A program made the translations under genes and the position numbers. From an uncultured Mediterraneibacter sp. (GTDB lineage Bacteria > Bacillota > Clostridia > Lachnospirales > Lachnospiraceae): a stretch of DNA of 64,000 nucleotides. Of this stretch, positions 1 to 64,000 are shown piece after piece. The stretch covers positions 124,001-188,000 of the forward strand of contig CALWMN010000003.1 in assembly GCA_944381935.1 (NCBI GenBank), read 5' to 3'. Every line of letters starts with the position of its first letter. Positions within the stretch are counted from its first letter, which is position 1. Below the pieces are notes generated by a model. It worked only from the letters and a program-made list of their open reading frames with translations. It was not told where the DNA came from and searched no databases.

Positions 1-741
1 GATGTTACCCTGCCCTCCAAAAAGAACATTATGGGGCACAGGCATCCGAATACAATCGCGCTGGAAGAGGTGGAGCGCATTTTCATCGGAATGGGATATG
101 AAGTCGTGGAGGGACCGGAGGTTGAGTATGATGAGTATAACTTCGAGAAGCTGAACATTCCGGCGGACCATCCGGCGAAGGATGAACAGGATACCTTCTA
201 TATCAACAAAGATATTGTGCTCAGGACACAGACTTCCCCGGTGCAGGCGCGTGTGATGGAGCAGGGGAAACTCCCCATCCGCATGATCGCCCCGGGAAGA
301 GTGTTCCGCTCAGATGAGGTTGATGCCACACATTCCCCCTCCTTCCACCAGATCGAGGGGCTGGTTATTGACAGGCAGATCTCATTCGCAGACCTGAAGG
401 GGACGCTGGAAGTCTTCGCAAAGGAACTGTTCGGAACGGAGACGCGGACAAAATTCCGCCCACATCACTTCCCGTTTACGGAGCCCAGCGCGGAGATGGA
501 TGTGAGCTGCTTTAAATGTGGCGGAAAGGGATGCCGTTTCTGCAAGGGATCCGGTTGGATCGAGATTTTGGGATGTGGTATGGTGCATCCACATGTCCTG
601 GAAATGTGCGGAATCGACCCGGAGGAGTACAATGGATTTGCATTCGGCGTTGGGCTTGAACGTATCGCGCTCCTGAAATATGAGATCGATGACATGAGGC
701 TTCTCTATGAAAATGATATCCGCTTCCTGGAGCAGTTCTGA
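1..741 (+). CDS. pheS: Phenylalanine--tRNA ligase alpha subunit (5' partial)
   Basis: Catalytic alpha subunit of the alpha2-beta2 phenylalanyl-tRNA synthetase, which charges tRNA-Phe in the cytoplasm. The reading frame is open from base 1, so the N-terminal coiled-coil arm and start lie upstream; 246 residues remain. The fragment opens with the class II motif region (DVTLPSKK, then HP). It contains the motif 2 stretch [23 protein letters not shown], a CxxC..CxxC knuckle typical of bacterial PheS (near residue 170), and the C-terminal [11 protein letters not shown] motif 3. pheT follows after 99 bases, the usual pheST order. Identification is secure. Confidence 0.97.
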
Positions 742-840
742 CATACAGAAAAACTGCACAGGGGGAGGGATACCGGAAGCAGAAGGAAAGACCGGTTACA
801 CGACGAGACAGAATAGATAGGAAGGAAAGGATATAAAAGG

Positions 841-3261
841 ATGAATACTTCATTATCATGGATTAAAGCATACGTTCCGGACCTGGATGTGAGTGCGCAG
901 GAATATACAGATGCAATGACACTTTCTGGAACGAAGGTAGAAGGATATGAAAAACTGGACAAAGATCTGGACAAGATCGTGATCGGACAGATTAAAAAGA
1001 TAGAGAAGCACCCGGATGCGGACAAGCTGATCGTCTGCCAGGTAGACGTCGGGACAGAGACGGTTCAGATCGTCACAGGAGCCCCAAATGTAAAAGAAGG
1101 CGATAAAATCCCGGTTGTCCTGGACGGCGGACGCGTCGCGGGTGGGCATGAGCCGGGACAGAAAGTGGCAGGCGGAATCAAGATCAAGAAAGGGAAGCTC
1201 CGCGGTGTGGAGAGCAATGGAATGATGTGCTCCATCGAGGAACTTGGAACGACAAGAGAAATGTACCCGGAGGCTCCAGAGTACGGCATCTATATCTTCC
1301 CGGAGGATGCAGCGGTCGGAGAGAGTGCGGTCAAAGCACTGGGACTGGATGATGCGATCTTTGAATACGAAATCACCTCCAACCGCGTGGATTGCTTCAG
1401 CGTGATCGGGATTGCCAGGGAGGCGGCTGCAACCTTCAGGAAAGAGTTCAGGCCTCCGGTTGTGACGCCCACAGGAAATGACGAGGACGTCAACGGCTAC
1501 ATCAAAGTTACCGTTGAGAATCCAGAACTCTGCCCCCGCTACTGCGCCAGGGTGGTAAAAAATATCAAGATCGGGCCTTCCCCGAAGTGGATGCAGAGAA
1601 GGCTGGCGTCCGTCGGCATCCGTCCGATCAACAACCTTGTCGATATTACAAACTATGTGATGGAAGAGTATGGGCAGCCGATGCACGCCTATGACCTGGA
1701 CACGATCGCCGGCCATCATATTATCGTGAGAAACGCGAAAAACGGGGATAAATTCACCACCCTTGACGGGCAGGAGCGTGACCTGGATGAGGATGTGATC
1801 ATGATCTGCGACGGAGAGAAGGAAGTCGGGATCGGAGGCATCATGGGCGGTGAGAACTCCATGATCACGGACGACGTCAAGACGATGCTTTTTGAGGCGG
1901 CGTGCTTCGACGGTGTAAATATCAGGAAATCAAGCAAGCGCATCGGCCTGAGGACAGACGCTTCTGCAAAATTTGAGAAAGGTCTTGACCCCAACAATGC
2001 ACAGGCTGCTATCGACCGTGCGTGCCAGCTTGTGGAAGAGATGGGCGCCGGAGAAGTGGTGGGCGGCATGGTGGACGTCTACGGAAAGAAAAAAGAGCCG
2101 GTGAGAGTTCCCTTTGACGCCCGGAAGATTAACCTGATGCTGGGAACTGAACTGTCAGAGGGGGAAATGCTGGGATATTTTAAAATGCTTGGCCTGGAAT
2201 ACGACGCAGAGGCGAAGGAAGTCATTGCCCCGACTTTCCGCCAGGACCTGGCCTGCCTTGCAGACCTCGCAGAAGAAGTGGCGAGATTCTACGGGTACGA
2301 CAACATCCCGACGACCCTCCCGTCAGGGGAGTCCACGATGGGGAAACTGTCCTATAAGCTGCGTATAGAAGAGGCCGCGAGGGATATCGCAGAGTTCTGC
2401 GGATTCAGCCAGGGCATGACCTATTCCTTTGAAAGCCCGAAGGTATTCGACAGACTGATGATCCCAGAGGATTCCCCGCTCCGCCGGACAGTGGATATCA
2501 TGAATCCGTTGGGGGAGGATTACAGCATTATGAGGACGACATCCCTGGACGGTATGCTCACTTCTCTTGCCACGAATTATAACAGAAGGAATAAGGACGT
2601 ACGCCTGTATGAACTGGGGAATATTTATCTGCCAAAGCAGATCCCGCTGACAGAGCTTCCGGAAGAACGCATGCAGTTTACGCTTGGAATGTACGGAGAA
2701 GGAGATTTCTTCACGATGAAAGGCGTGGTAGAGGAATTTTTCGAGAAAGTGGGCATGAAAAAGAAAGAGGTCTACAACCCGGATTCGGGCAAACCGTATC
2801 TTCATCCGGGACGCCAGGCAAATATTGTGTATGAGGGGCAGGTAGTCGGCTATCTGGGCGAGGTGCACCCGGAGGTCGCCGACACATACGGCATCGGAGA
2901 ACGTGCGTATATCGCGGTCATAGATATGCCGGAGATCGTAAAAAATGCGACCTTTGACAGAAAGTATACCGGCATTGCGAAATATCCCGCTGTCACAAGG
3001 GATATCAGCATGGTTGTGCCCAAATCTGTCCTTGTCGGGCAGATCGAGGAAGTGATTGAAAAGAAGGGCGGAAGCTACCTGGAAAGCTATAAGCTGTTTG
3101 ATCTCTACGAGGGCGCGCAGATAAAAGCGGGATTTAAGTCTGTTGCATACTCCATCGTATTCCGTGCAAAGGACAAGACACTGGAAGAGGCGGATGTGTC
3201 CGCCGCGATGAAGAAGATACTCAAAGCTTTGGAAGAGCTTGGAATAGAGCTGAGACAGTAA
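841..3261 (+). CDS. pheT: Phenylalanine--tRNA ligase beta subunit
   Basis: Structural, editing and tRNA-binding subunit of phenylalanyl-tRNA synthetase, 806 residues, normal full length. Domains in order: N-terminal tRNA-binding OB fold (about 40-150, with the HPDADKL motif), B3/B4 editing region (about 210-380), B5 domain (about 400-475), a catalytic-like core, and the C-terminal ferredoxin-fold anticodon-binding domain (about 710-806, starting near YPAVTRDISMV). ATG start with GAAAGGA about 9 bases upstream. The 99-base gap after pheS shows no clear hairpin, so the two are probably cotranscribed. Confidence 0.97.
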   Translation: MNTSLSWIKAYVPDLDVSAQEYTDAMTLSGTKVEGYEKLDKDLDKIVIGQIKKIEKHPDADKLIVCQVDVGTETVQIVTGAPNVKEGDKIPVVLDGGRVAGGHEPGQKVAGGIKIKKGKLRGVESNGMMCSIEELGTTREMYPEAPEYGIYIFPEDAAVGESAVKALGLDDAIFEYEITSNRVDCFSVIGIAREAAATFRKEFRPPVVTPTGNDEDVNGYIKVTVENPELCPRYCARVVKNIKIGPSPKWMQRRLASVGIRPINNLVDITNYVMEEYGQPMHAYDLDTIAGHHIIVRNAKNGDKFTTLDGQERDLDEDVIMICDGEKEVGIGGIMGGENSMITDDVKTMLFEAACFDGVNIRKSSKRIGLRTDASAKFEKGLDPNNAQAAIDRACQLVEEMGAGEVVGGMVDVYGKKKEPVRVPFDARKINLMLGTELSEGEMLGYFKMLGLEYDAEAKEVIAPTFRQDLACLADLAEEVARFYGYDNIPTTLPSGESTMGKLSYKLRIEEAARDIAEFCGFSQGMTYSFESPKVFDRLMIPEDSPLRRTVDIMNPLGEDYSIMRTTSLDGMLTSLATNYNRRNKDVRLYELGNIYLPKQIPLTELPEERMQFTLGMYGEGDFFTMKGVVEEFFEKVGMKKKEVYNPDSGKPYLHPGRQANIVYEGQVVGYLGEVHPEVADTYGIGERAYIAVIDMPEIVKNATFDRKYTGIAKYPAVTRDISMVVPKSVLVGQIEEVIEKKGGSYLESYKLFDLYEGAQIKAGFKSVAYSIVFRAKDKTLEEADVSAAMKKILKALEELGIELRQ

Positions 3262-3273
3262 AGGGGAAATACA

Positions 3274-4299
3274 GTGAAAACCAGTGATTTTTACTATGAT
3301 CTGCCGGAGGAACTAATCGCCCAGGATCCCCTTTTGGACCGGGCGTCCTCCAGGCTGCTTGTGCTCGACAAAGAGACAGGAGAGACACAGCATCATGTGT
3401 TCCGTGAGATCGCGGGCTATCTGGAGCCTGGGGACTGCCTTGTAATCAACGACACGAAGGTGATCCCTGCCCGGCTGATCGGGGCAAAGGAGGAGACGGG
3501 GGCAAAGATCGAAGTGCTTCTCTTAAAAAGGGGGGCGGATGATGTGTGGGAGACGCTCGTCAAACCCGGACGCAAGGCAAAGCCTGGAACGAGGATCAGC
3601 TTCGGGAACGGAATTTTAAAGGGGGAAGTGACAGATGTGGTGGAGGAAGGCAACCGCCTTATCCGTTTTGAATATGACGGAATCTTTGAGGAGATCCTGG
3701 ACCGGCTGGGGCAGATGCCGCTGCCGCCCTATATCACGCATCAGCTTGAGGATAAAGACCGGTACAATACCGTGTATGCGGCTCACTCGGGATCGGCTGC
3801 GGCTCCCACCGCAGGACTGCACTTCACACCCGAACTGCTGCGGGAAATAGAGGAGAAGGGCGTGGACATCGCCCGGGTAACGCTCCATGTCGGGCTGGGG
3901 ACTTTCCGCCCGGTCAAGGTGGACGATGTGGAGAATCACCACATGCATTCCGAATTTTACATGATAAGCGAGGAGGCGGCAGAAAAGGTCAACCGGGCAA
4001 AAGACACCGGGAAAAGAGTGATCTGTGTGGGAACTACAAGCTGCAGGACAATCGAGTCGGCGGCAGATGCAAACGGCAGGCTGAAGGCGTGCAGCGGATG
4101 GACGGATATTTTCATTTATCCGGGATATCGTTTTCAGATATTGGATGCCCTGATCACGAACTTCCATCTCCCGGAATCTACGCTTATTATGCTCGTCTCC
4201 GCGCTGGCGGGCAAGGATCATGTGCTGTCCGCCTACAGAGAAGCCGTCAAAGAGAGATACAGGTTCTTCAGTTTTGGAGATGCGATGTTCATTAAATAA
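3274..4299 (+). CDS. queA: S-adenosylmethionine:tRNA ribosyltransferase-isomerase (queuosine synthesis)
   Basis: QueA transfers and isomerises the ribosyl moiety of SAM onto preQ1 in tRNA to give epoxyqueuosine. The protein has 341 residues, normal for the family. Recognisable blocks are the N-terminal [23 protein letters not shown], the central [24 protein letters not shown] and the C-terminal [19 protein letters not shown]. The start is a GTG at 3274 preceded by AAGGGG; no ATG fits better. It begins 12 bases after pheT and is probably cotranscribed. Confidence 0.96.
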
Positions 4300-4313
4300 G
4301 AAGGAGATTAGTG

Positions 4314-4871
4314 ATGCTGAAAAAACTGGAAAAACAGAATTTCGACAGGGTGTTTGCCGTGATGGAAGAGAGCTTTCCGCCGGACGAATACAGACCGTAT
4401 GAGGAGCAGAAAACACTGCTTGAGGAGGGCAGGTACGGCATCTATATCCTGCCTGATGGGGATAGCAGTGATATCAAAGCGTTTATTGCGGTATGGCAGT
4501 TTGACGATTTTGCCTTCGTCGAGCATTTTGCAGTGAACCAGAAGTACCGCAGCCAGGGGCTGGGTTCCAGGATTCTGGATGAAGTGAAACAGGAGCTTGG
4601 CTGTCAGATATGCCTTGAGGTGGAGCTGCCGGAGACGGAGCTTGCGAAGCGGAGGATCGGCTTTTATGAGAGAAACGGATTTGTCCTGAACGACTATCCG
4701 TATGAACAGCCTCCCATTTCTGCCGGCAGAACAGCCATCCCGCTCAAGATCATGACCTCAGGCGGCGGTGTCACGGAAGAACGTTTTTCTAAGATCCGGG
4801 ACATTCTGTACAGAGAAGTCTATCATGGAAGGGATTTCTTTATCAAAAATCATGGCTTGTCAAATTATTGA
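4314..4871 (+). CDS. GNAT family N-acetyltransferase
   Basis: Putative acetyl-CoA-dependent N-acetyltransferase, 185 residues, substrate unknown. The GNAT motif A region is visible as VEHFAVNQKYRSQGLGSRIL (about residues 66-85), followed by a motif B-like FYERNGFVLN. An AAGGAG site lies 7 bases before the ATG at 4314; a GTG at 4311 is also possible but too close. It begins 14 bases after queA. Its stop codon lies inside the Rex-type palindrome that controls the next gene. Confidence 0.85.
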   Translation: MLKKLEKQNFDRVFAVMEESFPPDEYRPYEEQKTLLEEGRYGIYILPDGDSSDIKAFIAVWQFDDFAFVEHFAVNQKYRSQGLGSRILDEVKQELGCQICLEVELPETELAKRRIGFYERNGFVLNDYPYEQPPISAGRTAIPLKIMTSGGGVTEERFSKIRDILYREVYHGRDFFIKNHGLSNY

Positions 4872-4885
4872 CAATGTGCTATCAT
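4857..4885 (+). promoter_or_regulatory. Sigma-A-type promoter overlapped by a Rex-like operator
   Basis: Bases 4857-4874 form a perfect inverted repeat: half-sites TTGTCAA and TTGACAA separated by ATTA. This fits the general Rex operator layout TTGnnAA-N4-TTnnCAA. The -35 TTGTCA (4857-4862) is part of it, and TATCAT (4880-4885) follows with a 17-base spacer. Rex is known to repress fermentative dehydrogenase genes when NADH is low. Here bound Rex would block the promoter of the dehydrogenase at 5085 and probably the whole downstream operon. The sequence match is direct; Rex binding is inferred. Confidence 0.7.
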
Positions 4886-4914
4886 ATAACAAGCGAAATC
4901 TGATTAATACTTGC

Positions 4915-4952
4915 GAACAGTCCCGGAGACCTCCAGGTTTTCGGGAGTGTTC
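4915..4952 (+). other. Leader hairpin upstream of the dehydrogenase gene
   Basis: An imperfect stem pairs GAACAGTCCCG with CGGGAGTGTTC (one mismatch), with an inner ACCT/AGGT helix. It lies about 25 bases past the expected transcription start and is followed by a weak T-rich stretch. It could be an attenuator, an mRNA stabiliser or nothing; the rest of the roughly 190-base leader shows no recognisable riboswitch. Confidence 0.35.
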
Positions 4953-5084
4953 CTTGCTTTTACGGAGGGAAAAGCAGTGAAGATCTTTTTAAGAAAGAGT
5001 GGCTCTATATAAAAAGACAGAAAAGTTTTAATCAAGGTTTCTTTTTTGTTTACAAAAAGCAGTAAAAGATTAGAGGAGGAAGCT

Positions 5085-6032
5085 ATGAGCAGCAAAATTA
5101 CTATCATCGGCGCCGGAAGTGTCGGGGCAACAATCGCGTACAAACTTTCTTATGAGGATATCGCATCAGAGATCGTCCTGATCGATATTAACAAAGAAAA
5201 AGTTGAGGGAGAGGTAATGGACATCAAGCAGGGAACCTGCTTTCGGACTCCGATCTCCATTATTGCAGGAGATTATAAGGATGCCAAGGATTCGGACATC
5301 GTCATTATCACATCGGGAATCGCACGCAAGCCGGGTCAGACAAGGATAGAACTGGCACAGACCAATGTCAACATTATCAAGCAGATCACTCCGGAGCTCG
5401 TGAAAGCGGCGCCGAATGCAAAGTATATTATCGTCAGCAATCCAGTGGATATTCTCACATATGTGTTCACAAAGATCTCCGGGCTCCCGGAAAACCAGAT
5501 CATCGGTTCCGGTACGCTCCTGGATACGGCGCGCCTTCGCTCAGGACTTTCCGAGCACTTCAAGATCGCGCAGAAGAATATTCACGCTTACGTATACGGG
5601 GAGCATGGGGATTCTTCCTTCGTTCCGTGGTCAGGGGCAGACATTGCGACAGTGAACATTGACGATTATTGCGAGTCTATGAAGAAATATGGCTCGGATC
5701 TTCACAAGCTGGACAAAGACGCAATGGAAGATTATGTGCACAAATCAGGCGGAGAGGTTATCGCAAAGAAAGGGGCGACATTCTATGCGGTTTCCATCGC
5801 AGTCTGTGAGCTGTGCAATATTGTCCTTGCAGCTTCTGACTCTGTTGCGACTGTTTCCTCTATGATGCATGGCGAGTACGGTATCGAGGATGTATGTCTG
5901 AGCGTTCTGACCCTGGTCGGACCGAACGGCGTCCAGGGCAAGATCCCGATGCGTCTGACAGAGGAAGAAATCGGAAAACTCCGTGCCAGTGCAGATAAGC
6001 TGAAAGATGTAATCCGTCAGCTTGATATCTAG
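5085..6032 (+). CDS. L-lactate/malate dehydrogenase family protein, likely malate-specific
   Basis: NAD-dependent 2-hydroxyacid dehydrogenase of the LDH/MDH superfamily, 315 residues. It shows an N-terminal Rossmann motif GAGSVGATIA, the NAD-binding Asp in LIDINKEK, SNPVDILTYV, the LDTARLR block and the catalytic GEHGDSS histidine. General similarity is to LDH. However, the substrate-specificity loop reads ARKPGQTR, placing Arg81 where LDH has Gln102; an Arg there is the classical malate/oxaloacetate determinant. With fumarase and fumarate reductase downstream, malate dehydrogenase activity is more likely than lactate dehydrogenase. AGAGGAGG precedes the ATG at 5085. Automated pipelines would probably call it ldh. 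Confidence 0.85.
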   Translation: MSSKITIIGAGSVGATIAYKLSYEDIASEIVLIDINKEKVEGEVMDIKQGTCFRTPISIIAGDYKDAKDSDIVIITSGIARKPGQTRIELAQTNVNIIKQITPELVKAAPNAKYIIVSNPVDILTYVFTKISGLPENQIIGSGTLLDTARLRSGLSEHFKIAQKNIHAYVYGEHGDSSFVPWSGADIATVNIDDYCESMKKYGSDLHKLDKDAMEDYVHKSGGEVIAKKGATFYAVSIAVCELCNIVLAASDSVATVSSMMHGEYGIEDVCLSVLTLVGPNGVQGKIPMRLTEEEIGKLRASADKLKDVIRQLDI

Positions 6033-6040
6033 AACCGGAT

Positions 6041-6091
6041 CCCCGGCGGATTCTGCCGGGGAAATTCAGTAACAGGGCGGAAGTATCCGCC
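6041..6091 (+). other. Two short intercistronic hairpins
   Basis: CCCCGGC/GCCGGGG (6041-6061) and GGCGGA/TCCGCC (6076-6091) lie between the dehydrogenase and the hdrB-like gene. Neither is followed by a T-run, so they look like mRNA-stability or processing elements that could set expression ratios in one transcript, not a terminator. Confidence 0.4.
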
Positions 6092-6113
6092 TGACAGACA
6101 AGGAGGTAATACT

Positions 6114-6911
6114 ATGAAATACAGCTATTTTCCCGGCTGTACTCTGAAAAATAAGGCACAGGATCTTGATCACTATGCCAGAATTTCCGCAGAAGCTCTG
6201 GGATTTGAACTGGAAGAGATCAGTGAGTGGCAATGCTGCGGCGGTGTATATCCCCTGGGAACCGATGAGATCGCAACAAAGCTTGCCTCCGTCCGCGCAC
6301 TCAATGACGCGAAAGAGAAGGGGCAGGAGCTTGTCACACTCTGTTCCGCCTGCCACCATGTGATCAAACGGGTCAACGACGACATGAAGAATGTCGACGA
6401 TATCCGTACAAGAGCCAACAATTATATGGAACTTGATGCGCCTTACGAGGGAGAGACGAATGTACTCCATTACCTTGAAGTACTTCGCGATGTAGTAGGC
6501 TTTGATGAGCTGAAGAAGAAAGTGACGAATCCTCTTACGGGAAAGAAGATCGGCGCCTATTATGGCTGCCTGCTTCTGCGCCCGGGAAAGCTTATGTCTT
6601 TTGACGACCCGGAGAACCCGAAGATCATAGAGGACTTTATCCGTGCGATCGGAGCTGAACCGGTGATCTACCCGTACCGCAACGAGTGCTGCGGCGGATA
6701 TATCTCACTGAAAGAAGAGGATCTGTCGAAAGAGATGTGCCGTAAGATCGAGGAGAGCGCATCCGGATTTGGGGCAGATATGCTGATTACAGCCTGTCCG
6801 CTTTGTATGTACAACCTGAATAAAAACAACGGCGATAATCTCCCGGTTTATTATTTTACAGAACTTCTTGCAGAGGCACTGGGATTAAAAGAGGAGGTGA
6901 AGGAGCAGTGA
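6114..6911 (+). CDS. hdrB: CoB--CoM heterodisulfide reductase subunit B-like protein
   Basis: HdrB-type subunit, 265 residues, with two CCG domains. The first is C9, the CCGG at about residues 41-44 and CSACHH at about 80; the second is YGCLLLRP, ECCGG (about 188) and CPLCMYN (about 226). In methanogens these motifs bind the two non-cubane [4Fe-4S] clusters that cleave a heterodisulfide. In bacteria lacking CoM/CoB the acceptor is unknown. AAGGAGG precedes the ATG. It overlaps hdrC by four bases (GTGA), so the two are translationally coupled. Confidence 0.9.
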   Translation: MKYSYFPGCTLKNKAQDLDHYARISAEALGFELEEISEWQCCGGVYPLGTDEIATKLASVRALNDAKEKGQELVTLCSACHHVIKRVNDDMKNVDDIRTRANNYMELDAPYEGETNVLHYLEVLRDVVGFDELKKKVTNPLTGKKIGAYYGCLLLRPGKLMSFDDPENPKIIEDFIRAIGAEPVIYPYRNECCGGYISLKEEDLSKEMCRKIEESASGFGADMLITACPLCMYNLNKNNGDNLPVYYFTELLAEALGLKEEVKEQ

Positions 6912-7297
6912 AGACTGAGAAGAACCGCGCAGAGATGATCAGGGAGATCAGTGGTGTGAATCCCCTGAAATGTATGAAATGCGGGAAATGTTCCGCTTCC
7001 TGTCCTTCCTACAATGAAATGGACATCAAACCGCACCAGTTTGTATCCTATGTGATCAATGAGGATATTGAGGCGCTGGCAAATTCAACATCCCTCTGGA
7101 AATGTCTTTCCTGCTTTGCGTGCGTGGAGCGATGCCCCCGCGATGTGAAGCCGGGCAAACTGATCGATGCGGCGAGACAGATTGTTGTGCGTGAGAGGGG
7201 ACAGGATTATCTGACTCCCGATGAGATACCGGAGCTGATCGATCCGGAGACACCGCAGCAGCTGCTCGTAAGTGCGTTCAGAAGATACAGGAGGTGA
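6908..7297 (+). CDS. hdrC: Heterodisulfide reductase subunit C-like 4Fe-4S protein
   Basis: Small electron-transfer subunit, 129 residues, with two [4Fe-4S] motifs: CMKCGKCSASCPS (about residues 22-34) and CLSCFACVERCPRD (about 64-77). It would pass electrons from HdrA to HdrB. The GTG start at 6908 overlaps the hdrB stop. No membrane segment is visible, so this is the soluble HdrC type, not HdrE/HdrD. Confidence 0.9.
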   Translation: MKTEKNRAEMIREISGVNPLKCMKCGKCSASCPSYNEMDIKPHQFVSYVINEDIEALANSTSLWKCLSCFACVERCPRDVKPGKLIDAARQIVVRERGQDYLTPDEIPELIDPETPQQLLVSAFRRYRR

Positions 7298-7303
7298 TAA
7301 AAG

Positions 7304-9292
7304 GTGCAGAGGATTGGAGTATTTGTCTGCCACTGCGGAACGAATATCGCAGCGACGGTAGACGTAAAAAAAGTTACCGAAATGGCGCTCCACGAGCCGG
7401 GAGTCGTGCATGCTGAGGATTATCAGTACATGTGCTCTGAGGCGGGACAGGAGCTGATCCATAAAGCGATCAAAGAGAAACATCTGACAGGACTTGTTGT
7501 CTGTTCCTGTTCTCCGCGTATGCACGAGACGACATTCAGAAATGCGGCAGAGAAGGCGGGCCTGAACCCTTATATGGTAGAGATTGCCAATATCCGTGAG
7601 CATTGTTCCTGGATTCACAAGGATATAGAAGAGGCGACAGAAAAAGCCGTCATCCTGATGCGTGCGGCGATTGCCAAGGTGAACCTGGATGCACCGCTCA
7701 AACCGGGCGAGAGCAAAGTTACCAAAAGAGCGCTTGTCATCGGGGGCGGAATTGCCGGCATCCAGACTGCGCTGGATATCGCCGAGGCGGGATACCCGGT
7801 AGATATCGTAGAGAAGACGCCGAGCATCGGGGGAAGGATGTCACAGCTTGATAAGACATTCCCGACACTGGATTGTTCTTCGTGTATCCTGACGCCGAAG
7901 ATGGGAGAAGTAAACGCGCATCCGAATGTCAATATCTATACATACAGTGAAGTGGAGAGCGTGGCAGGTTTCGTGGGAGATTTCACAGTTGAGATCCGCA
8001 AGAAAGCAAGAAGCGTGGATATGGATAAATGTACGGGCTGCGGCGTCTGCCAGGAGAAATGCCCGAGCAAGAAGACGCCCAGTGAGTTCAACCGCGGATT
8101 AGATACGAGAAGTGCCATCTACACACCATTTGCACAGGCAGTTCCGAATGTTCCGGTCATTGACCGCGATGCATGCATCAAGTTTAAGACAGGAAAATGC
8201 GGCGTCTGCTCCAAGGTGTGCCAGGCAGGCGCCATCGATTACGACCAGGTGGATGAGATTATCACAGAGAAGTACGGCGCAATCGTTGTTGCGACCGGAT
8301 TTGATATGATCAAACTGGATAAATATGATGAGTATGCGTACAGCCAGAGTAAGGATGTCATCACATCTCTTGAACTGGAGCGTATCATGAATGCGGCCGG
8401 ACCGACGGGCGGGCATCTGGAGCGCCTCTCCGACGGGAAAGCGCCGAAGGAAATGGTGTTCATCCAGTGCGTGGGAAGCCGCTGCGCAGACGAACGGGGG
8501 AAGAGCTACTGTTCCAAGGTCTGCTGCATGTATACGGCTAAACATGCGATGCTGATCCGCGACAAGTATCCCGATGTCAATGTAACGGTATTCTACATCG
8601 ATGTCCGTACGCCGGGCAAGAACTTTGATGAGTTCTACCGCCGGGCAGTGGAAGAGTACGGAGTCAACTATATCAAAGGACAGGTGGGAAAGGTTATCCC
8701 GCAGCCGGATGGAAAGCTGCTTGTACAGGGAGCCGACCTTCTGGACAACAAACAGATCTTAAAAGAGGCTGACATGGTCGTCCTCGCGGCAGCCATCGAG
8801 CCGAATCCGGATGTGAGGAAGATTGCAACCATGCTGACGGCAAGTATCGACACGAACAATTTCCTCACAGAGGCACATGCAAAGCTTCGTCCGGTAGAGT
8901 CACCGACAGCAGGTATCTTCCTCTCCGGCGTATGCCAGGGACCGAAGGATATCCCGGAGACAGTTTCCCAGGCAGGAGCCGCGGCGGTCAAAGCCATCGG
9001 ACTGCTTGCGAAAGACAAGCTTTTGACGAATCCATGTACAGCACATTCCGATGAACTGATGTGTAACGGATGTTCCCAGTGCGCGAATGTCTGCCCGTAC
9101 GGGGCGATCTCCTACGAGGATAAAGAGGTGAACGACCACGGGGTACGCGAAGTAAGGCGGCTCGCCGTGGTAAATGACGCGCTCTGCCAGGGATGCGGCG
9201 CATGTACCGTGACATGTCCGTCCGGTGCAATGGACCTGCAGGGATTCTCGAACAGACAGATTCTAGCGGAGGTGGATGCGATATGTCGATAG
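7304..9292 (+). CDS. hdrA: Heterodisulfide reductase subunit A-like FAD/iron-sulfur protein
   Basis: Flavin-containing core of Hdr complexes, 662 residues. It has an N-terminal FVCHCGTNIA segment and a FAD-binding Rossmann motif IGGGIAG at about 146-151. Next comes the HdrA-specific LDCSSCILTPKM region, then a ferredoxin-like pair (CTGCGVCQEKC and CGVCSKVCQAG). A C-terminal ferredoxin domain carries CNGCSQCANVCPYG and CQGCGACTVTCPSG. In methanogens HdrA's FAD bifurcates electrons between ferredoxin and the heterodisulfide. GTG start at 7304 after GGAGG. It overlaps the next gene by 10 bases. Confidence 0.92.
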   Translation: MQRIGVFVCHCGTNIAATVDVKKVTEMALHEPGVVHAEDYQYMCSEAGQELIHKAIKEKHLTGLVVCSCSPRMHETTFRNAAEKAGLNPYMVEIANIREHCSWIHKDIEEATEKAVILMRAAIAKVNLDAPLKPGESKVTKRALVIGGGIAGIQTALDIAEAGYPVDIVEKTPSIGGRMSQLDKTFPTLDCSSCILTPKMGEVNAHPNVNIYTYSEVESVAGFVGDFTVEIRKKARSVDMDKCTGCGVCQEKCPSKKTPSEFNRGLDTRSAIYTPFAQAVPNVPVIDRDACIKFKTGKCGVCSKVCQAGAIDYDQVDEIITEKYGAIVVATGFDMIKLDKYDEYAYSQSKDVITSLELERIMNAAGPTGGHLERLSDGKAPKEMVFIQCVGSRCADERGKSYCSKVCCMYTAKHAMLIRDKYPDVNVTVFYIDVRTPGKNFDEFYRRAVEEYGVNYIKGQVGKVIPQPDGKLLVQGADLLDNKQILKEADMVVLAAAIEPNPDVRKIATMLTASIDTNNFLTEAHAKLRPVESPTAGIFLSGVCQGPKDIPETVSQAGAAAVKAIGLLAKDKLLTNPCTAHSDELMCNGCSQCANVCPYGAISYEDKEVNDHGVREVRRLAVVNDALCQGCGACTVTCPSGAMDLQGFSNRQILAEVDAICR

Positions 9293-9726
9293 AAAAGAAT
9301 GAAGGATTCAGACCAAAGATCGTCGCGTTCTGCTGTAACTGGTGCAGTTATGCGGGCGCAGACCTGGCAGGAAGCAGCCGTATGACCTACTCGGCGGACG
9401 TCAAGATCATCCGCGTCCCATGCTCCTGCCGTGTAAATCCGATGTTTATCCTAAGAGCGTTTGAGCGTGGGGCAGACGGCGTTATCATGTGCGGCTGCCA
9501 TCCGGGTGACTGCCACTATACTTCCGGCAATTTCTACGCAAGAAGACGTATGACGCTCCTGTTCTCCATGCTGGACTATATCGGAGTGGAGAACGGACGT
9601 ACCCGTGTAGAATGGGTATCAGCCGCAGAGGGCGCGAAATTCTCCCAGACTATGCATGAGTTTGTGGACAAGATCACGTCCCTTGGCAAGAATGTAAGAT
9701 TGGAGGATTTAAGATGCAGGAATTAA
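9283..9726 (+). CDS. flxD: MvhD/FlxD-type [2Fe-2S] electron-transfer subunit
   Basis: A 147-residue protein of the methyl-viologen-reducing hydrogenase delta-subunit family. Cysteines in FCCNWCSYAGAD, VPCSCRVNP and MCGCHPGDCHY are the family's [2Fe-2S] ligands. MvhD proteins dock an electron-input module onto HdrA. No hydrogenase subunits are present, so the input here must be the Flx-like proteins downstream. The ATG at 9283 has GGAGGT 9 bases upstream and overlaps the hdrA stop; an upstream ATG in the same frame lies deep inside hdrA and lacks support. Confidence 0.88.
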   Translation: MSIEKNEGFRPKIVAFCCNWCSYAGADLAGSSRMTYSADVKIIRVPCSCRVNPMFILRAFERGADGVIMCGCHPGDCHYTSGNFYARRRMTLLFSMLDYIGVENGRTRVEWVSAAEGAKFSQTMHEFVDKITSLGKNVRLEDLRCRN

Positions 9727-10688
9727 TAAACCGTGCGAAAGAGCTTCTGGCTGACGGAACTGTGGCGAGAGTGCTCGGATGGAAAGCCGGGGACCTGCCT
9801 TATAATCCGGAACCGGCTTACTTTGAGAAAGAAGAAGATTTTGCGGATTTCGTTTATAACGGATTCTGCGGGGCAAATTTAAGCAAATACATGATCGAGG
9901 CTTCCAAGCTGGAAGGAAAGACGCTTGTGTGCCTGAAACCCTGTGATACATACAGCTTCCAGGAACTGATGAAGGAGCATCGCGTAGACCGTGACAAAGC
10001 ATACATCATTGGCGTGGGATGCAAAGGAAAACTGGATATCGAAAAGATCAAAGCAATGGGCATCAAGGGCATCCAGGGCATTTCCGGGGCAGAGATTGAG
10101 GATGCGGCGGAAACCCTGACGATCCAGACGATCTATGGGGAAAAAACCTGCGCATATAAGGACGCTATGCTGGAGAGGTGCCATGTCTGTAAGGGCAAGG
10201 ACCATATGGTCTTTGACGAGACCATAGGAGAGTCCAAAGAGACAAAGGATGCGGACCGCTTTGAGGAAGTGGAGAAGATCGAGGCGATGAGCCCGGAGGA
10301 GAAATTTGCATTCTTCCAGAAAGAGCTGAGCAAATGTATCCGCTGCAATGCCTGCAGGAATGTATGTCCGGCGTGCAGCTGCAGGAAATGTGTGTTTGAC
10401 AGCAACAAATTCGACAGCGCCCAGAAAGCGAATGTGGATTCCTTTGAGGAGAAGATGTTCCACATCATCCGGGCCTTCCATGTGGCAGGAAGATGTACAG
10501 ACTGCGGCGAGTGCAGCAGAGTCTGCCCGCAGGGGATCCCGCTTCATCTGTTCAATCGCAAGTTTATCAAGGATATCGATGAATTATACGGCGAATATCA
10601 GGCTGGCGCGGATATGGAACCGAGAACCCCTCTTACCGATTACCGGTTCGAGGATGCTGAGCCTGGGATTGTGGCAGAAAGGGGATAA
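9714..10688 (+). CDS. flxB: FlxB-like 4Fe-4S dicluster protein
   Basis: Iron-sulfur protein of 324 residues. The N-terminal half resembles the FrhB/FdhB (F420 hydrogenase beta) domain, with CLKPCDTYSF and GVGCKGKLD segments. The C-terminal half carries two [4Fe-4S] motifs, CIRCNACRNVCPACSCRKC (about residues 206-224) and CTDCGECSRVCPQG (about 262-275). In FlxABCD-HdrABC loci of sulfate reducers and other anaerobes a protein of this layout links the flavin subunit with MvhD. It overlaps flxD by 13 bases. The Flx naming rests on order and domain type. Confidence 0.75.
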   Translation: MQELINRAKELLADGTVARVLGWKAGDLPYNPEPAYFEKEEDFADFVYNGFCGANLSKYMIEASKLEGKTLVCLKPCDTYSFQELMKEHRVDRDKAYIIGVGCKGKLDIEKIKAMGIKGIQGISGAEIEDAAETLTIQTIYGEKTCAYKDAMLERCHVCKGKDHMVFDETIGESKETKDADRFEEVEKIEAMSPEEKFAFFQKELSKCIRCNACRNVCPACSCRKCVFDSNKFDSAQKANVDSFEEKMFHIIRAFHVAGRCTDCGECSRVCPQGIPLHLFNRKFIKDIDELYGEYQAGADMEPRTPLTDYRFEDAEPGIVAERG

Positions 10689-10691
10689 TGT

Positions 10692-11735
10692 ATGTATAAG
10701 ATCGCGAAAGAAAATCTGACGGCATTATTTCAGAAGATTGCCGCAGAACAGGAATTATATCTCCCGGTAAAAAATGCCGGACAGGTGAATTTTGGCGTCT
10801 GGACAGAGGACGCGGAGGTTGACCTGGACACACTCAAGAGCGTGAAATCTCCGAAAGATGTCTTTTTCCCGCAGAGCGAGACGCTCTATACATGTATCCG
10901 GGACGGAAAAAAGATCAAGGTAGAGCCTGAGGCGTTAAAGGAACAGAACTTTGTCGTATTCGGCATGAAAGCCTGCGATGTGAAGGGCGTGGAAGTGTTG
11001 GACAAGGTTTTCCTTGTGGACCCGCTGGATACGTTCTATGCGGCGCGCAGGGATCACGGGACTATCGTTGCGCTTGCCTGCCATGAGCCGGAAGAAACCT
11101 GTTTCTGTAAGGTATTCGGCGTGGATGCTGCAGATCCGTCTTCTGCTGACGTGGCAACATGGATCATCGACGGCATGCTGTACTGGAAACCTCTCACTGA
11201 GAAGGGGGAAGCACTGACAGAGTCGGTGAAGGATCTTTTTGAGGAAGACGGCAGTGCGGAAGGGACCATAGAAAAAGAACAGGAGGCGATCCGTGGTATC
11301 GTGGAGAAGCTTCCCTATATGCATCTCTCCCTGGAAGGATGGAACGGGGATGTGCTGATGGAGAAATTCGAGGATCCGCTGTGGGAGGAACTCTACAAGC
11401 CATGTCTTGCGTGCGGGACCTGTACTTTTGTATGTCCTACCTGCCAGTGCTATGATATCAAAGACTATGATACGGGCAGGAACGGTGTTCAGAGGTATCG
11501 CTGCTGGGATTCCTGTATGTACTCTGATTTCACCATGATGGCACACGGGAATAACCGCAAATCTCAGAAAGAGAGGTTCCGTCAGAGGTTCATGCATAAG
11601 CTGGTGTACTATCCGGCGAATAACGAAGGCATGTATTCCTGCGTCGGCTGTGGAAGATGTGTGGAGAAGTGCCCTGCTTCACTGAATATCGTGAAGGTCA
11701 TAAAAGCGTTTCAGAAACAGGGAGGTGAACAGTAA
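10692..11735 (+). CDS. flxC: FlxC-like (AsrA-type) 4Fe-4S protein
   Basis: A 347-residue iron-sulfur protein resembling anaerobic sulfite reductase subunit A and hydrogenase beta proteins. The N-terminal region has GMKACDVKGVEVLDK and ACHEPEETCFCKVFG. The C-terminal region has CLACGTCTFVCPTCQCYD (about residues 238-255) and CVGCGRCVEKCPAS (about 317-330). It sits between flxB and flxA with 3-base and TAATG-type spacing. It probably relays electrons from the NAD(P)H:flavin subunit. No sulfite reductase catalytic subunit is present, which favours Flx over Asr. Confidence 0.78.
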   Translation: MYKIAKENLTALFQKIAAEQELYLPVKNAGQVNFGVWTEDAEVDLDTLKSVKSPKDVFFPQSETLYTCIRDGKKIKVEPEALKEQNFVVFGMKACDVKGVEVLDKVFLVDPLDTFYAARRDHGTIVALACHEPEETCFCKVFGVDAADPSSADVATWIIDGMLYWKPLTEKGEALTESVKDLFEEDGSAEGTIEKEQEAIRGIVEKLPYMHLSLEGWNGDVLMEKFEDPLWEELYKPCLACGTCTFVCPTCQCYDIKDYDTGRNGVQRYRCWDSCMYSDFTMMAHGNNRKSQKERFRQRFMHKLVYYPANNEGMYSCVGCGRCVEKCPASLNIVKVIKAFQKQGGEQ

Positions 11736-12589
11736 TGAGTGAATGTACCTGCCATAAGAATTATACTCTGGATACTCTGATCCCGAAGGTGGGGGTTATC
11801 ACAGACATCAGGGAGGAGACTCCGGACGTCAAGACATTCCGCGTGAACGCTCCGGAGGGCGGCAAGCTTTTCGAGCATATGCCGGGACAGTGTGCGATGC
11901 TCTGCGCACCGGGGATCAGCGAAGGTATGTTTTCGATTACCTCTTCGCCGACGAATAAGGAATATCAGGAATTCAGCATCAAAAAATGCGGTATGCTGAC
12001 CGATTATCTTCATAGCCTAGAGGTGGGCGATGAGATCACAGTCCGCGGGCCTTATGGAAATCATTTCCCGGTAGAAGACAAGCTCAAAGGCAAGGATCTT
12101 CTGTTCATCGCCGGCGGAATCGGACTTGCCCCGCTCCGTTCGGTTATTAATTATGTGCTGGACAACCGCAGTGATTATGGGACAGTGGACATTGTGTACG
12201 GATCCCGTTCCGCTGACGACCTTGTTCAGTTAAAAGAGATCCAGGAGGTATGGATGAACGCGCCGGATGTGCATGTCCATCTGACCATTGACCGAGAGCA
12301 GGAAGGCTGGGACGGCCATGTGGGATTTGTACCGAATTACGTAAAGGAGCTCGGATTCGATGTAAACAAGACAGCCCTGATCTGCGGACCTCCGATCATG
12401 ATCAAGTTTACTCTTTCAGGTCTTGAAGAGCTGGGCTTTTCCAGAGAACAGGTCTACACGACGCTTGAGCTCCGCATGAAATGCGGGATCGGCAAGTGCG
12501 GAAGATGCAACATCGGATCAAAATATGTATGCAAAGACGGCCCGGTATTTCGTTGCGATGAGATCGATGAGATGCCGAATGAATACTAG
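11735..12589 (+). CDS. flxA: FlxA-like FAD/NAD(P)-binding oxidoreductase
   Basis: A 284-residue ferredoxin-NADP reductase-fold protein: FAD-binding barrel (residues 15-100, with FSITSSPTN), NAD(P)-binding domain (IAGGIGLAPLRSV at about 128, CGPPIMI at about 217) and a C-terminal cysteine patch CGIGKCGRCNIG...C typical of the [2Fe-2S] binding of PyrK/AsrB relatives. It is the expected NADH entry point for the Hdr module. The ATG overlaps the flxC stop (TAATG). Confidence 0.82.
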   Translation: MSECTCHKNYTLDTLIPKVGVITDIREETPDVKTFRVNAPEGGKLFEHMPGQCAMLCAPGISEGMFSITSSPTNKEYQEFSIKKCGMLTDYLHSLEVGDEITVRGPYGNHFPVEDKLKGKDLLFIAGGIGLAPLRSVINYVLDNRSDYGTVDIVYGSRSADDLVQLKEIQEVWMNAPDVHVHLTIDREQEGWDGHVGFVPNYVKELGFDVNKTALICGPPIMIKFTLSGLEELGFSREQVYTTLELRMKCGIGKCGRCNIGSKYVCKDGPVFRCDEIDEMPNEY

Positions 12590-12606
12590 GGAAAGGAAGA
12601 AATATC

Positions 12607-13281
12607 ATGGAAAAAATGGTAAATGTATATTTTTTCGGTAAGAAATACAGTGTACCGGCTGACCTGACCATCATGACAGCAATGGAATACGCAGGATATA
12701 CACTGAAAAGAGGATGCGGCTGCCGTCATGGTTTCTGCGGTGCCTGTGCCACGATCTACAGGATCAAAGGGAAAAATGAGCTGAAGACATGCCTTGCCTG
12801 TCAGACACAGGTAGAGGAAGGTATGTATGTGGCAAGCATCCCGTTCTTCCCGACAGACAAGAGAACTTATGATATCAACGAGATCCGTCCGGAGCAGAGA
12901 ATTATGATGGATCTGTATCCGGAGATCTACAGCTGCATCGGCTGTAACGCATGTACAAAGGCGTGTACGCAGGACCTGAATGTCATGCAGTACATCGCAT
13001 ACGCACAGCGCGGCGATTTTGAGAAATGTGCGGAAGAGTCCTTCGACTGTATCGGATGCGGGTGCTGTTCCGTGAGATGTCCGGCAGGAATCTCCCATCC
13101 GATGGTAGGTGTTCTTGCAAGACGTCTGACAGGGAAATATATCGAACCCGAGTCAAAGCATCTTACAAAGCGCGTTGAGGAGATCAACCACGGCGATTAC
13201 GATCAGTTGATCGAGCAGATCATGGAGAAACCGATCACAGAGATGCAGGAACTTTACAACAACAGAGAGATCGAGAAATAA
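12607..13281 (+). CDS. frdB: Fumarate reductase/succinate dehydrogenase iron-sulfur subunit
   Basis: A 224-residue SdhB/FrdB-family protein. The N-terminal half is a [2Fe-2S] domain (CGCRHGFCGACATIY, then CLAC). The C-terminal half holds CIGCNACTKACTQD (about residues 102-115) and CIGCGCCSVRCPAG (about 140-153). The last motif keeps a full CxxCxxC, so it may hold a [4Fe-4S] cluster where the quinone-proximal [3Fe-4S] of membrane enzymes normally sits. Unlike methanogen TfrB it has no fused CCG domain; a stand-alone hdrB is in the same operon. Confidence 0.85.
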   Translation: MEKMVNVYFFGKKYSVPADLTIMTAMEYAGYTLKRGCGCRHGFCGACATIYRIKGKNELKTCLACQTQVEEGMYVASIPFFPTDKRTYDINEIRPEQRIMMDLYPEIYSCIGCNACTKACTQDLNVMQYIAYAQRGDFEKCAEESFDCIGCGCCSVRCPAGISHPMVGVLARRLTGKYIEPESKHLTKRVEEINHGDYDQLIEQIMEKPITEMQELYNNREIEK

Positions 13282-13293
13282 GGAGGGAAGATC

Positions 13294-14895
13294 ATGTTTA
13301 CACCGGAAATGATGGAATCCGTAAAAAAAGTGGAGGCCACCAGAGCATCCCGTCTGGGCGTTGAACCGAGACGTATGTCCGCAGATGAAAAAGATGCCCT
13401 TCTTAAGGCATTTCATCCTGACTATAAAGAGGACGCGTTTGCAGAGATCAAGGTAGGACCGAACAAAGGACAGAAAGCCCCGAAAGAACTGGTGCATCTT
13501 CTGCACTCCAACAGCCGTCTTCTCGCTGATAAGGTTGACATCAATAAAGTTGACTATGACGTTGACGTGCTTATCATCGGAGGGGGCGGAGCAGGGTCTT
13601 CTGCGGCAATCGAGGCACACGAGGCGGGGGCAAACGTCATGATCGTGACAAAGCTGCGCATCGGGGACGCGAATACCATGATGGCAGAGGGTGGAATCCA
13701 GGCTGCGGATAAGGAGAATGACTCTCCGGTACAGCACTACCTGGATGCGTTCGGCGGAGGACATTTTGCCGCAAGGCCTGAACTGTTGAGACGTCTTGTC
13801 ATGGAAGCGCCGGATGCGATCAAATGGCTCAATGAACTGGGTGTCATGTTCGACAAAGATAAGGACGGAAGAATGATCACCACGCATGGCGGCGGAACTT
13901 CCAGAAAGAGGATGCACGCCTGCAAGGATTATTCAGGGGCAGAGATTATGCGTACGCTCCGTGACGAGGTGCTGAACCGCCAGATTCCTGTTGTTGAGTT
14001 TACGGTAGCGGTAGAGCTGATCCGGGACGACAGGGGACAGGTTGCAGGAGCTGTCCTTCAGAATCTGGAGACAGACGACTATCTGGTTGCGAAGGCGAAG
14101 ACGGTCATCATTGCCACAGGCGGTGCGGGACGAATGCATTATCAGGGATTCCCGACATCCAACCACTACGGCGCGACGGCGGACGGACTGATCCTCGGAT
14201 ACCGTATGGGGGCGCCGCTTCTGTACCAGGATACGATTCAGTACCATCCGACAGGAGTCGCGTATCCGTCCCAGATCTTCGGAGCGCTGGTGACAGAGAA
14301 GGTGCGTTCTGTAGGGGCGCAGCTTGTCAATGTGGACGGGGAAGCGTTCATGCATCCGCTGGAGACGCGTGATGTTGCAGCTGCTTCTATTATCCGTGAG
14401 TGTACGGAGAGAGGAAAAGGTGTGACCACACCTCTTGGAAGCGGGGTATGGCTCGACACACCGATGATCGAGGAACTGGGAGGAAAAGGAACGATAGAAA
14501 AGCGTATCCCGGCAATGCTCCGTATGTACATGAACTATGATATCGATATGAGAAAGCTCCCGATCCTTGTTTATCCGACGCTTCATTATCAGAACGGCGG
14601 CCTGGAGATCGGCGGAGACGGCTTTACAAAAGTGGTCGATAACCTGCTTGTGGCAGGAGAGGCAGTCGGAGGAATCCACGGAAGAAACCGTCTGATGGGC
14701 AACTCTCTGCTTGATATTATCGTATTTGGACGAAATGCAGGTAAGGCGGCAGCGGCAAAAGCGAAAAATGTGGAGCTTGGCAACATGAATCTTGACCATG
14801 TAAACGCATATGCAGAAGAGCTCAAAGAGGCTGGGCTGGACACAGGAGATGTCTCACCGCTCCTGCTCCCGAAATATGCAAGGCATGAGAGATAA
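13294..14895 (+). CDS. frdA: Fumarate reductase flavoprotein subunit (soluble type)
   Basis: A 533-residue FAD protein of the FrdA/SdhA/NadB superfamily that would reduce fumarate to succinate. After an unusual N-terminal extension of about 85 residues comes the dinucleotide motif IIGGGGAGSSAA. Then come MAEGG (about 130-134), QYHPTGVAYP, the catalytic-arginine region LETRDVAAAS and the C-terminal FAD-contact stretch VAGEAVGGIHGRNRLMGNSLLD. The residue that is the FAD-bonding His in E. coli FrdA aligns with Asn127, so FAD is probably non-covalent. No frdC/frdD anchor genes accompany it. Confidence 0.88.
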   Translation: MFTPEMMESVKKVEATRASRLGVEPRRMSADEKDALLKAFHPDYKEDAFAEIKVGPNKGQKAPKELVHLLHSNSRLLADKVDINKVDYDVDVLIIGGGGAGSSAAIEAHEAGANVMIVTKLRIGDANTMMAEGGIQAADKENDSPVQHYLDAFGGGHFAARPELLRRLVMEAPDAIKWLNELGVMFDKDKDGRMITTHGGGTSRKRMHACKDYSGAEIMRTLRDEVLNRQIPVVEFTVAVELIRDDRGQVAGAVLQNLETDDYLVAKAKTVIIATGGAGRMHYQGFPTSNHYGATADGLILGYRMGAPLLYQDTIQYHPTGVAYPSQIFGALVTEKVRSVGAQLVNVDGEAFMHPLETRDVAAASIIRECTERGKGVTTPLGSGVWLDTPMIEELGGKGTIEKRIPAMLRMYMNYDIDMRKLPILVYPTLHYQNGGLEIGGDGFTKVVDNLLVAGEAVGGIHGRNRLMGNSLLDIIVFGRNAGKAAAAKAKNVELGNMNLDHVNAYAEELKEAGLDTGDVSPLLLPKYARHER

Positions 14896-14909
14896 GGAAG
14901 GAAGAGAGA

Positions 14910-16067
14910 ATGGATATTTTAGCGTGGTTTCAGGACAGTGTCCTGGGGAATACTCTGATGGTCGTTTTTATGGTAGCATTTATCGGCTATCTTGTGGGAA
15001 GCATTAAGATCAAAGGAGTTGAACTTGGAACAGCGGGCGTCCTCCTGGTTGCCCTGGTGTTCGGGCATTTTGGCTTTGAAGTGCCTGACCTGGTCAGAGA
15101 GCTGGGACTGATCTGTTTCGTGACCTCCGTAGGATTTATTGCGGGGCCGAAGTTCTTCCGCAATTTTAAGATCAATGCGAAGTCATACATTCTGCTCGGG
15201 TTTATCATTATTGCAATAGGAGCGCTGACGACAGCTGCGATCATCGAGATTGCCGGCGTCCCCTCAGACATCACCGTCGGTATGATGTCAGGGGCACTGA
15301 CAAGTACTCCGGGGCTTGCGGCGGCAATCGACGCCACGGGTTCCGCGAATGCATCCGTCGGATACGGGATCGCGTATCCCTTCGGAGTCGTCGGAGTCGT
15401 ACTCTTCGTACAGCTCGTCCCGAAGATCCTGAAAACTGATATGGCGGCGGAACGCGCGCAGTTTGAGGCAGCCCAGAATGTGGGCGATGATGCGCTGAAG
15501 AAAAAAGAGAAGCTGTTCATCGTAGACGAGATGGGATTCTTCCCGTTCGCACTTGCAATCGCGCTTGGGATTATCCTGGCAAAGATCGTGATTCCGCTTC
15601 CGGGCGGTGCTGAGTTTTCCCTTGGCACATCCGGCGGTCCTCTGATCGCCGGACTGATCCTCGGGCACTTCGGCCATGCCGGAAAGATAAGCCTCCACGT
15701 GGAAAAATCTGTGCTGGAGTGTTTAAGGGAGTTCGGCCTTGCGCTGTTCCTGATCGGCGCTGGTGTGGAAGCCGGGGCAGGATTCATTGAGATCCTCAAG
15801 GAGCAGGGGATTGTGCTGTTCCTTTACGGAGCACTTATCACGCTGATCCCGATGTTTGTCGGCTACTTTGTTGCCACGAAGATGATGAAGCTTAGCCTGT
15901 TTAATACGCTTGGCTCTATCTGCGGCGGTATGACAAGTACGCCGGCTCTTGGGACACTGATCCGTGTGACGGGGACGGACGATGTGGCGTCCGCATATGC
16001 GGCAACCTATCCGGTTGCCCTGGTATTTGTTGTGCTGGCATGTCAGTTTATCGGAATCTTCTTATAA
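14910..16067 (+). CDS. AspT/SucE (AAE) family transporter, candidate succinate exporter
   Basis: Integral membrane protein of 385 residues with about 10 hydrophobic segments arranged as a duplication. The family hallmark occurs twice, GALTSTPGLAAAI (about residue 130) and GGMTSTPALGTLI (about 345). There is no TrkA_C domain in the middle; a short charged cytoplasmic stretch (about 177-210) joins the halves. AAE members include the aspartate:alanine exchanger AspT and the succinate exporter SucE. Lying 14 bases after frdA and before fumarase, export of succinate or exchange of a C4-dicarboxylate is the most economical role; this is inferred. Confidence 0.8.
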   Translation: MDILAWFQDSVLGNTLMVVFMVAFIGYLVGSIKIKGVELGTAGVLLVALVFGHFGFEVPDLVRELGLICFVTSVGFIAGPKFFRNFKINAKSYILLGFIIIAIGALTTAAIIEIAGVPSDITVGMMSGALTSTPGLAAAIDATGSANASVGYGIAYPFGVVGVVLFVQLVPKILKTDMAAERAQFEAAQNVGDDALKKKEKLFIVDEMGFFPFALAIALGIILAKIVIPLPGGAEFSLGTSGGPLIAGLILGHFGHAGKISLHVEKSVLECLREFGLALFLIGAGVEAGAGFIEILKEQGIVLFLYGALITLIPMFVGYFVATKMMKLSLFNTLGSICGGMTSTPALGTLIRVTGTDDVASAYAATYPVALVFVVLACQFIGIFL

Positions 16068-16153
16068 ACAACAGTTCAGACATACACGGAATGGGAACAG
16101 AAAGTATGCTCGTATACATTTGCGAAGCGAATGGAAAATATAACAACAGTACA

Positions 16154-16175
16154 GGACCGTCCGACATGGCGGTCC
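16154..16175 (+). other. Short hairpin between transporter and fumarase genes
   Basis: GGACCG pairs with CGGTCC across a 10-base loop in the 147-base gap before the fumarase genes. There is no T-run, so it is not a convincing terminator. I see no good promoter in this gap either, so the fumarase genes are probably part of the upstream transcript. Confidence 0.3.
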
Positions 16176-16214
16176 GAAGAATATCAGCAGTAAAGTAGAA
16201 AGGGGTTGGCTTTC

Positions 16215-17057
16215 ATGCGTGAAATCAATGTAAGCGCACTTACAGACGTGATCGAGAGACTCTGTATCGAGGCAAATGAGCATCTCCCGGAAGACGTAAA
16301 ATGCGCGATCCGCGACTGCCGTGCCTGTGAGGACGGAGAGATCGCGAAAGGTGTTCTGGACAACATCATCGAGAATTATGAGATTGCAGACAGTGAGAAC
16401 GTGCCAATCTGCCAGGATACTGGCATGGCATGTGTGTTCCTTGAGATCGGACAGGATGTCCATCTTGTAGGAGGAGATCTTGCAGAGGCAGTGGACGAGG
16501 GTGTCCGCCGCGGATATGGCAAAGGATATCTGCGCAAATCTGTCGTAAAGGACCCGGTCCGCCGCGGAAATACAGGAGATAACACTCCGGCAATGCTCTA
16601 CACGGAGATCGTGCCGGGAGATAAGATCAAGGTTACGGTTGGACCAAAGGGCTTTGGAAGCGAAAATATGAGCCAGATCCGTATGTTCAAGCCATCCGCA
16701 GGTCTTCAGGGTATCAAGGATTTTATTCTTGAGGCCGTAGAGACGGCAGGACCCAACCCGTGCCCGCCTATGGTAGTCGGCGTCGGCATTGGCGGAACCT
16801 TTGACAAGTGTGCGCTCCTTGCAAAGAAAGCACTTATGAGACCGCTGGATTCTTCTAATCCGGATCCGTTCTACGCGGACCTGGAAAAGGAGATGCTGGA
16901 GAAGGTAAACGAGCTTGGGATCGGACCGCAGGGATTCGGCGGCAGGACGACAGCGATCGGGCTTAATATTGAGACGATGCCGACACATATCGCAGGTATG
17001 CCGTGTGCAGTCAATATCAACTGCCATGTGACACGCCACAAATCGGAGGTGATATAA
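16215..17057 (+). CDS. fumA: Fumarate hydratase class I, alpha subunit
   Basis: Alpha subunit (280 residues) of the two-subunit, oxygen-sensitive [4Fe-4S] fumarase family that also includes L-tartrate dehydratase TtdA. Visible family blocks are VPICQDTGMACVFLEIG (about residue 57), GNTGDNTPAMLYTEIVPGD, and VVGVGIGGTFDKCALLAKKAL with a cluster-ligand Cys. ATG at 16215 with GAAAGGGG about 9 bases upstream; an in-frame TTG at 16206 is too close to that site. Context with fumarate reductase and MDH favours fumarase over tartrate dehydratase. Confidence 0.9.
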   Translation: MREINVSALTDVIERLCIEANEHLPEDVKCAIRDCRACEDGEIAKGVLDNIIENYEIADSENVPICQDTGMACVFLEIGQDVHLVGGDLAEAVDEGVRRGYGKGYLRKSVVKDPVRRGNTGDNTPAMLYTEIVPGDKIKVTVGPKGFGSENMSQIRMFKPSAGLQGIKDFILEAVETAGPNPCPPMVVGVGIGGTFDKCALLAKKALMRPLDSSNPDPFYADLEKEMLEKVNELGIGPQGFGGRTTAIGLNIETMPTHIAGMPCAVNINCHVTRHKSEVI

Positions 17058-17615
17058 ATGGCAAGAAAGATTACATTACCGCTCACAGAGGAGCTTGCGA
17101 AAACTCTCCACGCAGGAGACGAGGTGCTCCTGACAGGAACGATCTACACATCACGCGATGCAGGGCACAAGCGTATGTGCGAGGCGCTGGCAAAGGGAGA
17201 GGAGATCCCCTTTGATCCGAAGGATGCGACGATCTATTATGTGGGACCGACCCCGGCAAAGCCGGGACATGTCATCGGGAGCGCAGGTCCGACAACCAGC
17301 GGACGTATGGACGCTTATGCGCCGACCATGATGTCTGTCGGGGCAAGGGGGATGATCGGAAAAGGAGCACGCCTCCCGGAAGTTGTGGAAGCCATGAAGA
17401 AGTACAGCGGCGTTTATTTCGGCGCTATCGGCGGCGCAGGAGCCCTGCTGGCGAAATGCATCAAGAAAGCAGAGCTGATCGCATATGAAGACCTCGGCGC
17501 AGAGGCGTTAAGGAAGCTCTATGTAGAAGATATGCCTCTTGTTGTCATTATTGACAGTGAGGGAAACAACCTCTACGAAGAGGGAAGAAAAGCGTATCTG
17601 GAGTCAAAAAAATAA
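17058..17615 (+). CDS. fumB: Fumarate hydratase class I, beta subunit
   Basis: Beta subunit of the heteromeric class I fumarase, 185 residues. The family's GDEVLLTGTIYTSRDAGHKRM, GPTPAKPGHVIGSAGPTTSGRMD and FGAIGGAGALLAKCIK blocks are present. The ATG directly follows the alpha-subunit stop, so the subunits are coupled. It is the last gene before a strong terminator. Interconverts malate and fumarate with the alpha subunit. Confidence 0.92.
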   Translation: MARKITLPLTEELAKTLHAGDEVLLTGTIYTSRDAGHKRMCEALAKGEEIPFDPKDATIYYVGPTPAKPGHVIGSAGPTTSGRMDAYAPTMMSVGARGMIGKGARLPEVVEAMKKYSGVYFGAIGGAGALLAKCIKKAELIAYEDLGAEALRKLYVEDMPLVVIIDSEGNNLYEEGRKAYLESKK

Positions 17616-17638
17616 CCTTTGAAGAAAAGGATAAAGAG

Positions 17639-17678
17639 GGACTGCACATCAATGGATTTTGATGTACAGTCCTTTTTT
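17639..17678 (+). terminator. Rho-independent terminator of the redox/fumarase operon
   Basis: A 14-bp stem (17639-17652 with 17659-17672, one mismatch) with a 6-base loop is followed by six Ts. It ends the plus-strand operon and abuts the minus-strand radical SAM gene, for which its mirror could also act as a terminator. Confidence 0.88.
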
Positions 17679-18634
17679 CAGGGAAGAGGCGGGCAATTGG
17701 GATTGGAAATGGCTTGTCCCTGCCAGATGTCGTTCTCTTTCAAATACTGATGAAACCGGTTCAGGACCGTGCGCTTGGCACTCGTCCAAAGCGGAGCAAT
17801 AAGAAGCTCCTTTGGCCCGTCGCCGGTGAGCCGGTGTATGACGATATCAGGGTTCAGGTGCAAGATACATTTTCCAAGCATCTGGATATATTCCTCCATA
17901 TCCGGTGTATGGAATGGGGCACGGGCATATTCTTCTGCGAGATCTGTGCCCCGAAGTATGTGAAGAAGCTGGAGCTTGATCCCCTGGATATCCATATGGT
18001 TCAGATATCTGATGGTCTCAAGCATCATTTCCGGCGTCTCTCCGGGGAGATACAGGATCGTATGGACAATCACGGATATCCCAATATGGTGTAGATTATG
18101 GAGGGCAGCCTCAAACACGCTCAGCGGATATCCGCGACGGATATATGCGGCTGTCCCGGGATGGATGGTCTGGAGCCCGAGCTCGATCCAGACCGGTTTG
18201 ATCCGGTTTAGACGGTCCAGGAGTTCCAGGACATCGTCCCCAAGACAGTCCGGTCGGGTCGCGATGGACAGGATTTTCACGTCCGGGTCAGAGATCGCCT
18301 GGGTAAAAATACTCTCCAGATAACCCACAGGGGCGTATGTGTTGGTAAATGCCTGGAAGTACGCGATGAAAGAGCGGACAGGACGCTTTGCCTGAACCTC
18401 AGCCTTTCCGCGGGCGATCTGTTGGGGGATGGAAAGCAGGGAAGACCCGGCAAAATCTCCGGAACCCTTTGCGCTGCAGAAGATGCATCCCCCGGTTCCT
18501 GCGCTGCCGTCCCGGTTGGGGCAGGTCATTGCGCCGTTCAGAGTGATCTTATAGACTTTTTCTTGAAAATTCTGTTTCAAATACGAGTCCAGGGAGTAAT
18601 AGCGCCTCCCATTCCAGAGTTCTCTGTAAACCAT
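17678..18634 (-). CDS. Radical SAM protein, TIGR01212/YhcC family
   Basis: A 318-residue radical SAM protein of the YhcC family. The cluster motif is atypical in spacing, CPNRDGSAGTGGCIFCS (first Cys about residue 38, then CxxC), which is characteristic of this family. IELGLQT and the LPGETPEMM strand also match. The substrate of the family is uncertain; a tRNA or cofactor modification role has been suggested for relatives. AAGGAG lies 9 bases before the ATG. It is convergent with the fumarase operon. Confidence 0.85.
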   Translation of the reverse strand: MVYRELWNGRRYYSLDSYLKQNFQEKVYKITLNGAMTCPNRDGSAGTGGCIFCSAKGSGDFAGSSLLSIPQQIARGKAEVQAKRPVRSFIAYFQAFTNTYAPVGYLESIFTQAISDPDVKILSIATRPDCLGDDVLELLDRLNRIKPVWIELGLQTIHPGTAAYIRRGYPLSVFEAALHNLHHIGISVIVHTILYLPGETPEMMLETIRYLNHMDIQGIKLQLLHILRGTDLAEEYARAPFHTPDMEEYIQMLGKCILHLNPDIVIHRLTGDGPKELLIAPLWTSAKRTVLNRFHQYLKENDIWQGQAISNPNCPPLP

Positions 18635-18784
18635 CCGTCATAACTCCTTTGTTTTGAGCTGTTCTTTGCACTATTTCAAAAAGTTTGCAGTGTTTATCAT
18701 AACATTGCATTGCTTTCTATACAAGAGGAAGGGACAGAATGTACCAGGTTTTTGAAGGGATGCAATTGTTCTGAAAAATACCGC

Positions 18785-18813
18785 TTGACAGGTTTCCTTG
18801 CAACAGACACAAT
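18785..18813 (+). promoter_or_regulatory. Predicted promoter of cbiG
   Basis: TTGACA (18785-18790) and CACAAT (18808-18813) are separated by 17 bases, 33 bases before the cbiG start. The region 18635-18846 shows no cobalamin riboswitch, so cbiG does not appear to be under local B12 control. Confidence 0.5.
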
Positions 18814-18846
18814 ATATGACAGGAAAGAAAATCCCCGGAGGATATC

Positions 18847-19956
18847 ATGTCAGAGATGAGAACGAGAATGATTCTATTCAGCTTTACCCGTGCAGGCACT
18901 GACCTGAACCGCAGATTATGCAGATATTTCAGAGAAAGCGGCAGGGCGTATGAGTCGTATACGGTAAAGAAATATGCGGATGCGGGTCCTGAAACAGGAG
19001 AAACGGCGCCGCTGCCGGAAGATATGGGGCAGTTTATCAAAGAGCGCTGGGGAAGGGATGCCTTTCTCTTTATCGGCGCAGCGGGAATCGCGGTACGTTT
19101 CATTGCCCCGTGGGTGAGAGACAAGTTTACAGATTCCCCTGTCCTTGTGGCAGATGAAGCGGGACGCCATATCATTCCCATACTTTCAGGCCACATGGGA
19201 GGGGCAGCAGAGCTTGCGGATGAGATTGCGGGAGTGACCGGAGCTGAGGCAGTGCATACGACAGCAACAGACGTAAAGGGGAAATTTGCCCCTGATATGT
19301 TCGCAAAAAGAAGCGGATTATATATTACGGACCGGAAGGCGGCGAAGGAAGCGGCAGCGGCAGCCCTGGAGGGAGAGCGCATTGCCTTCCTGCCGGAATA
19401 CGGGAATTATGAAATGGAAGGCAGGATTCCCGATGAAATTATTCTGTGCCATACAGAGGAAGAGGCAGGACGGTATCCCTTTCGGATCATAATGACGGAC
19501 CGTGATATGCAGACAGACGGCAGGACGCTGATCCTGAAACCGAGAAATGTGACAGCCGGGATCGGCTGCAGGAGAGGGATACGCCCGGAGGTTCTGGAAG
19601 CGGGACTGGAAAGCATCCTGGCAGAACAGCACCTGACCATGGAACAGGTGGAGAGGATTGCCAGCATTGATTTGAAGAAGGATGAGCCGGCGATCAGGGC
19701 CCTGGCGGAAAATTACAGGATTCCATTCCTTACTTTTCCAGCGGATGAGCTTAAGAAGACCGGGACGGTTACACAGAGCTCTCTGTTTGTGGAAGAGACA
19801 GTGGGAGTGGATAACGTATGCGAGAGGGCAGCAATGCGCTCCTGCAGGAACGGGAGCCTGGTTCAGGGGAAAAGCATCCGGGATTCGATGACAGCGGCTC
19901 TGGTGAGGCGGACGGTGGTATTGCGATGGGATGACATGCGGGAAGAGAAAGAGTAA
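18847..19956 (+). CDS. cbiG: Cobalt-precorrin-5A hydrolase CbiG
   Basis: CbiG opens the delta-lactone ring of cobalt-precorrin-5A, releasing acetaldehyde, in the anaerobic cobalamin pathway. The protein has 369 residues. The N-terminal region has FIGAAGIAVRFIAPWVRDKFTDSPVLVADEAGRHIIPILSGHMGGAAELA, the middle is variable, and the C-terminal domain starts with GIGCRRG (about residue 239). It stands alone, with its own promoter and terminator, about 14 kb from the main cobalamin cluster at 34369; it is usually within such clusters. Confidence 0.93.
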   Translation: MSEMRTRMILFSFTRAGTDLNRRLCRYFRESGRAYESYTVKKYADAGPETGETAPLPEDMGQFIKERWGRDAFLFIGAAGIAVRFIAPWVRDKFTDSPVLVADEAGRHIIPILSGHMGGAAELADEIAGVTGAEAVHTTATDVKGKFAPDMFAKRSGLYITDRKAAKEAAAAALEGERIAFLPEYGNYEMEGRIPDEIILCHTEEEAGRYPFRIIMTDRDMQTDGRTLILKPRNVTAGIGCRRGIRPEVLEAGLESILAEQHLTMEQVERIASIDLKKDEPAIRALAENYRIPFLTFPADELKKTGTVTQSSLFVEETVGVDNVCERAAMRSCRNGSLVQGKSIRDSMTAALVRRTVVLRWDDMREEKE

Positions 19957-19967
19957 GAATGAGGCAG

Positions 19968-20016
19968 GCAGGGAGCCATGTTTGGATAAAAGCACGGTTT
20001 CCTGTTTCTTTTTTTG
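19968..20016 (+). terminator. Rho-independent terminator after cbiG
   Basis: GCAGGGAGCC (19968-19977) pairs with GGTTTCCTGT (19996-20005), including G-U pairs, and is followed by TTCTTTTTTT. It separates cbiG from the ECF sigma operon. Confidence 0.7.
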
Positions 20017-20088
20017 AATCCGTGATCATTTTACCTGTGCCGGACCGTTATATCAGATAGAGAGTGCTCTTTAGGAGGATACAAAAGC

Positions 20089-20679
20089 TTGACGCGCGAA
20101 GATGAAATATTCAAGAAACTGAAAAGAGGGGACAAAAGCGGCATTGAGGATCTGGTGCGGATGTATTATGACGATATTCTTTGGTATTGCCGCTTCCGCG
20201 TGCCGGACCGTGCGGCAGCCGAGGATGCAGTGCAGGAAACCTTCCTGAAGGTATTCCGGCATCTGGATACCTACAGGCACAGGGGAAAATTCCGTGCCTT
20301 TTTATACCAGGTGGCAGCGAATACGTGTATTGATACCTGCCGGAAAAGAAGGTGGGATTCCCTGGAAGAGGAGGTCCCAAGCCGCCGCAGGGAAATCGAA
20401 GAAAAGGAAGAGGAGGAAGATTTTCTCCGCATGATACGCTCCCTTCCTCCGGGGCTGGGAGAGATCGTTTTCCTGCGGTTCTCCCAGGAGCTTAAGCTTC
20501 GGGAGATCGCTGAGCTGACAGACACGCCGCTTCGGACGGTGCAGTCCAGGCTGCGCAGGGCACTTAAGCTTCTGAAAACAGGTCTGGAAAGTGTAGATGA
20601 AAATAGGAAAGGAGGGGCAAAAGATGTGGAAAACGGCAGAGAAAAGAGAGATGGAAAGAAGGCTGAAAAAAGGGTTTGA
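20089..20679 (+). CDS. ECF-type RNA polymerase sigma factor
   Basis: Extracytoplasmic-function sigma-70 factor, 196 residues. Region 2 spans about residues 15-85 (DLVRMYYDDILWYCR, AEDAVQETFLKVFRHLDTYR). Region 4 spans about 110-160 (LPPGLGEIVFLRFSQELKLREIAELTDTPLRTVQSRLRRALKLL, a helix-turn-helix). The TTG start at 20089 has AGGAGG 10 bases upstream. A lysine/arginine-rich tail of about 30 residues overlaps the next gene. It probably directs its own operon with the membrane protein and ABC exporter that follow. Confidence 0.92.
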   Translation: MTREDEIFKKLKRGDKSGIEDLVRMYYDDILWYCRFRVPDRAAAEDAVQETFLKVFRHLDTYRHRGKFRAFLYQVAANTCIDTCRKRRWDSLEEEVPSRRREIEEKEEEEDFLRMIRSLPPGLGEIVFLRFSQELKLREIAELTDTPLRTVQSRLRRALKLLKTGLESVDENRKGGAKDVENGREKRDGKKAEKRV

Positions 20680-21430
20680 ACAGGAGAAAAGGCGTGTAAT
20701 TGCCGGGGAATGTGAAGTGCAGAAGACGGTATGCATTGCCCAGGCTGCATACGAAGCGGCAGGAGCGGGCAAAAGGAGGATGAGATTTTGCGGACTGTTA
20801 AGAAGCCAGATCCGATATATCGGCGTCATAGCCTGGGGAGGCCAGGCAGCGCTGTTTATAGTGCTGGCGCTGTTCTTTCGGACTGTTTCGGGATCGCTGG
20901 AAGAACCGGAAATGATTTTTTTCATGCGGAGGATGCCGGAGTGCCTCTGTGCTGTGGGATTGCTCTCGGCATGGAGTTGTGTCCCGTTTCTGTTCCGCTC
21001 CTTTAGGTGGAAAATGGCAGAGGTGGAGACGGCAGCGTATTTTTCTATGGTTCGCCTGAGGCTGGCGCAGCTTGTGATTGTGGAGGGCGGAGCGTTTCTC
21101 ATAGCGGCAGGAGTCACAGGGATTGTAGTGCTCGCCAGCCTGATCAGGGTACGTGAGGCGATATCCTGTATCGGGATTCCCTTTCTGGTTTTTGGAAGCT
21201 GTATTTTGTATTTCCTGAGAAAAGGAAAGGGGGAGCTGTTTTTGCGCAAGTGTACGGCGGCAGGGATCACGATCATGATCATGTTTGTGACCGGCAGGAA
21301 GCTCGGAGCGGAGCTGGGAATTGAACTGAAGGGGAATACGGCATGGCTCCTGTGCGCGGCAGCGGCGGCGATATGGGGGTATCAGGTATGGAAGATCAAG
21401 AAGGAGGAAAGCAGATGGAGCTTAGCATAA
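20624..21430 (+). CDS. Membrane protein, possible anti-sigma or sensor partner of the ECF factor
   Basis: A 268-residue protein I cannot assign to a named family. A charged N-terminal cytoplasmic segment (about residues 1-65) precedes roughly six hydrophobic segments. GGAGGGG lies 6 bases before the ATG at 20624, inside the sigma gene's end. Its position directly after an ECF sigma gene, with overlap, is where anti-sigma factors usually lie. No zinc-binding HxxxCxxC motif is seen, so that role is only inferred. Confidence 0.6.
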   Translation: MWKTAEKREMERRLKKGFEQEKRRVIAGECEVQKTVCIAQAAYEAAGAGKRRMRFCGLLRSQIRYIGVIAWGGQAALFIVLALFFRTVSGSLEEPEMIFFMRRMPECLCAVGLLSAWSCVPFLFRSFRWKMAEVETAAYFSMVRLRLAQLVIVEGGAFLIAAGVTGIVVLASLIRVREAISCIGIPFLVFGSCILYFLRKGKGELFLRKCTAAGITIMIMFVTGRKLGAELGIELKGNTAWLLCAAAAAIWGYQVWKIKKEESRWSLA

Positions 21431-22293
21431 AAGGGCTGACAAAGCAGTTTAAGGATAAGATGGCGGTAGACCATGCGACACTTACAGTGACGCCGGGAGT
21501 CTGGGGGCTTTTAGGAGCGAACGGCGCGGGAAAGACAACGCTTATGCGCATGGTGGCAGGCCTGGTCAGACCGACGGAAGGAACCGTGGAGTATGGTGGC
21601 GTACGGATTGGGACACTGGGGGAGGCGTACAGGGATATCTTCGGATACCTGCCGCAGGAATTTGGGTTTTACCCGGAATTTACGGTCTGGGATTACCTGG
21701 ATTATATCGCGGCTCTCAAGGGGATACCCCGGAAGGAGGCGGCGGATAAGATCGAAAGGCTTCTTGCCACGTTCGGTCTTTTGGATGTGAAACGGAAAAA
21801 GATTGCCAAATTGTCCGGCGGGATGAAACGTCGGGTCGGGATTGCGCAGGCGCTCTTAAATGAACCGGAGATACTGATCCTGGATGAGCCGACCAGCGGC
21901 CTCGATCCCGGAGAGCGTGTGAAATTCAGAAACCTGCTCTCAGAGTTTGCGGCAGACCGTATTGTACTGATTTCCACGCATATCGTATCAGACGTGGAAT
22001 ATATCGCATCGCGCAATGCGATCATGAAGGACGGGAAGATCATTGCCGTGGGGACAACAGAGGAGCTGATCCGCCAGATTGAGCATAAAGTATGGTCGGC
22101 GAAGATCCCGGAATATGACCTTCACCGCTGCGGGCAGGAAGCGCGGATCGTCAGCATCCGCAATGAGGCGGATCAGATGGTGTCCGTCCGGTATCTGGCT
22201 GAAACTCCGGTTATCCGGGATTCCCGGGAGTGCACGCCCAGGCTGGAGGACCTGTATTTGTGGCTGTTTCCAGAAGAAGGAGAGGTGAGATAG
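21415..22293 (+). CDS. ABC transporter ATP-binding protein
   Basis: A 292-residue ABC ATPase of the drug/bacitracin-export type. Walker A is GANGAGKTT (about residue 38), the signature is LSGGMKRRVGIAQALL (about 133) and Walker B is EILILDEPTSGLDPGE (about 152), with the switch His in LISTHIVSD. A C-terminal extension of about 80 residues follows. AAGGAGG precedes the ATG at 21415, which lies within the end of the membrane protein gene. It pairs with the ABC-2 permease downstream. Confidence 0.9.
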   Translation: MELSIKGLTKQFKDKMAVDHATLTVTPGVWGLLGANGAGKTTLMRMVAGLVRPTEGTVEYGGVRIGTLGEAYRDIFGYLPQEFGFYPEFTVWDYLDYIAALKGIPRKEAADKIERLLATFGLLDVKRKKIAKLSGGMKRRVGIAQALLNEPEILILDEPTSGLDPGERVKFRNLLSEFAADRIVLISTHIVSDVEYIASRNAIMKDGKIIAVGTTEELIRQIEHKVWSAKIPEYDLHRCGQEARIVSIRNEADQMVSVRYLAETPVIRDSRECTPRLEDLYLWLFPEEGEVR

Positions 22294-23562
22294 ATGAGAG
22301 TATATCAGGCGGAATTAAAGAGAATCTTAAAGACCAGATCTGTGCAGATCCTGCTCATCGCAGCCATTCTCGTCAGTGCGCTGCTTGCGTATTTCCCTGC
22401 CACATTCCTGGGATATGTCTATGAGGATGAGAGAGGGCAGGAGGTCACTTTAAACGGCAGGGACGCCCTGCCGATAATAAAGGAGAGGCAGGGGCAGTAC
22501 CAGGGGAAGATTACCCAGGAGAAGCTTGCCGAAGCGCTGGAACAGTATCAGGAATTTGCCGCAGGGTACGAGGGAGGACTTCCGAATGGGATCTATGATG
22601 AGAGAGTGGGCACAGTGGATTCTTTTGCCCATGTGTATAATATCAGCAAACTGCTCTCCAGGATGCAGGAAGTAAACGCGGACCCAAAGACAGGGATCGC
22701 CCCGGCAGCGGAGGATCTGGCAAAAGAGCAGGCAGAAAATTTCTATGGACAGTGCAGGCAGCATGTGCGGGACCTGATCTATCTGGAGAACGGGCATGGA
22801 GAGAAGGTTGATGCCGCCGTCGCCCAGGCGGAAAAACTGTATGCGAGGGCAGAGACGCCCTTTACCTATTTTCCCGGGATAGGGGCGAACGGAGTCGAAT
22901 ATGAAGGGCTCTGTGTGCTCTTCCTGGTGCTGATCGGCACGGTGATTCTGGCGCCGCTGTTTGCAGGCGACAGGCAGACGCAGGCGGACCAGATCATGAA
23001 GTGTACAAAACATGGAAAACGCCGCCTTGCAGCGTGCAGGATACTGTCGGGCCTGACGATCGTGACTGTGATGTATGCCGTTGGGATCACGTTATTCCTT
23101 GTGCTTATGAACACATCATTCGGATGGGAGAGCCTGGCGTCCTCTGTGCAGATCGTGATCAGCGCCGCGATATTCCTTCCGGTGACGATGGGAGAGCTGG
23201 AACTGATCATCGCGGCAGGCGGCTATGTCACGCTGCTTGCGACAATGGCTTTTACCCTGTTCTTGTCGGGCAGGATGAAAAGTGTTTTTGCTGCGGCGGT
23301 CACGTCATTCATTTTCCTGTTTCTCCCGACTGTATGCTATATGATATTTGACGGAAATGTAAGGAACTGGATCTGCGGTATCCTCCCGTCAGGAGGTACA
23401 GGGCTGATGAACAGCTTCACCTACGCCGTGATGGATACAAAGTTCGCCTTTGCGGGAAACACGGCAGTGTGGACGCCATATCTGATGATGGCATCGGCAG
23501 CCGCAGAGACGCTCCTTTTTATCCCGCTGACAGCGGCAGGGTGGTGCCGGAGGAGGTCCTAA
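22294..23562 (+). CDS. ABC-2 type transporter permease
   Basis: A 422-residue membrane protein starting directly after the ATPase stop. It has one N-terminal membrane segment (about residues 17-36), a large soluble, probably extracytoplasmic domain (about 40-205), and about five further segments. This layout is typical of ABC-2 exporters with an extracellular loop. The substrate is unknown; the ECF factor in front suggests a stress- or envelope-responsive exporter. Confidence 0.8.
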   Translation: MRVYQAELKRILKTRSVQILLIAAILVSALLAYFPATFLGYVYEDERGQEVTLNGRDALPIIKERQGQYQGKITQEKLAEALEQYQEFAAGYEGGLPNGIYDERVGTVDSFAHVYNISKLLSRMQEVNADPKTGIAPAAEDLAKEQAENFYGQCRQHVRDLIYLENGHGEKVDAAVAQAEKLYARAETPFTYFPGIGANGVEYEGLCVLFLVLIGTVILAPLFAGDRQTQADQIMKCTKHGKRRLAACRILSGLTIVTVMYAVGITLFLVLMNTSFGWESLASSVQIVISAAIFLPVTMGELELIIAAGGYVTLLATMAFTLFLSGRMKSVFAAAVTSFIFLFLPTVCYMIFDGNVRNWICGILPSGGTGLMNSFTYAVMDTKFAFAGNTAVWTPYLMMASAAAETLLFIPLTAAGWCRRRS

Positions 23563-23596
23563 AAAGCGTATTTTGGGAGAGTTTTCCATATATCCC

Positions 23597-23626
23597 TTGT
23601 CAGAGAATGGCTTTTTCCATTACAAT
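23597..23626 (+). promoter_or_regulatory. Predicted promoter of the aromatic-acid-exporter-like gene
   Basis: TTGTCA (23597-23602) and TACAAT (23621-23626) with an 18-base spacer lie in the gap after the ABC permease. Confidence 0.5.
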
Positions 23627-23675
23627 ACAATAGGAAGAGCAGATGTTAGAAAAAGGGAGGATATGGGAGGCTGCA

Positions 23676-24698
23676 GTGAATGTAAAAACAAAAAAAGAAT
23701 GGAAAAAACTTCTTCTTCAGACGCTGAAGATCGCGGTGGGGAGCAGTGTGGCAATCTTTATCGCCCAATATCTCGGACTTGAGTATGGGGTGTCTGCGGG
23801 CAGCATTACCCTTCTCACGCTTGTGACAACAAAGTGGGAGACCGTGAAACTCTCTTTGTGCCGCCTGATCACATTTGTGATTACAGTGGTGCTTGCGGGG
23901 ATCACGATAGGGCCGATGGAGAGCGGATGGGTTGCATACGGCATTTTTGTCTTTCTGTTAATCGGTGTCTGCCATCTGCTTGGATGGCAGGCGACCATAT
24001 CGGTCAATTCAGTTATCGGGACACATTTTCTGATGTCAGAGGATTTTGGCTTTGATTTTATTTTCAATGAATTTCTGCTCGTATTGATCGGGATTACCAT
24101 TGCCGTGATCCTGAATCTGTTCTATGACTATAGACACCAGAAGAACGGATTGGTCCGCAGCATGCGCTACACGGAAAGCCGGCTTCAGGCGATCCTCGGG
24201 AAAATGGCAGCATATCTGGCAGGGGAGGAGCTGCCGCGGAGTGTGTGGGATGACATACGGAAGCTGGAGGGAGAACAGGAGGAATTTGTGCGTGACGCCT
24301 GTGAGTACCAGGATAATACTTTTCATTCCCATCCGGGATATTACATCGATTATTTTGAGATGCGGCTCAAACAGGTCGGGATCCTCCACAATCTGCACTA
24401 TGAGATCAAAAAGATCCGCAACATGCCCCGGCAGGCAAAGATTATCTCAGAGTATATTGTATATATGGCGCAATATGTGGTAGAGACCAATTCACCGGAT
24501 GAACAGATACAAAAGCTGGAAGGAATTTTTGAAGAAATGCAAAGAGAACCTCTTCCGGTGACGAGAGAGGAATTTGAAGGCAGGGCGGTTCTATATCATA
24601 TCCTGATGGATCTGGAAGAATTTCTTGTTTTTAAAAAAAGATTTGTAGAGGGACTGGATGAGGGGCAGAAAGAAAGGTACTGGAAAAAGGAAAAATAG
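23676..24698 (+). CDS. Aromatic acid exporter/FUSC-like membrane protein
   Basis: A 340-residue protein. The N-terminal half has about five closely spaced membrane segments (LKIAVGSSVAIFIAQYLGLEYGVSAGSITLLTLV is characteristic of DUF939/ArAE-like proteins). The C-terminal half is soluble, helical and charged (about residues 145-340). Related proteins are annotated as aromatic acid exporters; the real substrate is unknown. The GTG at 23676 has GGGAGG 5 bases upstream; an in-frame ATG at 23643 with a weaker site would add 11 residues. Confidence 0.78.
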   Translation: MNVKTKKEWKKLLLQTLKIAVGSSVAIFIAQYLGLEYGVSAGSITLLTLVTTKWETVKLSLCRLITFVITVVLAGITIGPMESGWVAYGIFVFLLIGVCHLLGWQATISVNSVIGTHFLMSEDFGFDFIFNEFLLVLIGITIAVILNLFYDYRHQKNGLVRSMRYTESRLQAILGKMAAYLAGEELPRSVWDDIRKLEGEQEEFVRDACEYQDNTFHSHPGYYIDYFEMRLKQVGILHNLHYEIKKIRNMPRQAKIISEYIVYMAQYVVETNSPDEQIQKLEGIFEEMQREPLPVTREEFEGRAVLYHILMDLEEFLVFKKRFVEGLDEGQKERYWKKEK

Positions 24699-24752
24699 CA
24701 GAAGGGAGCATAGTTGTAGTTTCCTTCTGCTACTGAAGAAATTTTACAAAAA

Positions 24753-24788
24753 GGTCAGCTGTTTTAACAGAACAGCCGATCTTTTTTT
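24753..24788 (+). terminator. Rho-independent terminator
   Basis: GGTCAGCTGTT (24753-24763) pairs with AACAGCCGATC (24771-24781), one mismatch and one G-U pair, followed by seven Ts. A second inverted repeat just upstream (TAGCAGAAGG / CCTTCTGCTA, about 24697-24733) lacks a T-run. Both follow the exporter-like gene. Confidence 0.82.
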
Positions 24789-24828
24789 GTTGATAATGTC
24801 CAAATATTTTTTTTGAGAAGAAAATAAG

Positions 24829-24883
24829 TTGACTAAAATGATGATCTGTGTTAAAAAGTAATTAACAAAAACGTTTTTGGAAA
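24829..24883 (+). promoter_or_regulatory. Promoter and autoregulatory operator of the LacI-type gene
   Basis: TTGACT (24829-24834) and TAAAAA (24852-24857) are spaced by 17 bases. Just downstream, CAAAAACGTTTTTG (24866-24879) is a perfect 14-bp palindrome with the central CG typical of LacI/GalR operators. Its right half, GTTTTTGGAAA, is repeated in the operator before the sugar-binding-protein gene. This position would let the regulator repress its own gene. Confidence 0.65.
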
Positions 24884-24901
24884 TACGGAAAGGGAACATG
24901 T

Positions 24902-25921
24902 ATGACGGCGACGATTCAGGACGTGGCAAGGGCGGCGGGGGTTTCGGTAGGCACAGTTTCAAGAGCCATGAATGACTATTCGGATATCAGTGCAAAGACA
25001 AGGGAACGTATCCTGGAAGTGGCGAAGGAGATGAACTACCGGCCGAATCTCGTGGCGAAGAGCCTTTCGTCGAAGCATTCAAGGAGTATTGCGGTGATCC
25101 TCTCGGGGTTCCTTGAGGATGTAATGTTCAATGATTTTGAGACGATGCTCATGAAAGGGTGTTACCAGTTCGCGATCGAGCATGATCTGGACATCTCAAT
25201 GTACGTGATCAATACGAAAACGCAGACGGAAAAGAGTTATGAACAGCTCTGCTATGAACATAATATCGCAGGAGCCGTCATTTTCGGGCTGAAGAATACA
25301 GATCCGTATTTTAAAAGCCTGGAGGAGAGCAATAAGCCCTGCGTGACGATTGATGTGGAAGTAGGGGGTGAGAATGTCAGCAATGTCACGAACGATCATG
25401 TGGCGGCATTTGACGAACTCACGCAGTACCTGATCGATCAGGGGCACAAAAGGATTGCCCTGGTCAGCGGGAGGAAGAACGCTGCAGTCACGGTACAGCG
25501 GTTTGAGGGCGCGATGAACGCGATGAAAAGAAATGGTCTGGAGCTGCCCAAAGAGTGGGTTATCTATACAAATTTTTTGAAAGACGAGGCAGACTCAGAG
25601 GTTGAAAAGTTCCTGAAGGAACACGGTGAAGCCGGTGTGACAGCATTTCTGTGTATGAGCGATATGCTGGCCATCGGAACAATAGAAGCGCTGAAAAAAT
25701 CCGGTTACCGGGTGCCGGACGATTATTCGGTAGTGGGATATGACGGCATATACGTCACAGAACACACGGACCCGAAGATCACAACAGTAGATCAGAATAT
25801 TAAGGATAAGGGATATGAGGCCGCTCATCTCCTGTATGATATGATCGAAGGAATACGCCCGGCGCAGGATCTTATACTTCCGCACAGTCTCGTGATACGC
25901 GACAGTGTGAAGAAAGTGTGA
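24902..25921 (+). CDS. LacI family transcriptional regulator
   Basis: A 339-residue repressor. The N-terminal helix-turn-helix is TIQDVARAAGVSVGTVSRAMND (about residues 3-24), followed by the hinge NYRPNLVAKSLSSKHS and a periplasmic-binding-protein-like effector domain (about 60-335). It lies just upstream of a sugar ABC operon and both carry matching palindromes. It most likely regulates itself and that operon in response to the imported alpha-glucoside or a product. Confidence 0.93.
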   Translation: MTATIQDVARAAGVSVGTVSRAMNDYSDISAKTRERILEVAKEMNYRPNLVAKSLSSKHSRSIAVILSGFLEDVMFNDFETMLMKGCYQFAIEHDLDISMYVINTKTQTEKSYEQLCYEHNIAGAVIFGLKNTDPYFKSLEESNKPCVTIDVEVGGENVSNVTNDHVAAFDELTQYLIDQGHKRIALVSGRKNAAVTVQRFEGAMNAMKRNGLELPKEWVIYTNFLKDEADSEVEKFLKEHGEAGVTAFLCMSDMLAIGTIEALKKSGYRVPDDYSVVGYDGIYVTEHTDPKITTVDQNIKDKGYEAAHLLYDMIEGIRPAQDLILPHSLVIRDSVKKV

Positions 25922-25944
25922 GGTCAGAAGGCGCAAAAGTGAGA

Positions 25945-25966
25945 AAAGCGGAGAACCGCTTTTTTT
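25945..25966 (+). terminator. Terminator after the LacI-type gene
   Basis: AAAGCGG (25945-25951) and CCGCTTT (25956-25962) pair around an AGAA loop, and the T-run extends through 25966. It separates the regulator from the sugar operon. Confidence 0.7.
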
Positions 25967-25974
25967 CAGACACA

Positions 25975-25996
25975 TTTCCAAAAACGTTTTCGGAAA
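25975..25996 (+). promoter_or_regulatory. Palindromic operator of the sugar operon
   Basis: A 22-bp palindrome with 20 of 22 symmetric positions: TTTCC-AAAAACGTTTT-CGGAAA. It shares the AAAACGTTTT core and GGAAA flank with the site in front of the regulator gene, so the LacI-type protein probably binds both. I could not pick out a confident -35/-10 pair here. Confidence 0.65.
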
Positions 25997-26039
25997 CGCG
26001 GGAAAACGAAGCGGACGAACAGTGAAAGGAGAGATTATT

Positions 26040-27377
26040 ATGAAAAAGAGACGAATTTTGGCAGCATTACTGGCAGGAATCATGGTTGTTTCAACGGGAT
26101 GTGGCAGCTCATCAGGCGGCAGCGGCAGCTCTTCGGGCAGCGGCGGTTCTGGGGAGGTCACGATCACGATCCCGTCATACAAGACTGGAGAGAATGTCGG
26201 AGCAGTATTTTTTGAGCCTCAGGTGGAGCGGTTTAATGAAGCGTATGAAGGCCAGTACCGCATAGAGTTGGAAAATGTGTCCGAAGATACGTTCAATGAC
26301 CAGATGAAACAGCTTGCACAGCAGAATGCGCTCCCGGCTCTGGTGCAGGGAGGCGATAAAGAGTGGCTCAAGAACGTCGTATTTCCAAACGGCATGGCGT
26401 ACGATATCAGCGGATGGCTTGAGGAACATCCGGAGATCAAAGAGCTTATGCTCGATGATGCGATCGACTACTGTACGGAAGATGACGGCGCGATTTACAG
26501 TGTGCCCCTGGCCACAGTAAGACCGACAGGATTTTTCTACAACAGCTCGTTGTGGGATGTGGCAGATGTGGATCTGAGCGCGCTTACGATGGACGAGTTC
26601 ATCGGGCAGTTGGGCGACCAGAAGATTGCGTTTTCAACGGCAGAAAATGCGTGGGTGGTATCCCTTTTCCTGACGGCACTGATCGCAGATGAAGAAGGCG
26701 GGGCAGAGCTGCTTAACAGCGGTATCGATGAGAAGATCACGGACCTGAACCAGACAGCAATCGTGAACTCGGTGGAGAAGATGCAGAGTCTCCTTCAGAA
26801 CAATGCATCCTCCAACTCCATAGGAGCAGCTTATCCTGACGCGGCCAATGCGTTTATGAGCAACGAGGCGGCGGTCATCTCAAACGGTCCCTGGATGTCA
26901 AGTGATTTTGAGGAGTCCAATTCCAAAAACTGGAGCAACGGATTTGACGGCGCCGATGTAAGAGCGGCTCTGTTCCCGAACCAGGTCGGAATTGCCCAGA
27001 CCCGCAGCTATGGCGAGTGGTGGATCAATGCAGATGCATCTGAAGAGGAAATTGAGTGTGCACTGGCATTTATCGAATTTATTTACACTCCGGAAGAACT
27101 GGAAGCATACCTGCTCGCAGAGGGCGGAGATGCGCCGAATCTTGAGTATAGCGACGATTTCGTAAAGCAGCAGAGTGAGACGCAGGTTCTTGCTGACCTT
27201 GCAGCGGATACGACAGAGGAAACTATATATGTACCGAATATCCTTGACGTTATTCCTTCATCCGTAGCAAACTCGGATCTCAGCAGACTGCTGCCGTCGC
27301 TGGCGGATGGTACACTGACGGCCGAAGAGTTCTGCGAGCAGCTTACCACTGCGGCGCAGGAGGCTTCGAAAGAGTAG
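26040..27377 (+). CDS. Sugar ABC transporter substrate-binding lipoprotein
   Basis: Extracellular solute-binding protein family 1, 445 residues. The signal is KKRR, a hydrophobic core and lipobox VSTGC (Cys21), then a Ser/Gly-rich linker (about 22-36), so it is membrane-anchored on the outside. The mature part has MalE-type features (FNEAYEGQYRIELENVSEDTFNDQMKQL, AAYPDAANAFMSNEAAVISNGPWMSSDF). AAAGGAG precedes the ATG at 26040. It probably binds an alpha-glucosyl disaccharide, judging by the phosphorylase in the operon. Confidence 0.9.
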   Translation: MKKRRILAALLAGIMVVSTGCGSSSGGSGSSSGSGGSGEVTITIPSYKTGENVGAVFFEPQVERFNEAYEGQYRIELENVSEDTFNDQMKQLAQQNALPALVQGGDKEWLKNVVFPNGMAYDISGWLEEHPEIKELMLDDAIDYCTEDDGAIYSVPLATVRPTGFFYNSSLWDVADVDLSALTMDEFIGQLGDQKIAFSTAENAWVVSLFLTALIADEEGGAELLNSGIDEKITDLNQTAIVNSVEKMQSLLQNNASSNSIGAAYPDAANAFMSNEAAVISNGPWMSSDFEESNSKNWSNGFDGADVRAALFPNQVGIAQTRSYGEWWINADASEEEIECALAFIEFIYTPEELEAYLLAEGGDAPNLEYSDDFVKQQSETQVLADLAADTTEETIYVPNILDVIPSSVANSDLSRLLPSLADGTLTAEEFCEQLTTAAQEASKE

Positions 27378-27405
27378 GAGCTGACAGCAGAATAGAGAGC
27401 TATTT

Positions 27406-27435
27406 CACACGCCCGCCTCTTGTGACGGGCGTGTG
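27406..27435 (+). other. Strong intercistronic hairpin between binding protein and permease genes
   Basis: A perfect 10-bp GC-rich stem (CACACGCCCG / CGGGCGTGTG) with a 10-base loop and no T-run. Such hairpins after binding-protein genes often protect the upstream mRNA, allowing more binding protein than permease. That role is inferred. Confidence 0.55.
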
Positions 27436-27459
27436 TGCTAAAAGAAAGGAAATGGTTTT

Positions 27460-28371
27460 ATGAAAAAAAGACCTGCAAGAACGAACCGTATGCCGAAAAA
27501 TCATTGGGAAAGAAAAAATTATAAATGGATCTATCTCTTCCTGCTACCAACGGTCATCATATTTCTGATGTTTTATATGGTGCCGATCATCCAGGTGTTT
27601 GTGACCTCATTTACACGTTGGGACGGATTCAACAGTCCTGCGTTCAGCGGACTGACAAACTATATCAATCTGTTTACATCCGGTTCCTTCCTCATTTCCC
27701 TGAAAAATCTGTTCCTGTGGGCGTTGATCGCCATGTTCCTGCACGTGGGTTTCGGAACGGTGATCGCTTTCGTCCTCTATCAGCGAAAAAGAGGCTGGAA
27801 AGTCACACGTGCCGTATTCATGATCCCAAATGTTATCAGTGCGGCGGCGTGGGCAATGATCTATCGGTTTTTCTTCAATAACAACTACGGAATCCTGAAT
27901 TCTGTCATCCGAAAGATCAACCCTGACTTTGACGTGCAGTGGTTCTATCAGTCGCCATGGGCATTCTGGGCCGTTACGCTGACATGGCTTTTCTACGCGG
28001 TCATCGTTACGCTGCTTGTGTTTGGCGATCTTATGAACATTCCCCAGGAGCTCAACGAGGCGGCAATCATAGACGGGGCGAGCGGATGGCAGTTGATCAG
28101 ATATATACAGCTCCCGCTGTGCCGGAGCGCCATTGCGACGGGAGTAATCTGCTCTATCACTTCAAGAATCACGATGTATGAACAGATATCCCTTACGACT
28201 TCCGGAGGTCCCGGAAACGATACGATGAGCCTTCCGATCCTGCTTGTAAATGCTGTTACGGACTATCGGTACGGCTATGCCAATGCCATCGGAGTAGTGA
28301 TGTTCGTGATCGGACTGGTGATGATGGGGATCATCAACAAAGCGTTCAGAATGAATGAAACAGATTATTAG
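27460..28371 (+). CDS. Sugar ABC transporter permease (MalF-like)
   Basis: A 303-residue inner-membrane permease with about six membrane segments. The EAA loop that docks the ATPase reads ELNEAAIIDGASGWQLIRYIQLPL (about residues 196-219). Preceded by AAAGAAAGG. It forms the channel with the next gene's product. No ATPase is encoded in the operon. Confidence 0.9.
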   Translation: MKKRPARTNRMPKNHWERKNYKWIYLFLLPTVIIFLMFYMVPIIQVFVTSFTRWDGFNSPAFSGLTNYINLFTSGSFLISLKNLFLWALIAMFLHVGFGTVIAFVLYQRKRGWKVTRAVFMIPNVISAAAWAMIYRFFFNNNYGILNSVIRKINPDFDVQWFYQSPWAFWAVTLTWLFYAVIVTLLVFGDLMNIPQELNEAAIIDGASGWQLIRYIQLPLCRSAIATGVICSITSRITMYEQISLTTSGGPGNDTMSLPILLVNAVTDYRYGYANAIGVVMFVIGLVMMGIINKAFRMNETDY

Positions 28372-28382
28372 GAGGTGGAAAT

Positions 28383-29216
28383 ATGCTGACATTCAAGAAG
28401 GGATTAAGCAGAGGGATAATATATTTCCTGGAGATATTTGTTATCGTCATATCGATATTCCCGCTCCTCTGGGTGCTTATATCCGCTTTTAAGACAAACG
28501 GCGAGATATTGGGCAATCCTCTGGGCCTGCCGTCTTCAATCTCGTTCGATACATTTGTGCACCTGTTTGAGAATTATAATTTCCCGCAGTATTTCGTGAA
28601 TTCACTGCTGGCTGCAGGCGTATCCACCGCGGCATCCCTGCTGTTCTACGCAATGGGGGGGTATGTGCTGGCAAAGTATAAATTCCCCGGGCGCACGCTT
28701 TTGTTCACGCTGTTTACCGTGACGCTCCTTGTTCCGGCACACAGCAAGACACAGCCGATCTTTACCCTGATCATGCAGTTGGGGCTCTTTGACAATATAT
28801 GGGGCGTGACGCTGGTTTATCTGTCCACGGGCATGGCGATGTCTATTTTCGTCCTGAGAGCGGGATTTATGGCAATCCCCAAATCACTGGATGAAGCTGC
28901 GATCGTGGACGGCGCAGGATTCATCAGGATATTCTGGTCGATCAACCTGCCCCTTGCCAAAAGTGCCCTTACTACGGCGGGAATCCTGATGTTCCTGAAT
29001 AACTGGAATGAATACTATTATGCGTCTCTGCTCACAATGTCGGACTCACAGAGAACTCTGCCGATCGCTCTGAGTTATTTTACGAGTGAATTTTCATATA
29101 ATTATACGCAGCTTTTTGCGGCGCTTGTCATTGTTGTACTGCCCGGGATCATTCTTTACATCTTTGCCCAGGAGCAGGTGCAGGTGAGTATGGCGTCAAC
29201 AGGCATCAAGGGATGA
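28383..29216 (+). CDS. Sugar ABC transporter permease (MalG-like)
   Basis: A 277-residue permease with six membrane segments. The EAA loop SLDEAAIVDGAGFIRIFWSINLPLAKS lies at about residues 168-194. An AGGAGG site precedes it and the spacing to the upstream permease gene is 11 bases. It is the second half of the importer's transmembrane channel. Confidence 0.9.
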   Translation: MLTFKKGLSRGIIYFLEIFVIVISIFPLLWVLISAFKTNGEILGNPLGLPSSISFDTFVHLFENYNFPQYFVNSLLAAGVSTAASLLFYAMGGYVLAKYKFPGRTLLFTLFTVTLLVPAHSKTQPIFTLIMQLGLFDNIWGVTLVYLSTGMAMSIFVLRAGFMAIPKSLDEAAIVDGAGFIRIFWSINLPLAKSALTTAGILMFLNNWNEYYYASLLTMSDSQRTLPIALSYFTSEFSYNYTQLFAALVIVVLPGIILYIFAQEQVQVSMASTGIKG

Positions 29217-29244
29217 CCTAACATAATATAAAAGGAGAAAATGT

Positions 29245-32200
29245 ATGAACTATCATATGAATTATAACGCGGTTCCCTGCGGATGGGTGGTCGAGGAAAC
29301 AGGATTTGACGCGCGCTGCATGGCAAAGTGCGAATCAATCTTTGCGCAGGGAAATGGATATATGAATATACGGTGCTCCCTGGAGGAGAACTACGTAGGG
29401 CAATGCAGAAATACATTTGTTGCCGGCACGTTTAATAAGGCCATGCCTGATGAAGTAACGGAACTGCCAAACCTCCCGGATATGACGGAGCTTGTGATCG
29501 CGTTGAACGGAGAGCGGTTTTCCATGAGCCAGGGAAAAGTCCACTCCTATTCCAGAAAGCTTGACCTGCGAAATGGAGAGTGCATAAGGGAAGTGGACTG
29601 GGAGAGCCCGGCGGGTATAAGGGCGAAGTTCACCTTTCGGAGATTCGTTTCCCTGAAACGGGAACACGTCGCAGCGTTTATGATGGAAGTGACTCCTGTA
29701 TCCGGGACCTTTGAACTGCTGTTGGAAAGCGGGATCAGCTCCCGGAGCACAAACACGGGTTCCCAGCATTGTCTGGACGGAGAAAAGAGAGTGCTGGACG
29801 GCGACGTCCTCAGATTGTCAACCAGGACAAATCAGTCTGATATACCGATCACGCTGCACTGTATGCACGTCTTTAACAAAAAACAGGCGTTGGAGCTCCC
29901 GGTGATCCAGCGGAGGAGATTCGTCAAACGGTTCCGATTTCTGGTCGAAGACGGGGATACCCTGCGTATGGAAAAATTCATCTGTTATCATACCGGGCGC
30001 GACAAAGCGTTTGAGGAACCGGACAATCCCGAAGGCACTGCGGACAGCCAAGCCGTAAATGATATGGGAGACGCGTGTATCCGCGGCTGCCGGAACGAGA
30101 GCTATGAAAGCCTCCTGGCGGAATCAGAAGAATTGTGGAACAGTTACTGGGGCAGATCGGATGTGCACATCGACAGTCCGAATCCGATGGATCAACTGGG
30201 CGCGCGATTCGCCCTCTATCATCTGAACATTATGGTACAGAGAAGAGACAACCGCGTGGGAATCGGGGCGAAAGGGATGACGGGCGAAGGCTATAAATGC
30301 CATTCTTTCTGGGATACGGAGATGTTTCTTCTTCCCCATTATCTGCTGACCGATCCATTGGCGGCGAGGACGCTGCTCGAGTACCGGTACAGGACCCTCC
30401 CGGGAGCATACCGAAAAGCAGAAGAGAACCATTATGAGGGCGCGATGTTTCCGTGGGAGAGCGCCTGGATGGACGACGGAGAGGTGACTCCTCTCTACGG
30501 GGCGGCGGACGTGATGACCGGGGAGAGCATCCCGATCTATACGGGGATCCGTGAACATCATATTACTGCTGACATCGCATGGGCTGTCATGCTCTATTAC
30601 AATATAACAGAAGACGATGAATTCATGGAACAATATGGCTGTGAGCTCATGGTGGAAACTGCACGGTTCTGGGCCAGCAGGCTGGAGTGGAAAGAGGAGG
30701 CGAGCAGATACGAGATATGCGGCGTGATCGGTCCTGACGAATATAAGGAAGATGTGGACAACAATGCATTTACAAATTATCTGGCGGCGTATAATCTCAG
30801 GGCGGCATCGGATGTGATCGGATCTATGGAGCAGAAATGGCCGTGCGCATGGGAGCGCCTGGGCGGAGAATCCAGGCTGGAAGAGCTGAGGAAGGATTTT
30901 GGGGAAAAGTCGCAGAAGATATACCTGCCCGGGCCGGGGGAGGACGGACTCGTGCCCCAGAACGACGAGTACCTCAGCCTGGAGAAGATCGATCTGACAA
31001 AATATAAGATGCAGCAGGGAGTATCCTCTGTTTATGAGGATTACAGTCCTGATCAGATGAACCGGCTTATGCTGTCAAAGCAGGCGGATCTTGTAATGCT
31101 TCTGAGGATTATGCCGGAACTGTTTGACCAGGAGACGAGACGCCGGAATTTTATCTTCTACGAATCCCGCACGCTGCATGATTCATCGCTGAGCCATGGC
31201 CAGCATTGTGTGCTGGCTGCATGGATGGGAATGGACAAGATGGCGCTGGACATGTACCGCCACGCGGTCGATATTGATCTGGGCCCGAATCCATCCTCCT
31301 CTGACGAGGGGATACACAGCGCTGCCATGGGAGGAATCTGGCAGTGCAATGTGTGTGGGTTTGCCGGACTGAAATGGGGCGCAGGCGAGCTGAATCTTGA
31401 GAATCATCTGCCGCAGCAGTGGAACGCCATGGCATTTAAGATCTGCTGGAAGGGAACATGGATCAATGTCTCGATGGAGAGAGACATGCTGAGGGTGAAG
31501 CATCTGTCCGGACCGGATCTTGAACTGACATTAAACGGGAAGAAATATGTCCTGAGGGTCAACGGTGAAGTTTCGGACGGCAGTGAAAGCTCACATGGAA
31601 AGACCGCAGAAGAGGGCGAAGGGAAGCCTGCGGGCAGATATGCGGGGGTGATATTTGATCTTGACGGAGTTCTGTGCCATACGGATCAGTTCCACTACCG
31701 TGCATGGAAAAAGATCGCGGACGGACTGGGCATACCCTTTGACGAAAAGGTCAACCGGAGGCTCCGCGGCGTGAGCAGGATGGAAAGCCTGGAGATCATA
31801 CTGGAAAAGAGCAGAGAAGAGATACCAGAAGAAAGAAAACAGGAGCTGGCGGAGGAGAAAAACAGATATTACAGGGAGTTCCTCTCTGAGATGACGCCTG
31901 ACGACATGGATCCGGCAGTAAGAGATATGCTCCTTGCCCTAAAGCAAAGAGGCATCCGGATCGCAGTAGGCTCGTCGAGCAAAAATGCGGCGTTTATCCT
32001 GAAACGTCTGGATGCAGAAAATATCTTTGACGCAGTGTGCGATGGCACAATGATCACGCACAGCAAACCTCATCCGGAAGTATTCCTGAAAGCGGCTGAG
32101 AAGCTGGGGGTAAAGCCGGGATCATGCCTTGTGGTGGAAGATGCACCGGCAGGAGTGGAGGCCGCCAGAGCAGCGGGGATGGACTGCGCGGCGATCGGAA

Positions 32201-32274
32201 CGGGCGAATGGACAGTACAGCCTGATTTTCACATAGATTCTGCTGCCGAACTAAAAGAGCTGCTTAGATACTAA
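29245..32274 (+). CDS. GH65 glycoside phosphorylase fused to beta-phosphoglucomutase
   Basis: A 1009-residue two-enzyme fusion. Residues 1 to about 765 form a glycoside hydrolase family 65 inverting phosphorylase: FWDTE at 355-359, GAMFPWESAW, and the general acid Glu499 in GPDEY. After a Ser/Gly/Glu-rich linker (about 775-797) comes a HAD-type beta-phosphoglucomutase with the nucleophile motif FDLDG (Asp805), the VGSSS motif and VVEDAPAG. The phosphorylase would split an imported alpha-glucosyl disaccharide into glucose and beta-glucose 1-phosphate, and the mutase would convert that to glucose 6-phosphate. The exact substrate (kojibiose, trehalose, nigerose or maltose) cannot be read here. 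ATG has AAAGGAG 7 bases upstream. Confidence 0.92.
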   Translation: MNYHMNYNAVPCGWVVEETGFDARCMAKCESIFAQGNGYMNIRCSLEENYVGQCRNTFVAGTFNKAMPDEVTELPNLPDMTELVIALNGERFSMSQGKVHSYSRKLDLRNGECIREVDWESPAGIRAKFTFRRFVSLKREHVAAFMMEVTPVSGTFELLLESGISSRSTNTGSQHCLDGEKRVLDGDVLRLSTRTNQSDIPITLHCMHVFNKKQALELPVIQRRRFVKRFRFLVEDGDTLRMEKFICYHTGRDKAFEEPDNPEGTADSQAVNDMGDACIRGCRNESYESLLAESEELWNSYWGRSDVHIDSPNPMDQLGARFALYHLNIMVQRRDNRVGIGAKGMTGEGYKCHSFWDTEMFLLPHYLLTDPLAARTLLEYRYRTLPGAYRKAEENHYEGAMFPWESAWMDDGEVTPLYGAADVMTGESIPIYTGIREHHITADIAWAVMLYYNITEDDEFMEQYGCELMVETARFWASRLEWKEEASRYEICGVIGPDEYKEDVDNNAFTNYLAAYNLRAASDVIGSMEQKWPCAWERLGGESRLEELRKDFGEKSQKIYLPGPGEDGLVPQNDEYLSLEKIDLTKYKMQQGVSSVYEDYSPDQMNRLMLSKQADLVMLLRIMPELFDQETRRRNFIFYESRTLHDSSLSHGQHCVLAAWMGMDKMALDMYRHAVDIDLGPNPSSSDEGIHSAAMGGIWQCNVCGFAGLKWGAGELNLENHLPQQWNAMAFKICWKGTWINVSMERDMLRVKHLSGPDLELTLNGKKYVLRVNGEVSDGSESSHGKTAEEGEGKPAGRYAGVIFDLDGVLCHTDQFHYRAWKKIADGLGIPFDEKVNRRLRGVSRMESLEIILEKSREEIPEERKQELAEEKNRYYREFLSEMTPDDMDPAVRDMLLALKQRGIRIAVGSSSKNAAFILKRLDAENIFDAVCDGTMITHSKPHPEVFLKAAEKLGVKPGSCLVVEDAPAGVEAARAAGMDCAAIGTGEWTVQPDFHIDSAAELKELLRY

Positions 32275-32293
32275 AATCAGATATACAGAATAA

Positions 32294-32355
32294 ATGGCAA
32301 GGGGATGCCGCATCGATGATGCTCTGATCATCGATGCGGTATCCCCTTTTGCCAT
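32294..32355. terminator. Bidirectional terminator between the GH65 fusion and glnK
   Basis: A very long, nearly perfect inverted repeat (arms 32294-32320 and 32327-32355 around a 6-base loop). A-rich and T-rich flanks within the arms let it serve both the plus-strand sugar operon and the convergent minus-strand amt-glnK operon. Confidence 0.82.
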
Positions 32356-32366
32356 GCCTGCCAGGC

Positions 32367-32723
32367 TTAAAACTCAGACTGAAGGGCATCGTACCCGGTT
32401 TCTTTCGTGCGGATTCTCATTGCACTGCGGATCTCGTAGCTGAAGATCTTTCCGTCTCCGACCTCCCCTGTGTATGCGGCGGACTGGATCGCGTCGATGA
32501 CTTTTTTCTCCCATTCCTCGGATGATACGACGATCTCAAATTTGATCTTTGGCTGAAGGAAGATGTCGACCTCGGACCCGCGTACATTTTCCCTGTATCC
32601 GCGCTGTACGCCGCATCCCATGATCTGGGCAACCGTAATTCCGTTTACCTGGATTTTATTGAGCGCTTCCTTTACCTCTTCTAATTTTTCTTCCCTGACA
32701 ATTGCTTCTACTTTGATTAACAT
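32367..32723 (-). CDS. glnK: P-II family nitrogen regulatory protein
   Basis: A trimeric P-II signal protein, 118 residues, that senses 2-oxoglutarate and ATP/ADP and normally blocks the ammonium channel Amt. The T-loop and C-terminal signature TGEVGDGKIFSYEIRSAMRIRT are present. The T-loop tip reads RGSEVDIF, so the uridylylated Tyr51 of E. coli GlnB is Val52 here; control by uridylylation at that site is not possible. AGGAGG precedes the ATG. It lies 46 bases after amt, the usual pairing. Confidence 0.92.
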   Translation of the reverse strand: MLIKVEAIVREEKLEEVKEALNKIQVNGITVAQIMGCGVQRGYRENVRGSEVDIFLQPKIKFEIVVSSEEWEKKVIDAIQSAAYTGEVGDGKIFSYEIRSAMRIRTKETGYDALQSEF

Positions 32724-32769
32724 AGTCTGTTCCTCCTATCCTTTCATTTTTCTATCAGAATGGTTCGGT

Positions 32770-34008
32770 TTAGTCAAAACCGTTAAAGGACGGGTAAGCG
32801 TTCTCGCCGTGCTGTGTTATGTCAAGTCCGGCAATTTCATCTTTCTCATTGACACGGAGCTTCGTGAAGATCCGGATGATTCCGATACAGATGAGGGAGC
32901 CGGCGACCGCAACGGCGATTGTCACGAGGATACTGATGACCTGTGCTGTGAACAGCCTCGTTTCACCGAATACAAGACCGTCCCACTGAGCAACAGAGTT
33001 AATGGAACTCTGACCGAACAGTCCTGTCGCAATACCTCCCCAGATGCCGCCGATGCCGTGGCACCCGAATGCGTCCAGAGAATCGTCTATTTTCAGTTTA
33101 TGTTTGATAATATTCATCATAAAGTAGCAGATTGGACTGACAAGAGCCCCGATGATAAAGGACGCCCAGATCGGGACAAAGCCTGCTCCCGGCGTGATGG
33201 CGACAAGTCCGACCACAAGACCTGTGGAAGCGCCGACCAGCGTCGGTTTGCCGTCCTTCACCGTGTCGATGAGCATCCAGGACAGAAGAGCGGTAGCAGC
33301 TGAGATTGATGTCGTCATAAACGCGTGGGCTGCAAGTCCGTCCGCCGCAAGTGCGCTTCCGGCATTGAACCCATACCAGCCGAACCACAGAAGAGCCGCA
33401 CCGAGCACAACAAAAGGAATATTGTGGATGCGGTAGGATGCTTTCTCATATCCGCGCCTCCTTCCGAGATAGATTGCAAGGACAAGCGCACTTACGCCGG
33501 AACTGATATGTACCACGTTTCCGCCTGCAAAGTCAACGGAACCGATGGATGCGAGGAATCCGCCCTGTCCCCACACCATATGTGCCATCGGATAGTAGAC
33601 GATGACGGACCACAGTGCGATAAAAGCAAACAGGGCCTTAAATTTCATCCTTCCTACGACCGAGCCGGTGATAAGCGCCGGCGTAATCATTGCAAACATC
33701 ATCTGGAATCCGGCATATACAAGATGAGGGATGCTGTCCGAGTAAGGTCCGGCGTCCCATCCGACCCCGTTTAGTGCAATCCAGTCGAAGCCTCCGATAA
33801 CTCCGCCGTGGTCGCTTCCGAAAGCAAGGGAATATCCGAAGAGCGTCCACATGAATACGGAGAGTCCCATAATGGCCACACATGCCATCATTGTGTTGAC
33901 GACATTTTTCCTCCTGACAAGACCTCCGTAGAAAAAGGCAAGTCCGGGCGTCATGATAAATACAAGCGCCGCGCAAATCATGATAAATCCAGTGTTTCCT
34001 GTGTCCAT
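32770..34008 (-). CDS. amt: Ammonium transporter
   Basis: Amt/Rh family ammonium channel, 412 residues, about 11 membrane segments. The family signature is present (DFAGGNVVHISSGVSALV, with the twin pore histidine region continuing at DAFGCHGIGGIWGGIATGLF), together with GFQMMFAMITPALITG near the entry gate. The ATG at 34008 has GGAGG upstream (34016-34020 on the plus strand); an in-frame ATG five codons earlier overlaps that site and is less likely. It is followed by glnK. Confidence 0.95.
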   Translation of the reverse strand: MDTGNTGFIMICAALVFIMTPGLAFFYGGLVRRKNVVNTMMACVAIMGLSVFMWTLFGYSLAFGSDHGGVIGGFDWIALNGVGWDAGPYSDSIPHLVYAGFQMMFAMITPALITGSVVGRMKFKALFAFIALWSVIVYYPMAHMVWGQGGFLASIGSVDFAGGNVVHISSGVSALVLAIYLGRRRGYEKASYRIHNIPFVVLGAALLWFGWYGFNAGSALAADGLAAHAFMTTSISAATALLSWMLIDTVKDGKPTLVGASTGLVVGLVAITPGAGFVPIWASFIIGALVSPICYFMMNIIKHKLKIDDSLDAFGCHGIGGIWGGIATGLFGQSSINSVAQWDGLVFGETRLFTAQVISILVTIAVAVAGSLICIGIIRIFTKLRVNEKDEIAGLDITQHGENAYPSFNGFD

Positions 34009-34080
34009 AAAAATACCTCCCATGTACCTTTGGATTTCCGGGCTTTTGTCTGCCGCCGTACGTCAACAGGAAAAGACCGC

Positions 34081-34170
34081 ATCAGATGGAGAGCTTCTCC
34101 CATCTGATAAAACAAGAAAAGACGCCTGATCGGTGAGGGCGTTTGCTTCGCCTCATCATCAGACGTCTTT
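34081..34170 (-). promoter_or_regulatory. Attenuator-like paired hairpins in the amt leader
   Basis: On the minus strand the transcript would first form a long imperfect stem (34170-34118, AAGACG...CGTCTT) followed by TTTTCTTGTTTT, resembling an intrinsic terminator. A second clean 12-bp hairpin follows (34108-34081, ATCAGATGGGAG...CTCCATCTGAT). The two share CTGAT/ATCAG segments, so alternative pairing is possible. This suggests premature termination controlling amt. Confidence 0.5.
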
Positions 34171-34182
34171 GTCTTGTCGCTA

Positions 34183-34211
34183 AGTCTAGCAGAACAAAGA
34201 TCAAAAATCAA
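34183..34211 (-). promoter_or_regulatory. Predicted amt-glnK promoter
   Basis: On the minus strand TTGATT (34211-34206) and TAGACT (34188-34183) are spaced by 17 bases, 4/6 matches each. The expected start, about 34176, lies right before the first leader hairpin. The rest of the 34009-34368 gap (34212-34318) is AT-rich and shows nothing else I can name. Confidence 0.45.
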
Positions 34212-34318
34212 GCGGAAAACGAACAAAGATGAACTTTTTGTTAAAAATTCAAGAAAATTTTAGAAAATGCTGTGAATTATCGGGCAAATTTACAGTGGGA
34301 TCAGAAGTTTTATATAGA

Positions 34319-34347
34319 TTTACAACAGATACCGGTAATGTTACAAT
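34319..34347 (+). promoter_or_regulatory. Predicted promoter of the cobalamin cluster (cbiJ)
   Basis: TTTACA (34319-34324) and TACAAT (34342-34347) with a 17-base spacer. The predicted start (about 34354) leaves a leader of only about 15 bases before the GTG of cbiJ, so no riboswitch fits here. Confidence 0.6.
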
Positions 34348-34368
34348 GTAAGAGTCAAATTTGGAAAC

Positions 34369-35181
34369 GTGGATGTAAAGAAAGGGGAGAGCGTTATAAA
34401 GAGTCCGGATATCCTGATTTTTGCAGGGACAACAGAGGGAAGGAAGCTTGCAGAATATGCATCGGAACACGGCATAGGCTGCTATGTGAGTACAGCCACT
34501 GAATATGGGAACAGTATCCTGGAAGACTTGGATGGAATTGAGCGTGCCTGCGGGCGGATGGATGCAGAAGAAATGGGACATTTTATCAGGGGGCATGGCA
34601 TCCGCCTGGTGATTGATGCGACCCATCCGTTTGCAGTGAAAGCGACAGAAAACATCAAAGCCGCATGTAAGGCGGCAGAGGTTCGCTGTGTCCGGTGTTT
34701 AAGGGAGGTTACGGCTGACCGGATGCCCGATGGGAATACCGTGGCGGTGGACTGCGTGGAACGTGCCGTAGAGTACCTGCAGCGCACACAGGGGAACATC
34801 CTGATCGCAACAGGCAGCAAGGAACTCCATCTCTATACCGCTATTGAAGGATATGAACAGCGCTGTTTTGCCCGTGTTTTATCTACCCGGGAAGCTGTGG
34901 AGGAAAGTGTCCGGCTGGGGTTTCAGGGACGCCATCTGATCGCCATGCAGGGACCGTTCTCCGAGGAGATGAATCTGGCCCTGCTGCATCAGACAAAGGC
35001 AAAATATTTTGTGACAAAAGAATCAGGAGCAGCGGGAGGATTTGAGGAGAAGGCAGAAGCCGCCCGGGCGGCAGGAGCCGTTTTGATCGTGATTCGCCCC
35101 CCGGAGGAGGAAGGAGAGACCCTGGAGACTGTGATCGGGTTAATTGCAGGTTGCCAGAAGCAGCCTGCTGTGCTAAAATGA
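34369..35181 (+). CDS. cbiJ: Cobalt-precorrin-6A reductase
   Basis: CbiJ/CobK reduces (cobalt-)precorrin-6A to 6B with NAD(P)H. The protein has 270 residues. Family motifs are ILIFAGTTEGRKLAEYA (about residue 15), VIDATHPFAVKATENI (about 80), IATGSKEL, and VTKESGAAGGFEEKAEAA near the C terminus. The GTG at 34369 is the only plausible start; it lacks a strong Shine-Dalgarno, consistent with a very short leader. It opens the main cobalamin cluster. Confidence 0.93.
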   Translation: MDVKKGESVIKSPDILIFAGTTEGRKLAEYASEHGIGCYVSTATEYGNSILEDLDGIERACGRMDAEEMGHFIRGHGIRLVIDATHPFAVKATENIKAACKAAEVRCVRCLREVTADRMPDGNTVAVDCVERAVEYLQRTQGNILIATGSKELHLYTAIEGYEQRCFARVLSTREAVEESVRLGFQGRHLIAMQGPFSEEMNLALLHQTKAKYFVTKESGAAGGFEEKAEAARAAGAVLIVIRPPEEEGETLETVIGLIAGCQKQPAVLK

Positions 35182-35210
35182 ATATGATTTTACAGGAAGG
35201 ATTTTCTGTC

Positions 35211-35738
35211 ATGGAAGAGGGACTCATTCACATTTACTGCGGGGATGGAAAGGGAAAGACATCTGCAGCCATCGGACTTGCCGTGCGCGCAGCAGGCTGC
35301 GGGCTGAAGATCCTGTTCGCCCGGTTCCTGAAAAACGAAGATTCGGGAGAGCTGAAAATACTTGATGAGATTCCCGGGATTGAGGTCCTGCACCTGGAAA
35401 GATCATATGGTTTCTTTTGGACCCTCAGCGAGAGGGAGAAAGAGGAAGTACGAAATACATACGGTGCGCTCTGGGAGAAGATACTGGAAATGATATCTTC
35501 CGGTTCTTATGATGTGCTTGTTATGGACGAATTTATGGCGGCATACCATTACGGGTTAATCCGCCGGGAGGAGGCGCATCGGTTCCTCAGGGAGAAACCG
35601 GGAAATCTGGAGATCGTCCTGACAGGGCGAGATCCGGATGAAAGCCTTGTGGAGCTGGCAGATTATGTGTCGGAGATTCACAAGGTGAAGCATCCCTTTG
35701 ACCGCGGCGTTTTGGCACGCAGAGGGATCGAGTATTAA
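35211..35738 (+). CDS. cobO: Cob(I)yrinic acid a,c-diamide adenosyltransferase
   Basis: BtuR/CobO-type ATP:corrinoid adenosyltransferase, 175 residues, adding the upper adenosyl ligand. The P-loop [10 protein letters not shown] lies at about residues 10-19, Walker B-like VLVMDEF at about 105, and the family C-terminal [23 protein letters not shown]. The ATG at 35211 has AGGAAGG 10 bases upstream. An in-frame ATG at 35178 overlaps the cbiJ stop (ATGA) and would add 11 non-conserved residues, but could couple translation. Confidence 0.93.
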
Positions 35739-35780
35739 GTCCAGATCCGGCATACATTCAAAAGACTGCTGCTCTTTTCT

Positions 35781-35970
35781 GCGCAAGGCAGGAAAAGCAC
35801 GAGGAAGTCAGGTTAGAATCCTGCGCAATACCCGTTGCTGTATTGGAGGAGCGGCATCCCTTTTCCGTACCCCCCCCCGGACAAGTGGAGGGAGACGGTA
35901 GTCACTGTGGGCGCAATGCCTGTGGGAAGGCGGGATGCTTTGCGTTGATACCTAAGCCAGAATATTCACT
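35781..35970 (+). promoter_or_regulatory. Cobalamin riboswitch upstream of cbiM
   Basis: The conserved core is recognisable in order. First GAGGAAGTCAGGTTAGAATCC (P3/J region), then CCCGTTGCTGTATTGGAGGAG, then GTCACTGTGGGCGCAATGCC. TGTGGGAAGGCGGG follows, and finally GATACCTAAGCCAG, the B12-box. The B12-box tail (AATATTCAC) departs from the usual form. A run of nine Cs (35870-35878) lies in a peripheral loop. It fills most of the 341-base gap between cobO and cbiM; the rest (35971-36079) likely holds the expression platform and the cbiM ribosome binding site. It should reduce cobalt import and downstream synthesis when adenosylcobalamin is plentiful. Confidence 0.88.
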
Positions 35971-36079
35971 TTTGGATGGATTTGGAGGTTACGGGGATAT
36001 GACCGGGGTATGCCGCAGAACCTCTTGTTTTTGTGGCGCCTGGGAGGTATTCACAAACGTCACAAAAAGGAGAGAGAAA

Positions 36080-36841
36080 ATGACAAAAAAAGAAAAAATC
36101 TTACTGAAGGCATCCGCCGCTTTCGCGGCGCTGTTTGCCGTCGCACCGGCCGCAAATGCGATGCATATCATGGAGGGGTATCTCCCTGCCGGATACTGCG
36201 TGGCATGGGGCCTGGTCTGCCTGCCGTTTCTGATTGCAGGATTTATTTCCCTGAGAAACAAAGTGAAAGAGAATAGAAGAAGTATGACGCTGATCGCCAT
36301 GTCGGGAGCGTTTATCTTCGTGATTTCTTCCCTGAAGATTCCATCTGCAACGGGAAGCTGTTCCCACATGACGGGAACCGGGCTGGGGGCAATCCTGTTT
36401 GGTCCGTCTGCTGTGGGCATATTGGGGATTATTGTCCTGATTTTCCAGGCAGTGCTGCTGGCACACGGGGGGTTGACGACTCTGGGGGCGAATACTTTTT
36501 CTATGGCAGTCGCAGGGCCGCTTGTGTCTTTTGGCATTTATAAGCTGTGCGGGAAACTGAAGGCAAACCGGAGGGTGAGTGTATTCCTGGCGGCGTTTAT
36601 GGGGGATTTGTTTACCTATTGTGTGACAAGCCTGCAGCTTGCCCTTGCATATCCTTCTGAATCGGGCGGAGTCATGGCATCTGCCGTGAAATTCCTCGGC
36701 GTCTTTGCGCCTACGCAGCTTCCGCTCGCCGTGATCGAGGGAATCCTGACGGTTGTCCTCGTGATCGGGCTGGAGTCTTATGCGGGACCGGAACTGAACA
36801 ACACAGGGTTTCTGTCAGGAAGAGAAAAGGAGGCCAGGTAA
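36080..36841 (+). CDS. cbiM: Energy-coupling factor cobalt transporter, substrate-specific protein CbiM
   Basis: CbiM binds Co2+ at the outer face and forms the substrate unit of the CbiMNQO importer. The protein has 253 residues. An N-terminal hydrophobic segment ends in AANA and is followed by the metal-binding N terminus of the mature protein, MHIMEGYLP (mature Met-His, about residue 30). About six membrane segments follow, with [18 protein letters not shown] and [17 protein letters not shown]. The start is ATG 36080 with AAAGGAG upstream. First gene after the cobalamin riboswitch. Confidence 0.95.
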
Positions 36842-36842
36842 G

Positions 36843-37157
36843 ATGTCAAGAAATACAAAGACTGTTTTGATACTGATTGCCGCGGCGGTTCTGATCGCAG
36901 CCGTTCCGCTGTTTGTTTTAAAGGACGCAGAGTTTGGCGGCTCTGACGATGCGGGAAGCGTTATGGTAGAAGAGATACAGGGGGAATACACGCCGTGGTT
37001 TACGCCGGTTCTTGAGTCTGCCCTCGGAGGGGAGATCCCGGGAGAGGTGGAAAGCCTGATCTTTTGCGTGCAGACCGGGATCGGCGCAGGTGTGATCGCC
37101 TTTTTTATGGGACGTTTTGTAGAGCGGAAGAAGTGGGAAAGCGATGAGCGTTATTGA
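36843..37157 (+). CDS. cbiN: Energy-coupling factor cobalt transporter auxiliary protein CbiN
   Basis: Small membrane protein, 104 residues, with two membrane segments (about 6-26 and 70-90) around an extracytoplasmic loop containing GEYTPWFTPV. It is needed for metal loading of CbiM in this transporter type. It starts one base after the cbiM stop and overlaps cbiQ by 14 bases. Confidence 0.93.
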   Translation: MSRNTKTVLILIAAAVLIAAVPLFVLKDAEFGGSDDAGSVMVEEIQGEYTPWFTPVLESALGGEIPGEVESLIFCVQTGIGAGVIAFFMGRFVERKKWESDERY

Positions 37158-37935
37158 CAGGCTGTGTTATCAGTCGAGGCTTCGGTATGTAAATGCGGAG
37201 GAAAAGTTTGTGTATGCCATACTGACCCTCATATTCTGCGTTGCAAGCCGGTCTTTTGCAGTGGCGCTTATCGCATTTGCCGCGAATGGGATCCTGACGG
37301 TGGGAAAAGGAGGGATCTCCCTTTCCCGCTATTGCAGGCTGCTTCTGATTCCGGTCTCCTTTCTGGTTGTGGGAACGGCGGCAATCCTTGTGGATGTCTC
37401 AGAGATACCCATGGACGCATTTGCATTTCCAGTGGGAGACCGGTATCTTACGGGAAGCCGCGCAACGACCATGGAAGCTCTGCGCGTCTGCGCCGCAGCA
37501 TTCTCGTCGGCCACATGCCTGTATTTCCTTGCCCTGAATACGACGATGACAGATATCCTGGACGTACTGAGAAAGCTGCGGCTCCCTTCGCTGTTCATTG
37601 AGCTTATGATGCTGATTTACCGGTTTATCTTCCTGCTTTTTGAGACAGCCGGGGCGATTCGGATTTCACAGGAATCCAGGCTTGGGGACCGGAATTACCG
37701 GACGAAGGCCCGTTCCTTTGGGGAAATGGGAAGCGCGCTGTTTATCCGTGCTTTATCCCGCTCGAATAGCCTGTATGACGCAATGGAATCAAGGGGTTAC
37801 GACGGGAAGATCCGTGTGCTTTCACAGCAGCAGCCTCCGAGGAAGAAGAAAATCCTCATGATTGCCGGATTTGAGTTGATCCTGGCAGTCCTGACAATCC
37901 GGGAAATCTGGGTGCGGACAGGGGGACATGGGTAA
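37144..37935 (+). CDS. cbiQ: Energy-coupling factor transporter transmembrane protein CbiQ
   Basis: T component of the cobalt ECF importer, 263 residues, about five membrane segments. Coupling-helix motifs are visible as ARSFGEMGSALFIRALSRSNSLYDAMESRGY (the Ala-Arg-Gly type ATPase contacts). It lies between cbiN and cbiO. Confidence 0.93.
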   Translation: MSVIDRLCYQSRLRYVNAEEKFVYAILTLIFCVASRSFAVALIAFAANGILTVGKGGISLSRYCRLLLIPVSFLVVGTAAILVDVSEIPMDAFAFPVGDRYLTGSRATTMEALRVCAAAFSSATCLYFLALNTTMTDILDVLRKLRLPSLFIELMMLIYRFIFLLFETAGAIRISQESRLGDRNYRTKARSFGEMGSALFIRALSRSNSLYDAMESRGYDGKIRVLSQQQPPRKKKILMIAGFELILAVLTIREIWVRTGGHG

Positions 37936-37939
37936 GTAA

Positions 37940-38839
37940 ATGGAAAAAAAGAAAAAGACAATGGCAGATAGGGAGACAAAAGACGGGCAGGACTGGGTGA
38001 TCGAGGCAGAGCACGTCTCTTATGCATATGAAGGAAATGACGAGAAAGCGCTGGATAATTTCAGCCTGAAGATACAGCGCGGCAAAAAGGTGGCGTTCAT
38101 GGGCGGGAACGGTTCGGGAAAGTCGACCTTTTTCCTGTGCCTTAACGGGATCAGAAAGCCGGATAAGGGCAGAATCATAATAGATAAAAGACCTGTTGTA
38201 TATAGGAAACGGGAATTGCTGGAAGTACGAAAGAAGGTGGGGATCGTATTCCAGGAACCGGATAACCAGCTTTTTTCTGCCAGCGTATACCAGGAAATCT
38301 CGTTTGGAATCCTGAATCTTGGAGTGGATGAAGACACTGCCAGGCGGAAGGTGGAGCAGGTGATAGAAGAACTGGGAATCTCGCCGTTTCGGGAACGTCC
38401 AGTCCATGCATTGAGCGGCGGACAGAAAAAGCAGGTCGCCATTGCAGATATTCTGGCCATGAGCCCGGAAGTCATGATTCTGGACGAACCGGCGGCAGCC
38501 CTGGATAGCTGGCATACAAACAAGGTGCGCAGGATTGTAGATGATCTGGCGAAAAGGGGAATCACTGTGCTTGTGTCCACCCATGATATGGACTATGCCT
38601 ACGGATGGGCGGACGAGATCGTGCTCATGCACAGGGGGCAGTTGATCGGGAAAGGAACGCCCCTGGAGGTGTGTTCTGATGCGGAGGCGCTCAAAAAGGC
38701 AGGCCTGGAGATGCCTGCCGTGCTGAAACTGTATGGGAGGATGAAGCAAAGAGGGATTCTGTCCTCTGACACCATGCCGCCGGCGAATATGGAAGAACTG
38801 GAAGACTGTCTGGCGAATGCGTATGAGAGACGGATGTAA
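37940..38839 (+). CDS. cbiO: Energy-coupling factor cobalt transporter ATP-binding protein CbiO
   Basis: ATPase of the cobalt importer, 299 residues. Walker A GGNGSGKST (about residue 55), Q-loop VFQEPDNQLFSASV, signature LSGGQKKQVAIADILAM (about 154), Walker B VMILDEPAAALDSW, and switch His in VSTHDMDYA. A C-terminal regulatory tail of about 70 residues follows, as in ECF ATPases. Confidence 0.94.
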   Translation: MEKKKKTMADRETKDGQDWVIEAEHVSYAYEGNDEKALDNFSLKIQRGKKVAFMGGNGSGKSTFFLCLNGIRKPDKGRIIIDKRPVVYRKRELLEVRKKVGIVFQEPDNQLFSASVYQEISFGILNLGVDEDTARRKVEQVIEELGISPFRERPVHALSGGQKKQVAIADILAMSPEVMILDEPAAALDSWHTNKVRRIVDDLAKRGITVLVSTHDMDYAYGWADEIVLMHRGQLIGKGTPLEVCSDAEALKKAGLEMPAVLKLYGRMKQRGILSSDTMPPANMEELEDCLANAYERRM

Positions 38840-38849
38840 GGAGGAGATC

Positions 38850-39623
38850 ATGAAGAAAAAAGGGATTCTGGTGGTGAGCTTTGGGACAAGCCATCTGGAT
38901 ACGATGGAACAGACGATAGAACGGCTTGAGAAGAGCGTGGAGGAAGCTTTTCCTGACCGTGCAGTGTACCGGGCGTTTACGAGCGGAATTATCATACGGA
39001 AACTGAAGCGGACAGAGAATCTTGCAGTTGACACGGTAAGAGAGGCGCTTGACCGGATGGCAAAAGACGGGATAGAGGATGTGGCCGTACAGCCGACCCA
39101 TATTATAAACGGGATCGAGAACGAACGTATGATGGAAGTGCTGATGGAGAAGATGGGACAGTTTCGCAGGATGCAGGTTGGTAAGCCGCTCTTAAGCAGC
39201 GTGGATGATTATAAGAAGGCGATCCATGCGATTATGGCAGAGACAGACCTGGCAGAAGATGAGATGCTGGTGTTCATGGGACATGGCACAGAGCATCACG
39301 CCAACTCAGCATATCCGACTCTTGAATATACCTTTCATGCCCTGGGGTACAGCCAGGTGCTTGTAGGGACAGTGGAAAGCTTCCCGGACCTTACGAATGT
39401 CAGGAGAAAGCTTGAGATATCAGGCAGGAAAAAGGTCGCCCTGATGCCCTTCATGCTGGTGGCAGGGGACCATGCGAAGCATGATATGGCAGGGGAGGAA
39501 GACTCCTGGAAAAGTGAGCTTCAGGAGGACGGATATGAAGTTCGGGTGATCATGAAGGGACTCGGCGAATTTGAAGGGATCAGGAAGATATTCCGGGAGC
39601 ATATTGAAGAGGCAGGGGAGTGA
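38850..39623 (+). CDS. cbiK: Sirohydrochlorin cobaltochelatase CbiK
   Basis: Inserts Co2+ into sirohydrochlorin, the first committed step of the anaerobic pathway. The protein has 257 residues. The metal-binding and catalytic histidines are in the expected contexts: VQPTHIINGIE (about residue 85), MGHGTEHHANSAYPTLEY (about 147) and LVAGDHAKHDMAGEEDSWKS (about 207). GGAGGA precedes the ATG at 38850. It directly follows the cobalt importer. Confidence 0.94.
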   Translation: MKKKGILVVSFGTSHLDTMEQTIERLEKSVEEAFPDRAVYRAFTSGIIIRKLKRTENLAVDTVREALDRMAKDGIEDVAVQPTHIINGIENERMMEVLMEKMGQFRRMQVGKPLLSSVDDYKKAIHAIMAETDLAEDEMLVFMGHGTEHHANSAYPTLEYTFHALGYSQVLVGTVESFPDLTNVRRKLEISGRKKVALMPFMLVAGDHAKHDMAGEEDSWKSELQEDGYEVRVIMKGLGEFEGIRKIFREHIEEAGE

Positions 39624-39748
39624 TCTCGGCATTGGAGAAGACAGGGCATGCGGTTGAAATTGACCTGAAACGAAATATATCGTATGATAAGAACGGAAAG
39701 AAACATCCGACAAAATTTATCTTGTCAAATGAAGGAAATAAGCAGTAA
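39620..39748 (+). CDS. Possible 42-residue small ORF overlapping the end of cbiK
   Basis: A GTG at 39620 overlaps the cbiK stop as GTGA, the same kind of overlap seen elsewhere in the window, and opens 42 codons to a TAA at 39746-39748. The predicted peptide is polar and basic (includes VEIDLKRNISYDKNGKKH) with protein-like composition but no family I recognise. The tkt promoter lies inside it. It may be a gene remnant, a real small protein or chance. Confidence 0.25.
   Translation: MISALEKTGHAVEIDLKRNISYDKNGKKHPTKFILSNEGNKQ
39660..39688 (+). promoter_or_regulatory. Predicted promoter of tkt
   Basis: TTGACC (39660-39665) and TATGAT (39683-39688) with a 17-base spacer, about 78 bases before the tkt start. 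It would make tkt, and probably the genes after it, partly independent of the cobalamin riboswitch. Confidence 0.6.
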
Positions 39749-39765
39749 GTATGAGGAGGAAATTG

Positions 39766-41763
39766 ATGGATATTGAACAGTTAGCGGTTAATTCGATTCG
39801 GATTCTCTCAGCAGATATGATAGAGAAGGCAAATTCGGGGCATCCCGGGCTCCCGCTCGGAGCGGCCCCTGCCGCCTATGAGCTTTGGGCGCATCATATG
39901 AATCACAGCCCCAAAAATCCGAAGTGGATGAACAGGGACAGATTTGTGCTCTCAGCGGGGCACGGTTCGGCCATGCTTTATTCCCTTCTGCATCTGTTCG
40001 GATACGGGGATCTTGGTATTCAGGATCTCAAAGAATTTAGGCAGCTTAACTCTCTTACGCCGGGGCATCCCGAATACGGGCACACAACGGGAGTGGAGGC
40101 GACGACAGGACCGCTGGGCGCCGGGCTGGGAATGGCAGTGGGAATGGCAGTCGCAGAGCGCTTTCTCGCCGCGAAATTTAACAGGGAGGGATACCCTCTG
40201 TTTGACCACTACACATATGTGATGTGCGGAGACGGCTGCCTTATGGAGGGGATTTCTTCAGAAGCCATGTCCTTTGCGGGAACCCAGAAGCTGGGAAAAC
40301 TGATCGTTCTGTATGATTCAAATGCGATCACCATTGAGGGAAGCACAGACTGTGTGTTTGACGAAGATGTGTCAAAACGGTTTGAGTCATTCGGTTTCCA
40401 GACCCTTGAAGTGCCGGACGGAAATGACCTTGAGGCGATCGGGCGTGCCATTGAAGAGGCGAAGGCTGAGAAAGAGAAGCCTTCCTTTATCAGGATTACA
40501 ACAAAGATCGGATACGGAGTTCCGGCGAAAGAGGGCAGGGCGAGTGCCCACGGGGAGCCCCTGGGGGCGGAAAATGTGCTGGCGCTTCGCAGCACGCTTG
40601 GATGGCCTTACGAAGATGCCTTTGATGTGCCCACAGCTGTCTATCAGCACTACCAGGCTCTTGCAAAAGAAGGCTGGGAAAAGGAAGAAAAATGGAACCG
40701 CATTACAGAGGCTTACAAGAAGGAATATCCCAAGCTCTGGCGTGAGCTGAAAGAGAAGTATTACGGAGACATTGCCGGGAAACTTTTCGGGGATGAGGCA
40801 TACTGGGAAGTGGGCGGCAAAGCGGATGCGACGAGAAATATGTCCGGCGCTGCCCTGAACTATATCAAGGACGTGCTCCCGAACCTGATTGGAGGCTCGG
40901 CTGACCTGGGACCATCAAATAAGACGGTACTCAAAGGAGAAGCATATATGACGCCGGGCACCCCGGACGGACGCAACATCCATTTTGGTGTCCGTGAGAT
41001 GGGGATGACGGCGATTGCAAACGGTATCCTTCTGCACGGGGGACTCCGCTCCTATGTGGCAACCTTCTTCGTGTTTGCCGACTATATGAAACCGATGTTA
41101 CGGCTTGCCTCCCTGATGGAGATCCCGCAGATCGCAGTCCTGACCCACGACAGTATCGGTGTGGGAGAGGACGGACCGACCCATGAGCCGGTAGAGCAGC
41201 TTGCCATGCTTCGCTCCATGCCGAATATGCGGGTCTACCGACCGGCGGATGAGACTGAGACAAAAGCTGCGTGGTACTGCGCAGTAAAGGCATCCTGCAC
41301 GCCTTCGTGCATCGTTTTGTCCAGACAGAAAACACCGGCGCTTGGCTGTACGGGGAAGGATGCGCTGCACGGAGGATATGTTGTAAAGAAAGAAGCCGGA
41401 GGAAAGGCGGACCTTGTGATGATCTCCACCGGCACAGAGCTTGCCATAACGCTGGAAGCAGCGGATATGCTGGAAAAGGACGGGTATTCTGTGCGCGTTG
41501 TGAGTATGCCGTGCCTGGATCTTTTTGAAGAGCAGGAGAAGGAATACCGGGAGAAGGTACTTCTGCCGCCATCGGTGAAACGGGTGGTTGTAGAGGCAGG
41601 GACCTCCTATTCCTGGGGAAAGATTGCCGGACCGGACGGCATCTATATCACAATGGACGAGTTCGGCGCATCCGCTCCGGCAGGGCAGTTGTATGAAAAA
41701 TACGGGTTTACTGCCGATGGGGTTGCCAACACCGTCAGAGAGCAGATGAATGTTATGCCGTAG
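39766..41763 (+). CDS. tkt: Transketolase
   Basis: Thiamine-diphosphate enzyme of the pentose phosphate pathway transferring two-carbon units between sugar phosphates. Full length at 665 residues. N-terminal SGHPGLPLGAAP, the ThDP/Mg motif CGDGCLMEGISSEAMSFAG (about residue 152), the catalytic glutamate region FGVREMGMTAIANG (about 407) and TYDS-type HDSIGVGEDGPTHEPVEQLA (about 468). The ATG at 39766 has GAGGAGGA upstream. Its position between cbiK and cbiD is unusual for a central-metabolism gene. Confidence 0.95.
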   Translation: MDIEQLAVNSIRILSADMIEKANSGHPGLPLGAAPAAYELWAHHMNHSPKNPKWMNRDRFVLSAGHGSAMLYSLLHLFGYGDLGIQDLKEFRQLNSLTPGHPEYGHTTGVEATTGPLGAGLGMAVGMAVAERFLAAKFNREGYPLFDHYTYVMCGDGCLMEGISSEAMSFAGTQKLGKLIVLYDSNAITIEGSTDCVFDEDVSKRFESFGFQTLEVPDGNDLEAIGRAIEEAKAEKEKPSFIRITTKIGYGVPAKEGRASAHGEPLGAENVLALRSTLGWPYEDAFDVPTAVYQHYQALAKEGWEKEEKWNRITEAYKKEYPKLWRELKEKYYGDIAGKLFGDEAYWEVGGKADATRNMSGAALNYIKDVLPNLIGGSADLGPSNKTVLKGEAYMTPGTPDGRNIHFGVREMGMTAIANGILLHGGLRSYVATFFVFADYMKPMLRLASLMEIPQIAVLTHDSIGVGEDGPTHEPVEQLAMLRSMPNMRVYRPADETETKAAWYCAVKASCTPSCIVLSRQKTPALGCTGKDALHGGYVVKKEAGGKADLVMISTGTELAITLEAADMLEKDGYSVRVVSMPCLDLFEEQEKEYREKVLLPPSVKRVVVEAGTSYSWGKIAGPDGIYITMDEFGASAPAGQLYEKYGFTADGVANTVREQMNVMP

Positions 41764-41917
41764 AAAATGCAGTGGAGGATCTGAAAAAGACAGCAGCCGG
41801 GGTGATCGGTGCGAATACGGCCGACAGCGTGGCAGGATGGATACGGGAAGGCAGATTGAACCGGGGGCAGAAAGAAAACAGAGACAGTCTAGAAAAATAA
41901 GCCAGGAGGAAAAAGAG

Positions 41918-42370
41918 ATGTTAGAAGCAGGAACGAAGGCGCCGGCATTTGAACTGCCGGATCAGGACGGGAAGATACATACATTGGAAGAATACAGAGG
42001 AAAGAAAGTAATCCTGTATTTTTATCCAAAAGACAACACGCCCGGATGCACAAAGCAGGCGTGTGGATTTGGGGAGCTGTATCCCCAGTTTACAGAGAAG
42101 GGCGCGGTGGTACTCGGCGTGAGCAGGGACAGCGTGGCATCCCACAAGAAATTTGAGGAGAAATATAATCTGCCGTTTACCCTGCTCTCGGATCCGGAAC
42201 TTACCTGCATACAGGCATACGATGTGTGGAAGGAAAAAAATATGTATGGCAGGAAGACAATGGGTATTGTGCGCACCACATACCTGATTGACGAGGAGGG
42301 AGTGATCGCCAAAGCATTCGGAAAGGTGAAGGCGGCAGATAATCCGGCTCAGATGCTTGCAGAGCTATGA
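41918..42370 (+). CDS. bcp: Thioredoxin-dependent peroxiredoxin, Bcp/PrxQ type
   Basis: Thiol peroxidase of 150 residues. The peroxidatic Cys44 in the NTPGCTKQ motif and a resolving Cys49 five residues later give the atypical 2-Cys Bcp arrangement. It would reduce hydroperoxides with thioredoxin in the cytoplasm. AGGAGGA precedes the ATG at 41918. Its stop overlaps the cbiD start (ATGA), so it is translationally coupled to cobalamin synthesis genes. Confidence 0.93.
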   Translation: MLEAGTKAPAFELPDQDGKIHTLEEYRGKKVILYFYPKDNTPGCTKQACGFGELYPQFTEKGAVVLGVSRDSVASHKKFEEKYNLPFTLLSDPELTCIQAYDVWKEKNMYGRKTMGIVRTTYLIDEEGVIAKAFGKVKAADNPAQMLAEL

Positions 42371-43530
42371 GGCAGGAGATCGGAAGGACCCGCCAGGGAC
42401 TCCGACTTGGCTATACGACCGGGAGCTGTGCGGCAGCAGCGGCAAAGGCGGCGGCGAAGATGCTGTTCTCGGGTGAAGAGGTCTGCCAGGTCAGGCTCAT
42501 GACTCCAAAGGGAATCGAACTGTATCTGGACGTGGAATGTCCCACGGCAGGAGGGGATGGTGCAGAATGTGCCGTCCGAAAATACAGCGGGGACGACCCG
42601 GATGTGACGGATGGACTCCTGGTGTTTGCAAGAGTGGAGAAGGTATTATCCGGCAGGGGGGTCTCCCAGGAGGAACGCATCCTGATCGAGGGCGGCGAAG
42701 GCGTCGGCAGGGTGACGAGGCATGGACTGGAGCAGGACGTCGGAGAGGCGGCGATCAACAGGGTCCCAAGACAGATGATACGGCAGTCAGTCCTGGAGAT
42801 TTGCAGGCAATATGGATATGAGGGAAACATACTGGTGACTGTCTCTATTCCCGAGGGGCGTAAGGCCGCGAAGAAAACGTTTAACCCCAGGCTTGGCATC
42901 GAGGGCGGATTATCTGTCCTGGGGACGACGGGAATCGTGGAGCCTATGAGTGAGAAGGCCCTGACGGATACCATCTGGCTTGAGTTAAAGATGTTAAAGG
43001 AGAGCGGCTGCCGGGTATGCTGCATGACGCCGGGGAATTACGGGCAGGATTTTCTGAAAGGAAGGCTGGGTGTGGACGTCCGTCCTGCTGTAAAATGCAG
43101 CAACTTTATCGGAGAAACGATCGATTACGGCAGGCTTCTCGGGATGCGGGGAATGCTGCTCATCGGACATGCCGGGAAACTGGTCAAGCTGGCGGCAGGC
43201 GTGATGAACACCCATTCCCGCCAGGCGGACTGCAGGATGGAGGTGCTTGCCGCGCATGCGGCGATGGCAGGGGCAGGCTCCCGGACAGCGAGGGAGATCA
43301 TGGACTGTGTCAGCACCTCAGAGGCGCTGAAAATCTTAAGGGAGAGCGGACTTTCAGTTCCGGTTATGGAAACTGTCATGGAGAAAATAGAATTTCATCT
43401 GCGCCAAAGGGCAGGAGAAGAGCTTGAGATAGGCGCATTTATGTTTGCGGACGGCGGGGAGATATTGGGAGAAACATCCACAGCGCGCCGTCTTTTTGAT
43501 GAAATATATAAAGGAGTACGGAGAAAATGA
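42367..43530 (+). CDS. cbiD: Cobalt-precorrin-5B C1-methyltransferase CbiD
   Basis: Methylates C1 of the corrin ring using SAM. The protein has 387 residues. Diagnostic N-terminal LRLGYTTGSCAAAAAKAAAKML, central INRVPRQMI and FNPRLGIEGGLSVLGTTGIVEPMSEKAL, and FIGETIDYG. It starts inside the bcp stop and ends overlapping cbiL by four bases. Confidence 0.95.
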   Translation: MRQEIGRTRQGLRLGYTTGSCAAAAAKAAAKMLFSGEEVCQVRLMTPKGIELYLDVECPTAGGDGAECAVRKYSGDDPDVTDGLLVFARVEKVLSGRGVSQEERILIEGGEGVGRVTRHGLEQDVGEAAINRVPRQMIRQSVLEICRQYGYEGNILVTVSIPEGRKAAKKTFNPRLGIEGGLSVLGTTGIVEPMSEKALTDTIWLELKMLKESGCRVCCMTPGNYGQDFLKGRLGVDVRPAVKCSNFIGETIDYGRLLGMRGMLLIGHAGKLVKLAAGVMNTHSRQADCRMEVLAAHAAMAGAGSRTAREIMDCVSTSEALKILRESGLSVPVMETVMEKIEFHLRQRAGEELEIGAFMFADGGEILGETSTARRLFDEIYKGVRRK

Positions 43531-44324
43531 GCGGGACATTTACAGGTGTGGGGGTAGGACCGGGCGACCCGGAACTTATGACGCTCAAGGCAGTCCGGGC
43601 AGTCCGGGAGGGAACGGTTCTCGCCATCCCGGTATCGGACAGCACACTAACGGAAGCGTTTTGTACAGAGGAAGAAAGCGGGACGGGGCAGGAAATATAT
43701 CTGAAAAAATGCGTGGCATACCGGATTGCTGTCCGGGCGGTTCCTGAGGCGGCACGGAAGAGAAAATTATTTCTTCCGATGCCGATGGTGAAGGATAGAG
43801 ACCGCCTGAAAAAAATCCATGACGGGGACGCCGCTGCGGCTGCCAGGCTTCTGGATGAAGGAGAAGATATTGTGTTCCTGACACTGGGGGATCCGACAGT
43901 ATATTCTACATGCACATATGTACACAGGAGGCTAAAGGAGAAGGGATATGCGACTGCGCTGATACCGGGTATCCCGTCTTTCTGTGCAGCGGCAGCCCGG
44001 CTGGATATGCCCCTTGTGGAGAACAGGGAGGAACTCCATGTGGTTCCCGCCTCCTATGGGATTGAGGAAAGCCTGCATCTTGCAGGCACAAAGGTACTGA
44101 TGAAGGCAGGAAGGAAAATGCCGGAAGTGAAAGCCTGTCTGCAGGAAGCGGGGATGGAAGCCGTGATGGTGGAAAACTGCGGGATGCCCGATGAGCGCAT
44201 CTTTGGTTCTGTCAGCGGGATACCGGAAAAGGCAGGATATTATTCCCTGCTGATTGCAAAAGAAAAGCAGAGACGGGAGAAAAAAGGGACTGCGGGGGAA
44301 GAGAAAGGAGGGGATACAGCATGA
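43527..44324 (+). CDS. cbiL: Precorrin-2 / cobalt-factor II C20-methyltransferase
   Basis: SAM-dependent corrin methyltransferase of the tetrapyrrole methylase fold, 265 residues. The N-terminal GVGVGPGDPELMTLKAVRAV (residues 7-26) and FLTLGDPTVYSTCTYV are typical of CbiL. ATGA overlap with cbiD; four-base overlap with cbiF. A charged Lys/Glu/Gly-rich tail of about 20 residues ends the protein. Confidence 0.93.
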   Translation: MSGTFTGVGVGPGDPELMTLKAVRAVREGTVLAIPVSDSTLTEAFCTEEESGTGQEIYLKKCVAYRIAVRAVPEAARKRKLFLPMPMVKDRDRLKKIHDGDAAAAARLLDEGEDIVFLTLGDPTVYSTCTYVHRRLKEKGYATALIPGIPSFCAAAARLDMPLVENREELHVVPASYGIEESLHLAGTKVLMKAGRKMPEVKACLQEAGMEAVMVENCGMPDERIFGSVSGIPEKAGYYSLLIAKEKQRREKKGTAGEEKGGDTA

Positions 44325-45094
44325 TTACATTCGTAGGAGCCGGGCCGGGGGCAGAGGATCTGATCACGGTAAGAGGCCAAAGACTGCTTGAAAAGGCGGA
44401 TATCGTCATATACGCAGGATCTCTTGTGAATCCGGCGCTGCTTCGCGTGTGCCGGAAAGACTGCCAGGTCTGTAACAGCGCAGAGATGACGCTGGAAGAA
44501 GTTATGGAAGTCATGATAAACGGGCAGAGAGAAGGCAAAGAGATCGTGCGCCTGCACACGGGAGATCCATGCCTGTATGGTGCGGTACGGGAGCAGATGG
44601 ATGAGCTGGAGAAACGGAACATCCCTTATGAATCATGCCCGGGGGTCAGCTCCTTTTGCGGGGCAGCGTCTTCCCTTGGGGCAGAATACACGCTCCCGGG
44701 AATTTCCCAGTCTGTGGTGATTACAAGGATGGCAGGGAGGACCCCCGTGCCTGAGAAGGAGTCCATCGCTTCTTTTGCGGAGCATCAGGCGACAATGGTG
44801 ATCTTCTTAAGCGCCGGCATGATACGGGAACTCGCGAAAGAGCTTTTAAGAGGAGGCTATGCGCCGGAGACGCCGGCTGCCATTGTATATAAAGCCACAT
44901 GGCCCCAGGAAAAGACATTGCGGTGTACAGTGTCCACGCTGGCAGAGACAGCGGAGGCAGAGCATATCTCGAAGACGGCGCTGATTATAGTGGGAGACGT
45001 CCTGGACGGAGAGTATGAGCGCTCGAAACTCTATGATCCTGCCTTTTCTACAGAGTTCAGGCAGGGGAAAGGAAAAAAGGAGCAGAAAATATGA
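44321..45094 (+). CDS. cbiF: Cobalt-precorrin-4 C11-methyltransferase CbiF
   Basis: Tetrapyrrole methylase, 257 residues. Characteristic blocks are FVGAGPGAEDLITVRG, DIVIYAGSLVNPALL, LHTGDPCLYGAVREQMDEL, SCPGVSSFCGAAS and the EYTLPGISQSVVITRMAGRTPVPE substrate region. Coupled to neighbours by four-base overlaps. Confidence 0.95.
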   Translation: MITFVGAGPGAEDLITVRGQRLLEKADIVIYAGSLVNPALLRVCRKDCQVCNSAEMTLEEVMEVMINGQREGKEIVRLHTGDPCLYGAVREQMDELEKRNIPYESCPGVSSFCGAASSLGAEYTLPGISQSVVITRMAGRTPVPEKESIASFAEHQATMVIFLSAGMIRELAKELLRGGYAPETPAAIVYKATWPQEKTLRCTVSTLAETAEAEHISKTALIIVGDVLDGEYERSKLYDPAFSTEFRQGKGKKEQKI

Positions 45095-45822
45095 GCACGA
45101 TTTATGTGACCGGCATGGGACCGGGGGCAGAGGACCAGATGACTGCAAAGGCAAGGAATATCCTTGAGAGCTGCCGTGTGATTGTAGGATACACGGTGTA
45201 TATTGACCTGATCCGGGATCTGTTTCCGGGGAAGAGTTTCCTGAGCACACCCATGCGGCAGGAGACAGAACGGTGCCATATGGCATTTCAGGAAGCGCTC
45301 AAAGGGCAGGATGTGGCTGTAGTGTGCAGCGGCGATGCAGGGATTTACGGAATGGCAGGTCTGATCCGCGAGATCGGGAAGGAGCATCCGGGCGTGAAGA
45401 TTGAAGGCATACCGGGGATCACGGCAGCGTCCTCCGGCGCAGCGCTGCTGGGAGCTCCGCTGATGCATGACTTTGCCGTCATCAGCTTAAGCGACCTGCT
45501 GACGCCCTGGGAGACGATCGAGAGGAGGCTGGACCATGCGGCGGAGGCAGATTTTGTAATCTGCCTGTATAACCCATCCAGCAGGAAGCGGGCGGATTAT
45601 CTGAAAAAAGCCTGTGAAATCATACTCCGGCACCGCCCGGCACAGACGGTGTGCGGGATTGTGCGCAGGATCGGCAGAGAGGGGGAATCGCATCAGATCC
45701 TTTCTCTCGGGCGGCTGAAGGATACGCAGGCAGATATGTTTACTACGGTATTTATCGGCAGCACAGCCACAAAGGAACTGGATGGAAGAATGGTGACACC
45801 GAGGGGATATCGAAATGTGTGA
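45091..45822 (+). CDS. cbiH: Precorrin-3B / cobalt-factor III C17-methyltransferase CbiH
   Basis: Methylates C17 and contracts the ring. The protein has 243 residues. The VTGMGPGAEDQMTAKARNIL start, VCSGDAGIYGMAGL, EGIPGITAASSGAALLGAPLMHDFAVISLSDLLTPWE and IYNP-type CLYNPSSRKRADYL blocks are those of CbiH/CobJ. Overlaps cbiET by eight bases. Confidence 0.94.
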   Translation: MSTIYVTGMGPGAEDQMTAKARNILESCRVIVGYTVYIDLIRDLFPGKSFLSTPMRQETERCHMAFQEALKGQDVAVVCSGDAGIYGMAGLIREIGKEHPGVKIEGIPGITAASSGAALLGAPLMHDFAVISLSDLLTPWETIERRLDHAAEADFVICLYNPSSRKRADYLKKACEIILRHRPAQTVCGIVRRIGREGESHQILSLGRLKDTQADMFTTVFIGSTATKELDGRMVTPRGYRNV

Positions 45823-47056
45823 GGAGAGGAAGATTTTTCTTGTGGGAATCGGAATGGGGACGGAGAGCGGGATGACGGAGCAGGCGCAACGCCTTGTGCT
45901 TGACTGCTCCTGCCTGATCGGAGCCGGGAGGATGCTGGAGTGCGCGAAGGCACTTCTGGGAGGCATTCAGGAGGAGAAGCTTTTCGTGGAAGAGTACCGC
46001 ACAGAGGAAATCGTAAGGTTCATAGAGGATCATCCAAAGATCCACAGGATCGCCGTATTGTTTTCCGGCGACACCGGATTCTACAGCGGGGCGAGACGGC
46101 TCTCAGAAAAGCTGAGAGAGAAGAAGATCTGCGCAAAGCTGGCGCCGGGCGTCTCGTCGGCGGCTTACCTTGCCGCCAGATGCGGGGTCTCCTGGGAGGA
46201 TGCGGCATTTGTCAGCCTTCACGGGAGGAAAGAGGATTTCATACAGGCCATTTCCAGAAACCGCAGGACATTCCTCCTTCTGGGGGATAAGGAAAGCGCG
46301 GCGTTTATGCTGGGACGGCTGCGGGAGTACGAGATGGATGATGTGTCGGTATACGCAGGCGCCAACCTGTCGCGGCAGGATGAACGTATGATATCCGGCA
46401 GTCCGTCCGGGTTAAAAGAGTCGGATCTGGAAGGGCTGTGTACGGTGCTGATTGAGAATCCGTTCCCGGACCAAAGGGCATGTCCCCATATCCGGGACGG
46501 TGAATTTATCCGGGGAAAGATTCCTATGACGAAAGAGGAGGTCCGCGCGGTCAGCCTTGCCAGGCTGGAGCTCCTGGGGGATTCCGTCCTCTGGGATGTG
46601 GGTGCGGGAACCGGATCCGTGTCAGTGGAAGCGGCGCTTTCCGCAACCGGAATCCGCGTGTGGGCGGTGGAAAAGAACCCTCAGGCTGCGGAGCTGATAC
46701 GGAAGAACCGGAAGAAATTCAAAACCGATAATATCCGTGTCATTGAGGGGACCGCACCGGATGTACTGTGGGATCTGGAAGCTCCGACCCATGTCTTTGT
46801 GGGCGGCAGTTCCGGCAGCCTGAAGGAAATCATAAAGGCAGCGCGTGCCAGGAATCCTGAAGTGAAGATGGTGTTCACTGCCGTATCTCTGGAAACGGTC
46901 CGGGATATTATGGAGGCGGCTGACGAAGGGCTCGTCCCCACGCCCGAGGTGACACAGATCAGTGCGGCAAGGGCGAGGAAGCTGGGGGGACACCACCTGA
47001 TGACAGGGATGAACCCGGTTTATATCATATCCGCAGGAGGTCGTAAGGAAAGATGA
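45815..47056 (+). CDS. cbiET: Bifunctional cobalt-precorrin-7 C5-methyltransferase / C15-methyltransferase-decarboxylase (CbiE-CbiT fusion)
   Basis: A 413-residue fusion. Residues 1 to about 205 are the CbiE methylase domain (VGIGMGTESGMTEQAQ, FSGDTGFYSGARRL, PGVSSAAYLAARCG, VSLHGRKEDF). Residues about 225-413 are a CbiT Rossmann methyltransferase (IPMTKEEVRAVSLARLEL, the SAM motif DVGAGTGSVSVEAAL, FVGGSSGSL). The arrangement matches CobL of the aerobic pathway. Confidence 0.95.
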   Translation: MCEERKIFLVGIGMGTESGMTEQAQRLVLDCSCLIGAGRMLECAKALLGGIQEEKLFVEEYRTEEIVRFIEDHPKIHRIAVLFSGDTGFYSGARRLSEKLREKKICAKLAPGVSSAAYLAARCGVSWEDAAFVSLHGRKEDFIQAISRNRRTFLLLGDKESAAFMLGRLREYEMDDVSVYAGANLSRQDERMISGSPSGLKESDLEGLCTVLIENPFPDQRACPHIRDGEFIRGKIPMTKEEVRAVSLARLELLGDSVLWDVGAGTGSVSVEAALSATGIRVWAVEKNPQAAELIRKNRKKFKTDNIRVIEGTAPDVLWDLEAPTHVFVGGSSGSLKEIIKAARARNPEVKMVFTAVSLETVRDIMEAADEGLVPTPEVTQISAARARKLGGHHLMTGMNPVYIISAGGRKER

Positions 47057-48462
47057 GAACACCGGCAGTGCTCCTGGCAGCGCCTGCCAGCGGAAGCGGG
47101 AAAACGGCGGCGGCATGCGCCCTGATGGCAGCGCTGAAAAGTAAGGGGAAAAAAGTAAAGGCATGCAAGTGCGGACCGGACTATATCGACCCGATGTTCC
47201 ACAGGGAAGTGCTGGGCGTTGAGTCCCGGAATCTTGACCTGTTCTTTTCTTCCAGGGCAGAACTGGCAGACGGATTCTGCCGCCATACAGAAGATGCGGA
47301 CATTGCGGTTGTGGAAGGTGTGATGGGATATTATGACGGGATGGCTCTGGAGACCGACAGGGCAAGCTCATACGATGTGGCGAAAACGCTCGGGATTCCC
47401 GTCATCCTTGTCCTTCCATGCAGAGGAGCGGCACTTTCTCTGGCTGCGGTCGTCAAAGGGATGGCAGAATACCGCAAAGACAGTAATATCCGGGGAATCC
47501 TTCTAAACAGAGTGCCTGCCACGCTCTACCCCAGGCTTAAGGAGATGCTGGAAACCGAATTAAGGAAGATGGGGCGCCCCATCCCCGTGCTGGGATATCT
47601 GCCGGAGGAGGAAGCCTTTTCACTTAAGAGCCGGCATCTGGGGCTGGTGACGCCTCAGGAGACGGAACACTTAAAAGAGCAGATGGAGCGCGCAGGGGAA
47701 ATCCTTTCCCGGACCGCTGACCTGGAACAGATATGCCGGATTGCATCCGCGGCCGTGACAGCCGGTGCAGACCGGGAAAAGCCTGCCGCGGCGATAAAAA
47801 GGGAACATGCCCCCGTTATCGGCGTGGCACAGGACGACGCTTTTTGCTTTTACTACAAAGACAACCTGGAACTGTTGAAAAGCCTGGGATGCAGCCTTGT
47901 CCCGTTCAGCCCCCTTTCTGACCGCCGCCTGCCGGAAGGGCTGGGGGGCATATTGCTGGGTGGAGGATACCCTGAGCTGTATGCAGGGAGGCTTTCCGGG
48001 AACAGGGGCATGTTGGAATCCGTAAGAGAGGCGCTGGAGTCGGGGATGCCCTGTCTGGCGGAGTGCGGAGGATTCCTGTATCTGCACGAAGAGCTTAAAG
48101 ACAGCGAAGGAAGAGCGTATCCGATGGCAGGCGCCGTGAAAGGGCATGCGTTCCCGGCGGGCAAACTGGTCCGGTTCGGCTATGTGCAGATCAGGGCAGG
48201 GCGCCAGGGAAGCGGGGATCCTTACCTGTCCGGGGGAGAAACCATCAGAGGACATGAATTTCATTACTGGGACAGTACAGATGTGGGGAGCGACTGCCTG
48301 GCGGTGAAGCCGGACGGGCGGAGGAAGTGGAGCTGTATCCATGCGAGAGGGAATCTGTTCGCCGGATATCCGCATCTGTATCTGCCGTCGCTTCCGGCGT
48401 TTGCCCGGCGGTTTGCAGACAGGTGTGAAACGTGGCAGGAAAGGAGAGGACAGAGAGGATGA
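47053..48462 (+). CDS. cbiA: Cobyrinate a,c-diamide synthase
   Basis: Glutamine-dependent amidation of the a and c side chains, 469 residues. The N-terminal ATPase domain has the P-loop APASGSGKTAAA (about residue 10), CGPDYIDPMFH and EGVMGYYDG. The C-terminal class I glutamine amidotransferase domain has the catalytic Cys in CLAECGGFLYL (about residue 335) and the RGHEFHYW histidine (about 395). Four-base overlaps on both sides. Confidence 0.95.
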   Translation: MRTPAVLLAAPASGSGKTAAACALMAALKSKGKKVKACKCGPDYIDPMFHREVLGVESRNLDLFFSSRAELADGFCRHTEDADIAVVEGVMGYYDGMALETDRASSYDVAKTLGIPVILVLPCRGAALSLAAVVKGMAEYRKDSNIRGILLNRVPATLYPRLKEMLETELRKMGRPIPVLGYLPEEEAFSLKSRHLGLVTPQETEHLKEQMERAGEILSRTADLEQICRIASAAVTAGADREKPAAAIKREHAPVIGVAQDDAFCFYYKDNLELLKSLGCSLVPFSPLSDRRLPEGLGGILLGGGYPELYAGRLSGNRGMLESVREALESGMPCLAECGGFLYLHEELKDSEGRAYPMAGAVKGHAFPAGKLVRFGYVQIRAGRQGSGDPYLSGGETIRGHEFHYWDSTDVGSDCLAVKPDGRRKWSCIHARGNLFAGYPHLYLPSLPAFARRFADRCETWQERRGQRG

Positions 48463-49535
48463 CAGGAGAGTGGGAGAGCGCGCTCAGAGCGGAACTGGCA
48501 AAGATCCGTCCCGCAGACCGGGAGAGCGTCCGGCAGGCGCAGGAGCGCTGGAAGCATGTAGGGAAGCCTCTCTACAGCCTCGGGAAACTGGAGGAGGCTG
48601 TGACAGACATTGCCGGGATGAAACGTACACCGGTATACAGTCTTGACAGAAAATGCCTTGTGATCTGCTGTGCGGACAACGGGGTCGTGGAGGAAGGGGT
48701 AACACAGACCGGGCAGGAGGTAACTGCCATTGTGGCAGAGAACTTTACGAAAAATGCCGCCAGTGTGTGTATGATGGCAGAGGTGGCGAAGGTGGATCTG
48801 TTCCCGGTGGACATCGGGATGGCAACAGACGTCCCCTCCGTCACCGTGCCGGAATACAAGGTGTCCTGCGGAACCCGGAACATGGTGCACGGACCGGCGA
48901 TGACAAGGGAGCAGGCGGCGCAGGCTGTCCTGACCGGAATCCACATCGCAGGGATGCTCTCAGAAAAAGGGTATGATATCCTTGCCACGGGAGAGATGGG
49001 AATCGGGAACACTACCACAAGCAGTGCAGTGGCTGCGGTCCTGCTTGAGAGGGACGCAGAAGAGGTGACAGGACGGGGGGCAGGACTGGACCGGGAGGGG
49101 CTGCGGCGCAAGACCGGTGTTATCCGCCGGGCCATCGAGGTCAACAAGCCGGAGAAAGAAGATCCCCTGGATGTCCTCTCGAAAGTGGGAGGCCTTGATA
49201 TCGCAGGGCTGACAGGGGTCTTCCTGGGCGGCGCCATCTTCCATCTTCCGGTTGTCATCGACGGCTTCATCTCCTCTGTCGCGGCACTGTGTGCGGAGGG
49301 GATGGAAGAAGCGGCGGGGGACTATATGATCGCTTCCCACAGGTCCGGGGAGCCGGCAGGTGGAATGGTGCTGGACGCCCTCGGGTTATCTCCCTTTCTC
49401 GACTGCAATATGTCTCTGGGAGAGGGGAGCGGCGCTGTGGCGGCGATGCCCCTTCTGGATATGGGGCTTGCCGTGTACCGGGATATGAACACATTTGAAG
49501 AAATCCATGTGGAGCAGTATAAAGAATTAAAATGA
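48459..49535 (+). CDS. cobT: Nicotinate-nucleotide--dimethylbenzimidazole phosphoribosyltransferase
   Basis: Activates the lower-ligand base to its alpha-ribotide, 358 residues. Signature blocks are CCADNGVVEEGVTQTGQEVT (about residue 66), GEMGIGNTTTSSAVAA (about 173), and the C-terminal FLDCNMSLGEGSGAVAAMPLLD with the catalytic Glu. The ATG at 48459 overlaps the cbiA stop (ATGA); an in-frame GTG at 48432 would add nine residues. No bza benzimidazole genes are present, so the base must come from elsewhere. Confidence 0.94.
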   Translation: MTGEWESALRAELAKIRPADRESVRQAQERWKHVGKPLYSLGKLEEAVTDIAGMKRTPVYSLDRKCLVICCADNGVVEEGVTQTGQEVTAIVAENFTKNAASVCMMAEVAKVDLFPVDIGMATDVPSVTVPEYKVSCGTRNMVHGPAMTREQAAQAVLTGIHIAGMLSEKGYDILATGEMGIGNTTTSSAVAAVLLERDAEEVTGRGAGLDREGLRRKTGVIRRAIEVNKPEKEDPLDVLSKVGGLDIAGLTGVFLGGAIFHLPVVIDGFISSVAALCAEGMEEAAGDYMIASHRSGEPAGGMVLDALGLSPFLDCNMSLGEGSGAVAAMPLLDMGLAVYRDMNTFEEIHVEQYKELK

Positions 49536-49546
49536 AGGGAGAAGCT

Positions 49547-50311
49547 ATGAATCTGTTCAGGGCGCTGGCAGTCGCGTTGTCCATGTATTCTAAAATTCCG
49601 GTTCCGGCAGTGAAATGGGAGGAAAAAAACATGAAGTATGCGATGTGTTTTTTCCCCGTAGTCGGAGTCGTAATCGGGCTTCTGCAACTTCTTGCATCCT
49701 GTGTGATGGGGGAAGCTGCCCACTGTGGGACAATCCTTTATGCCGCTGTGATGACGCTTATTCCGGTTGCCGTGACGGGAGGGATCCATCTGGACGGTTT
49801 TGCGGACACGACAGATGCACTGTGCTCTTACGGAGACAGGGAAAAGAAGCTTAAGATTCTCAAAGACCCGAATACCGGCGCCTTTGCCGTGATCGGGCTG
49901 TGCAGCTATTTCCTGGCGGTATTTGCGCTCTGGAGTGAGATGCCGGAAAGGGTAGTCCCGGTGACTGCATGCATCTATGTACTGTCACGCTCCCTGAGCG
50001 GGATCTCTGTGGTGACTTTCCAGGCGGCAAAGGAGAGCGGGCTTCTGAAATCCTTCCAGGACGCTGCGCAGGAAACAGGAACCCGGATTGTGTTGGCTGT
50101 GTGGGCAGGAGCCGCAATTCTTTCCATGCTCTGCCTGTCCTGGAAGGAGGGGGCCGCCGCGGCTCTTGCTGCCCTTCTGTCATTCCTCTATTATAAGAGG
50201 ATGAGCCGGGAGAAATTCGGCGGCACGACGGGAGACCTGGCAGGATATTTCCTGCAGGTATGTGAGCTGGCCATGCTGGCGGCAATTGTGCTTGCAGGGC
50301 TGGCGGCATAG
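49547..50311 (+). CDS. cobS: Adenosylcobinamide-GDP ribazoletransferase
   Basis: Integral membrane enzyme joining the nucleotide loop to adenosyl-GDP-cobinamide, 254 residues with about six membrane segments. The active-site motif GGIHLDGFADTTDAL with GDREKKLKILKDPNTGAFAVIG lies at about residues 73-105. The ATG at 49547 follows AAGGGAG; an in-frame ATG at 49532 overlaps the cobT stop. Confidence 0.93.
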   Translation: MNLFRALAVALSMYSKIPVPAVKWEEKNMKYAMCFFPVVGVVIGLLQLLASCVMGEAAHCGTILYAAVMTLIPVAVTGGIHLDGFADTTDALCSYGDREKKLKILKDPNTGAFAVIGLCSYFLAVFALWSEMPERVVPVTACIYVLSRSLSGISVVTFQAAKESGLLKSFQDAAQETGTRIVLAVWAGAAILSMLCLSWKEGAAAALAALLSFLYYKRMSREKFGGTTGDLAGYFLQVCELAMLAAIVLAGLAA

Positions 50312-50350
50312 AGGCGCAGGGGAAGGACAGACGGGTTTTTTGAGGTGGTT

Positions 50351-50944
50351 ATGGAACTTGTATTCATCCGGCATCTTCAGACGCCGGGAAATGAGAAAAG
50401 GCAGTATATCGGCATTACGGATGAAGAACTGTCTGCCCGGGCAGAGGAAAGACTGCGCGCAGGCGGGATCCGTTATCCTTCGGTACAGCATGTCATTGCC
50501 AGCCCGATGAAGCGCTGCATCCAGACTGCCCGCCTGATCTATCCGGGACAGGAGATCAGGACGGAACCGCTTCTTAGGGAATGTGACTTCGGACGTTTTG
50601 AAGGGAAGTCCTATGAGGAGTTAAAACACGAACCGGATTACATAAGATGGCTGGAAACCGGAGGTATGACGCCGTTCCCCGAGGGAGAATCCCGGGAACA
50701 CTTCCGGGAAAGGTGCGGGGAAGGCGTGAAAAAATGGATCGGGAGACTGATCCTGGAAGGGGCAGAAAGCACGGCTTTTGTCGTGCACGGCGGCACAATC
50801 ATGGCAGCTTTTTCGCAGCTTGCGGAAGAACCCCATGATTTTTATGACTGGCAGGTGAAAAATGGCAGGGGCTATGCCGCAGCGGTATGGGAGAAAGACT
50901 GGAGCAGAGGCAGGATAATCCTGAGGGATGTTCAGGACCTGTAA
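50351..50944 (+). CDS. cobC: Alpha-ribazole phosphatase / histidine phosphatase family protein
   Basis: Histidine-phosphatase superfamily, 197 residues, expected to dephosphorylate alpha-ribazole 5'-phosphate or cobalamin 5'-phosphate. The phospho-acceptor His lies in IRHLQTPGN (residues 6-14), where the usual third residue Gly of the RHG motif is Leu. The remaining residues are in place (ASPMKRCIQTA, LRECDFGRFEGKSYEEL, VVHGGTI). The ATG at 50351 is preceded by GAGGTGG; the GTG at 50345 is an alternative. Confidence 0.87.
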   Translation: MELVFIRHLQTPGNEKRQYIGITDEELSARAEERLRAGGIRYPSVQHVIASPMKRCIQTARLIYPGQEIRTEPLLRECDFGRFEGKSYEELKHEPDYIRWLETGGMTPFPEGESREHFRERCGEGVKKWIGRLILEGAESTAFVVHGGTIMAAFSQLAEEPHDFYDWQVKNGRGYAAAVWEKDWSRGRIILRDVQDL

Positions 50945-50957
50945 AGGAGGATTCGTC

Positions 50958-51431
50958 ATGGATTTTAGAAAATATCGGCCCGCAGACTGTGAAGAGATGG
51001 CTTCGCTTTTTTACGACACGGTACATACAGTCAACGCGGCAGATTATACAAAGGAGCAGCTTGACGCCTGGGCGTCAGGCCATGTCGACCTGGATGCGTG
51101 GGACAGATCGTTTCTGGAGCATGATACCATAGTGGCTTTCGATGACGCAGGGCATATTACAGGATTTGGCGATATGGACCATACGGGGTATCTGGACCGC
51201 CTGTATGTACACAGGGATCATCAGAGGGAAGGGATCGCAAAGGCAATCTGTGACAGGCTGGAGTCGGGTCTCTTAACGCGTGAAAAAACAGGAAAATTTA
51301 CAACGCATGCGTCTGTTACGGCAAAGGGTTTTTTTGAAAAAAGGGGATACAGGACGGTGCGGGAACAGCAGGTGGAGAGGTCCGGGGTCCTGCTGAAAAA
51401 CTTTGTGATGGAAAAGCAGAGGGGGGAGTGA
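50958..51431 (+). CDS. GNAT family N-acetyltransferase (YafP-like)
   Basis: A 157-residue acetyltransferase resembling the YafP group: RKYRPADCEEMASLFYDTVHTVNAADYT at the N terminus and the acetyl-CoA loop RLYVHRDHQREGIAKAICDRLE (about residues 81-102). The substrate is unknown. AAAGGAGG precedes the ATG. It lies 13 bases after cobC and one base before the next gene, in the middle of cobalamin genes. I know of no role for it in that pathway. Confidence 0.85.
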   Translation: MDFRKYRPADCEEMASLFYDTVHTVNAADYTKEQLDAWASGHVDLDAWDRSFLEHDTIVAFDDAGHITGFGDMDHTGYLDRLYVHRDHQREGIAKAICDRLESGLLTREKTGKFTTHASVTAKGFFEKRGYRTVREQQVERSGVLLKNFVMEKQRGE

Positions 51432-51432
51432 T

Positions 51433-51993
51433 ATGAACTGGAACTTATTTTGGGGGCTATACTGCCTGGTGTTTGCAGCCGCATGCTGGTTATGTGCCTT
51501 TTTCCTCTGTATCAGGCCGGCTGGAAAAGAAAAACGGTGTACGGCGCATGCGAAAGGCCGAATCACCCGCTATTCTGCCGTGAGCTACGGCGGAATCCAT
51601 CTGCCTGTCGTTGAGTATAAGGTGGATGGCATAGTATATAAAATTACCGGGCCAAAATTCAGAAGTGTACTGAAAACAGTGAAAAGGACGCCACTTGACA
51701 GTCCGGGAGCGCGGATGGAGACGAACCTGACGACAAGGGGAGCGCTTCCTGACAGGCTTGTCGTAAAGATATTTGCAAACAGCCTTGTCAATGCGGGATT
51801 ATCGCCGCTGCTCCAACTTTATCCCATCGGATCAGCTGCGGATGTGTATTATAATCCATCCAGACCAAGGGATGCGTTTGTAGAGCGGTTTGAAGGAGTC
51901 AGCAGATGGGTGAAGGTTCTGCTCCTGTTTCTTGCCGTTGTCATTACGGCGGCGGGAGCGGCGATCCTGTTCGGGCCTGAGATCATCATGTAG
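51433..51993 (+). CDS. DUF3592-like membrane protein
   Basis: A 186-residue protein with one N-terminal membrane segment (about residues 7-28), a soluble central domain and one C-terminal segment (about 158-180). The central part contains a DUF3592-like pattern: HLPVVEYKVDGIVYKITGPKF near residue 57 and VYYNPSRPRDAFVER near 136. The function is unknown. It sits one base after the GNAT gene and 22 before cbiB. Confidence 0.65.
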   Translation: MNWNLFWGLYCLVFAAACWLCAFFLCIRPAGKEKRCTAHAKGRITRYSAVSYGGIHLPVVEYKVDGIVYKITGPKFRSVLKTVKRTPLDSPGARMETNLTTRGALPDRLVVKIFANSLVNAGLSPLLQLYPIGSAADVYYNPSRPRDAFVERFEGVSRWVKVLLLFLAVVITAAGAAILFGPEIIM

Positions 51994-52015
51994 AAAACAG
52001 CGAAAGGACCTGTCT

Positions 52016-53005
52016 ATGTTGACTTCACTTGCAGCCTGCGCCGCAGGCTTTTTGCTCGACTTTATATTTGGAGATCCTGTCTGGCTGTACCATCCGGTGC
52101 GGCTCATCGGGAGACTCATTGACTTTCTGGAAGAGAAGCTGAGGAAGATCTGCGGCGATGCACCGGGATGCCTGGCTGCTGCGGGAGGCGCCCTGTGGCT
52201 GATTACAGCCATCTCCTCTTTTCTCGTCCCCTTTCTCTTACTGGGAGCGGTGCAGAGGATCCTCCCCTCAGTCCGATTCGCCCTGGAGTGCTTCTGGTGC
52301 TATCAGATCTTCGCGGCGAGATGCCTTGCCGCAGAGAGCCGGAAAGTGTACGACAGACTGAGGGAAAACGACCTGCCGGGAGCGAGGAAGGCTGTCTCCA
52401 TGATTGTGGGGCGGGACACAGAGTCCCTATCCTCTGAAGGCGTTGCGAAGGCGGCTGTAGAGACAGTGGCGGAGAACACCTCTGACGGGGTGACGGCTCC
52501 CATGATCTATATGCTCATAGGGGGAGCCCCTCTTGGATTTCTCTATAAGGCGGTCAATACAATGGATTCCATGCTTGGCTATAAGAATGAGCGGTACAGA
52601 TATTTTGGCCGTATTCCTGCCAGGATGGATGATCTGTTCAATTATCTTCCATCCCGGATCACGGCCCTATTCATGACCGCAGCGGCATTCCTGACAGGGA
52701 TGGACGGGAAAAATGCATGGAAGACCTACAGAAGGGACAGGAGGAAGCATGCAAGCCCCAATGCCGCCCAGACGGAGTCGGTCTGTGCGGGGGCGCTGGA
52801 TGTACAGCTTGCCGGGGATGCATTTTATTTTGGAAAGAAATGTGAGAAAGAAAATATTGGAGATCCTCTGCGCCCGGTGGAGGCGGAGGATATCCGACGG
52901 GCAGGAAGGCTCATGTATGTGACAGCGGTCCTGATGCTGCTCCTGCTGGGCATGGTGAAATTCTTTCTGGCCACAGGGATGGCAGGAATGGGAGGAAGAG
53001 TATGA
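52016..53005 (+). CDS. cbiB: Adenosylcobinamide-phosphate synthase CbiB
   Basis: Membrane enzyme attaching aminopropanol phosphate to adenosylcobyric acid, 329 residues, about five membrane segments. Conserved blocks are LLDFIFGDPVWLYHPVRLIGRLIDFLE at the start, AVETVAENTSDGVTAPMIYMLIGGAPLGFLYKAVNTMDSMLGYKNERY (about residues 145-192) and HASPNAAQTESVCAGALDVQL. The ATG at 52016 has AAAGGA upstream; longer in-frame starts lie within the previous gene. ATGA overlap with cobD. Confidence 0.94.
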   Translation: MLTSLAACAAGFLLDFIFGDPVWLYHPVRLIGRLIDFLEEKLRKICGDAPGCLAAAGGALWLITAISSFLVPFLLLGAVQRILPSVRFALECFWCYQIFAARCLAAESRKVYDRLRENDLPGARKAVSMIVGRDTESLSSEGVAKAAVETVAENTSDGVTAPMIYMLIGGAPLGFLYKAVNTMDSMLGYKNERYRYFGRIPARMDDLFNYLPSRITALFMTAAAFLTGMDGKNAWKTYRRDRRKHASPNAAQTESVCAGALDVQLAGDAFYFGKKCEKENIGDPLRPVEAEDIRRAGRLMYVTAVLMLLLLGMVKFFLATGMAGMGGRV

Positions 53006-54060
53006 TACACGGACATGGAGGCGATATTTATACATACGGCGGTCTGCTTGACTTTTCGGTGAATGTCAACCCGCTTGGTCCCCCGCAGGAGGTTCTGGAT
53101 GCGGCGAAGAGGGGGGTGGAACTGGCGGAACATTACCCGGACAGCCGGTGCAGGGAGCTTAAGGCAGCCCTGGCGCGGAGAAAACATCTCCCGGGAGAAT
53201 TTTTCATCCCGGGGAACGGGGCGGCGGAGCTTCTGTTCTCTCTTGTGCTTGCCGAGAAGCCGAAGAGGGCGCTTCTTCCTGTCCCGTCTTTCTCGGAATA
53301 TGAACGGGCGCTGAAAACAGTGGACTGCCAGATCGAGGTGTACCCGCTTGAGGAGGAGAACGGTTTCCGGCTGGCAGAAGACTTTACGGACGCCCTTTCG
53401 GCAGATGTGGATATGGTATTTCTCTGTAATCCGTCCAACCCGGCAGGGCAGATAACCGGGCGGGAGTTGCTCCTCGAGATCGCGGCAGAATGTGAGGAAA
53501 AGAAGATCCGCCTTGTTGTGGATGAATGTTTTGTCGAGTTCCTGGAAGAACCGCAAGCCTACACGATGGAGAAGATGACAGAGAGGTACTCGTCCCTTTT
53601 CATCCTGCAGGCATTGACGAAAACCTGTTCCATACCGGGACTGCGCCTGGGATACGGGATCACCTCGGATTCGGCTCTCCTGGAGCGGATGGAGGAGGTG
53701 CGCCAGCCCTGGGGCGTATCGGTGCCCGCGCAGTGTGCGGGAATCGCGGCGCTTGGCGGAGAGGGCAGCAGAATGGAGCGGGCAAGGGAACTGATCCGAA
53801 GTGAGCGAAAAAGGATGGAGGAAACCTTGAGGGAAACCGGGGTGGAGGTCATTGCGTCCAGCTGTAATTTTATCCTCGTGAAGAGTCCTTATGACCTGTT
53901 CCGTCTTTTAAAGGACAGGGGAATCCTGATCAGGGACTGTTCCAATTACCGGGGACTCGGACGGGGATGGTACCGCACGGCGGTGCGGACAGAGGAAGAG
54001 AATAAAAGGCTGTTAGAGGCAGTCAGGGACATATACCGACAGGAAAAGGAGAACGCATAG
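53002..54060 (+). CDS. cobD: Threonine-phosphate decarboxylase
   Basis: PLP enzyme making (R)-1-amino-2-propanol O-2-phosphate for the cobamide linker, 352 residues. It begins HGGDIYTYGGLLDFSVNVNPLGPP, has FLCNPSNPAGQ (about residue 138), VVDECFVEF, and the PLP-binding lysine in ALTKTCSIPGLRLGYG (about 211-226). Directly followed by cbiP with no gap. No PduX-type threonine kinase gene is seen nearby. Confidence 0.93.
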   Translation: MIHGHGGDIYTYGGLLDFSVNVNPLGPPQEVLDAAKRGVELAEHYPDSRCRELKAALARRKHLPGEFFIPGNGAAELLFSLVLAEKPKRALLPVPSFSEYERALKTVDCQIEVYPLEEENGFRLAEDFTDALSADVDMVFLCNPSNPAGQITGRELLLEIAAECEEKKIRLVVDECFVEFLEEPQAYTMEKMTERYSSLFILQALTKTCSIPGLRLGYGITSDSALLERMEEVRQPWGVSVPAQCAGIAALGGEGSRMERARELIRSERKRMEETLRETGVEVIASSCNFILVKSPYDLFRLLKDRGILIRDCSNYRGLGRGWYRTAVRTEEENKRLLEAVRDIYRQEKENA

Positions 54061-55590
54061 ATGGCAAGACCGATCATGATACAGGGCACGATGTCCAATG
54101 CGGGAAAAAGCATCCTTGCAGGAGGGCTCTGCCGGGTGCTTAAGCAGGACGGAATAAAGGCCGTGCCCTTTAAATCTCAGAATATGGCGCTTAACTCCTA
54201 TATTACGAAAGACGGGCTGGAGATGGGACGCGCCCAGGTAATGCAGGCGGAGGCGGCAGGGGTGGAGCCGGACGTATGCATGAATCCGATCCTCTTAAAG
54301 CCGACCAGCGATACCGGCTCCCAGGTCATCCTGAACGGGGAGCCGAAAGGAGTCATGTCCGCCGCAGAGTATTACCGCCACAAGAGGGAGTATATTCCAT
54401 TCATTCTGGACGCCTATCAGAAGCTGGAGCGCTCCTCGGACGTGGTGGTCATCGAGGGGGCGGGAAGTCCGGCCGAGATTAACCTGAAACAGGACGATAT
54501 TGTGAACATGGGGCTGGCGAAGCTGGTGGATGCCCCGGTCCTCCTTGTAGGAGACATCGACAGAGGCGGCGTGTTCGCCCAGATTGCAGGCACAGTCATG
54601 CTTCTGGATGAGGATGAGCGGGAGAGGATCAAAGGCACGGTCATCAATAAGTTCCGGGGCGATATCTCTATCCTGAAGCCGGGACTTTCCATGCTCGAGG
54701 AAAGGATTCGTGTGCCGGTGCTGGGGGTGATTCCCTGGTTTGACCTGGATATTGAGGAGGAAGACAGCCTGACAGAGAGGTTCCAAAAAAAGAGAAAGCC
54801 GGGACTCCTTGATTTTGCGGTGATCCGCCTGCCCCGTATCTCGAATTTTACTGACTTTGCCCCGCTGGAGGCGTTAGAGGAAGTGAGCGTGCGGTATATC
54901 TCGTCCCCGGATGAGCTTGGGACTCCTGATGCGGTCTTCCTTCCCGGGAGCAAGAACACCATAGAAGACCTGCTCTGGATGAGGCAGAACGGACTGGAAG
55001 TACGGATCCTCAAATATGCGGGACAGGGGGGCATCGTGTTCGGGATATGCGGAGGCTATCAGATGCTGGGAGAGGAGATATCAGACCCGGAGGGAGAGGA
55101 GCACAGAGGCAGTGTAAGAGGAATGGGACTTCTTCCCGTCTTCACGGTATTCAAAAAGGAGAAACGAAGGACAAGGGTGAAGGGCAGATTCCGGGAAATT
55201 TCAGGAGCGCTTGCGGATATGGGCGGGGCTAAGATGGAGGGATATGAGATCCATATGGGAGATACCTGTCCGTCAGGAGAGGAGGAGCCTCTTCTGTCAT
55301 TTACTGCCGAAAGCGAACCGGACAGTCCCCGCACCGACGGCGCCCAGCAGGGAAATGTCTACGGGTGTTATGTACATGGAATCTTTGATGCCCGGATGAC
55401 GGCGGAAAGGTTTCTGTCCGCAGTTCTGAAAAAGAAAGGCTGTGATCCGGGGCAGATCCGGGCAGCAGACTGGAAAAGCCATAAAGAAGAGCAGTATGAT
55501 AAGCTGGCTGATATCATCCGGGGGCATCTGGATATGGACGCCATTTACAGAATCATAGAGAGAGGAATGGAGGCACCATGCGGTCTGTAA
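54061..55590 (+). CDS. cbiP: Cobyric acid synthase
   Basis: Glutamine-dependent amidation of the b, d, e and g side chains, 509 residues. The ATPase domain has MIQGTMSNAGKSILAGGLCR, PFKSQNMALNSYIT, EGAGSPAEINL and VGDIDRGGVFAQIAGT. The glutamine amidotransferase domain has the catalytic Cys in GIVFGICGGYQMLG (about residue 328) and YEIHMGDT plus a C-terminal GCYVHGIFD. Overlaps hemC by 13 bases. Confidence 0.95.
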   Translation: MARPIMIQGTMSNAGKSILAGGLCRVLKQDGIKAVPFKSQNMALNSYITKDGLEMGRAQVMQAEAAGVEPDVCMNPILLKPTSDTGSQVILNGEPKGVMSAAEYYRHKREYIPFILDAYQKLERSSDVVVIEGAGSPAEINLKQDDIVNMGLAKLVDAPVLLVGDIDRGGVFAQIAGTVMLLDEDERERIKGTVINKFRGDISILKPGLSMLEERIRVPVLGVIPWFDLDIEEEDSLTERFQKKRKPGLLDFAVIRLPRISNFTDFAPLEALEEVSVRYISSPDELGTPDAVFLPGSKNTIEDLLWMRQNGLEVRILKYAGQGGIVFGICGGYQMLGEEISDPEGEEHRGSVRGMGLLPVFTVFKKEKRRTRVKGRFREISGALADMGGAKMEGYEIHMGDTCPSGEEEPLLSFTAESEPDSPRTDGAQQGNVYGCYVHGIFDARMTAERFLSAVLKKKGCDPGQIRAADWKSHKEEQYDKLADIIRGHLDMDAIYRIIERGMEAPCGL

Positions 55591-56474
55591 TCAGAATCGG
55601 AAGCAGAGAGAGCGCGCTTGCCGTAAGGCAGGCGGAAATCATCCGGGAACTCATCCAAAAGAGCAGCCCCGGGCAGCAGGTTGAGATCGTCACAATGAAG
55701 ACGGCAGGAGACAGGATACTTGGCCAAAGCCTGGAGAAAATCGGCGGGAAAGGGCTGTTTGTAAAGGAATTGGACAAGGCGCTCCTGGAAGGGCAGATCG
55801 ACCTTTCAGTCCACAGCCTGAAAGATATGCCCATAGAGGAAAGAGAGGAGCTTCCCATTCTGGCGTACGGGAAACGGGAGGACGCCCGGGACGTGCTTGT
55901 ATACCGCCCGGGATTACAGGCACTTCCCGAAAACGCTGTGATCGGGACCTCCAGCAGACGGAGGGAGATCCAGATGGCAAGGCTGTATCCGGGATGTACG
56001 TTTTCGGGAATCCGGGGGAATGTCCAGACCCGGCTGAAAAAGCTGGAGGCAGGGGAATACGATGGGACACTTCTTGCGGCGGCAGGCCTCAAAAGGCTGG
56101 GAATGGAGCATGTGGCAGGACGGTATTTCTCTGTGGAGGAGATGATCCCTGCGGCAGGACAGGGGATCCTGGCTGTCCAGGGCAGACAGGGGGAAACCTT
56201 TGATTGGACGGAAGCGGTAAACGACCGGGAGAGCCGGGCGGCTGCGCTTGCAGAGCGGCAGTTTATCCGGACTCTTGGCGGCGGCTGCACATCCCCTTCA
56301 GCGGCATATGCACAGGTTGCGGGAAATGAACTGAAATTAACCGGTCTTTATTATAATGAAAAGACCGGAGAATGCCGGACAGCTGCAATGGCAGGAGAGA
56401 CAGATGCGGCAGAGCAGACCGGGGAGAGGCTTGCCCTTTTCCTGACAGGAGAAGGTGCGGACCACAGAATTTAG
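55578..56474 (+). CDS. hemC: Porphobilinogen deaminase (hydroxymethylbilane synthase)
   Basis: Makes hydroxymethylbilane from four porphobilinogens, 298 residues. IRIGSRESALAVRQAEII at the start, SVHSLKDMP (about 75), IGTSSRRREIQMARL, IRGNVQTRLKKL and the dipyrromethane-cofactor Cys in TLGGGCTSPSAAYAQ (about 238). It supplies tetrapyrrole precursor to the cobalamin genes. hemA, hemL and hemB are not in the window. Confidence 0.95.
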   Translation: MRSVIRIGSRESALAVRQAEIIRELIQKSSPGQQVEIVTMKTAGDRILGQSLEKIGGKGLFVKELDKALLEGQIDLSVHSLKDMPIEEREELPILAYGKREDARDVLVYRPGLQALPENAVIGTSSRRREIQMARLYPGCTFSGIRGNVQTRLKKLEAGEYDGTLLAAAGLKRLGMEHVAGRYFSVEEMIPAAGQGILAVQGRQGETFDWTEAVNDRESRAAALAERQFIRTLGGGCTSPSAAYAQVAGNELKLTGLYYNEKTGECRTAAMAGETDAAEQTGERLALFLTGEGADHRI

Positions 56475-56514
56475 ATTATGTAAAAGAAAAAGATAAAAGC
56501 GGGGAGAATATCGC

Positions 56515-58101
56515 ATGGATCAAAATAATAAAAAACATATCAGCCATGATACAGGTTATGTCTGGCTTGCCGGGGCAGGGCCGGGAGACGCAGGCCTTAT
56601 GACGCTTAAGGGCGCCGACCTGATCAGGCAGGCTGACCTCATCGTCTACGATGCCCTGATCAGCGCGGAAATCTTGAGCATGATTCCTCCCGAAAAGGAA
56701 ACGGTCTATGTGGGAAAACAGGCAGGATATCACGCTGTCCCGCAGGAGAAGATCAATCAGGTTCTTGTCAGAGAGGCGAAAAAGGGGAAAAAGGTACTCC
56801 GGCTAAAGGGCGGAGACCCTTTCGTTTTTGGACGGGGCGGGGAGGAGCTGGAGATCCTCGCCCGGGAGGGAATCCCGTTTGAGGCAGTGCCGGGCGTCAC
56901 CTCATCCGTGGCAGTCCCCGCCTATGCAGGGATCCCCGTTACGCACAGGGATTACGCTTCCTCCTTTCATGTGATCACCGGGCATGCGAAAAAAGATGGG
57001 ACGCCTGACATAGATTTTGACGCCCTTGTCCGTCTCAGGGGAACGCTCGTATTTCTTATGGGCGTCGCTTCGATGGGGCAGATACTCGACGGCCTGATGA
57101 GGGCGGGGATGGCGCGGGATATGCCGGCGGCTGTGCTGGAGAGGGGGACCACTGCCCGGCAGAGGCGGATCGTCTCCTCAGTGGGGACATTAAAGGAGGA
57201 GGCACAGAGAGCGGGCATCCAGGCTCCGGCAGTCATTGTCGTGGGGCAGGTGTGCGCACTCTCTGAGACATTTTGCTGGGCGGAGAAGAGAGCCCTGGGG
57301 GGCAGGCAGTTTCTCCTGACCAGACCGCGACAGAACATGTCTGTCCTGGCAGGAAGGCTGAGAGCCCTGGGGGCACAGGTGATCGAGATGCCTGCCATCA
57401 GCACCCAGGTGATTTCTCCGAACAGGAAACTGAAAGAGGAGCTTTCGGACTTTGCCGCCTCACACCGGGAAAAGTGGCTGGTCTTTACCAGCCCCATCGG
57501 TGTAGCTGCATTTTTCGGGCAGCTTGCGGAGATGAAGCTGGACATCAGGCAGGTATTCTGCATGGCAGGGAAAGCGAAGATCGCGGCCATCGGGCGGGCC
57601 ACAGCTTCGTCGCTCTTAGAGCGGGGACTGGTGGCGGATCTGGTCCCGGAGGTTTACAGTGCGGCTGCACTTGGAGAGAAGCTGGCAGATCAGGCGGGTA
57701 CAGGAAGTGATATCCTTGTGGCCCGCGCGGAGGATGGATCTGAGGAGCTATTGCCTCCTCTTCTTGGAGCAGGTTTCCGTGTGAAGGATGTCCCGCTGTA
57801 CCGGACAGTCTGTGAGATGCATCCTCTTCTGAGACAGAAGATTGAAAACCTTCTGGAAAACGGTGAGATCGACGCTGTAACTTTTACCAGCAGGTCCACT
57901 GTCCGGGGATTCGCACAGGCGGTGGGAAACCCTGATTTTGGCAGGATACAGGCGGTGTGCATCGGAGAGCAGACTGCCGGGGCGGCAGCAGAATACGGGA
58001 TGGAAACCGTGATTTCAGACGAGGCGTCCACAGACTCCCTGGTGGAAAAGATCGTGGAGCTGTACGGAAACAGCCAGGAGGAAAGATATGATATCATTTG
58101 A
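56515..58101 (+). CDS. cobA/hemD: Bifunctional uroporphyrinogen-III C-methyltransferase / uroporphyrinogen-III synthase
   Basis: A 528-residue fusion. Residues about 13-255 are the SUMT domain (GAGPGDAGLMTLKGADLI, VYVGKQAGYHA, RLKGGDPFVFGRGGEEL, PGVTSSVAVPAYAGIPVTHR). Residues about 265-528 are HemD (FLLTRPRQNMSVLAGRLRALGAQVIEMPAI, FTSPIGVAAFF, TFTSRSTVRGFAQAV). It makes uroporphyrinogen III and methylates it to precorrin-2. No separate precorrin-2 dehydrogenase gene is seen in the window. Overlaps the next gene by 14 bases. Confidence 0.94.
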   Translation: MDQNNKKHISHDTGYVWLAGAGPGDAGLMTLKGADLIRQADLIVYDALISAEILSMIPPEKETVYVGKQAGYHAVPQEKINQVLVREAKKGKKVLRLKGGDPFVFGRGGEELEILAREGIPFEAVPGVTSSVAVPAYAGIPVTHRDYASSFHVITGHAKKDGTPDIDFDALVRLRGTLVFLMGVASMGQILDGLMRAGMARDMPAAVLERGTTARQRRIVSSVGTLKEEAQRAGIQAPAVIVVGQVCALSETFCWAEKRALGGRQFLLTRPRQNMSVLAGRLRALGAQVIEMPAISTQVISPNRKLKEELSDFAASHREKWLVFTSPIGVAAFFGQLAEMKLDIRQVFCMAGKAKIAAIGRATASSLLERGLVADLVPEVYSAAALGEKLADQAGTGSDILVARAEDGSEELLPPLLGAGFRVKDVPLYRTVCEMHPLLRQKIENLLENGEIDAVTFTSRSTVRGFAQAVGNPDFGRIQAVCIGEQTAGAAAEYGMETVISDEASTDSLVEKIVELYGNSQEERYDII

Positions 58102-59140
58102 GAGTGATTATACAAACGGGGCGCATCCAAAAGTGCTGGAGCGTCTCATTGCAACAAACACGGAAACGCTTCCGGGATACGGAAGCGACCGTTACTGCCA
58201 AAGCGCACGGGAGAAGATACGCGCTGCCTGCGGCTGCCCGGACGCGGATGTGTTTTTCCTTGTGGGAGGGACACAGACCAATGCTGTTGTGATCGATGCG
58301 GTCTTAAACAGGTATGAAGGGGCCGTGGCGGCGGATACCGGACATGTTGCGGTCCATGAGGCAGGGGCAGTGGAATTTACAGGGCATAAAGTGCTTACAC
58401 TGCCCCAGCATGGAGGAAAGATCGGTCCGGGGGAGCTGGAGCAGTATCTCGCCGGGTTCTATCAGGATGCGAACCATGCGCACATGGTATTTCCGGGAAT
58501 GGTTTATCTTACCCATCCGACCGAGCTTGGGACACTGTACACGAAAGAGGAGCTTGAACAGATCGCCGGCATATGCCGGTCGTATGAGATTCCCCTGTTT
58601 TTGGACGGGGCACGCCTTGGATATGGACTGATGAGCCGGGATACCGATGTGGCATTGACCGATGTGGCAGCGCTGTGCGATGTGTTTTACATCGGCGGGA
58701 CGAAGGTTGGAGCCCTGTGCGGGGAGGCGGTTGTGTTTACCGGGAAAGCCCCGGAGCACTTTATGACTTCTGTGAAACAGCACGGCGCTCTTCTGGCAAA
58801 GGGAAGGCTTCTGGGCGTTCAGTTTGACGCGCTGTTCACGGATAACCTGTATTTCGATATCGGCAGGCACGGGATCGAGATGGCAGAGGAGCTGAAGAAG
58901 GTTTTTTCGGAAAACGGATACCGGTTTGCATGGGAGTCGCCGACGAACCAGCAGTTCGTCATTCTGGAAAACGAAGAGATGGAGAGGCTTGGAAGGCAGG
59001 TGTCATTTGATTTCTGGGAGAAGGCGGATGAAACGCACACTGTGGCCAGGTTCGCGACAAGCTGGGCGACGGAAAAGGAAGACATAGAAGAACTCAGAGA
59101 ACTGCTTCGGGCAGGGAAAAACGTTAAGAAGGAAGCGTAG
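58088..59140 (+). CDS. ltaE: Threonine aldolase family PLP enzyme
   Basis: PLP-dependent beta-eliminating lyase of the low-specificity threonine aldolase family, 350 residues: threonine to glycine plus acetaldehyde. SDYTNGAHPKVLERL, ETLPGYGSDRYC, FLVGGTQTNAVV, LDGARLGYG (about residue 175) and the PLP lysine in FYIGGTKVGAL (about 205). GGAGGA precedes the ATG inside the hemD end. Its position at the tail of the cobalamin cluster may reflect shared threonine use with cobD, or only cotranscription. Confidence 0.9.
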   Translation: MISFESDYTNGAHPKVLERLIATNTETLPGYGSDRYCQSAREKIRAACGCPDADVFFLVGGTQTNAVVIDAVLNRYEGAVAADTGHVAVHEAGAVEFTGHKVLTLPQHGGKIGPGELEQYLAGFYQDANHAHMVFPGMVYLTHPTELGTLYTKEELEQIAGICRSYEIPLFLDGARLGYGLMSRDTDVALTDVAALCDVFYIGGTKVGALCGEAVVFTGKAPEHFMTSVKQHGALLAKGRLLGVQFDALFTDNLYFDIGRHGIEMAEELKKVFSENGYRFAWESPTNQQFVILENEEMERLGRQVSFDFWEKADETHTVARFATSWATEKEDIEELRELLRAGKNVKKEA

Positions 59141-59146
59141 AAGATT

Positions 59147-60073
59147 ATGGCACGATATATACTCAAACGGATCCTGACCGGAATCATCGCCCTGTTTGTA
59201 CTGGCGGCGGTGACGTTCTTTCTTGTCCGCCTGATACCGGGAAGCCCCTTTCAGAGCGCAGCGACGTCCTCTTCCGTGGTGGAGGCGGTGGAGAGGGAGT
59301 ACGGACTTGACCGCCCGCTTTTCGAGCAGTTCCTGTCCTATATGGGAAAGCTTCTGCGGGGGAATTTCGGTATTTCCTATTCCAATCCCGGGGTGAGCGT
59401 CACGGAAATTATCTGGAGGACATGGCCGGTCACAGCGTCTCTTGGGACAGCGGCCCTTGTCGTTTCGCTTCTGGCTGGCACAGGGCTTGGCACCCTTCTG
59501 GCTGTGTCAAAGAGCAGGGGCATCCAGCGGATTATATCCGGCGGGGCAATGCTGGCGTCAGGGATTCCGGGGTTCGCCCTGGCTGTCATCCTTCTGCTGG
59601 TATTCTCCGTCAGGCTGAACTGGTTCCCGTCCTCCGGCCTGTCTTCCCCGCTCCACTACGTCCTTCCGGTCACGGCACTGTCCCTGTACCCTGCAGCGGT
59701 GATCACCCGGCTTACAGGTAATGCACTGAGGGCAGAACTGCAGAAGGAGTATGTGCTTTTCGCACGGGCGAAGGGGCTGGGGGAAACCAGGACCCTGTGG
59801 ACACATGCAATGAAGCACGCATGCCGTCCTGTACTTGGATATATTGGCCCCGCATCGGCATTTCTGCTCACGGGAAGTTTTGTGGTGGAGAGCATTTTTA
59901 CGATCCCGGGAATCGGAAGGGAGTTTGTCAATTCCATAACGGGACGGGATTATACGCTCATACTGGGATTGACAGTGTTCATGGGGACGGTGGTCATTGT
60001 GGTCAATCTGATCGCAGACCTTCTGGGAGCATGGCTTGACCCGGAGATGAGGCGCGCATACAGGGAATCCTGA
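59147..60073 (+). CDS. Peptide ABC transporter permease (DppB/OppB-like)
   Basis: A 308-residue permease with six membrane segments. RYILKRILTGIIALFVLAAVTFFLVRLIPGSPF at the N terminus is typical of DppB/OppB. The EAA-like loop is FARAKGLGETRTLWTHAMKHACRPVLGYIG (about residues 205-234). It begins six bases after ltaE, so the importer appears cotranscribed with the cobalamin cluster. Confidence 0.9.
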   Translation: MARYILKRILTGIIALFVLAAVTFFLVRLIPGSPFQSAATSSSVVEAVEREYGLDRPLFEQFLSYMGKLLRGNFGISYSNPGVSVTEIIWRTWPVTASLGTAALVVSLLAGTGLGTLLAVSKSRGIQRIISGGAMLASGIPGFALAVILLLVFSVRLNWFPSSGLSSPLHYVLPVTALSLYPAAVITRLTGNALRAELQKEYVLFARAKGLGETRTLWTHAMKHACRPVLGYIGPASAFLLTGSFVVESIFTIPGIGREFVNSITGRDYTLILGLTVFMGTVVIVVNLIADLLGAWLDPEMRRAYRES

Positions 60074-60123
60074 ACTGAAGAGCAGGAAGAGGCACAGGAA
60101 TACACAGGAAGGGAGCCGGTACA

Positions 60124-60960
60124 GTGGCAAAAGCGATATGGAAGTACATAAGAAAAGACAGGCAGGCAGCGGCAGGGTGTGTGATTCTGGGCGCATGGAT
60201 CTTTCTGGCAGTGCTGGTACCGTTTTTCGGACCATACTCATATACGGACCAGAACGCGGCGATACAGAATCAGGGGATCTCAATTCTTCACTGGTTCGGA
60301 ACAGACAAGTTCGGACGCGATATCTTTGCGCGGGTCTGGTATGGCGCCGGGATCAGCCTGGTCATCGGACTGGCCAGCGCGCTGATCAACGGATGCATCG
60401 GTGCCGCATACGGCGCAGTATCCGGTTATGCGGGAAAGCGCACAGATCTGATCCTGATGCGGGCGGCGGACATCATTGCCTCGGTTCCCTCCATGCTCTA
60501 TGTCATTCTTATCACCCTTGTGCTCGGGGCAGGGGTCGTGAGTATGATCCTCGGACTGTGCATTTCCGGGTGGATTGAGACGGCAAGGATCGCAAGGGGG
60601 GAGATCCTGCACCTAAAAGAGTCCGATTTTGCACTTGCTGCCCGGCTGGGCGGCGCCAGCCCCTTCCGTATACTCATCAGGCACCTCCTTCCGAACGCGT
60701 CAGGGCCGATCCTTGTAAATGTTGTTTTCCTGATACCACAGGCAGTTTTTACAGAGGCCTTTTTAAGCTTTCTCGGGGTGGGTCTTGCAGCACCGGCGGC
60801 GAGCCTGGGAACAATCATCCGGGAGGCGAGAACCCAGATGCTTCTCTACCCATCCCAGATGATATGCCCGCTTGTAGTGCTGTGCGTGATGCTGCTGGGA
60901 CTGAACATGCTTGGAAGCGCGCTGGAACGCAGATTCGGAAGACCGGAAGGGGGAGGCTGA
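60124..60960 (+). CDS. Peptide ABC transporter permease (DppC/OppC-like)
   Basis: A 278-residue permease with about six membrane segments. HWFGTDKFGRDIFARVWYGAGISLVIG (about residue 56) is the DppC/OppC signature, and the ATPase contact loop is LAARLGGASPFRILIRHLLPN. GTG start at 60124 after a GGGAG site. Preceded by a 50-base gap and followed after one base by the ATPase gene. Confidence 0.9.
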   Translation: MAKAIWKYIRKDRQAAAGCVILGAWIFLAVLVPFFGPYSYTDQNAAIQNQGISILHWFGTDKFGRDIFARVWYGAGISLVIGLASALINGCIGAAYGAVSGYAGKRTDLILMRAADIIASVPSMLYVILITLVLGAGVVSMILGLCISGWIETARIARGEILHLKESDFALAARLGGASPFRILIRHLLPNASGPILVNVVFLIPQAVFTEAFLSFLGVGLAAPAASLGTIIREARTQMLLYPSQMICPLVVLCVMLLGLNMLGSALERRFGRPEGGG

Positions 60961-60961
60961 A

Positions 60962-62728
60962 ATGAGCATACTGGATGTACAGAATTTAAGAGTCAGGTAC
61001 CATGAGGGGAAAGCAGACGGCGATGTGTTAAAGGGCGTCAGCTTTTCTGTGGAAAAGGGGGAGACGGTCGGGATCATCGGGGAATCCGGTTCGGGAAAGA
61101 GCACGGCAATGCTGGCTGTGATGGGACTTCTCGATGCAAAGGCGCGGGTCTTGTCAGACCATATCCTGGTCGGAGGCGGGAAACCTTGTCCGGGAAAGAA
61201 TATCGCGATGGTGTTTCAGGATTCCCTGAACTGCCTCAATCCTTCTGTCAAGATCGGACGGCAGGTGGCAGAGACTGTCCGTGCCAGGAGAAAATGCAGC
61301 AGAAAAGAGGCGGCGCTAAGGACAGAAGAACTTCTTGATACAGTAGGGATCCGAAGTCCAAAACTTCGGATGGAGCAGTATCCCTTTGAGCTGTCCGGCG
61401 GGATGCGCCAGAGGGTGGTGATTGCCATTGCGCTTGCCTGTGAACCACAGATCATCCTGGCGGATGAACCTACAACTGCGCTGGATGCGGCAGTGCAGGC
61501 TCAGATCATCCTTCTGCTGAAAAGAATTGTGCGTAAGACGGATACCTCCCTGCTCTTGGTCAGCCATGACCCGGGAGTGACAGCGGCGCTGTGCAGCAGG
61601 GTGTATGTGATGAGAAAAGGGCAGATGGTTGAGAGCGGAACAGCGGAGGATGTCTTTTATTTTCCGAAGGAAGAGTACACAAAGCGGCTCCTTGGGGACA
61701 GGATCGGCAAGGGATACAAGGCCGGGGAAGAACCGTGCGGCGATCCTCTGGTCTGCGTGAGGAATGTGACGAAAGAATACGACACAAAGGAAGGGATATA
61801 CGACATTTCCCTGGACATCGGAGAAGGGGAGACTGTCGCCATTGCAGGGGAGAGCGGAAGCGGGAAAACAACGCTCGCCAGGGTGATTACAGGACTTTTA
61901 GAAGCGGATGCGGGTCATCTGTACTACAGAGGGCAGGAACTGGATGGATCCCTGAGAAAGACACTGGGCAGAGGAAAGTTCCAGATGGTTTTCCAGGATC
62001 CGTACGGATCGCTGAATCCCGTGCTTACAGCAGGCCAGGCTCTTGATGAGAGCCTGCGCCCCATCGTGAGGGGAGAGCCTGCGCTTCGCAGAAGGAAGGT
62101 GGAGGCAATGCTCGCCCTGGTCGGGTTAAGCGCAAAGGATGCGGGAAAATACCCGTCTGAGTTTTCCGGGGGAGAGCGGCAGCGGATCGGGCTTGCCCGC
62201 GCCCTGATCGCAAAACCGGATCTTCTGGTGTGCGACGAAGCGCTCTCTGCTTTGGATACCCGGACCCGGGAGCAGATACTGGAGCTGTTGAAAACAGTGC
62301 GGGAAAAGGAAAGGCTATCCTGCCTGTTTATCTCCCATGACCTGCATGCAGTGCGCCGCATCAGCAGCCGGGTGGGGGTGATGTATGGGGGAAGGCTTGC
62401 GGAACTGGGGAGGACGAAAGATATCTGTTCCGATCCCTGGCATCCCTATACCAGGCTGCTGCTTGACGCAGTGCCGAAGGCGGATCCCGTAAGGGCAGGC
62501 AGATTCAGGGGGGCTGTGGCAGAAGAAAGAGGAACAGAAAAGAGAGGAATAGAAAAAGAAGGCAGAGGATGCCCGTTTGCCGCAAACTGCACATATGCCA
62601 TGAAATGCTGCGCAGAGGAAATGCCCGGCCAATACAGTTTTGGAGACCGGCAGGTATCCTGTTTTTTATATTCGGAGAAGCACAGTGGAAGGAGAGCGAA
62701 GGGGTATACGATGACTTCCCAGATCTGA
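60962..62728 (+). CDS. Peptide ABC transporter ATP-binding protein, tandem DppD-DppF fusion
   Basis: A 588-residue protein with two complete ABC ATPase modules. The first (about 3-245) has Walker A GESGSGKST, signature LSGGMRQRVVIAIALA and Walker B IILADEPTTALD. The second (about 260-500) has GESGSGKTT, FSGGERQRIGLARALI and LLVCDEALSALD. The C terminus holds the oligopeptide ATPase motif with cysteines (GCPFAANCTYAMKCC...). It fuses what are usually two separate genes, dppD and dppF. Confidence 0.9.
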   Translation: MSILDVQNLRVRYHEGKADGDVLKGVSFSVEKGETVGIIGESGSGKSTAMLAVMGLLDAKARVLSDHILVGGGKPCPGKNIAMVFQDSLNCLNPSVKIGRQVAETVRARRKCSRKEAALRTEELLDTVGIRSPKLRMEQYPFELSGGMRQRVVIAIALACEPQIILADEPTTALDAAVQAQIILLLKRIVRKTDTSLLLVSHDPGVTAALCSRVYVMRKGQMVESGTAEDVFYFPKEEYTKRLLGDRIGKGYKAGEEPCGDPLVCVRNVTKEYDTKEGIYDISLDIGEGETVAIAGESGSGKTTLARVITGLLEADAGHLYYRGQELDGSLRKTLGRGKFQMVFQDPYGSLNPVLTAGQALDESLRPIVRGEPALRRRKVEAMLALVGLSAKDAGKYPSEFSGGERQRIGLARALIAKPDLLVCDEALSALDTRTREQILELLKTVREKERLSCLFISHDLHAVRRISSRVGVMYGGRLAELGRTKDICSDPWHPYTRLLLDAVPKADPVRAGRFRGAVAEERGTEKRGIEKEGRGCPFAANCTYAMKCCAEEMPGQYSFGDRQVSCFLYSEKHSGRRAKGYTMTSQI

Positions 62729-62753
62729 CGGACACGGCATAAAGGAGAAAAAC

Positions 62754-64000
62754 ATGAAGAAAAGAAGATTGACAGGCATCGTCCTGATCGCTGCCCTGGT
62801 CTGTATGGCAGCAATGCCGGGCTGTGTGTATACCGGCTATTCCTTTGACACAGGCGGCAAAACGATCACGGTGGCGATCAACAGTGAGACCGGCGGACTG
62901 GATCCGGCAGGGAATATTGCCCTGACTTATCTGGCGTATTCTGTGAGTGCGCTGGATGAACTGCTCACCTTTGATGAAGACGGAGAGATACAGTACCGGG
63001 CGGCAGAGTCCTATGAAGTGAATGAGGATCTGACGGCCTGGACCTTTCATTTGCGGGAGGACGCCCTGTGGTCGGACGGGTCGCCGGTCACGTCGGCAGA
63101 TTTTCTCAATACGGTCACGCGTGCGCTTGACCCGGCGTCCGGGAGCGGGTATGCCAACTACCTCTTTGTGATTGAACAGGCAGAGGAAATCTATAATCAG
63201 GAGGCGGATATGTCCACGCTCGGGGTGGAGACGCCGGACGAGCATACACTGGTATTCCGGCTCAGGGAGACATGCGTATACTTTCTCGACCTCCTCCGCC
63301 TGCCGGTCTTTACGCCGTCCTGCGAAACGTATGCCGACTCTGCCGGAAGCGGATGGGATAAGAACCCGGATACGAGCCTGTCCAACGGTCCCTTCCGCCT
63401 GGCAGAATATGTGCCGGACCAGTATTTTGTCCTGGAAAAAAATGAATATTACTGGGACAGGGATTCGGTCAGCCTTGACCGTATTATTTACCGTTTCTTT
63501 GACGATACCCAGTCTATGGCGAATGCATACGAGACGGGGGAAGTGGATGTTGCCACCTCTCTTTCCTCGAATATTATGGAACTGTATGAAGGAAAGCAGG
63601 ATCTGGTGGTGACGGATCTGATTGCTACCCGGTATATCTATTTTAATCTGAATGTGGAGCCCCTCGATGACGCCAGGGTGAGGGAAGCGGTCAACCTGGC
63701 CATCGACCGGGAAGACTTGTGCCGGATTGTGGGGGCGGATACAGAGCCGGCCTATAATCTGGTGGCAAAGTATATGAAAGACAAGGAGACTGGGGAATAC
63801 TTCGTGGAGCAGGAAGAACAGCCGTTTGAGGAGGATGCGGAGCGGGCAAGGATGCTGCTTGCAGAGGCGGGATACCCGGACGGAGAGGGTTTCCCGGAGC
63901 TGACATACAGCTATCCTACGCTGGAGATGGACTCTGATACGGCGCAGGTGATACAGGAACAGCTAAGGGAGAACCTGAACATCAGGATCAACCTGGAGGC
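62754..64000 (+). CDS. Oligopeptide ABC transporter substrate-binding lipoprotein (3' partial)
   Basis: Family 5 solute-binding protein, OppA type. The first 415 residues are inside the window and the frame is still open at base 64000. Signal peptide with lipobox AMPGC (Cys24). The family blocks LREDALWSDGSPVTSADFLNTVTRALDP and SLSNGPFRLAEYVPDQYFVLEKNEYYWDRD point to oligopeptides more than nickel or dipeptides. AAAGGAG precedes the ATG at 62754. Last gene of the importer in view. Confidence 0.9.
   Translation, partial: MKKRRLTGIVLIAALVCMAAMPGCVYTGYSFDTGGKTITVAINSETGGLDPAGNIALTYLAYSVSALDELLTFDEDGEIQYRAAESYEVNEDLTAWTFHLREDALWSDGSPVTSADFLNTVTRALDPASGSGYANYLFVIEQAEEIYNQEADMSTLGVETPDEHTLVFRLRETCVYFLDLLRLPVFTPSCETYADSAGSGWDKNPDTSLSNGPFRLAEYVPDQYFVLEKNEYYWDRDSVSLDRIIYRFFDDTQSMANAYETGEVDVATSLSSNIMELYEGKQDLVVTDLIATRYIYFNLNVEPLDDARVREAVNLAIDREDLCRIVGADTEPAYNLVAKYMKDKETGEYFVEQEEQPFEEDAERARMLLAEAGYPDGEGFPELTYSYPTLEMDSDTAQVIQEQLRENLNIRINLE

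Follow-up and report, generated by a model that had tools for sequence, protein, structure and literature searches.

A conserved operon of gut Clostridia that may couple NADH-driven, quinone-independent fumarate reduction to electron bifurcation

In a 64,000-nucleotide stretch of DNA from an uncultured Mediterraneibacter sp. (the window), nine consecutive genes, hdrB-hdrC-hdrA-mvhD-flxB-flxC-flxA-frdB-frdA, span positions 6114-14895, with all ORFs on the + strand. On balance, we lean towards the reading that their products catalyse a quinone-independent, NADH-driven and bifurcating reduction of fumarate, either as one soluble complex or as two complexes that dock. Neither the arrangement nor the idea is new, since both are in print for Pseudoclostridium thermosuccinogenes, where the chemistry is still hypothetical (PMC7282089, citing a 2019 preprint). 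The operon type proves to be widespread in related gut bacteria.

Gene content and order of the operon

Each of the nine ORFs has a family match, although several NCBIfam scores lie below cut-off, and coordinates and matches agree with the run from hdrB to frdA described in the original prediction. The hdrB gene (6114..6911) encodes two CCG domains (PF02754, two stretches), corresponding to two non-cubane cluster sites. It is followed by hdrC (6908..7297; TIGR03290 and other HdrC models, below cut-offs), with two [4Fe-4S] motifs, and by hdrA (7304..9292), encoding the FAD and iron-sulfur subunit and candidate bifurcating flavoprotein, which matches HdrA2 model positions 1-640 below cut-off. 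The mvhD/flpD/flxD gene (9283..9726; PF02662, E 9e-53) matches the same model at 642-773, and its start is most likely 9283 rather than 9193, given a family length of about 147 aa. Next come genes for a flxB-like iron-sulfur protein (9714..10688; 4Fe-4S dicluster domains), a flxC-like, sulfhydrogenase-beta/AsrA-like iron-sulfur subunit (10692..11735; PF17179; NF040829, E 2.7e-57, below cut-off) and a flxA-like NAD(P)H:flavin iron-sulfur reductase (11735..12589; PF00175, PF00970, PF10418); the names flxB and flxC follow domain content and common usage. The run ends with frdB (12607..13281), to which domain matches and Cys conservation assign a [2Fe-2S] motif and a pair of [4Fe-4S] motifs with four cysteines each, and frdA (13294..14895), for a soluble fumarate reductase flavoprotein (PF00890; TfrA model best, below cut-off). 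The locus holds flxABCD and hdrABC side by side, the gene content of FlxABCD-HdrABC.

The genes had been described as tight and mostly overlapping. Their tight spacing is borne out, but only half of the eight junctions are overlaps (-4, -10, -13 and -1 nt), the other four being gaps of 3 to 17 nt. As predicted, the run contains no hydrogenase or DsrC gene and no frdC/frdD membrane anchor gene; at other loci, the genome has four matches to the large subunit of [FeFe]-hydrogenase. The unit reaches beyond these limits, on the same strand. Upstream is a gene for an LDH-family 2-hydroxyacid dehydrogenase (5085..6032, ORF listed from 5046). Downstream, 14 nt after frdA, lies a gene for an AspT/YidE/YbjL-family permease (14910..16067; PF06826, E 8e-77; TIGR01625 above cut-off), a candidate dicarboxylate (succinate) transporter, and then those of fumarase alpha (16215..17057, ORF listed from 16206; NF004885 above cut-off) and beta (17058..17615; NF005310, Fe-S-containing hydro-lyase, and TIGR00723, both above cut-off). 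A quinol:fumarate reductase of the complex II type was rejected, as frdA is followed by the permease gene and the run has no frdC/frdD. A PEP carboxykinase (PEPCK) gene precedes hdrB at a distance of about 9 kb.

The dehydrogenase encoded at 5085..6032 is perhaps a malate dehydrogenase (MDH). In NCBIfam, it passes two L-LDH models (344 bits against a cut-off of 339, and 341 against 304) and falls just short of one for an MDH subfamily (275 against 283 bits). It carries the motif ARKPG, where two PDB LDH chains have Gln, and the residue at the specificity position is Arg, as in 31 of 32 extractable homologues.

Cofactor ligands and genome context

The PDB matches of HdrB are HdrB chains (8rvv_B, 7bkb_B, 5odc_B), and both CCG Cys sets are kept in 94/94 alignment rows. 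HdrC keeps eight of eight Cys in 92/92 rows. HdrA aligns to 5odc_A over residues 3-660 (E 3.6e-207) and keeps 27 of its 32 Cys in 91/91 rows. HdrA and HdrB align nearly full length with solved Hdr complexes, and alignment rows and PDB comparison show the cofactor ligands of HdrA, HdrB and HdrC to be intact. In FlxB, the CxxC-type motif Cys (156, 159, 208-226, 261-271) are kept in 100/100 rows. FlxA has FAD- and NAD-binding domains, and we infer that NADH is the electron donor at this subunit.

FrdB keeps Cys 39, 44, 47, 65, 110, 113, 116, 120, 148, 151, 154 and 158 in 135/135 rows. Its second motif consists of four Cys, C148-C151-C154-C158, at the position of the complex II 3Fe-4S motif. In FrdA, H318 and R338 are present in 130/130 rows; for H431 and R466 the number is 129, the remaining row having a gap. 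Their counterparts in E. coli Frd are catalytic, and FrdA keeps the His and Arg residues for fumarate reduction. Asn127 (130/130 rows) aligns to the His of 1kf6_A and others that links FAD in complex II. At its N terminus, FrdA carries about 88 additional, conserved residues, and its alignment has no counterpart of E. coli FrdA residues 430-602. Its best NCBIfam model is TfrA (328 of 718 bits, below cut-off), and against the TfrB cut-off of 385 bits FrdB scores 34 and HdrB 42. An 8-methylmenaquinol:fumarate reductase was rejected on scores of 214 of 1100 bits with the SdhA model (FrdA) and 140 of 500 with SdhE (HdrB).

The genome to which the window belongs is 99.9% complete. It has no match for a UbiA-family prenyltransferase, with controls positive in 14/14 cases, and quinone is therefore probably absent from this cell, a statement made for the window's own genome. 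No DsrC match, no second FrdA and no CCG protein beyond the operon HdrB were found genome-wide. The Rnf complex is complete (rnfCDGEAB).

Conservation of the operon across genomes

The search for order conservation that had been suggested showed that the order is not limited to this genome. It is intact in 54/54 named loci with enough flank, so the arrangement is not due to chance, and the other 26 of 80 loci are incomplete stretches compatible with it. These 80 are the top-ranking ones among at least 546 FrdB matches, hence nearer relatives, and include strain-named records of Blautia, Dorea, Sporofaciens and Porcincola. The order is kept in all long-enough loci of the three near sets (54, 15 and 8), and, judged by such matches, the operon type is common in related gut bacteria. 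Among 391 genomes of the class, FrdB occurs in 54, HdrA of the operon type in 59 and both in 53 (Fisher p 2e-57, ignoring relatedness of genomes). In 48 of these 53 the two lie on one contig within 7 kb, and in 5 on different contigs; the single genome with FrdB only is 75% complete. Because linked genes are inherited together, distance correlations do not demonstrate a complex.

Further away, HdrA accompanies FrdB in 26 of 29 FrdB-positive genomes. The three without an HdrA match (G734, G516, G513) indicate that FrdBA can have another donor. Six of 24 distant loci have the nine genes together in a changed order, and 12 have FrdBA with no Hdr gene in the fetched stretch, less than 2.5 kb upstream being visible in three (L171, L191, L198). 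In the FrdA tree, two of the Hdr-less loci, L202 and L206, are placed within the canonical clade; their branches are long, as are those of the five frd-only FrdA sequences. Two loci carry only hdrC-hdrB-frdB-frdA, which suggests that FrdB is contacted through HdrB. The original prediction of an NADH-linked reduction of fumarate that needs no quinone and involves HdrA is supported indirectly by the lack of UbiA and DsrC matches, by kept ligands and conserved order, and by the co-occurrence of FrdB and HdrA.

Proposed mechanism, alternatives and known systems

In the mechanism that we propose, the nine gene products would form one soluble complex or two that dock. NADH would be oxidised at FlxA, its electrons passing through FlxB, FlxC and MvhD to the FAD of HdrA. 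There they would be bifurcated, the low-potential electrons going to ferredoxin and the high-potential ones entering HdrC, crossing the non-cubane clusters of HdrB and reaching first FrdB and finally the non-covalent FAD of FrdA, where fumarate would be reduced. The net reaction would be 2 NADH + fumarate + 2 Fd(ox) -> 2 NAD+ + succinate + 2 Fd(red). The fumarate/succinate couple has a potential of +33 mV. With -320 mV for NAD and -420 mV for ferredoxin (PMC5861303), a value of about -49 kJ/mol under standard conditions is computed. Reduced ferredoxin would be reoxidised by Rnf, with ion pumping, or by hydrogenase. Fumarate would be supplied through the linked PEPCK, MDH-like and fumarase genes, and succinate perhaps exported by the AspT-like permease, a guess from gene context. 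HdrABC genes by themselves are no proof of bifurcation (PMC5861303); this step, complex formation, the route from HdrB to FrdB and the reaction direction are what we infer.

If this is true, fumarate joins the acceptors of HdrA-type electron bifurcation, quinone-free gut and rumen Clostridia with the operon would conserve energy from fumarate via ferredoxin and Rnf, and their succinate yield, H2 sensitivity and ATP gain would have to be reckoned differently. More tentatively, gut Clostridia could have in this soluble bifurcating reductase a major branch of energy conservation that has gone unrecognised, in which fumarate, as terminal acceptor in the cytoplasm, would meet the cost of reducing ferredoxin and of ion pumping by Rnf without any quinone; HdrB would have turned from a disulfide reductase into a relay to FrdB, and FrdBA would have been swapped among Hdr modules.

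It is unlikely that Flx-Hdr-Frd is a plain NADH:fumarate reductase for NADH disposal, with HdrA sending all electrons to HdrB and FrdB. Electron transfer from NADH to fumarate is strongly downhill, making coupling unnecessary, and an FrdA that is soluble and has Asn in place of the FAD-linking His suits one-way fumarate reduction. However, HdrA keeps 27/32 Cys in 91/91 rows and aligns over residues 3-660 with its counterpart in a bifurcating complex; a simple conduit would hardly require such a flavoprotein, and Rnf is present as a ferredoxin user. No more likely is a thiol carrier, by which Flx-Hdr would reduce a disulfide, either of a small molecule or of a protein, and the thiol:fumarate reductase would be FrdBA, alone or together with HdrBC. 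HdrB keeps both disulfide-reducing sites (94/94), so that a thiol/disulfide substrate is possible, and TfrA is the best-scoring model for FrdA. DsrC is also said to interact with Flx-Hdr in Desulfovibrio (PMC10504309). Yet this genome has no DsrC match. In TfrB the thiols are oxidised at the HdrB-like part, and the operon HdrB, as the only CCG protein found in this genome, would need to do both jobs.

That the operon encodes two separate, merely co-transcribed enzymes, Flx-Hdr having another acceptor and Frd another donor, appears rather improbable. The Hdr-less distant loci (12/24), the distant genomes without HdrA (3/29) and the position of L202 and L206 would agree with it, but the 53 genomes sharing FrdB and HdrA, the order kept throughout the near sets, the hdrC-hdrB-frdB-frdA clusters and the long branches of the five frd-only sequences speak against it. 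The reverse direction, in which succinate would be oxidised to fumarate and reduced ferredoxin would drive NAD+ reduction (confurcation), or a use in the reductive TCA cycle, seems very improbable. The present operon lies near MDH-like, fumarase and PEPCK genes, and the FAD-linking His, whose loss in E. coli Frd disfavours succinate oxidation, is replaced. On the other side, korAB- and sucCD-like genes seem, by eye from first residues, to accompany frdBA in some distant loci, and in tubeworm symbionts the cluster belongs to a reductive TCA cycle (PMC6315080).

The proposed bifurcating fumarate reduction by these nine gene products can be set against several known systems. Complex II (FrdABCD) shares the FrdA catalytic domain and a FrdB-like cluster chain; it differs in that the present system lacks an anchor, the FAD-linking His and, in the alignment, a counterpart of E. 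coli FrdA 430-602, has four Cys where the 3Fe-4S site would be, and lies in a genome without a UbiA match. Methanogen TfrAB is alike in its TfrA, the top match of FrdA, and in pairing FrdB with an HdrB part. However, TfrB is one fused chain, whereas here FrdB and HdrB are separate and accompanied by HdrA, HdrC and Flx, and FrdA, FrdB and HdrB all score below the TfrA/TfrB cut-offs. In Moorella thermoacetica, HdrABC-MvhD likewise feeds a metabolic oxidoreductase with NADH as donor, but the terminal enzyme is methylene-tetrahydrofolate reductase (MetFV; PMC5861303). FlxABCD-HdrABC of Desulfovibrio vulgaris has the same subunit set and is said to couple NADH to Hdr (Ramos 2015; Ferreira 2023, via PMC10504309), with DsrC as reported partner, whereas here FrdBA stands in the operon and DsrC has no match.

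The original prediction knew of no characterised bacterial complex of this composition. This holds for biochemistry, as we found none published on such a complex, but not for the operon type and the hypothesis, which are in print for P. thermosuccinogenes, with a related proposal for tubeworm symbionts. In the latter and in Thioflavicoccus, tfrAB is described as interspersed with flxABCD-hdrABC and korABCD, and direct electron transfer from Flx-Hdr to the TfrAB-type fumarate reductase is proposed (PMC6315080, PMC11636981). There, however, the cluster is the reductive TCA cluster of an autotroph, whereas here a succinate branch lies beside MDH-like and fumarase genes. The 'succinate operon' of P. 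thermosuccinogenes is alike in gene content, with fumarate hydratase, Flx-Hdr genes that number seven by locus tags, a pair of fumarate reductase genes and a candidate succinate transporter; it differs in that, by locus tags, fumarase precedes the Flx-Hdr genes, whereas here it follows the permease and the MDH-like gene precedes hdrB. As reported for that organism, limiting CO2 raised the operon about 4-fold, a change that was not significant for all of the subunits. An earlier study had seen succinate formation almost disappear at 85% H2, a result that the authors of the report take to agree with the model; the effect of Na2S was opposite, which they find confusing (PMC7282089). The wide distribution of the operon, including the strain-named Blautia, Dorea, Sporofaciens and Porcincola records, would make this published hypothesis directly testable.

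Conservation of the hdrB to frdA gene run

The window lies within contig C3 of a host genome of 3.04 Mb (99.9% complete). Nine head-to-tail ORFs, all on the + strand, occupy positions 6114-14895 in the order hdrB, hdrC, hdrA, mvhD, flxB, flxC, flxA, frdB and frdA, with successive intergenic gaps of -4, 6, -10, -13, 3, -1, 17 and 12 nt. These names agree with Pfam and NCBIfam matches, several of the NCBIfam scores being below their cut-offs, and the NCBIfam model of HdrA2 is covered jointly by HdrA (positions 1-640) and MvhD (642-773). A promoter and terminator scan showed no convincing boundary within the nine-gene run; the scan gave 21 promoter-like sites against 13.5 expected and 19 terminator-like sites against 10.8 expected.

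Scanning named genomes with an FrdB alignment returned at least 546 relatives, of which the best 80 loci were kept. Within these best 80, the nine-gene order was found in all 54 loci with sufficient flank, the other 26 being shorter and consistent with it. The same order occurs in 15/15 long-enough loci of a 16-locus set from class and order genomes (13 from class positives, the other three from the genus and other-family search) and in 8/8 of those among 14 genus loci, a few of all these being duplicates of named loci. From the 54 class positives, 14 stretches were taken besides the window, namely the 13 of the canonical set and that of genome G326. Thus, a run peculiar to the window's genome, which the original prediction had named as an outcome that would speak against it, is ruled out by relatives in the class, phylum and named-genome searches and by the kept order.

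FrdB was detected in 54 and HdrA in 59 of 391 class genomes, and both in 53. In 48 of these 53 they are on the same contig, at most 7 kb apart, and in five on different contigs. HdrA was matched but FrdB was not in six class genomes: G092 (62% complete), whose HdrA is 72% identical, and G082, G097, G124, G129 and G214, in which the identity is 39-47%. At the phylum level, FrdB is present in 30/299 genomes, own genome counted, with an HdrA match in 26 of the 29 others. A true FrdB (E < 1e-100) occurs in only 14/37 same-genus genomes, own genome counted, and FrdB in 3/24 genomes from other families of the same order, so that the module is accessory. By FrdB, the six nearest named loci among the best 80 of at least 546 (94-96% identity) belong to five Mediterraneibacter and to Clostridium sp. 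Marseille-P3244. It should be noted that one genome of the same genus, G036, has two FrdB genes (C22:79231-79902 and C38:40-711), 94 and 95% identical to that of the window; both are near contig ends, which may reflect a true duplication or a mixed assembly.

Correlations between FrdA distances and those of each of the eight remaining subunits are high (0.89-0.93 for 61 loci, from 72 rows after removal of near-copies; 0/500 permutations as high) and persist when rearranged loci are left out (0.81-0.87). At the level of sequence distances, this shows inheritance as a unit and is no proof of a complex. Conservation of the hdrBCA-flx-frdBA order, which the original prediction proposed to check, is borne out in near relatives.

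Subunit residues and the candidate electron route

From its residue 88, FrdA (533 aa) aligns to residues 4-429 of the 602 of E. coli FrdA; it has a conserved N-terminal extension and lacks an aligned counterpart of the C-terminal part of the E. coli protein. Residue counts exclude proteins shorter than 75% of the query or without a full ORF, and the 130 FrdA and 135 FrdB rows include some duplicates, the same record appearing twice (G031:C63 and L092). Among the residues aligned to catalytic ones, H318 and R338 are kept in 130/130 rows, and H431 and R466 in 129, with one gap. All 130 rows carry Asn in place of the FAD-linking His. Work on E. coli Frd has indicated that a flavin of this kind favors fumarate reduction over succinate oxidation. 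In FrdB, a [2Fe-2S] set and two complete four-Cys sets are invariant in the 135 rows; complex II carries a 3Fe-4S motif at the place of the second of these four-Cys sets.

HdrB, which aligns with 5odc_B and four further HdrB sequences, has both non-cubane ligand sets in 94/94 rows, and HdrC both clusters in 92/92. In HdrA (window 7304-9292), 27 of 32 cysteines are kept in all 91 rows, and residues 3-660 of 662 align with the HdrA chain of 5odc, a methanogen complex of known structure. Relative to 5odc_A, five extra residues stand between C291 and C299, both Cys being present in 91/91. FlxA comprises flavin-binding and NAD-binding domains.

We infer that the products of the run would form a complex working in the direction of fumarate reduction. 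NADH would be oxidised at FlxA and bifurcation would occur at HdrA, one electron pair going to ferredoxin and the other passing from HdrA through HdrC, HdrB, FrdB and FrdA to fumarate. Judged from sequence, it is probable that NADH is coupled to fumarate through Hdr; the chances of the full bifurcating version of Flx-Hdr-Frd appear evenly balanced.

The original prediction knew of no characterised bacterial complex of exactly this composition. The operon type and the idea are not new, since PMC7282089 describes a succinate operon for Pseudoclostridium thermosuccinogenes, an organism for which PMC9044749 reports genetic tools, and PMC6315080 and PMC11636981 propose that Flx-Hdr passes electrons directly to TfrAB in symbionts. 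The present analysis adds that HdrA and FrdB go together almost exclusively in the genomes sampled from the class, and it contributes the variant forms of the module, the evidence from residues and the distribution among gut Clostridia. A literature search for such an operon in gut bacteria returned no title or abstract start naming one, which is weak evidence of absence, an earlier report being possible, and no paper was found with the phrase "bifurcating fumarate reductase."

Variant and Hdr-less loci

Among 24 distant loci, the order is frdBA-hdrBCA-mvhD-flxBCA in five and hdrCBA-mvhD-flxBCA-frdBA in one; in four, frdBA is preceded by matches to HdrA, HdrB, HdrC, MvhD and FlxB and by a second long HdrA-like protein. 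In L190, L203 and L204, an rTCA-like variant, frdBA lies downstream of genes for HdrC, HdrB, HdrA and another HdrA-like protein (1070-1098 aa), and the ORFs 3' of frdBA resemble, by eye from their first residues, 2-oxoacid oxidoreductase and succinyl-CoA synthetase. Two loci have hdrC-hdrB-frdB-frdA only, which suggests that HdrB feeds FrdB. Electrons are thought to pass likewise, from HdrB part to FrdB part, in the fused TfrB of methanogen thiol:fumarate reductase.

The remaining loci argue against the Flx-Hdr-Frd reading. In seven, frdBA is near fumarase without Hdr in the stretch, except that L191, included under this label on the FrdA tree, has an LDH-like gene instead of fumarase; in five, frdBA stands alone. 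In total, 12/24 have FrdBA without Hdr within the fetched stretch, three of them with a short upstream flank. Genomes G734, G516 and G513 likewise have FrdB without an HdrA match at E 1e-60, and the Hdr-less L202 and L206 branch inside the canonical FrdA clade. In the FrdA tree (66 rows left once near-copies among the canonical ones had been dropped; median end branch 0.19), the five loci with frdBA alone are on long branches: 1.54 for L206, 1.03 for L202 and a shared stem of 1.13 for L171, L172 and L210. The checked active-site residues are kept in all five. The long branches may reflect a changed constraint once Hdr was gone, in a sample of five loci with unsure placement of long rows and with L202 and L206 in the canonical clade; FrdA of such loci possibly uses another donor or substrate.

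Genomic setting of the predicted fumarate reduction

The own genome has no match to the UbiA family, for which 14/14 control genomes are positive, and none to DsrC, for which only E. coli among the 14 controls is positive. Quinol and DsrC routes thus look closed in this genome, and the quinone-free reading of the original prediction is supported on the genomic side. A membrane- or quinone-linked Frd is rejected on the domain content of the run together with the lack of UbiA, and DsrC as carrier on the lack of a DsrC match. Searches of the own genome found no other CCG protein and no second FrdA-like protein at E 0.001. With rnfCDGEAB complete and four matches to the [FeFe]-hydrogenase large subunit, reduced ferredoxin has an outlet.

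The limits first proposed, 6114-14895, hold for the nine + strand genes, but the module extends further on both sides. On the 5' side, an LDH-family gene ends 81 nt before hdrB and scores above two L-LDH cut-offs and just below one MDH cut-off of NCBIfam. Its specificity position is Arg, as in 31/32 extractable homologues, which we take to be an MDH mark, although 1y6j, deposited as an LDH, likewise has Arg there; the gene is predicted from its sequence to encode an MDH. On the 3' side, an AspT-family permease gene (Pfam) starts 14 nt after frdA and is followed by fumarase alpha and beta genes (NCBIfam). Among named loci with sufficient flank, an LDH/MDH-like match lies upstream in 40/53 (tblastn, 34-85% identity, three at 34-36%), and fumarase and AspT-like matches lie downstream in 31/45 and 29/45, respectively.

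An ATP-type PEP carboxykinase gene (G000:C3:119580-121184 in the own genome, L234:2581-4185 in locus numbering) lies upstream, its end 2,816 bases from the start of the window and about 9 kb from hdrB, so that the genes leading from PEP to succinate, up to fumarase beta, span about 22 kb and have unrelated genes interspersed. Those between PEP carboxykinase and hdrB include YihY-like and pheS genes, as well as pheT and queA as judged by eye. Elsewhere in the window, positions 29245-32274 encode a single chain of 1009 residues in which a GH family 65 protein is joined to a HAD-type hydrolase, and the region at about 35000-56000, past the succinate operon, carries genes for cobalamin synthesis, of which CbiQ, CbiD and a CobQ-like amidotransferase were assigned by Pfam and others by eye.
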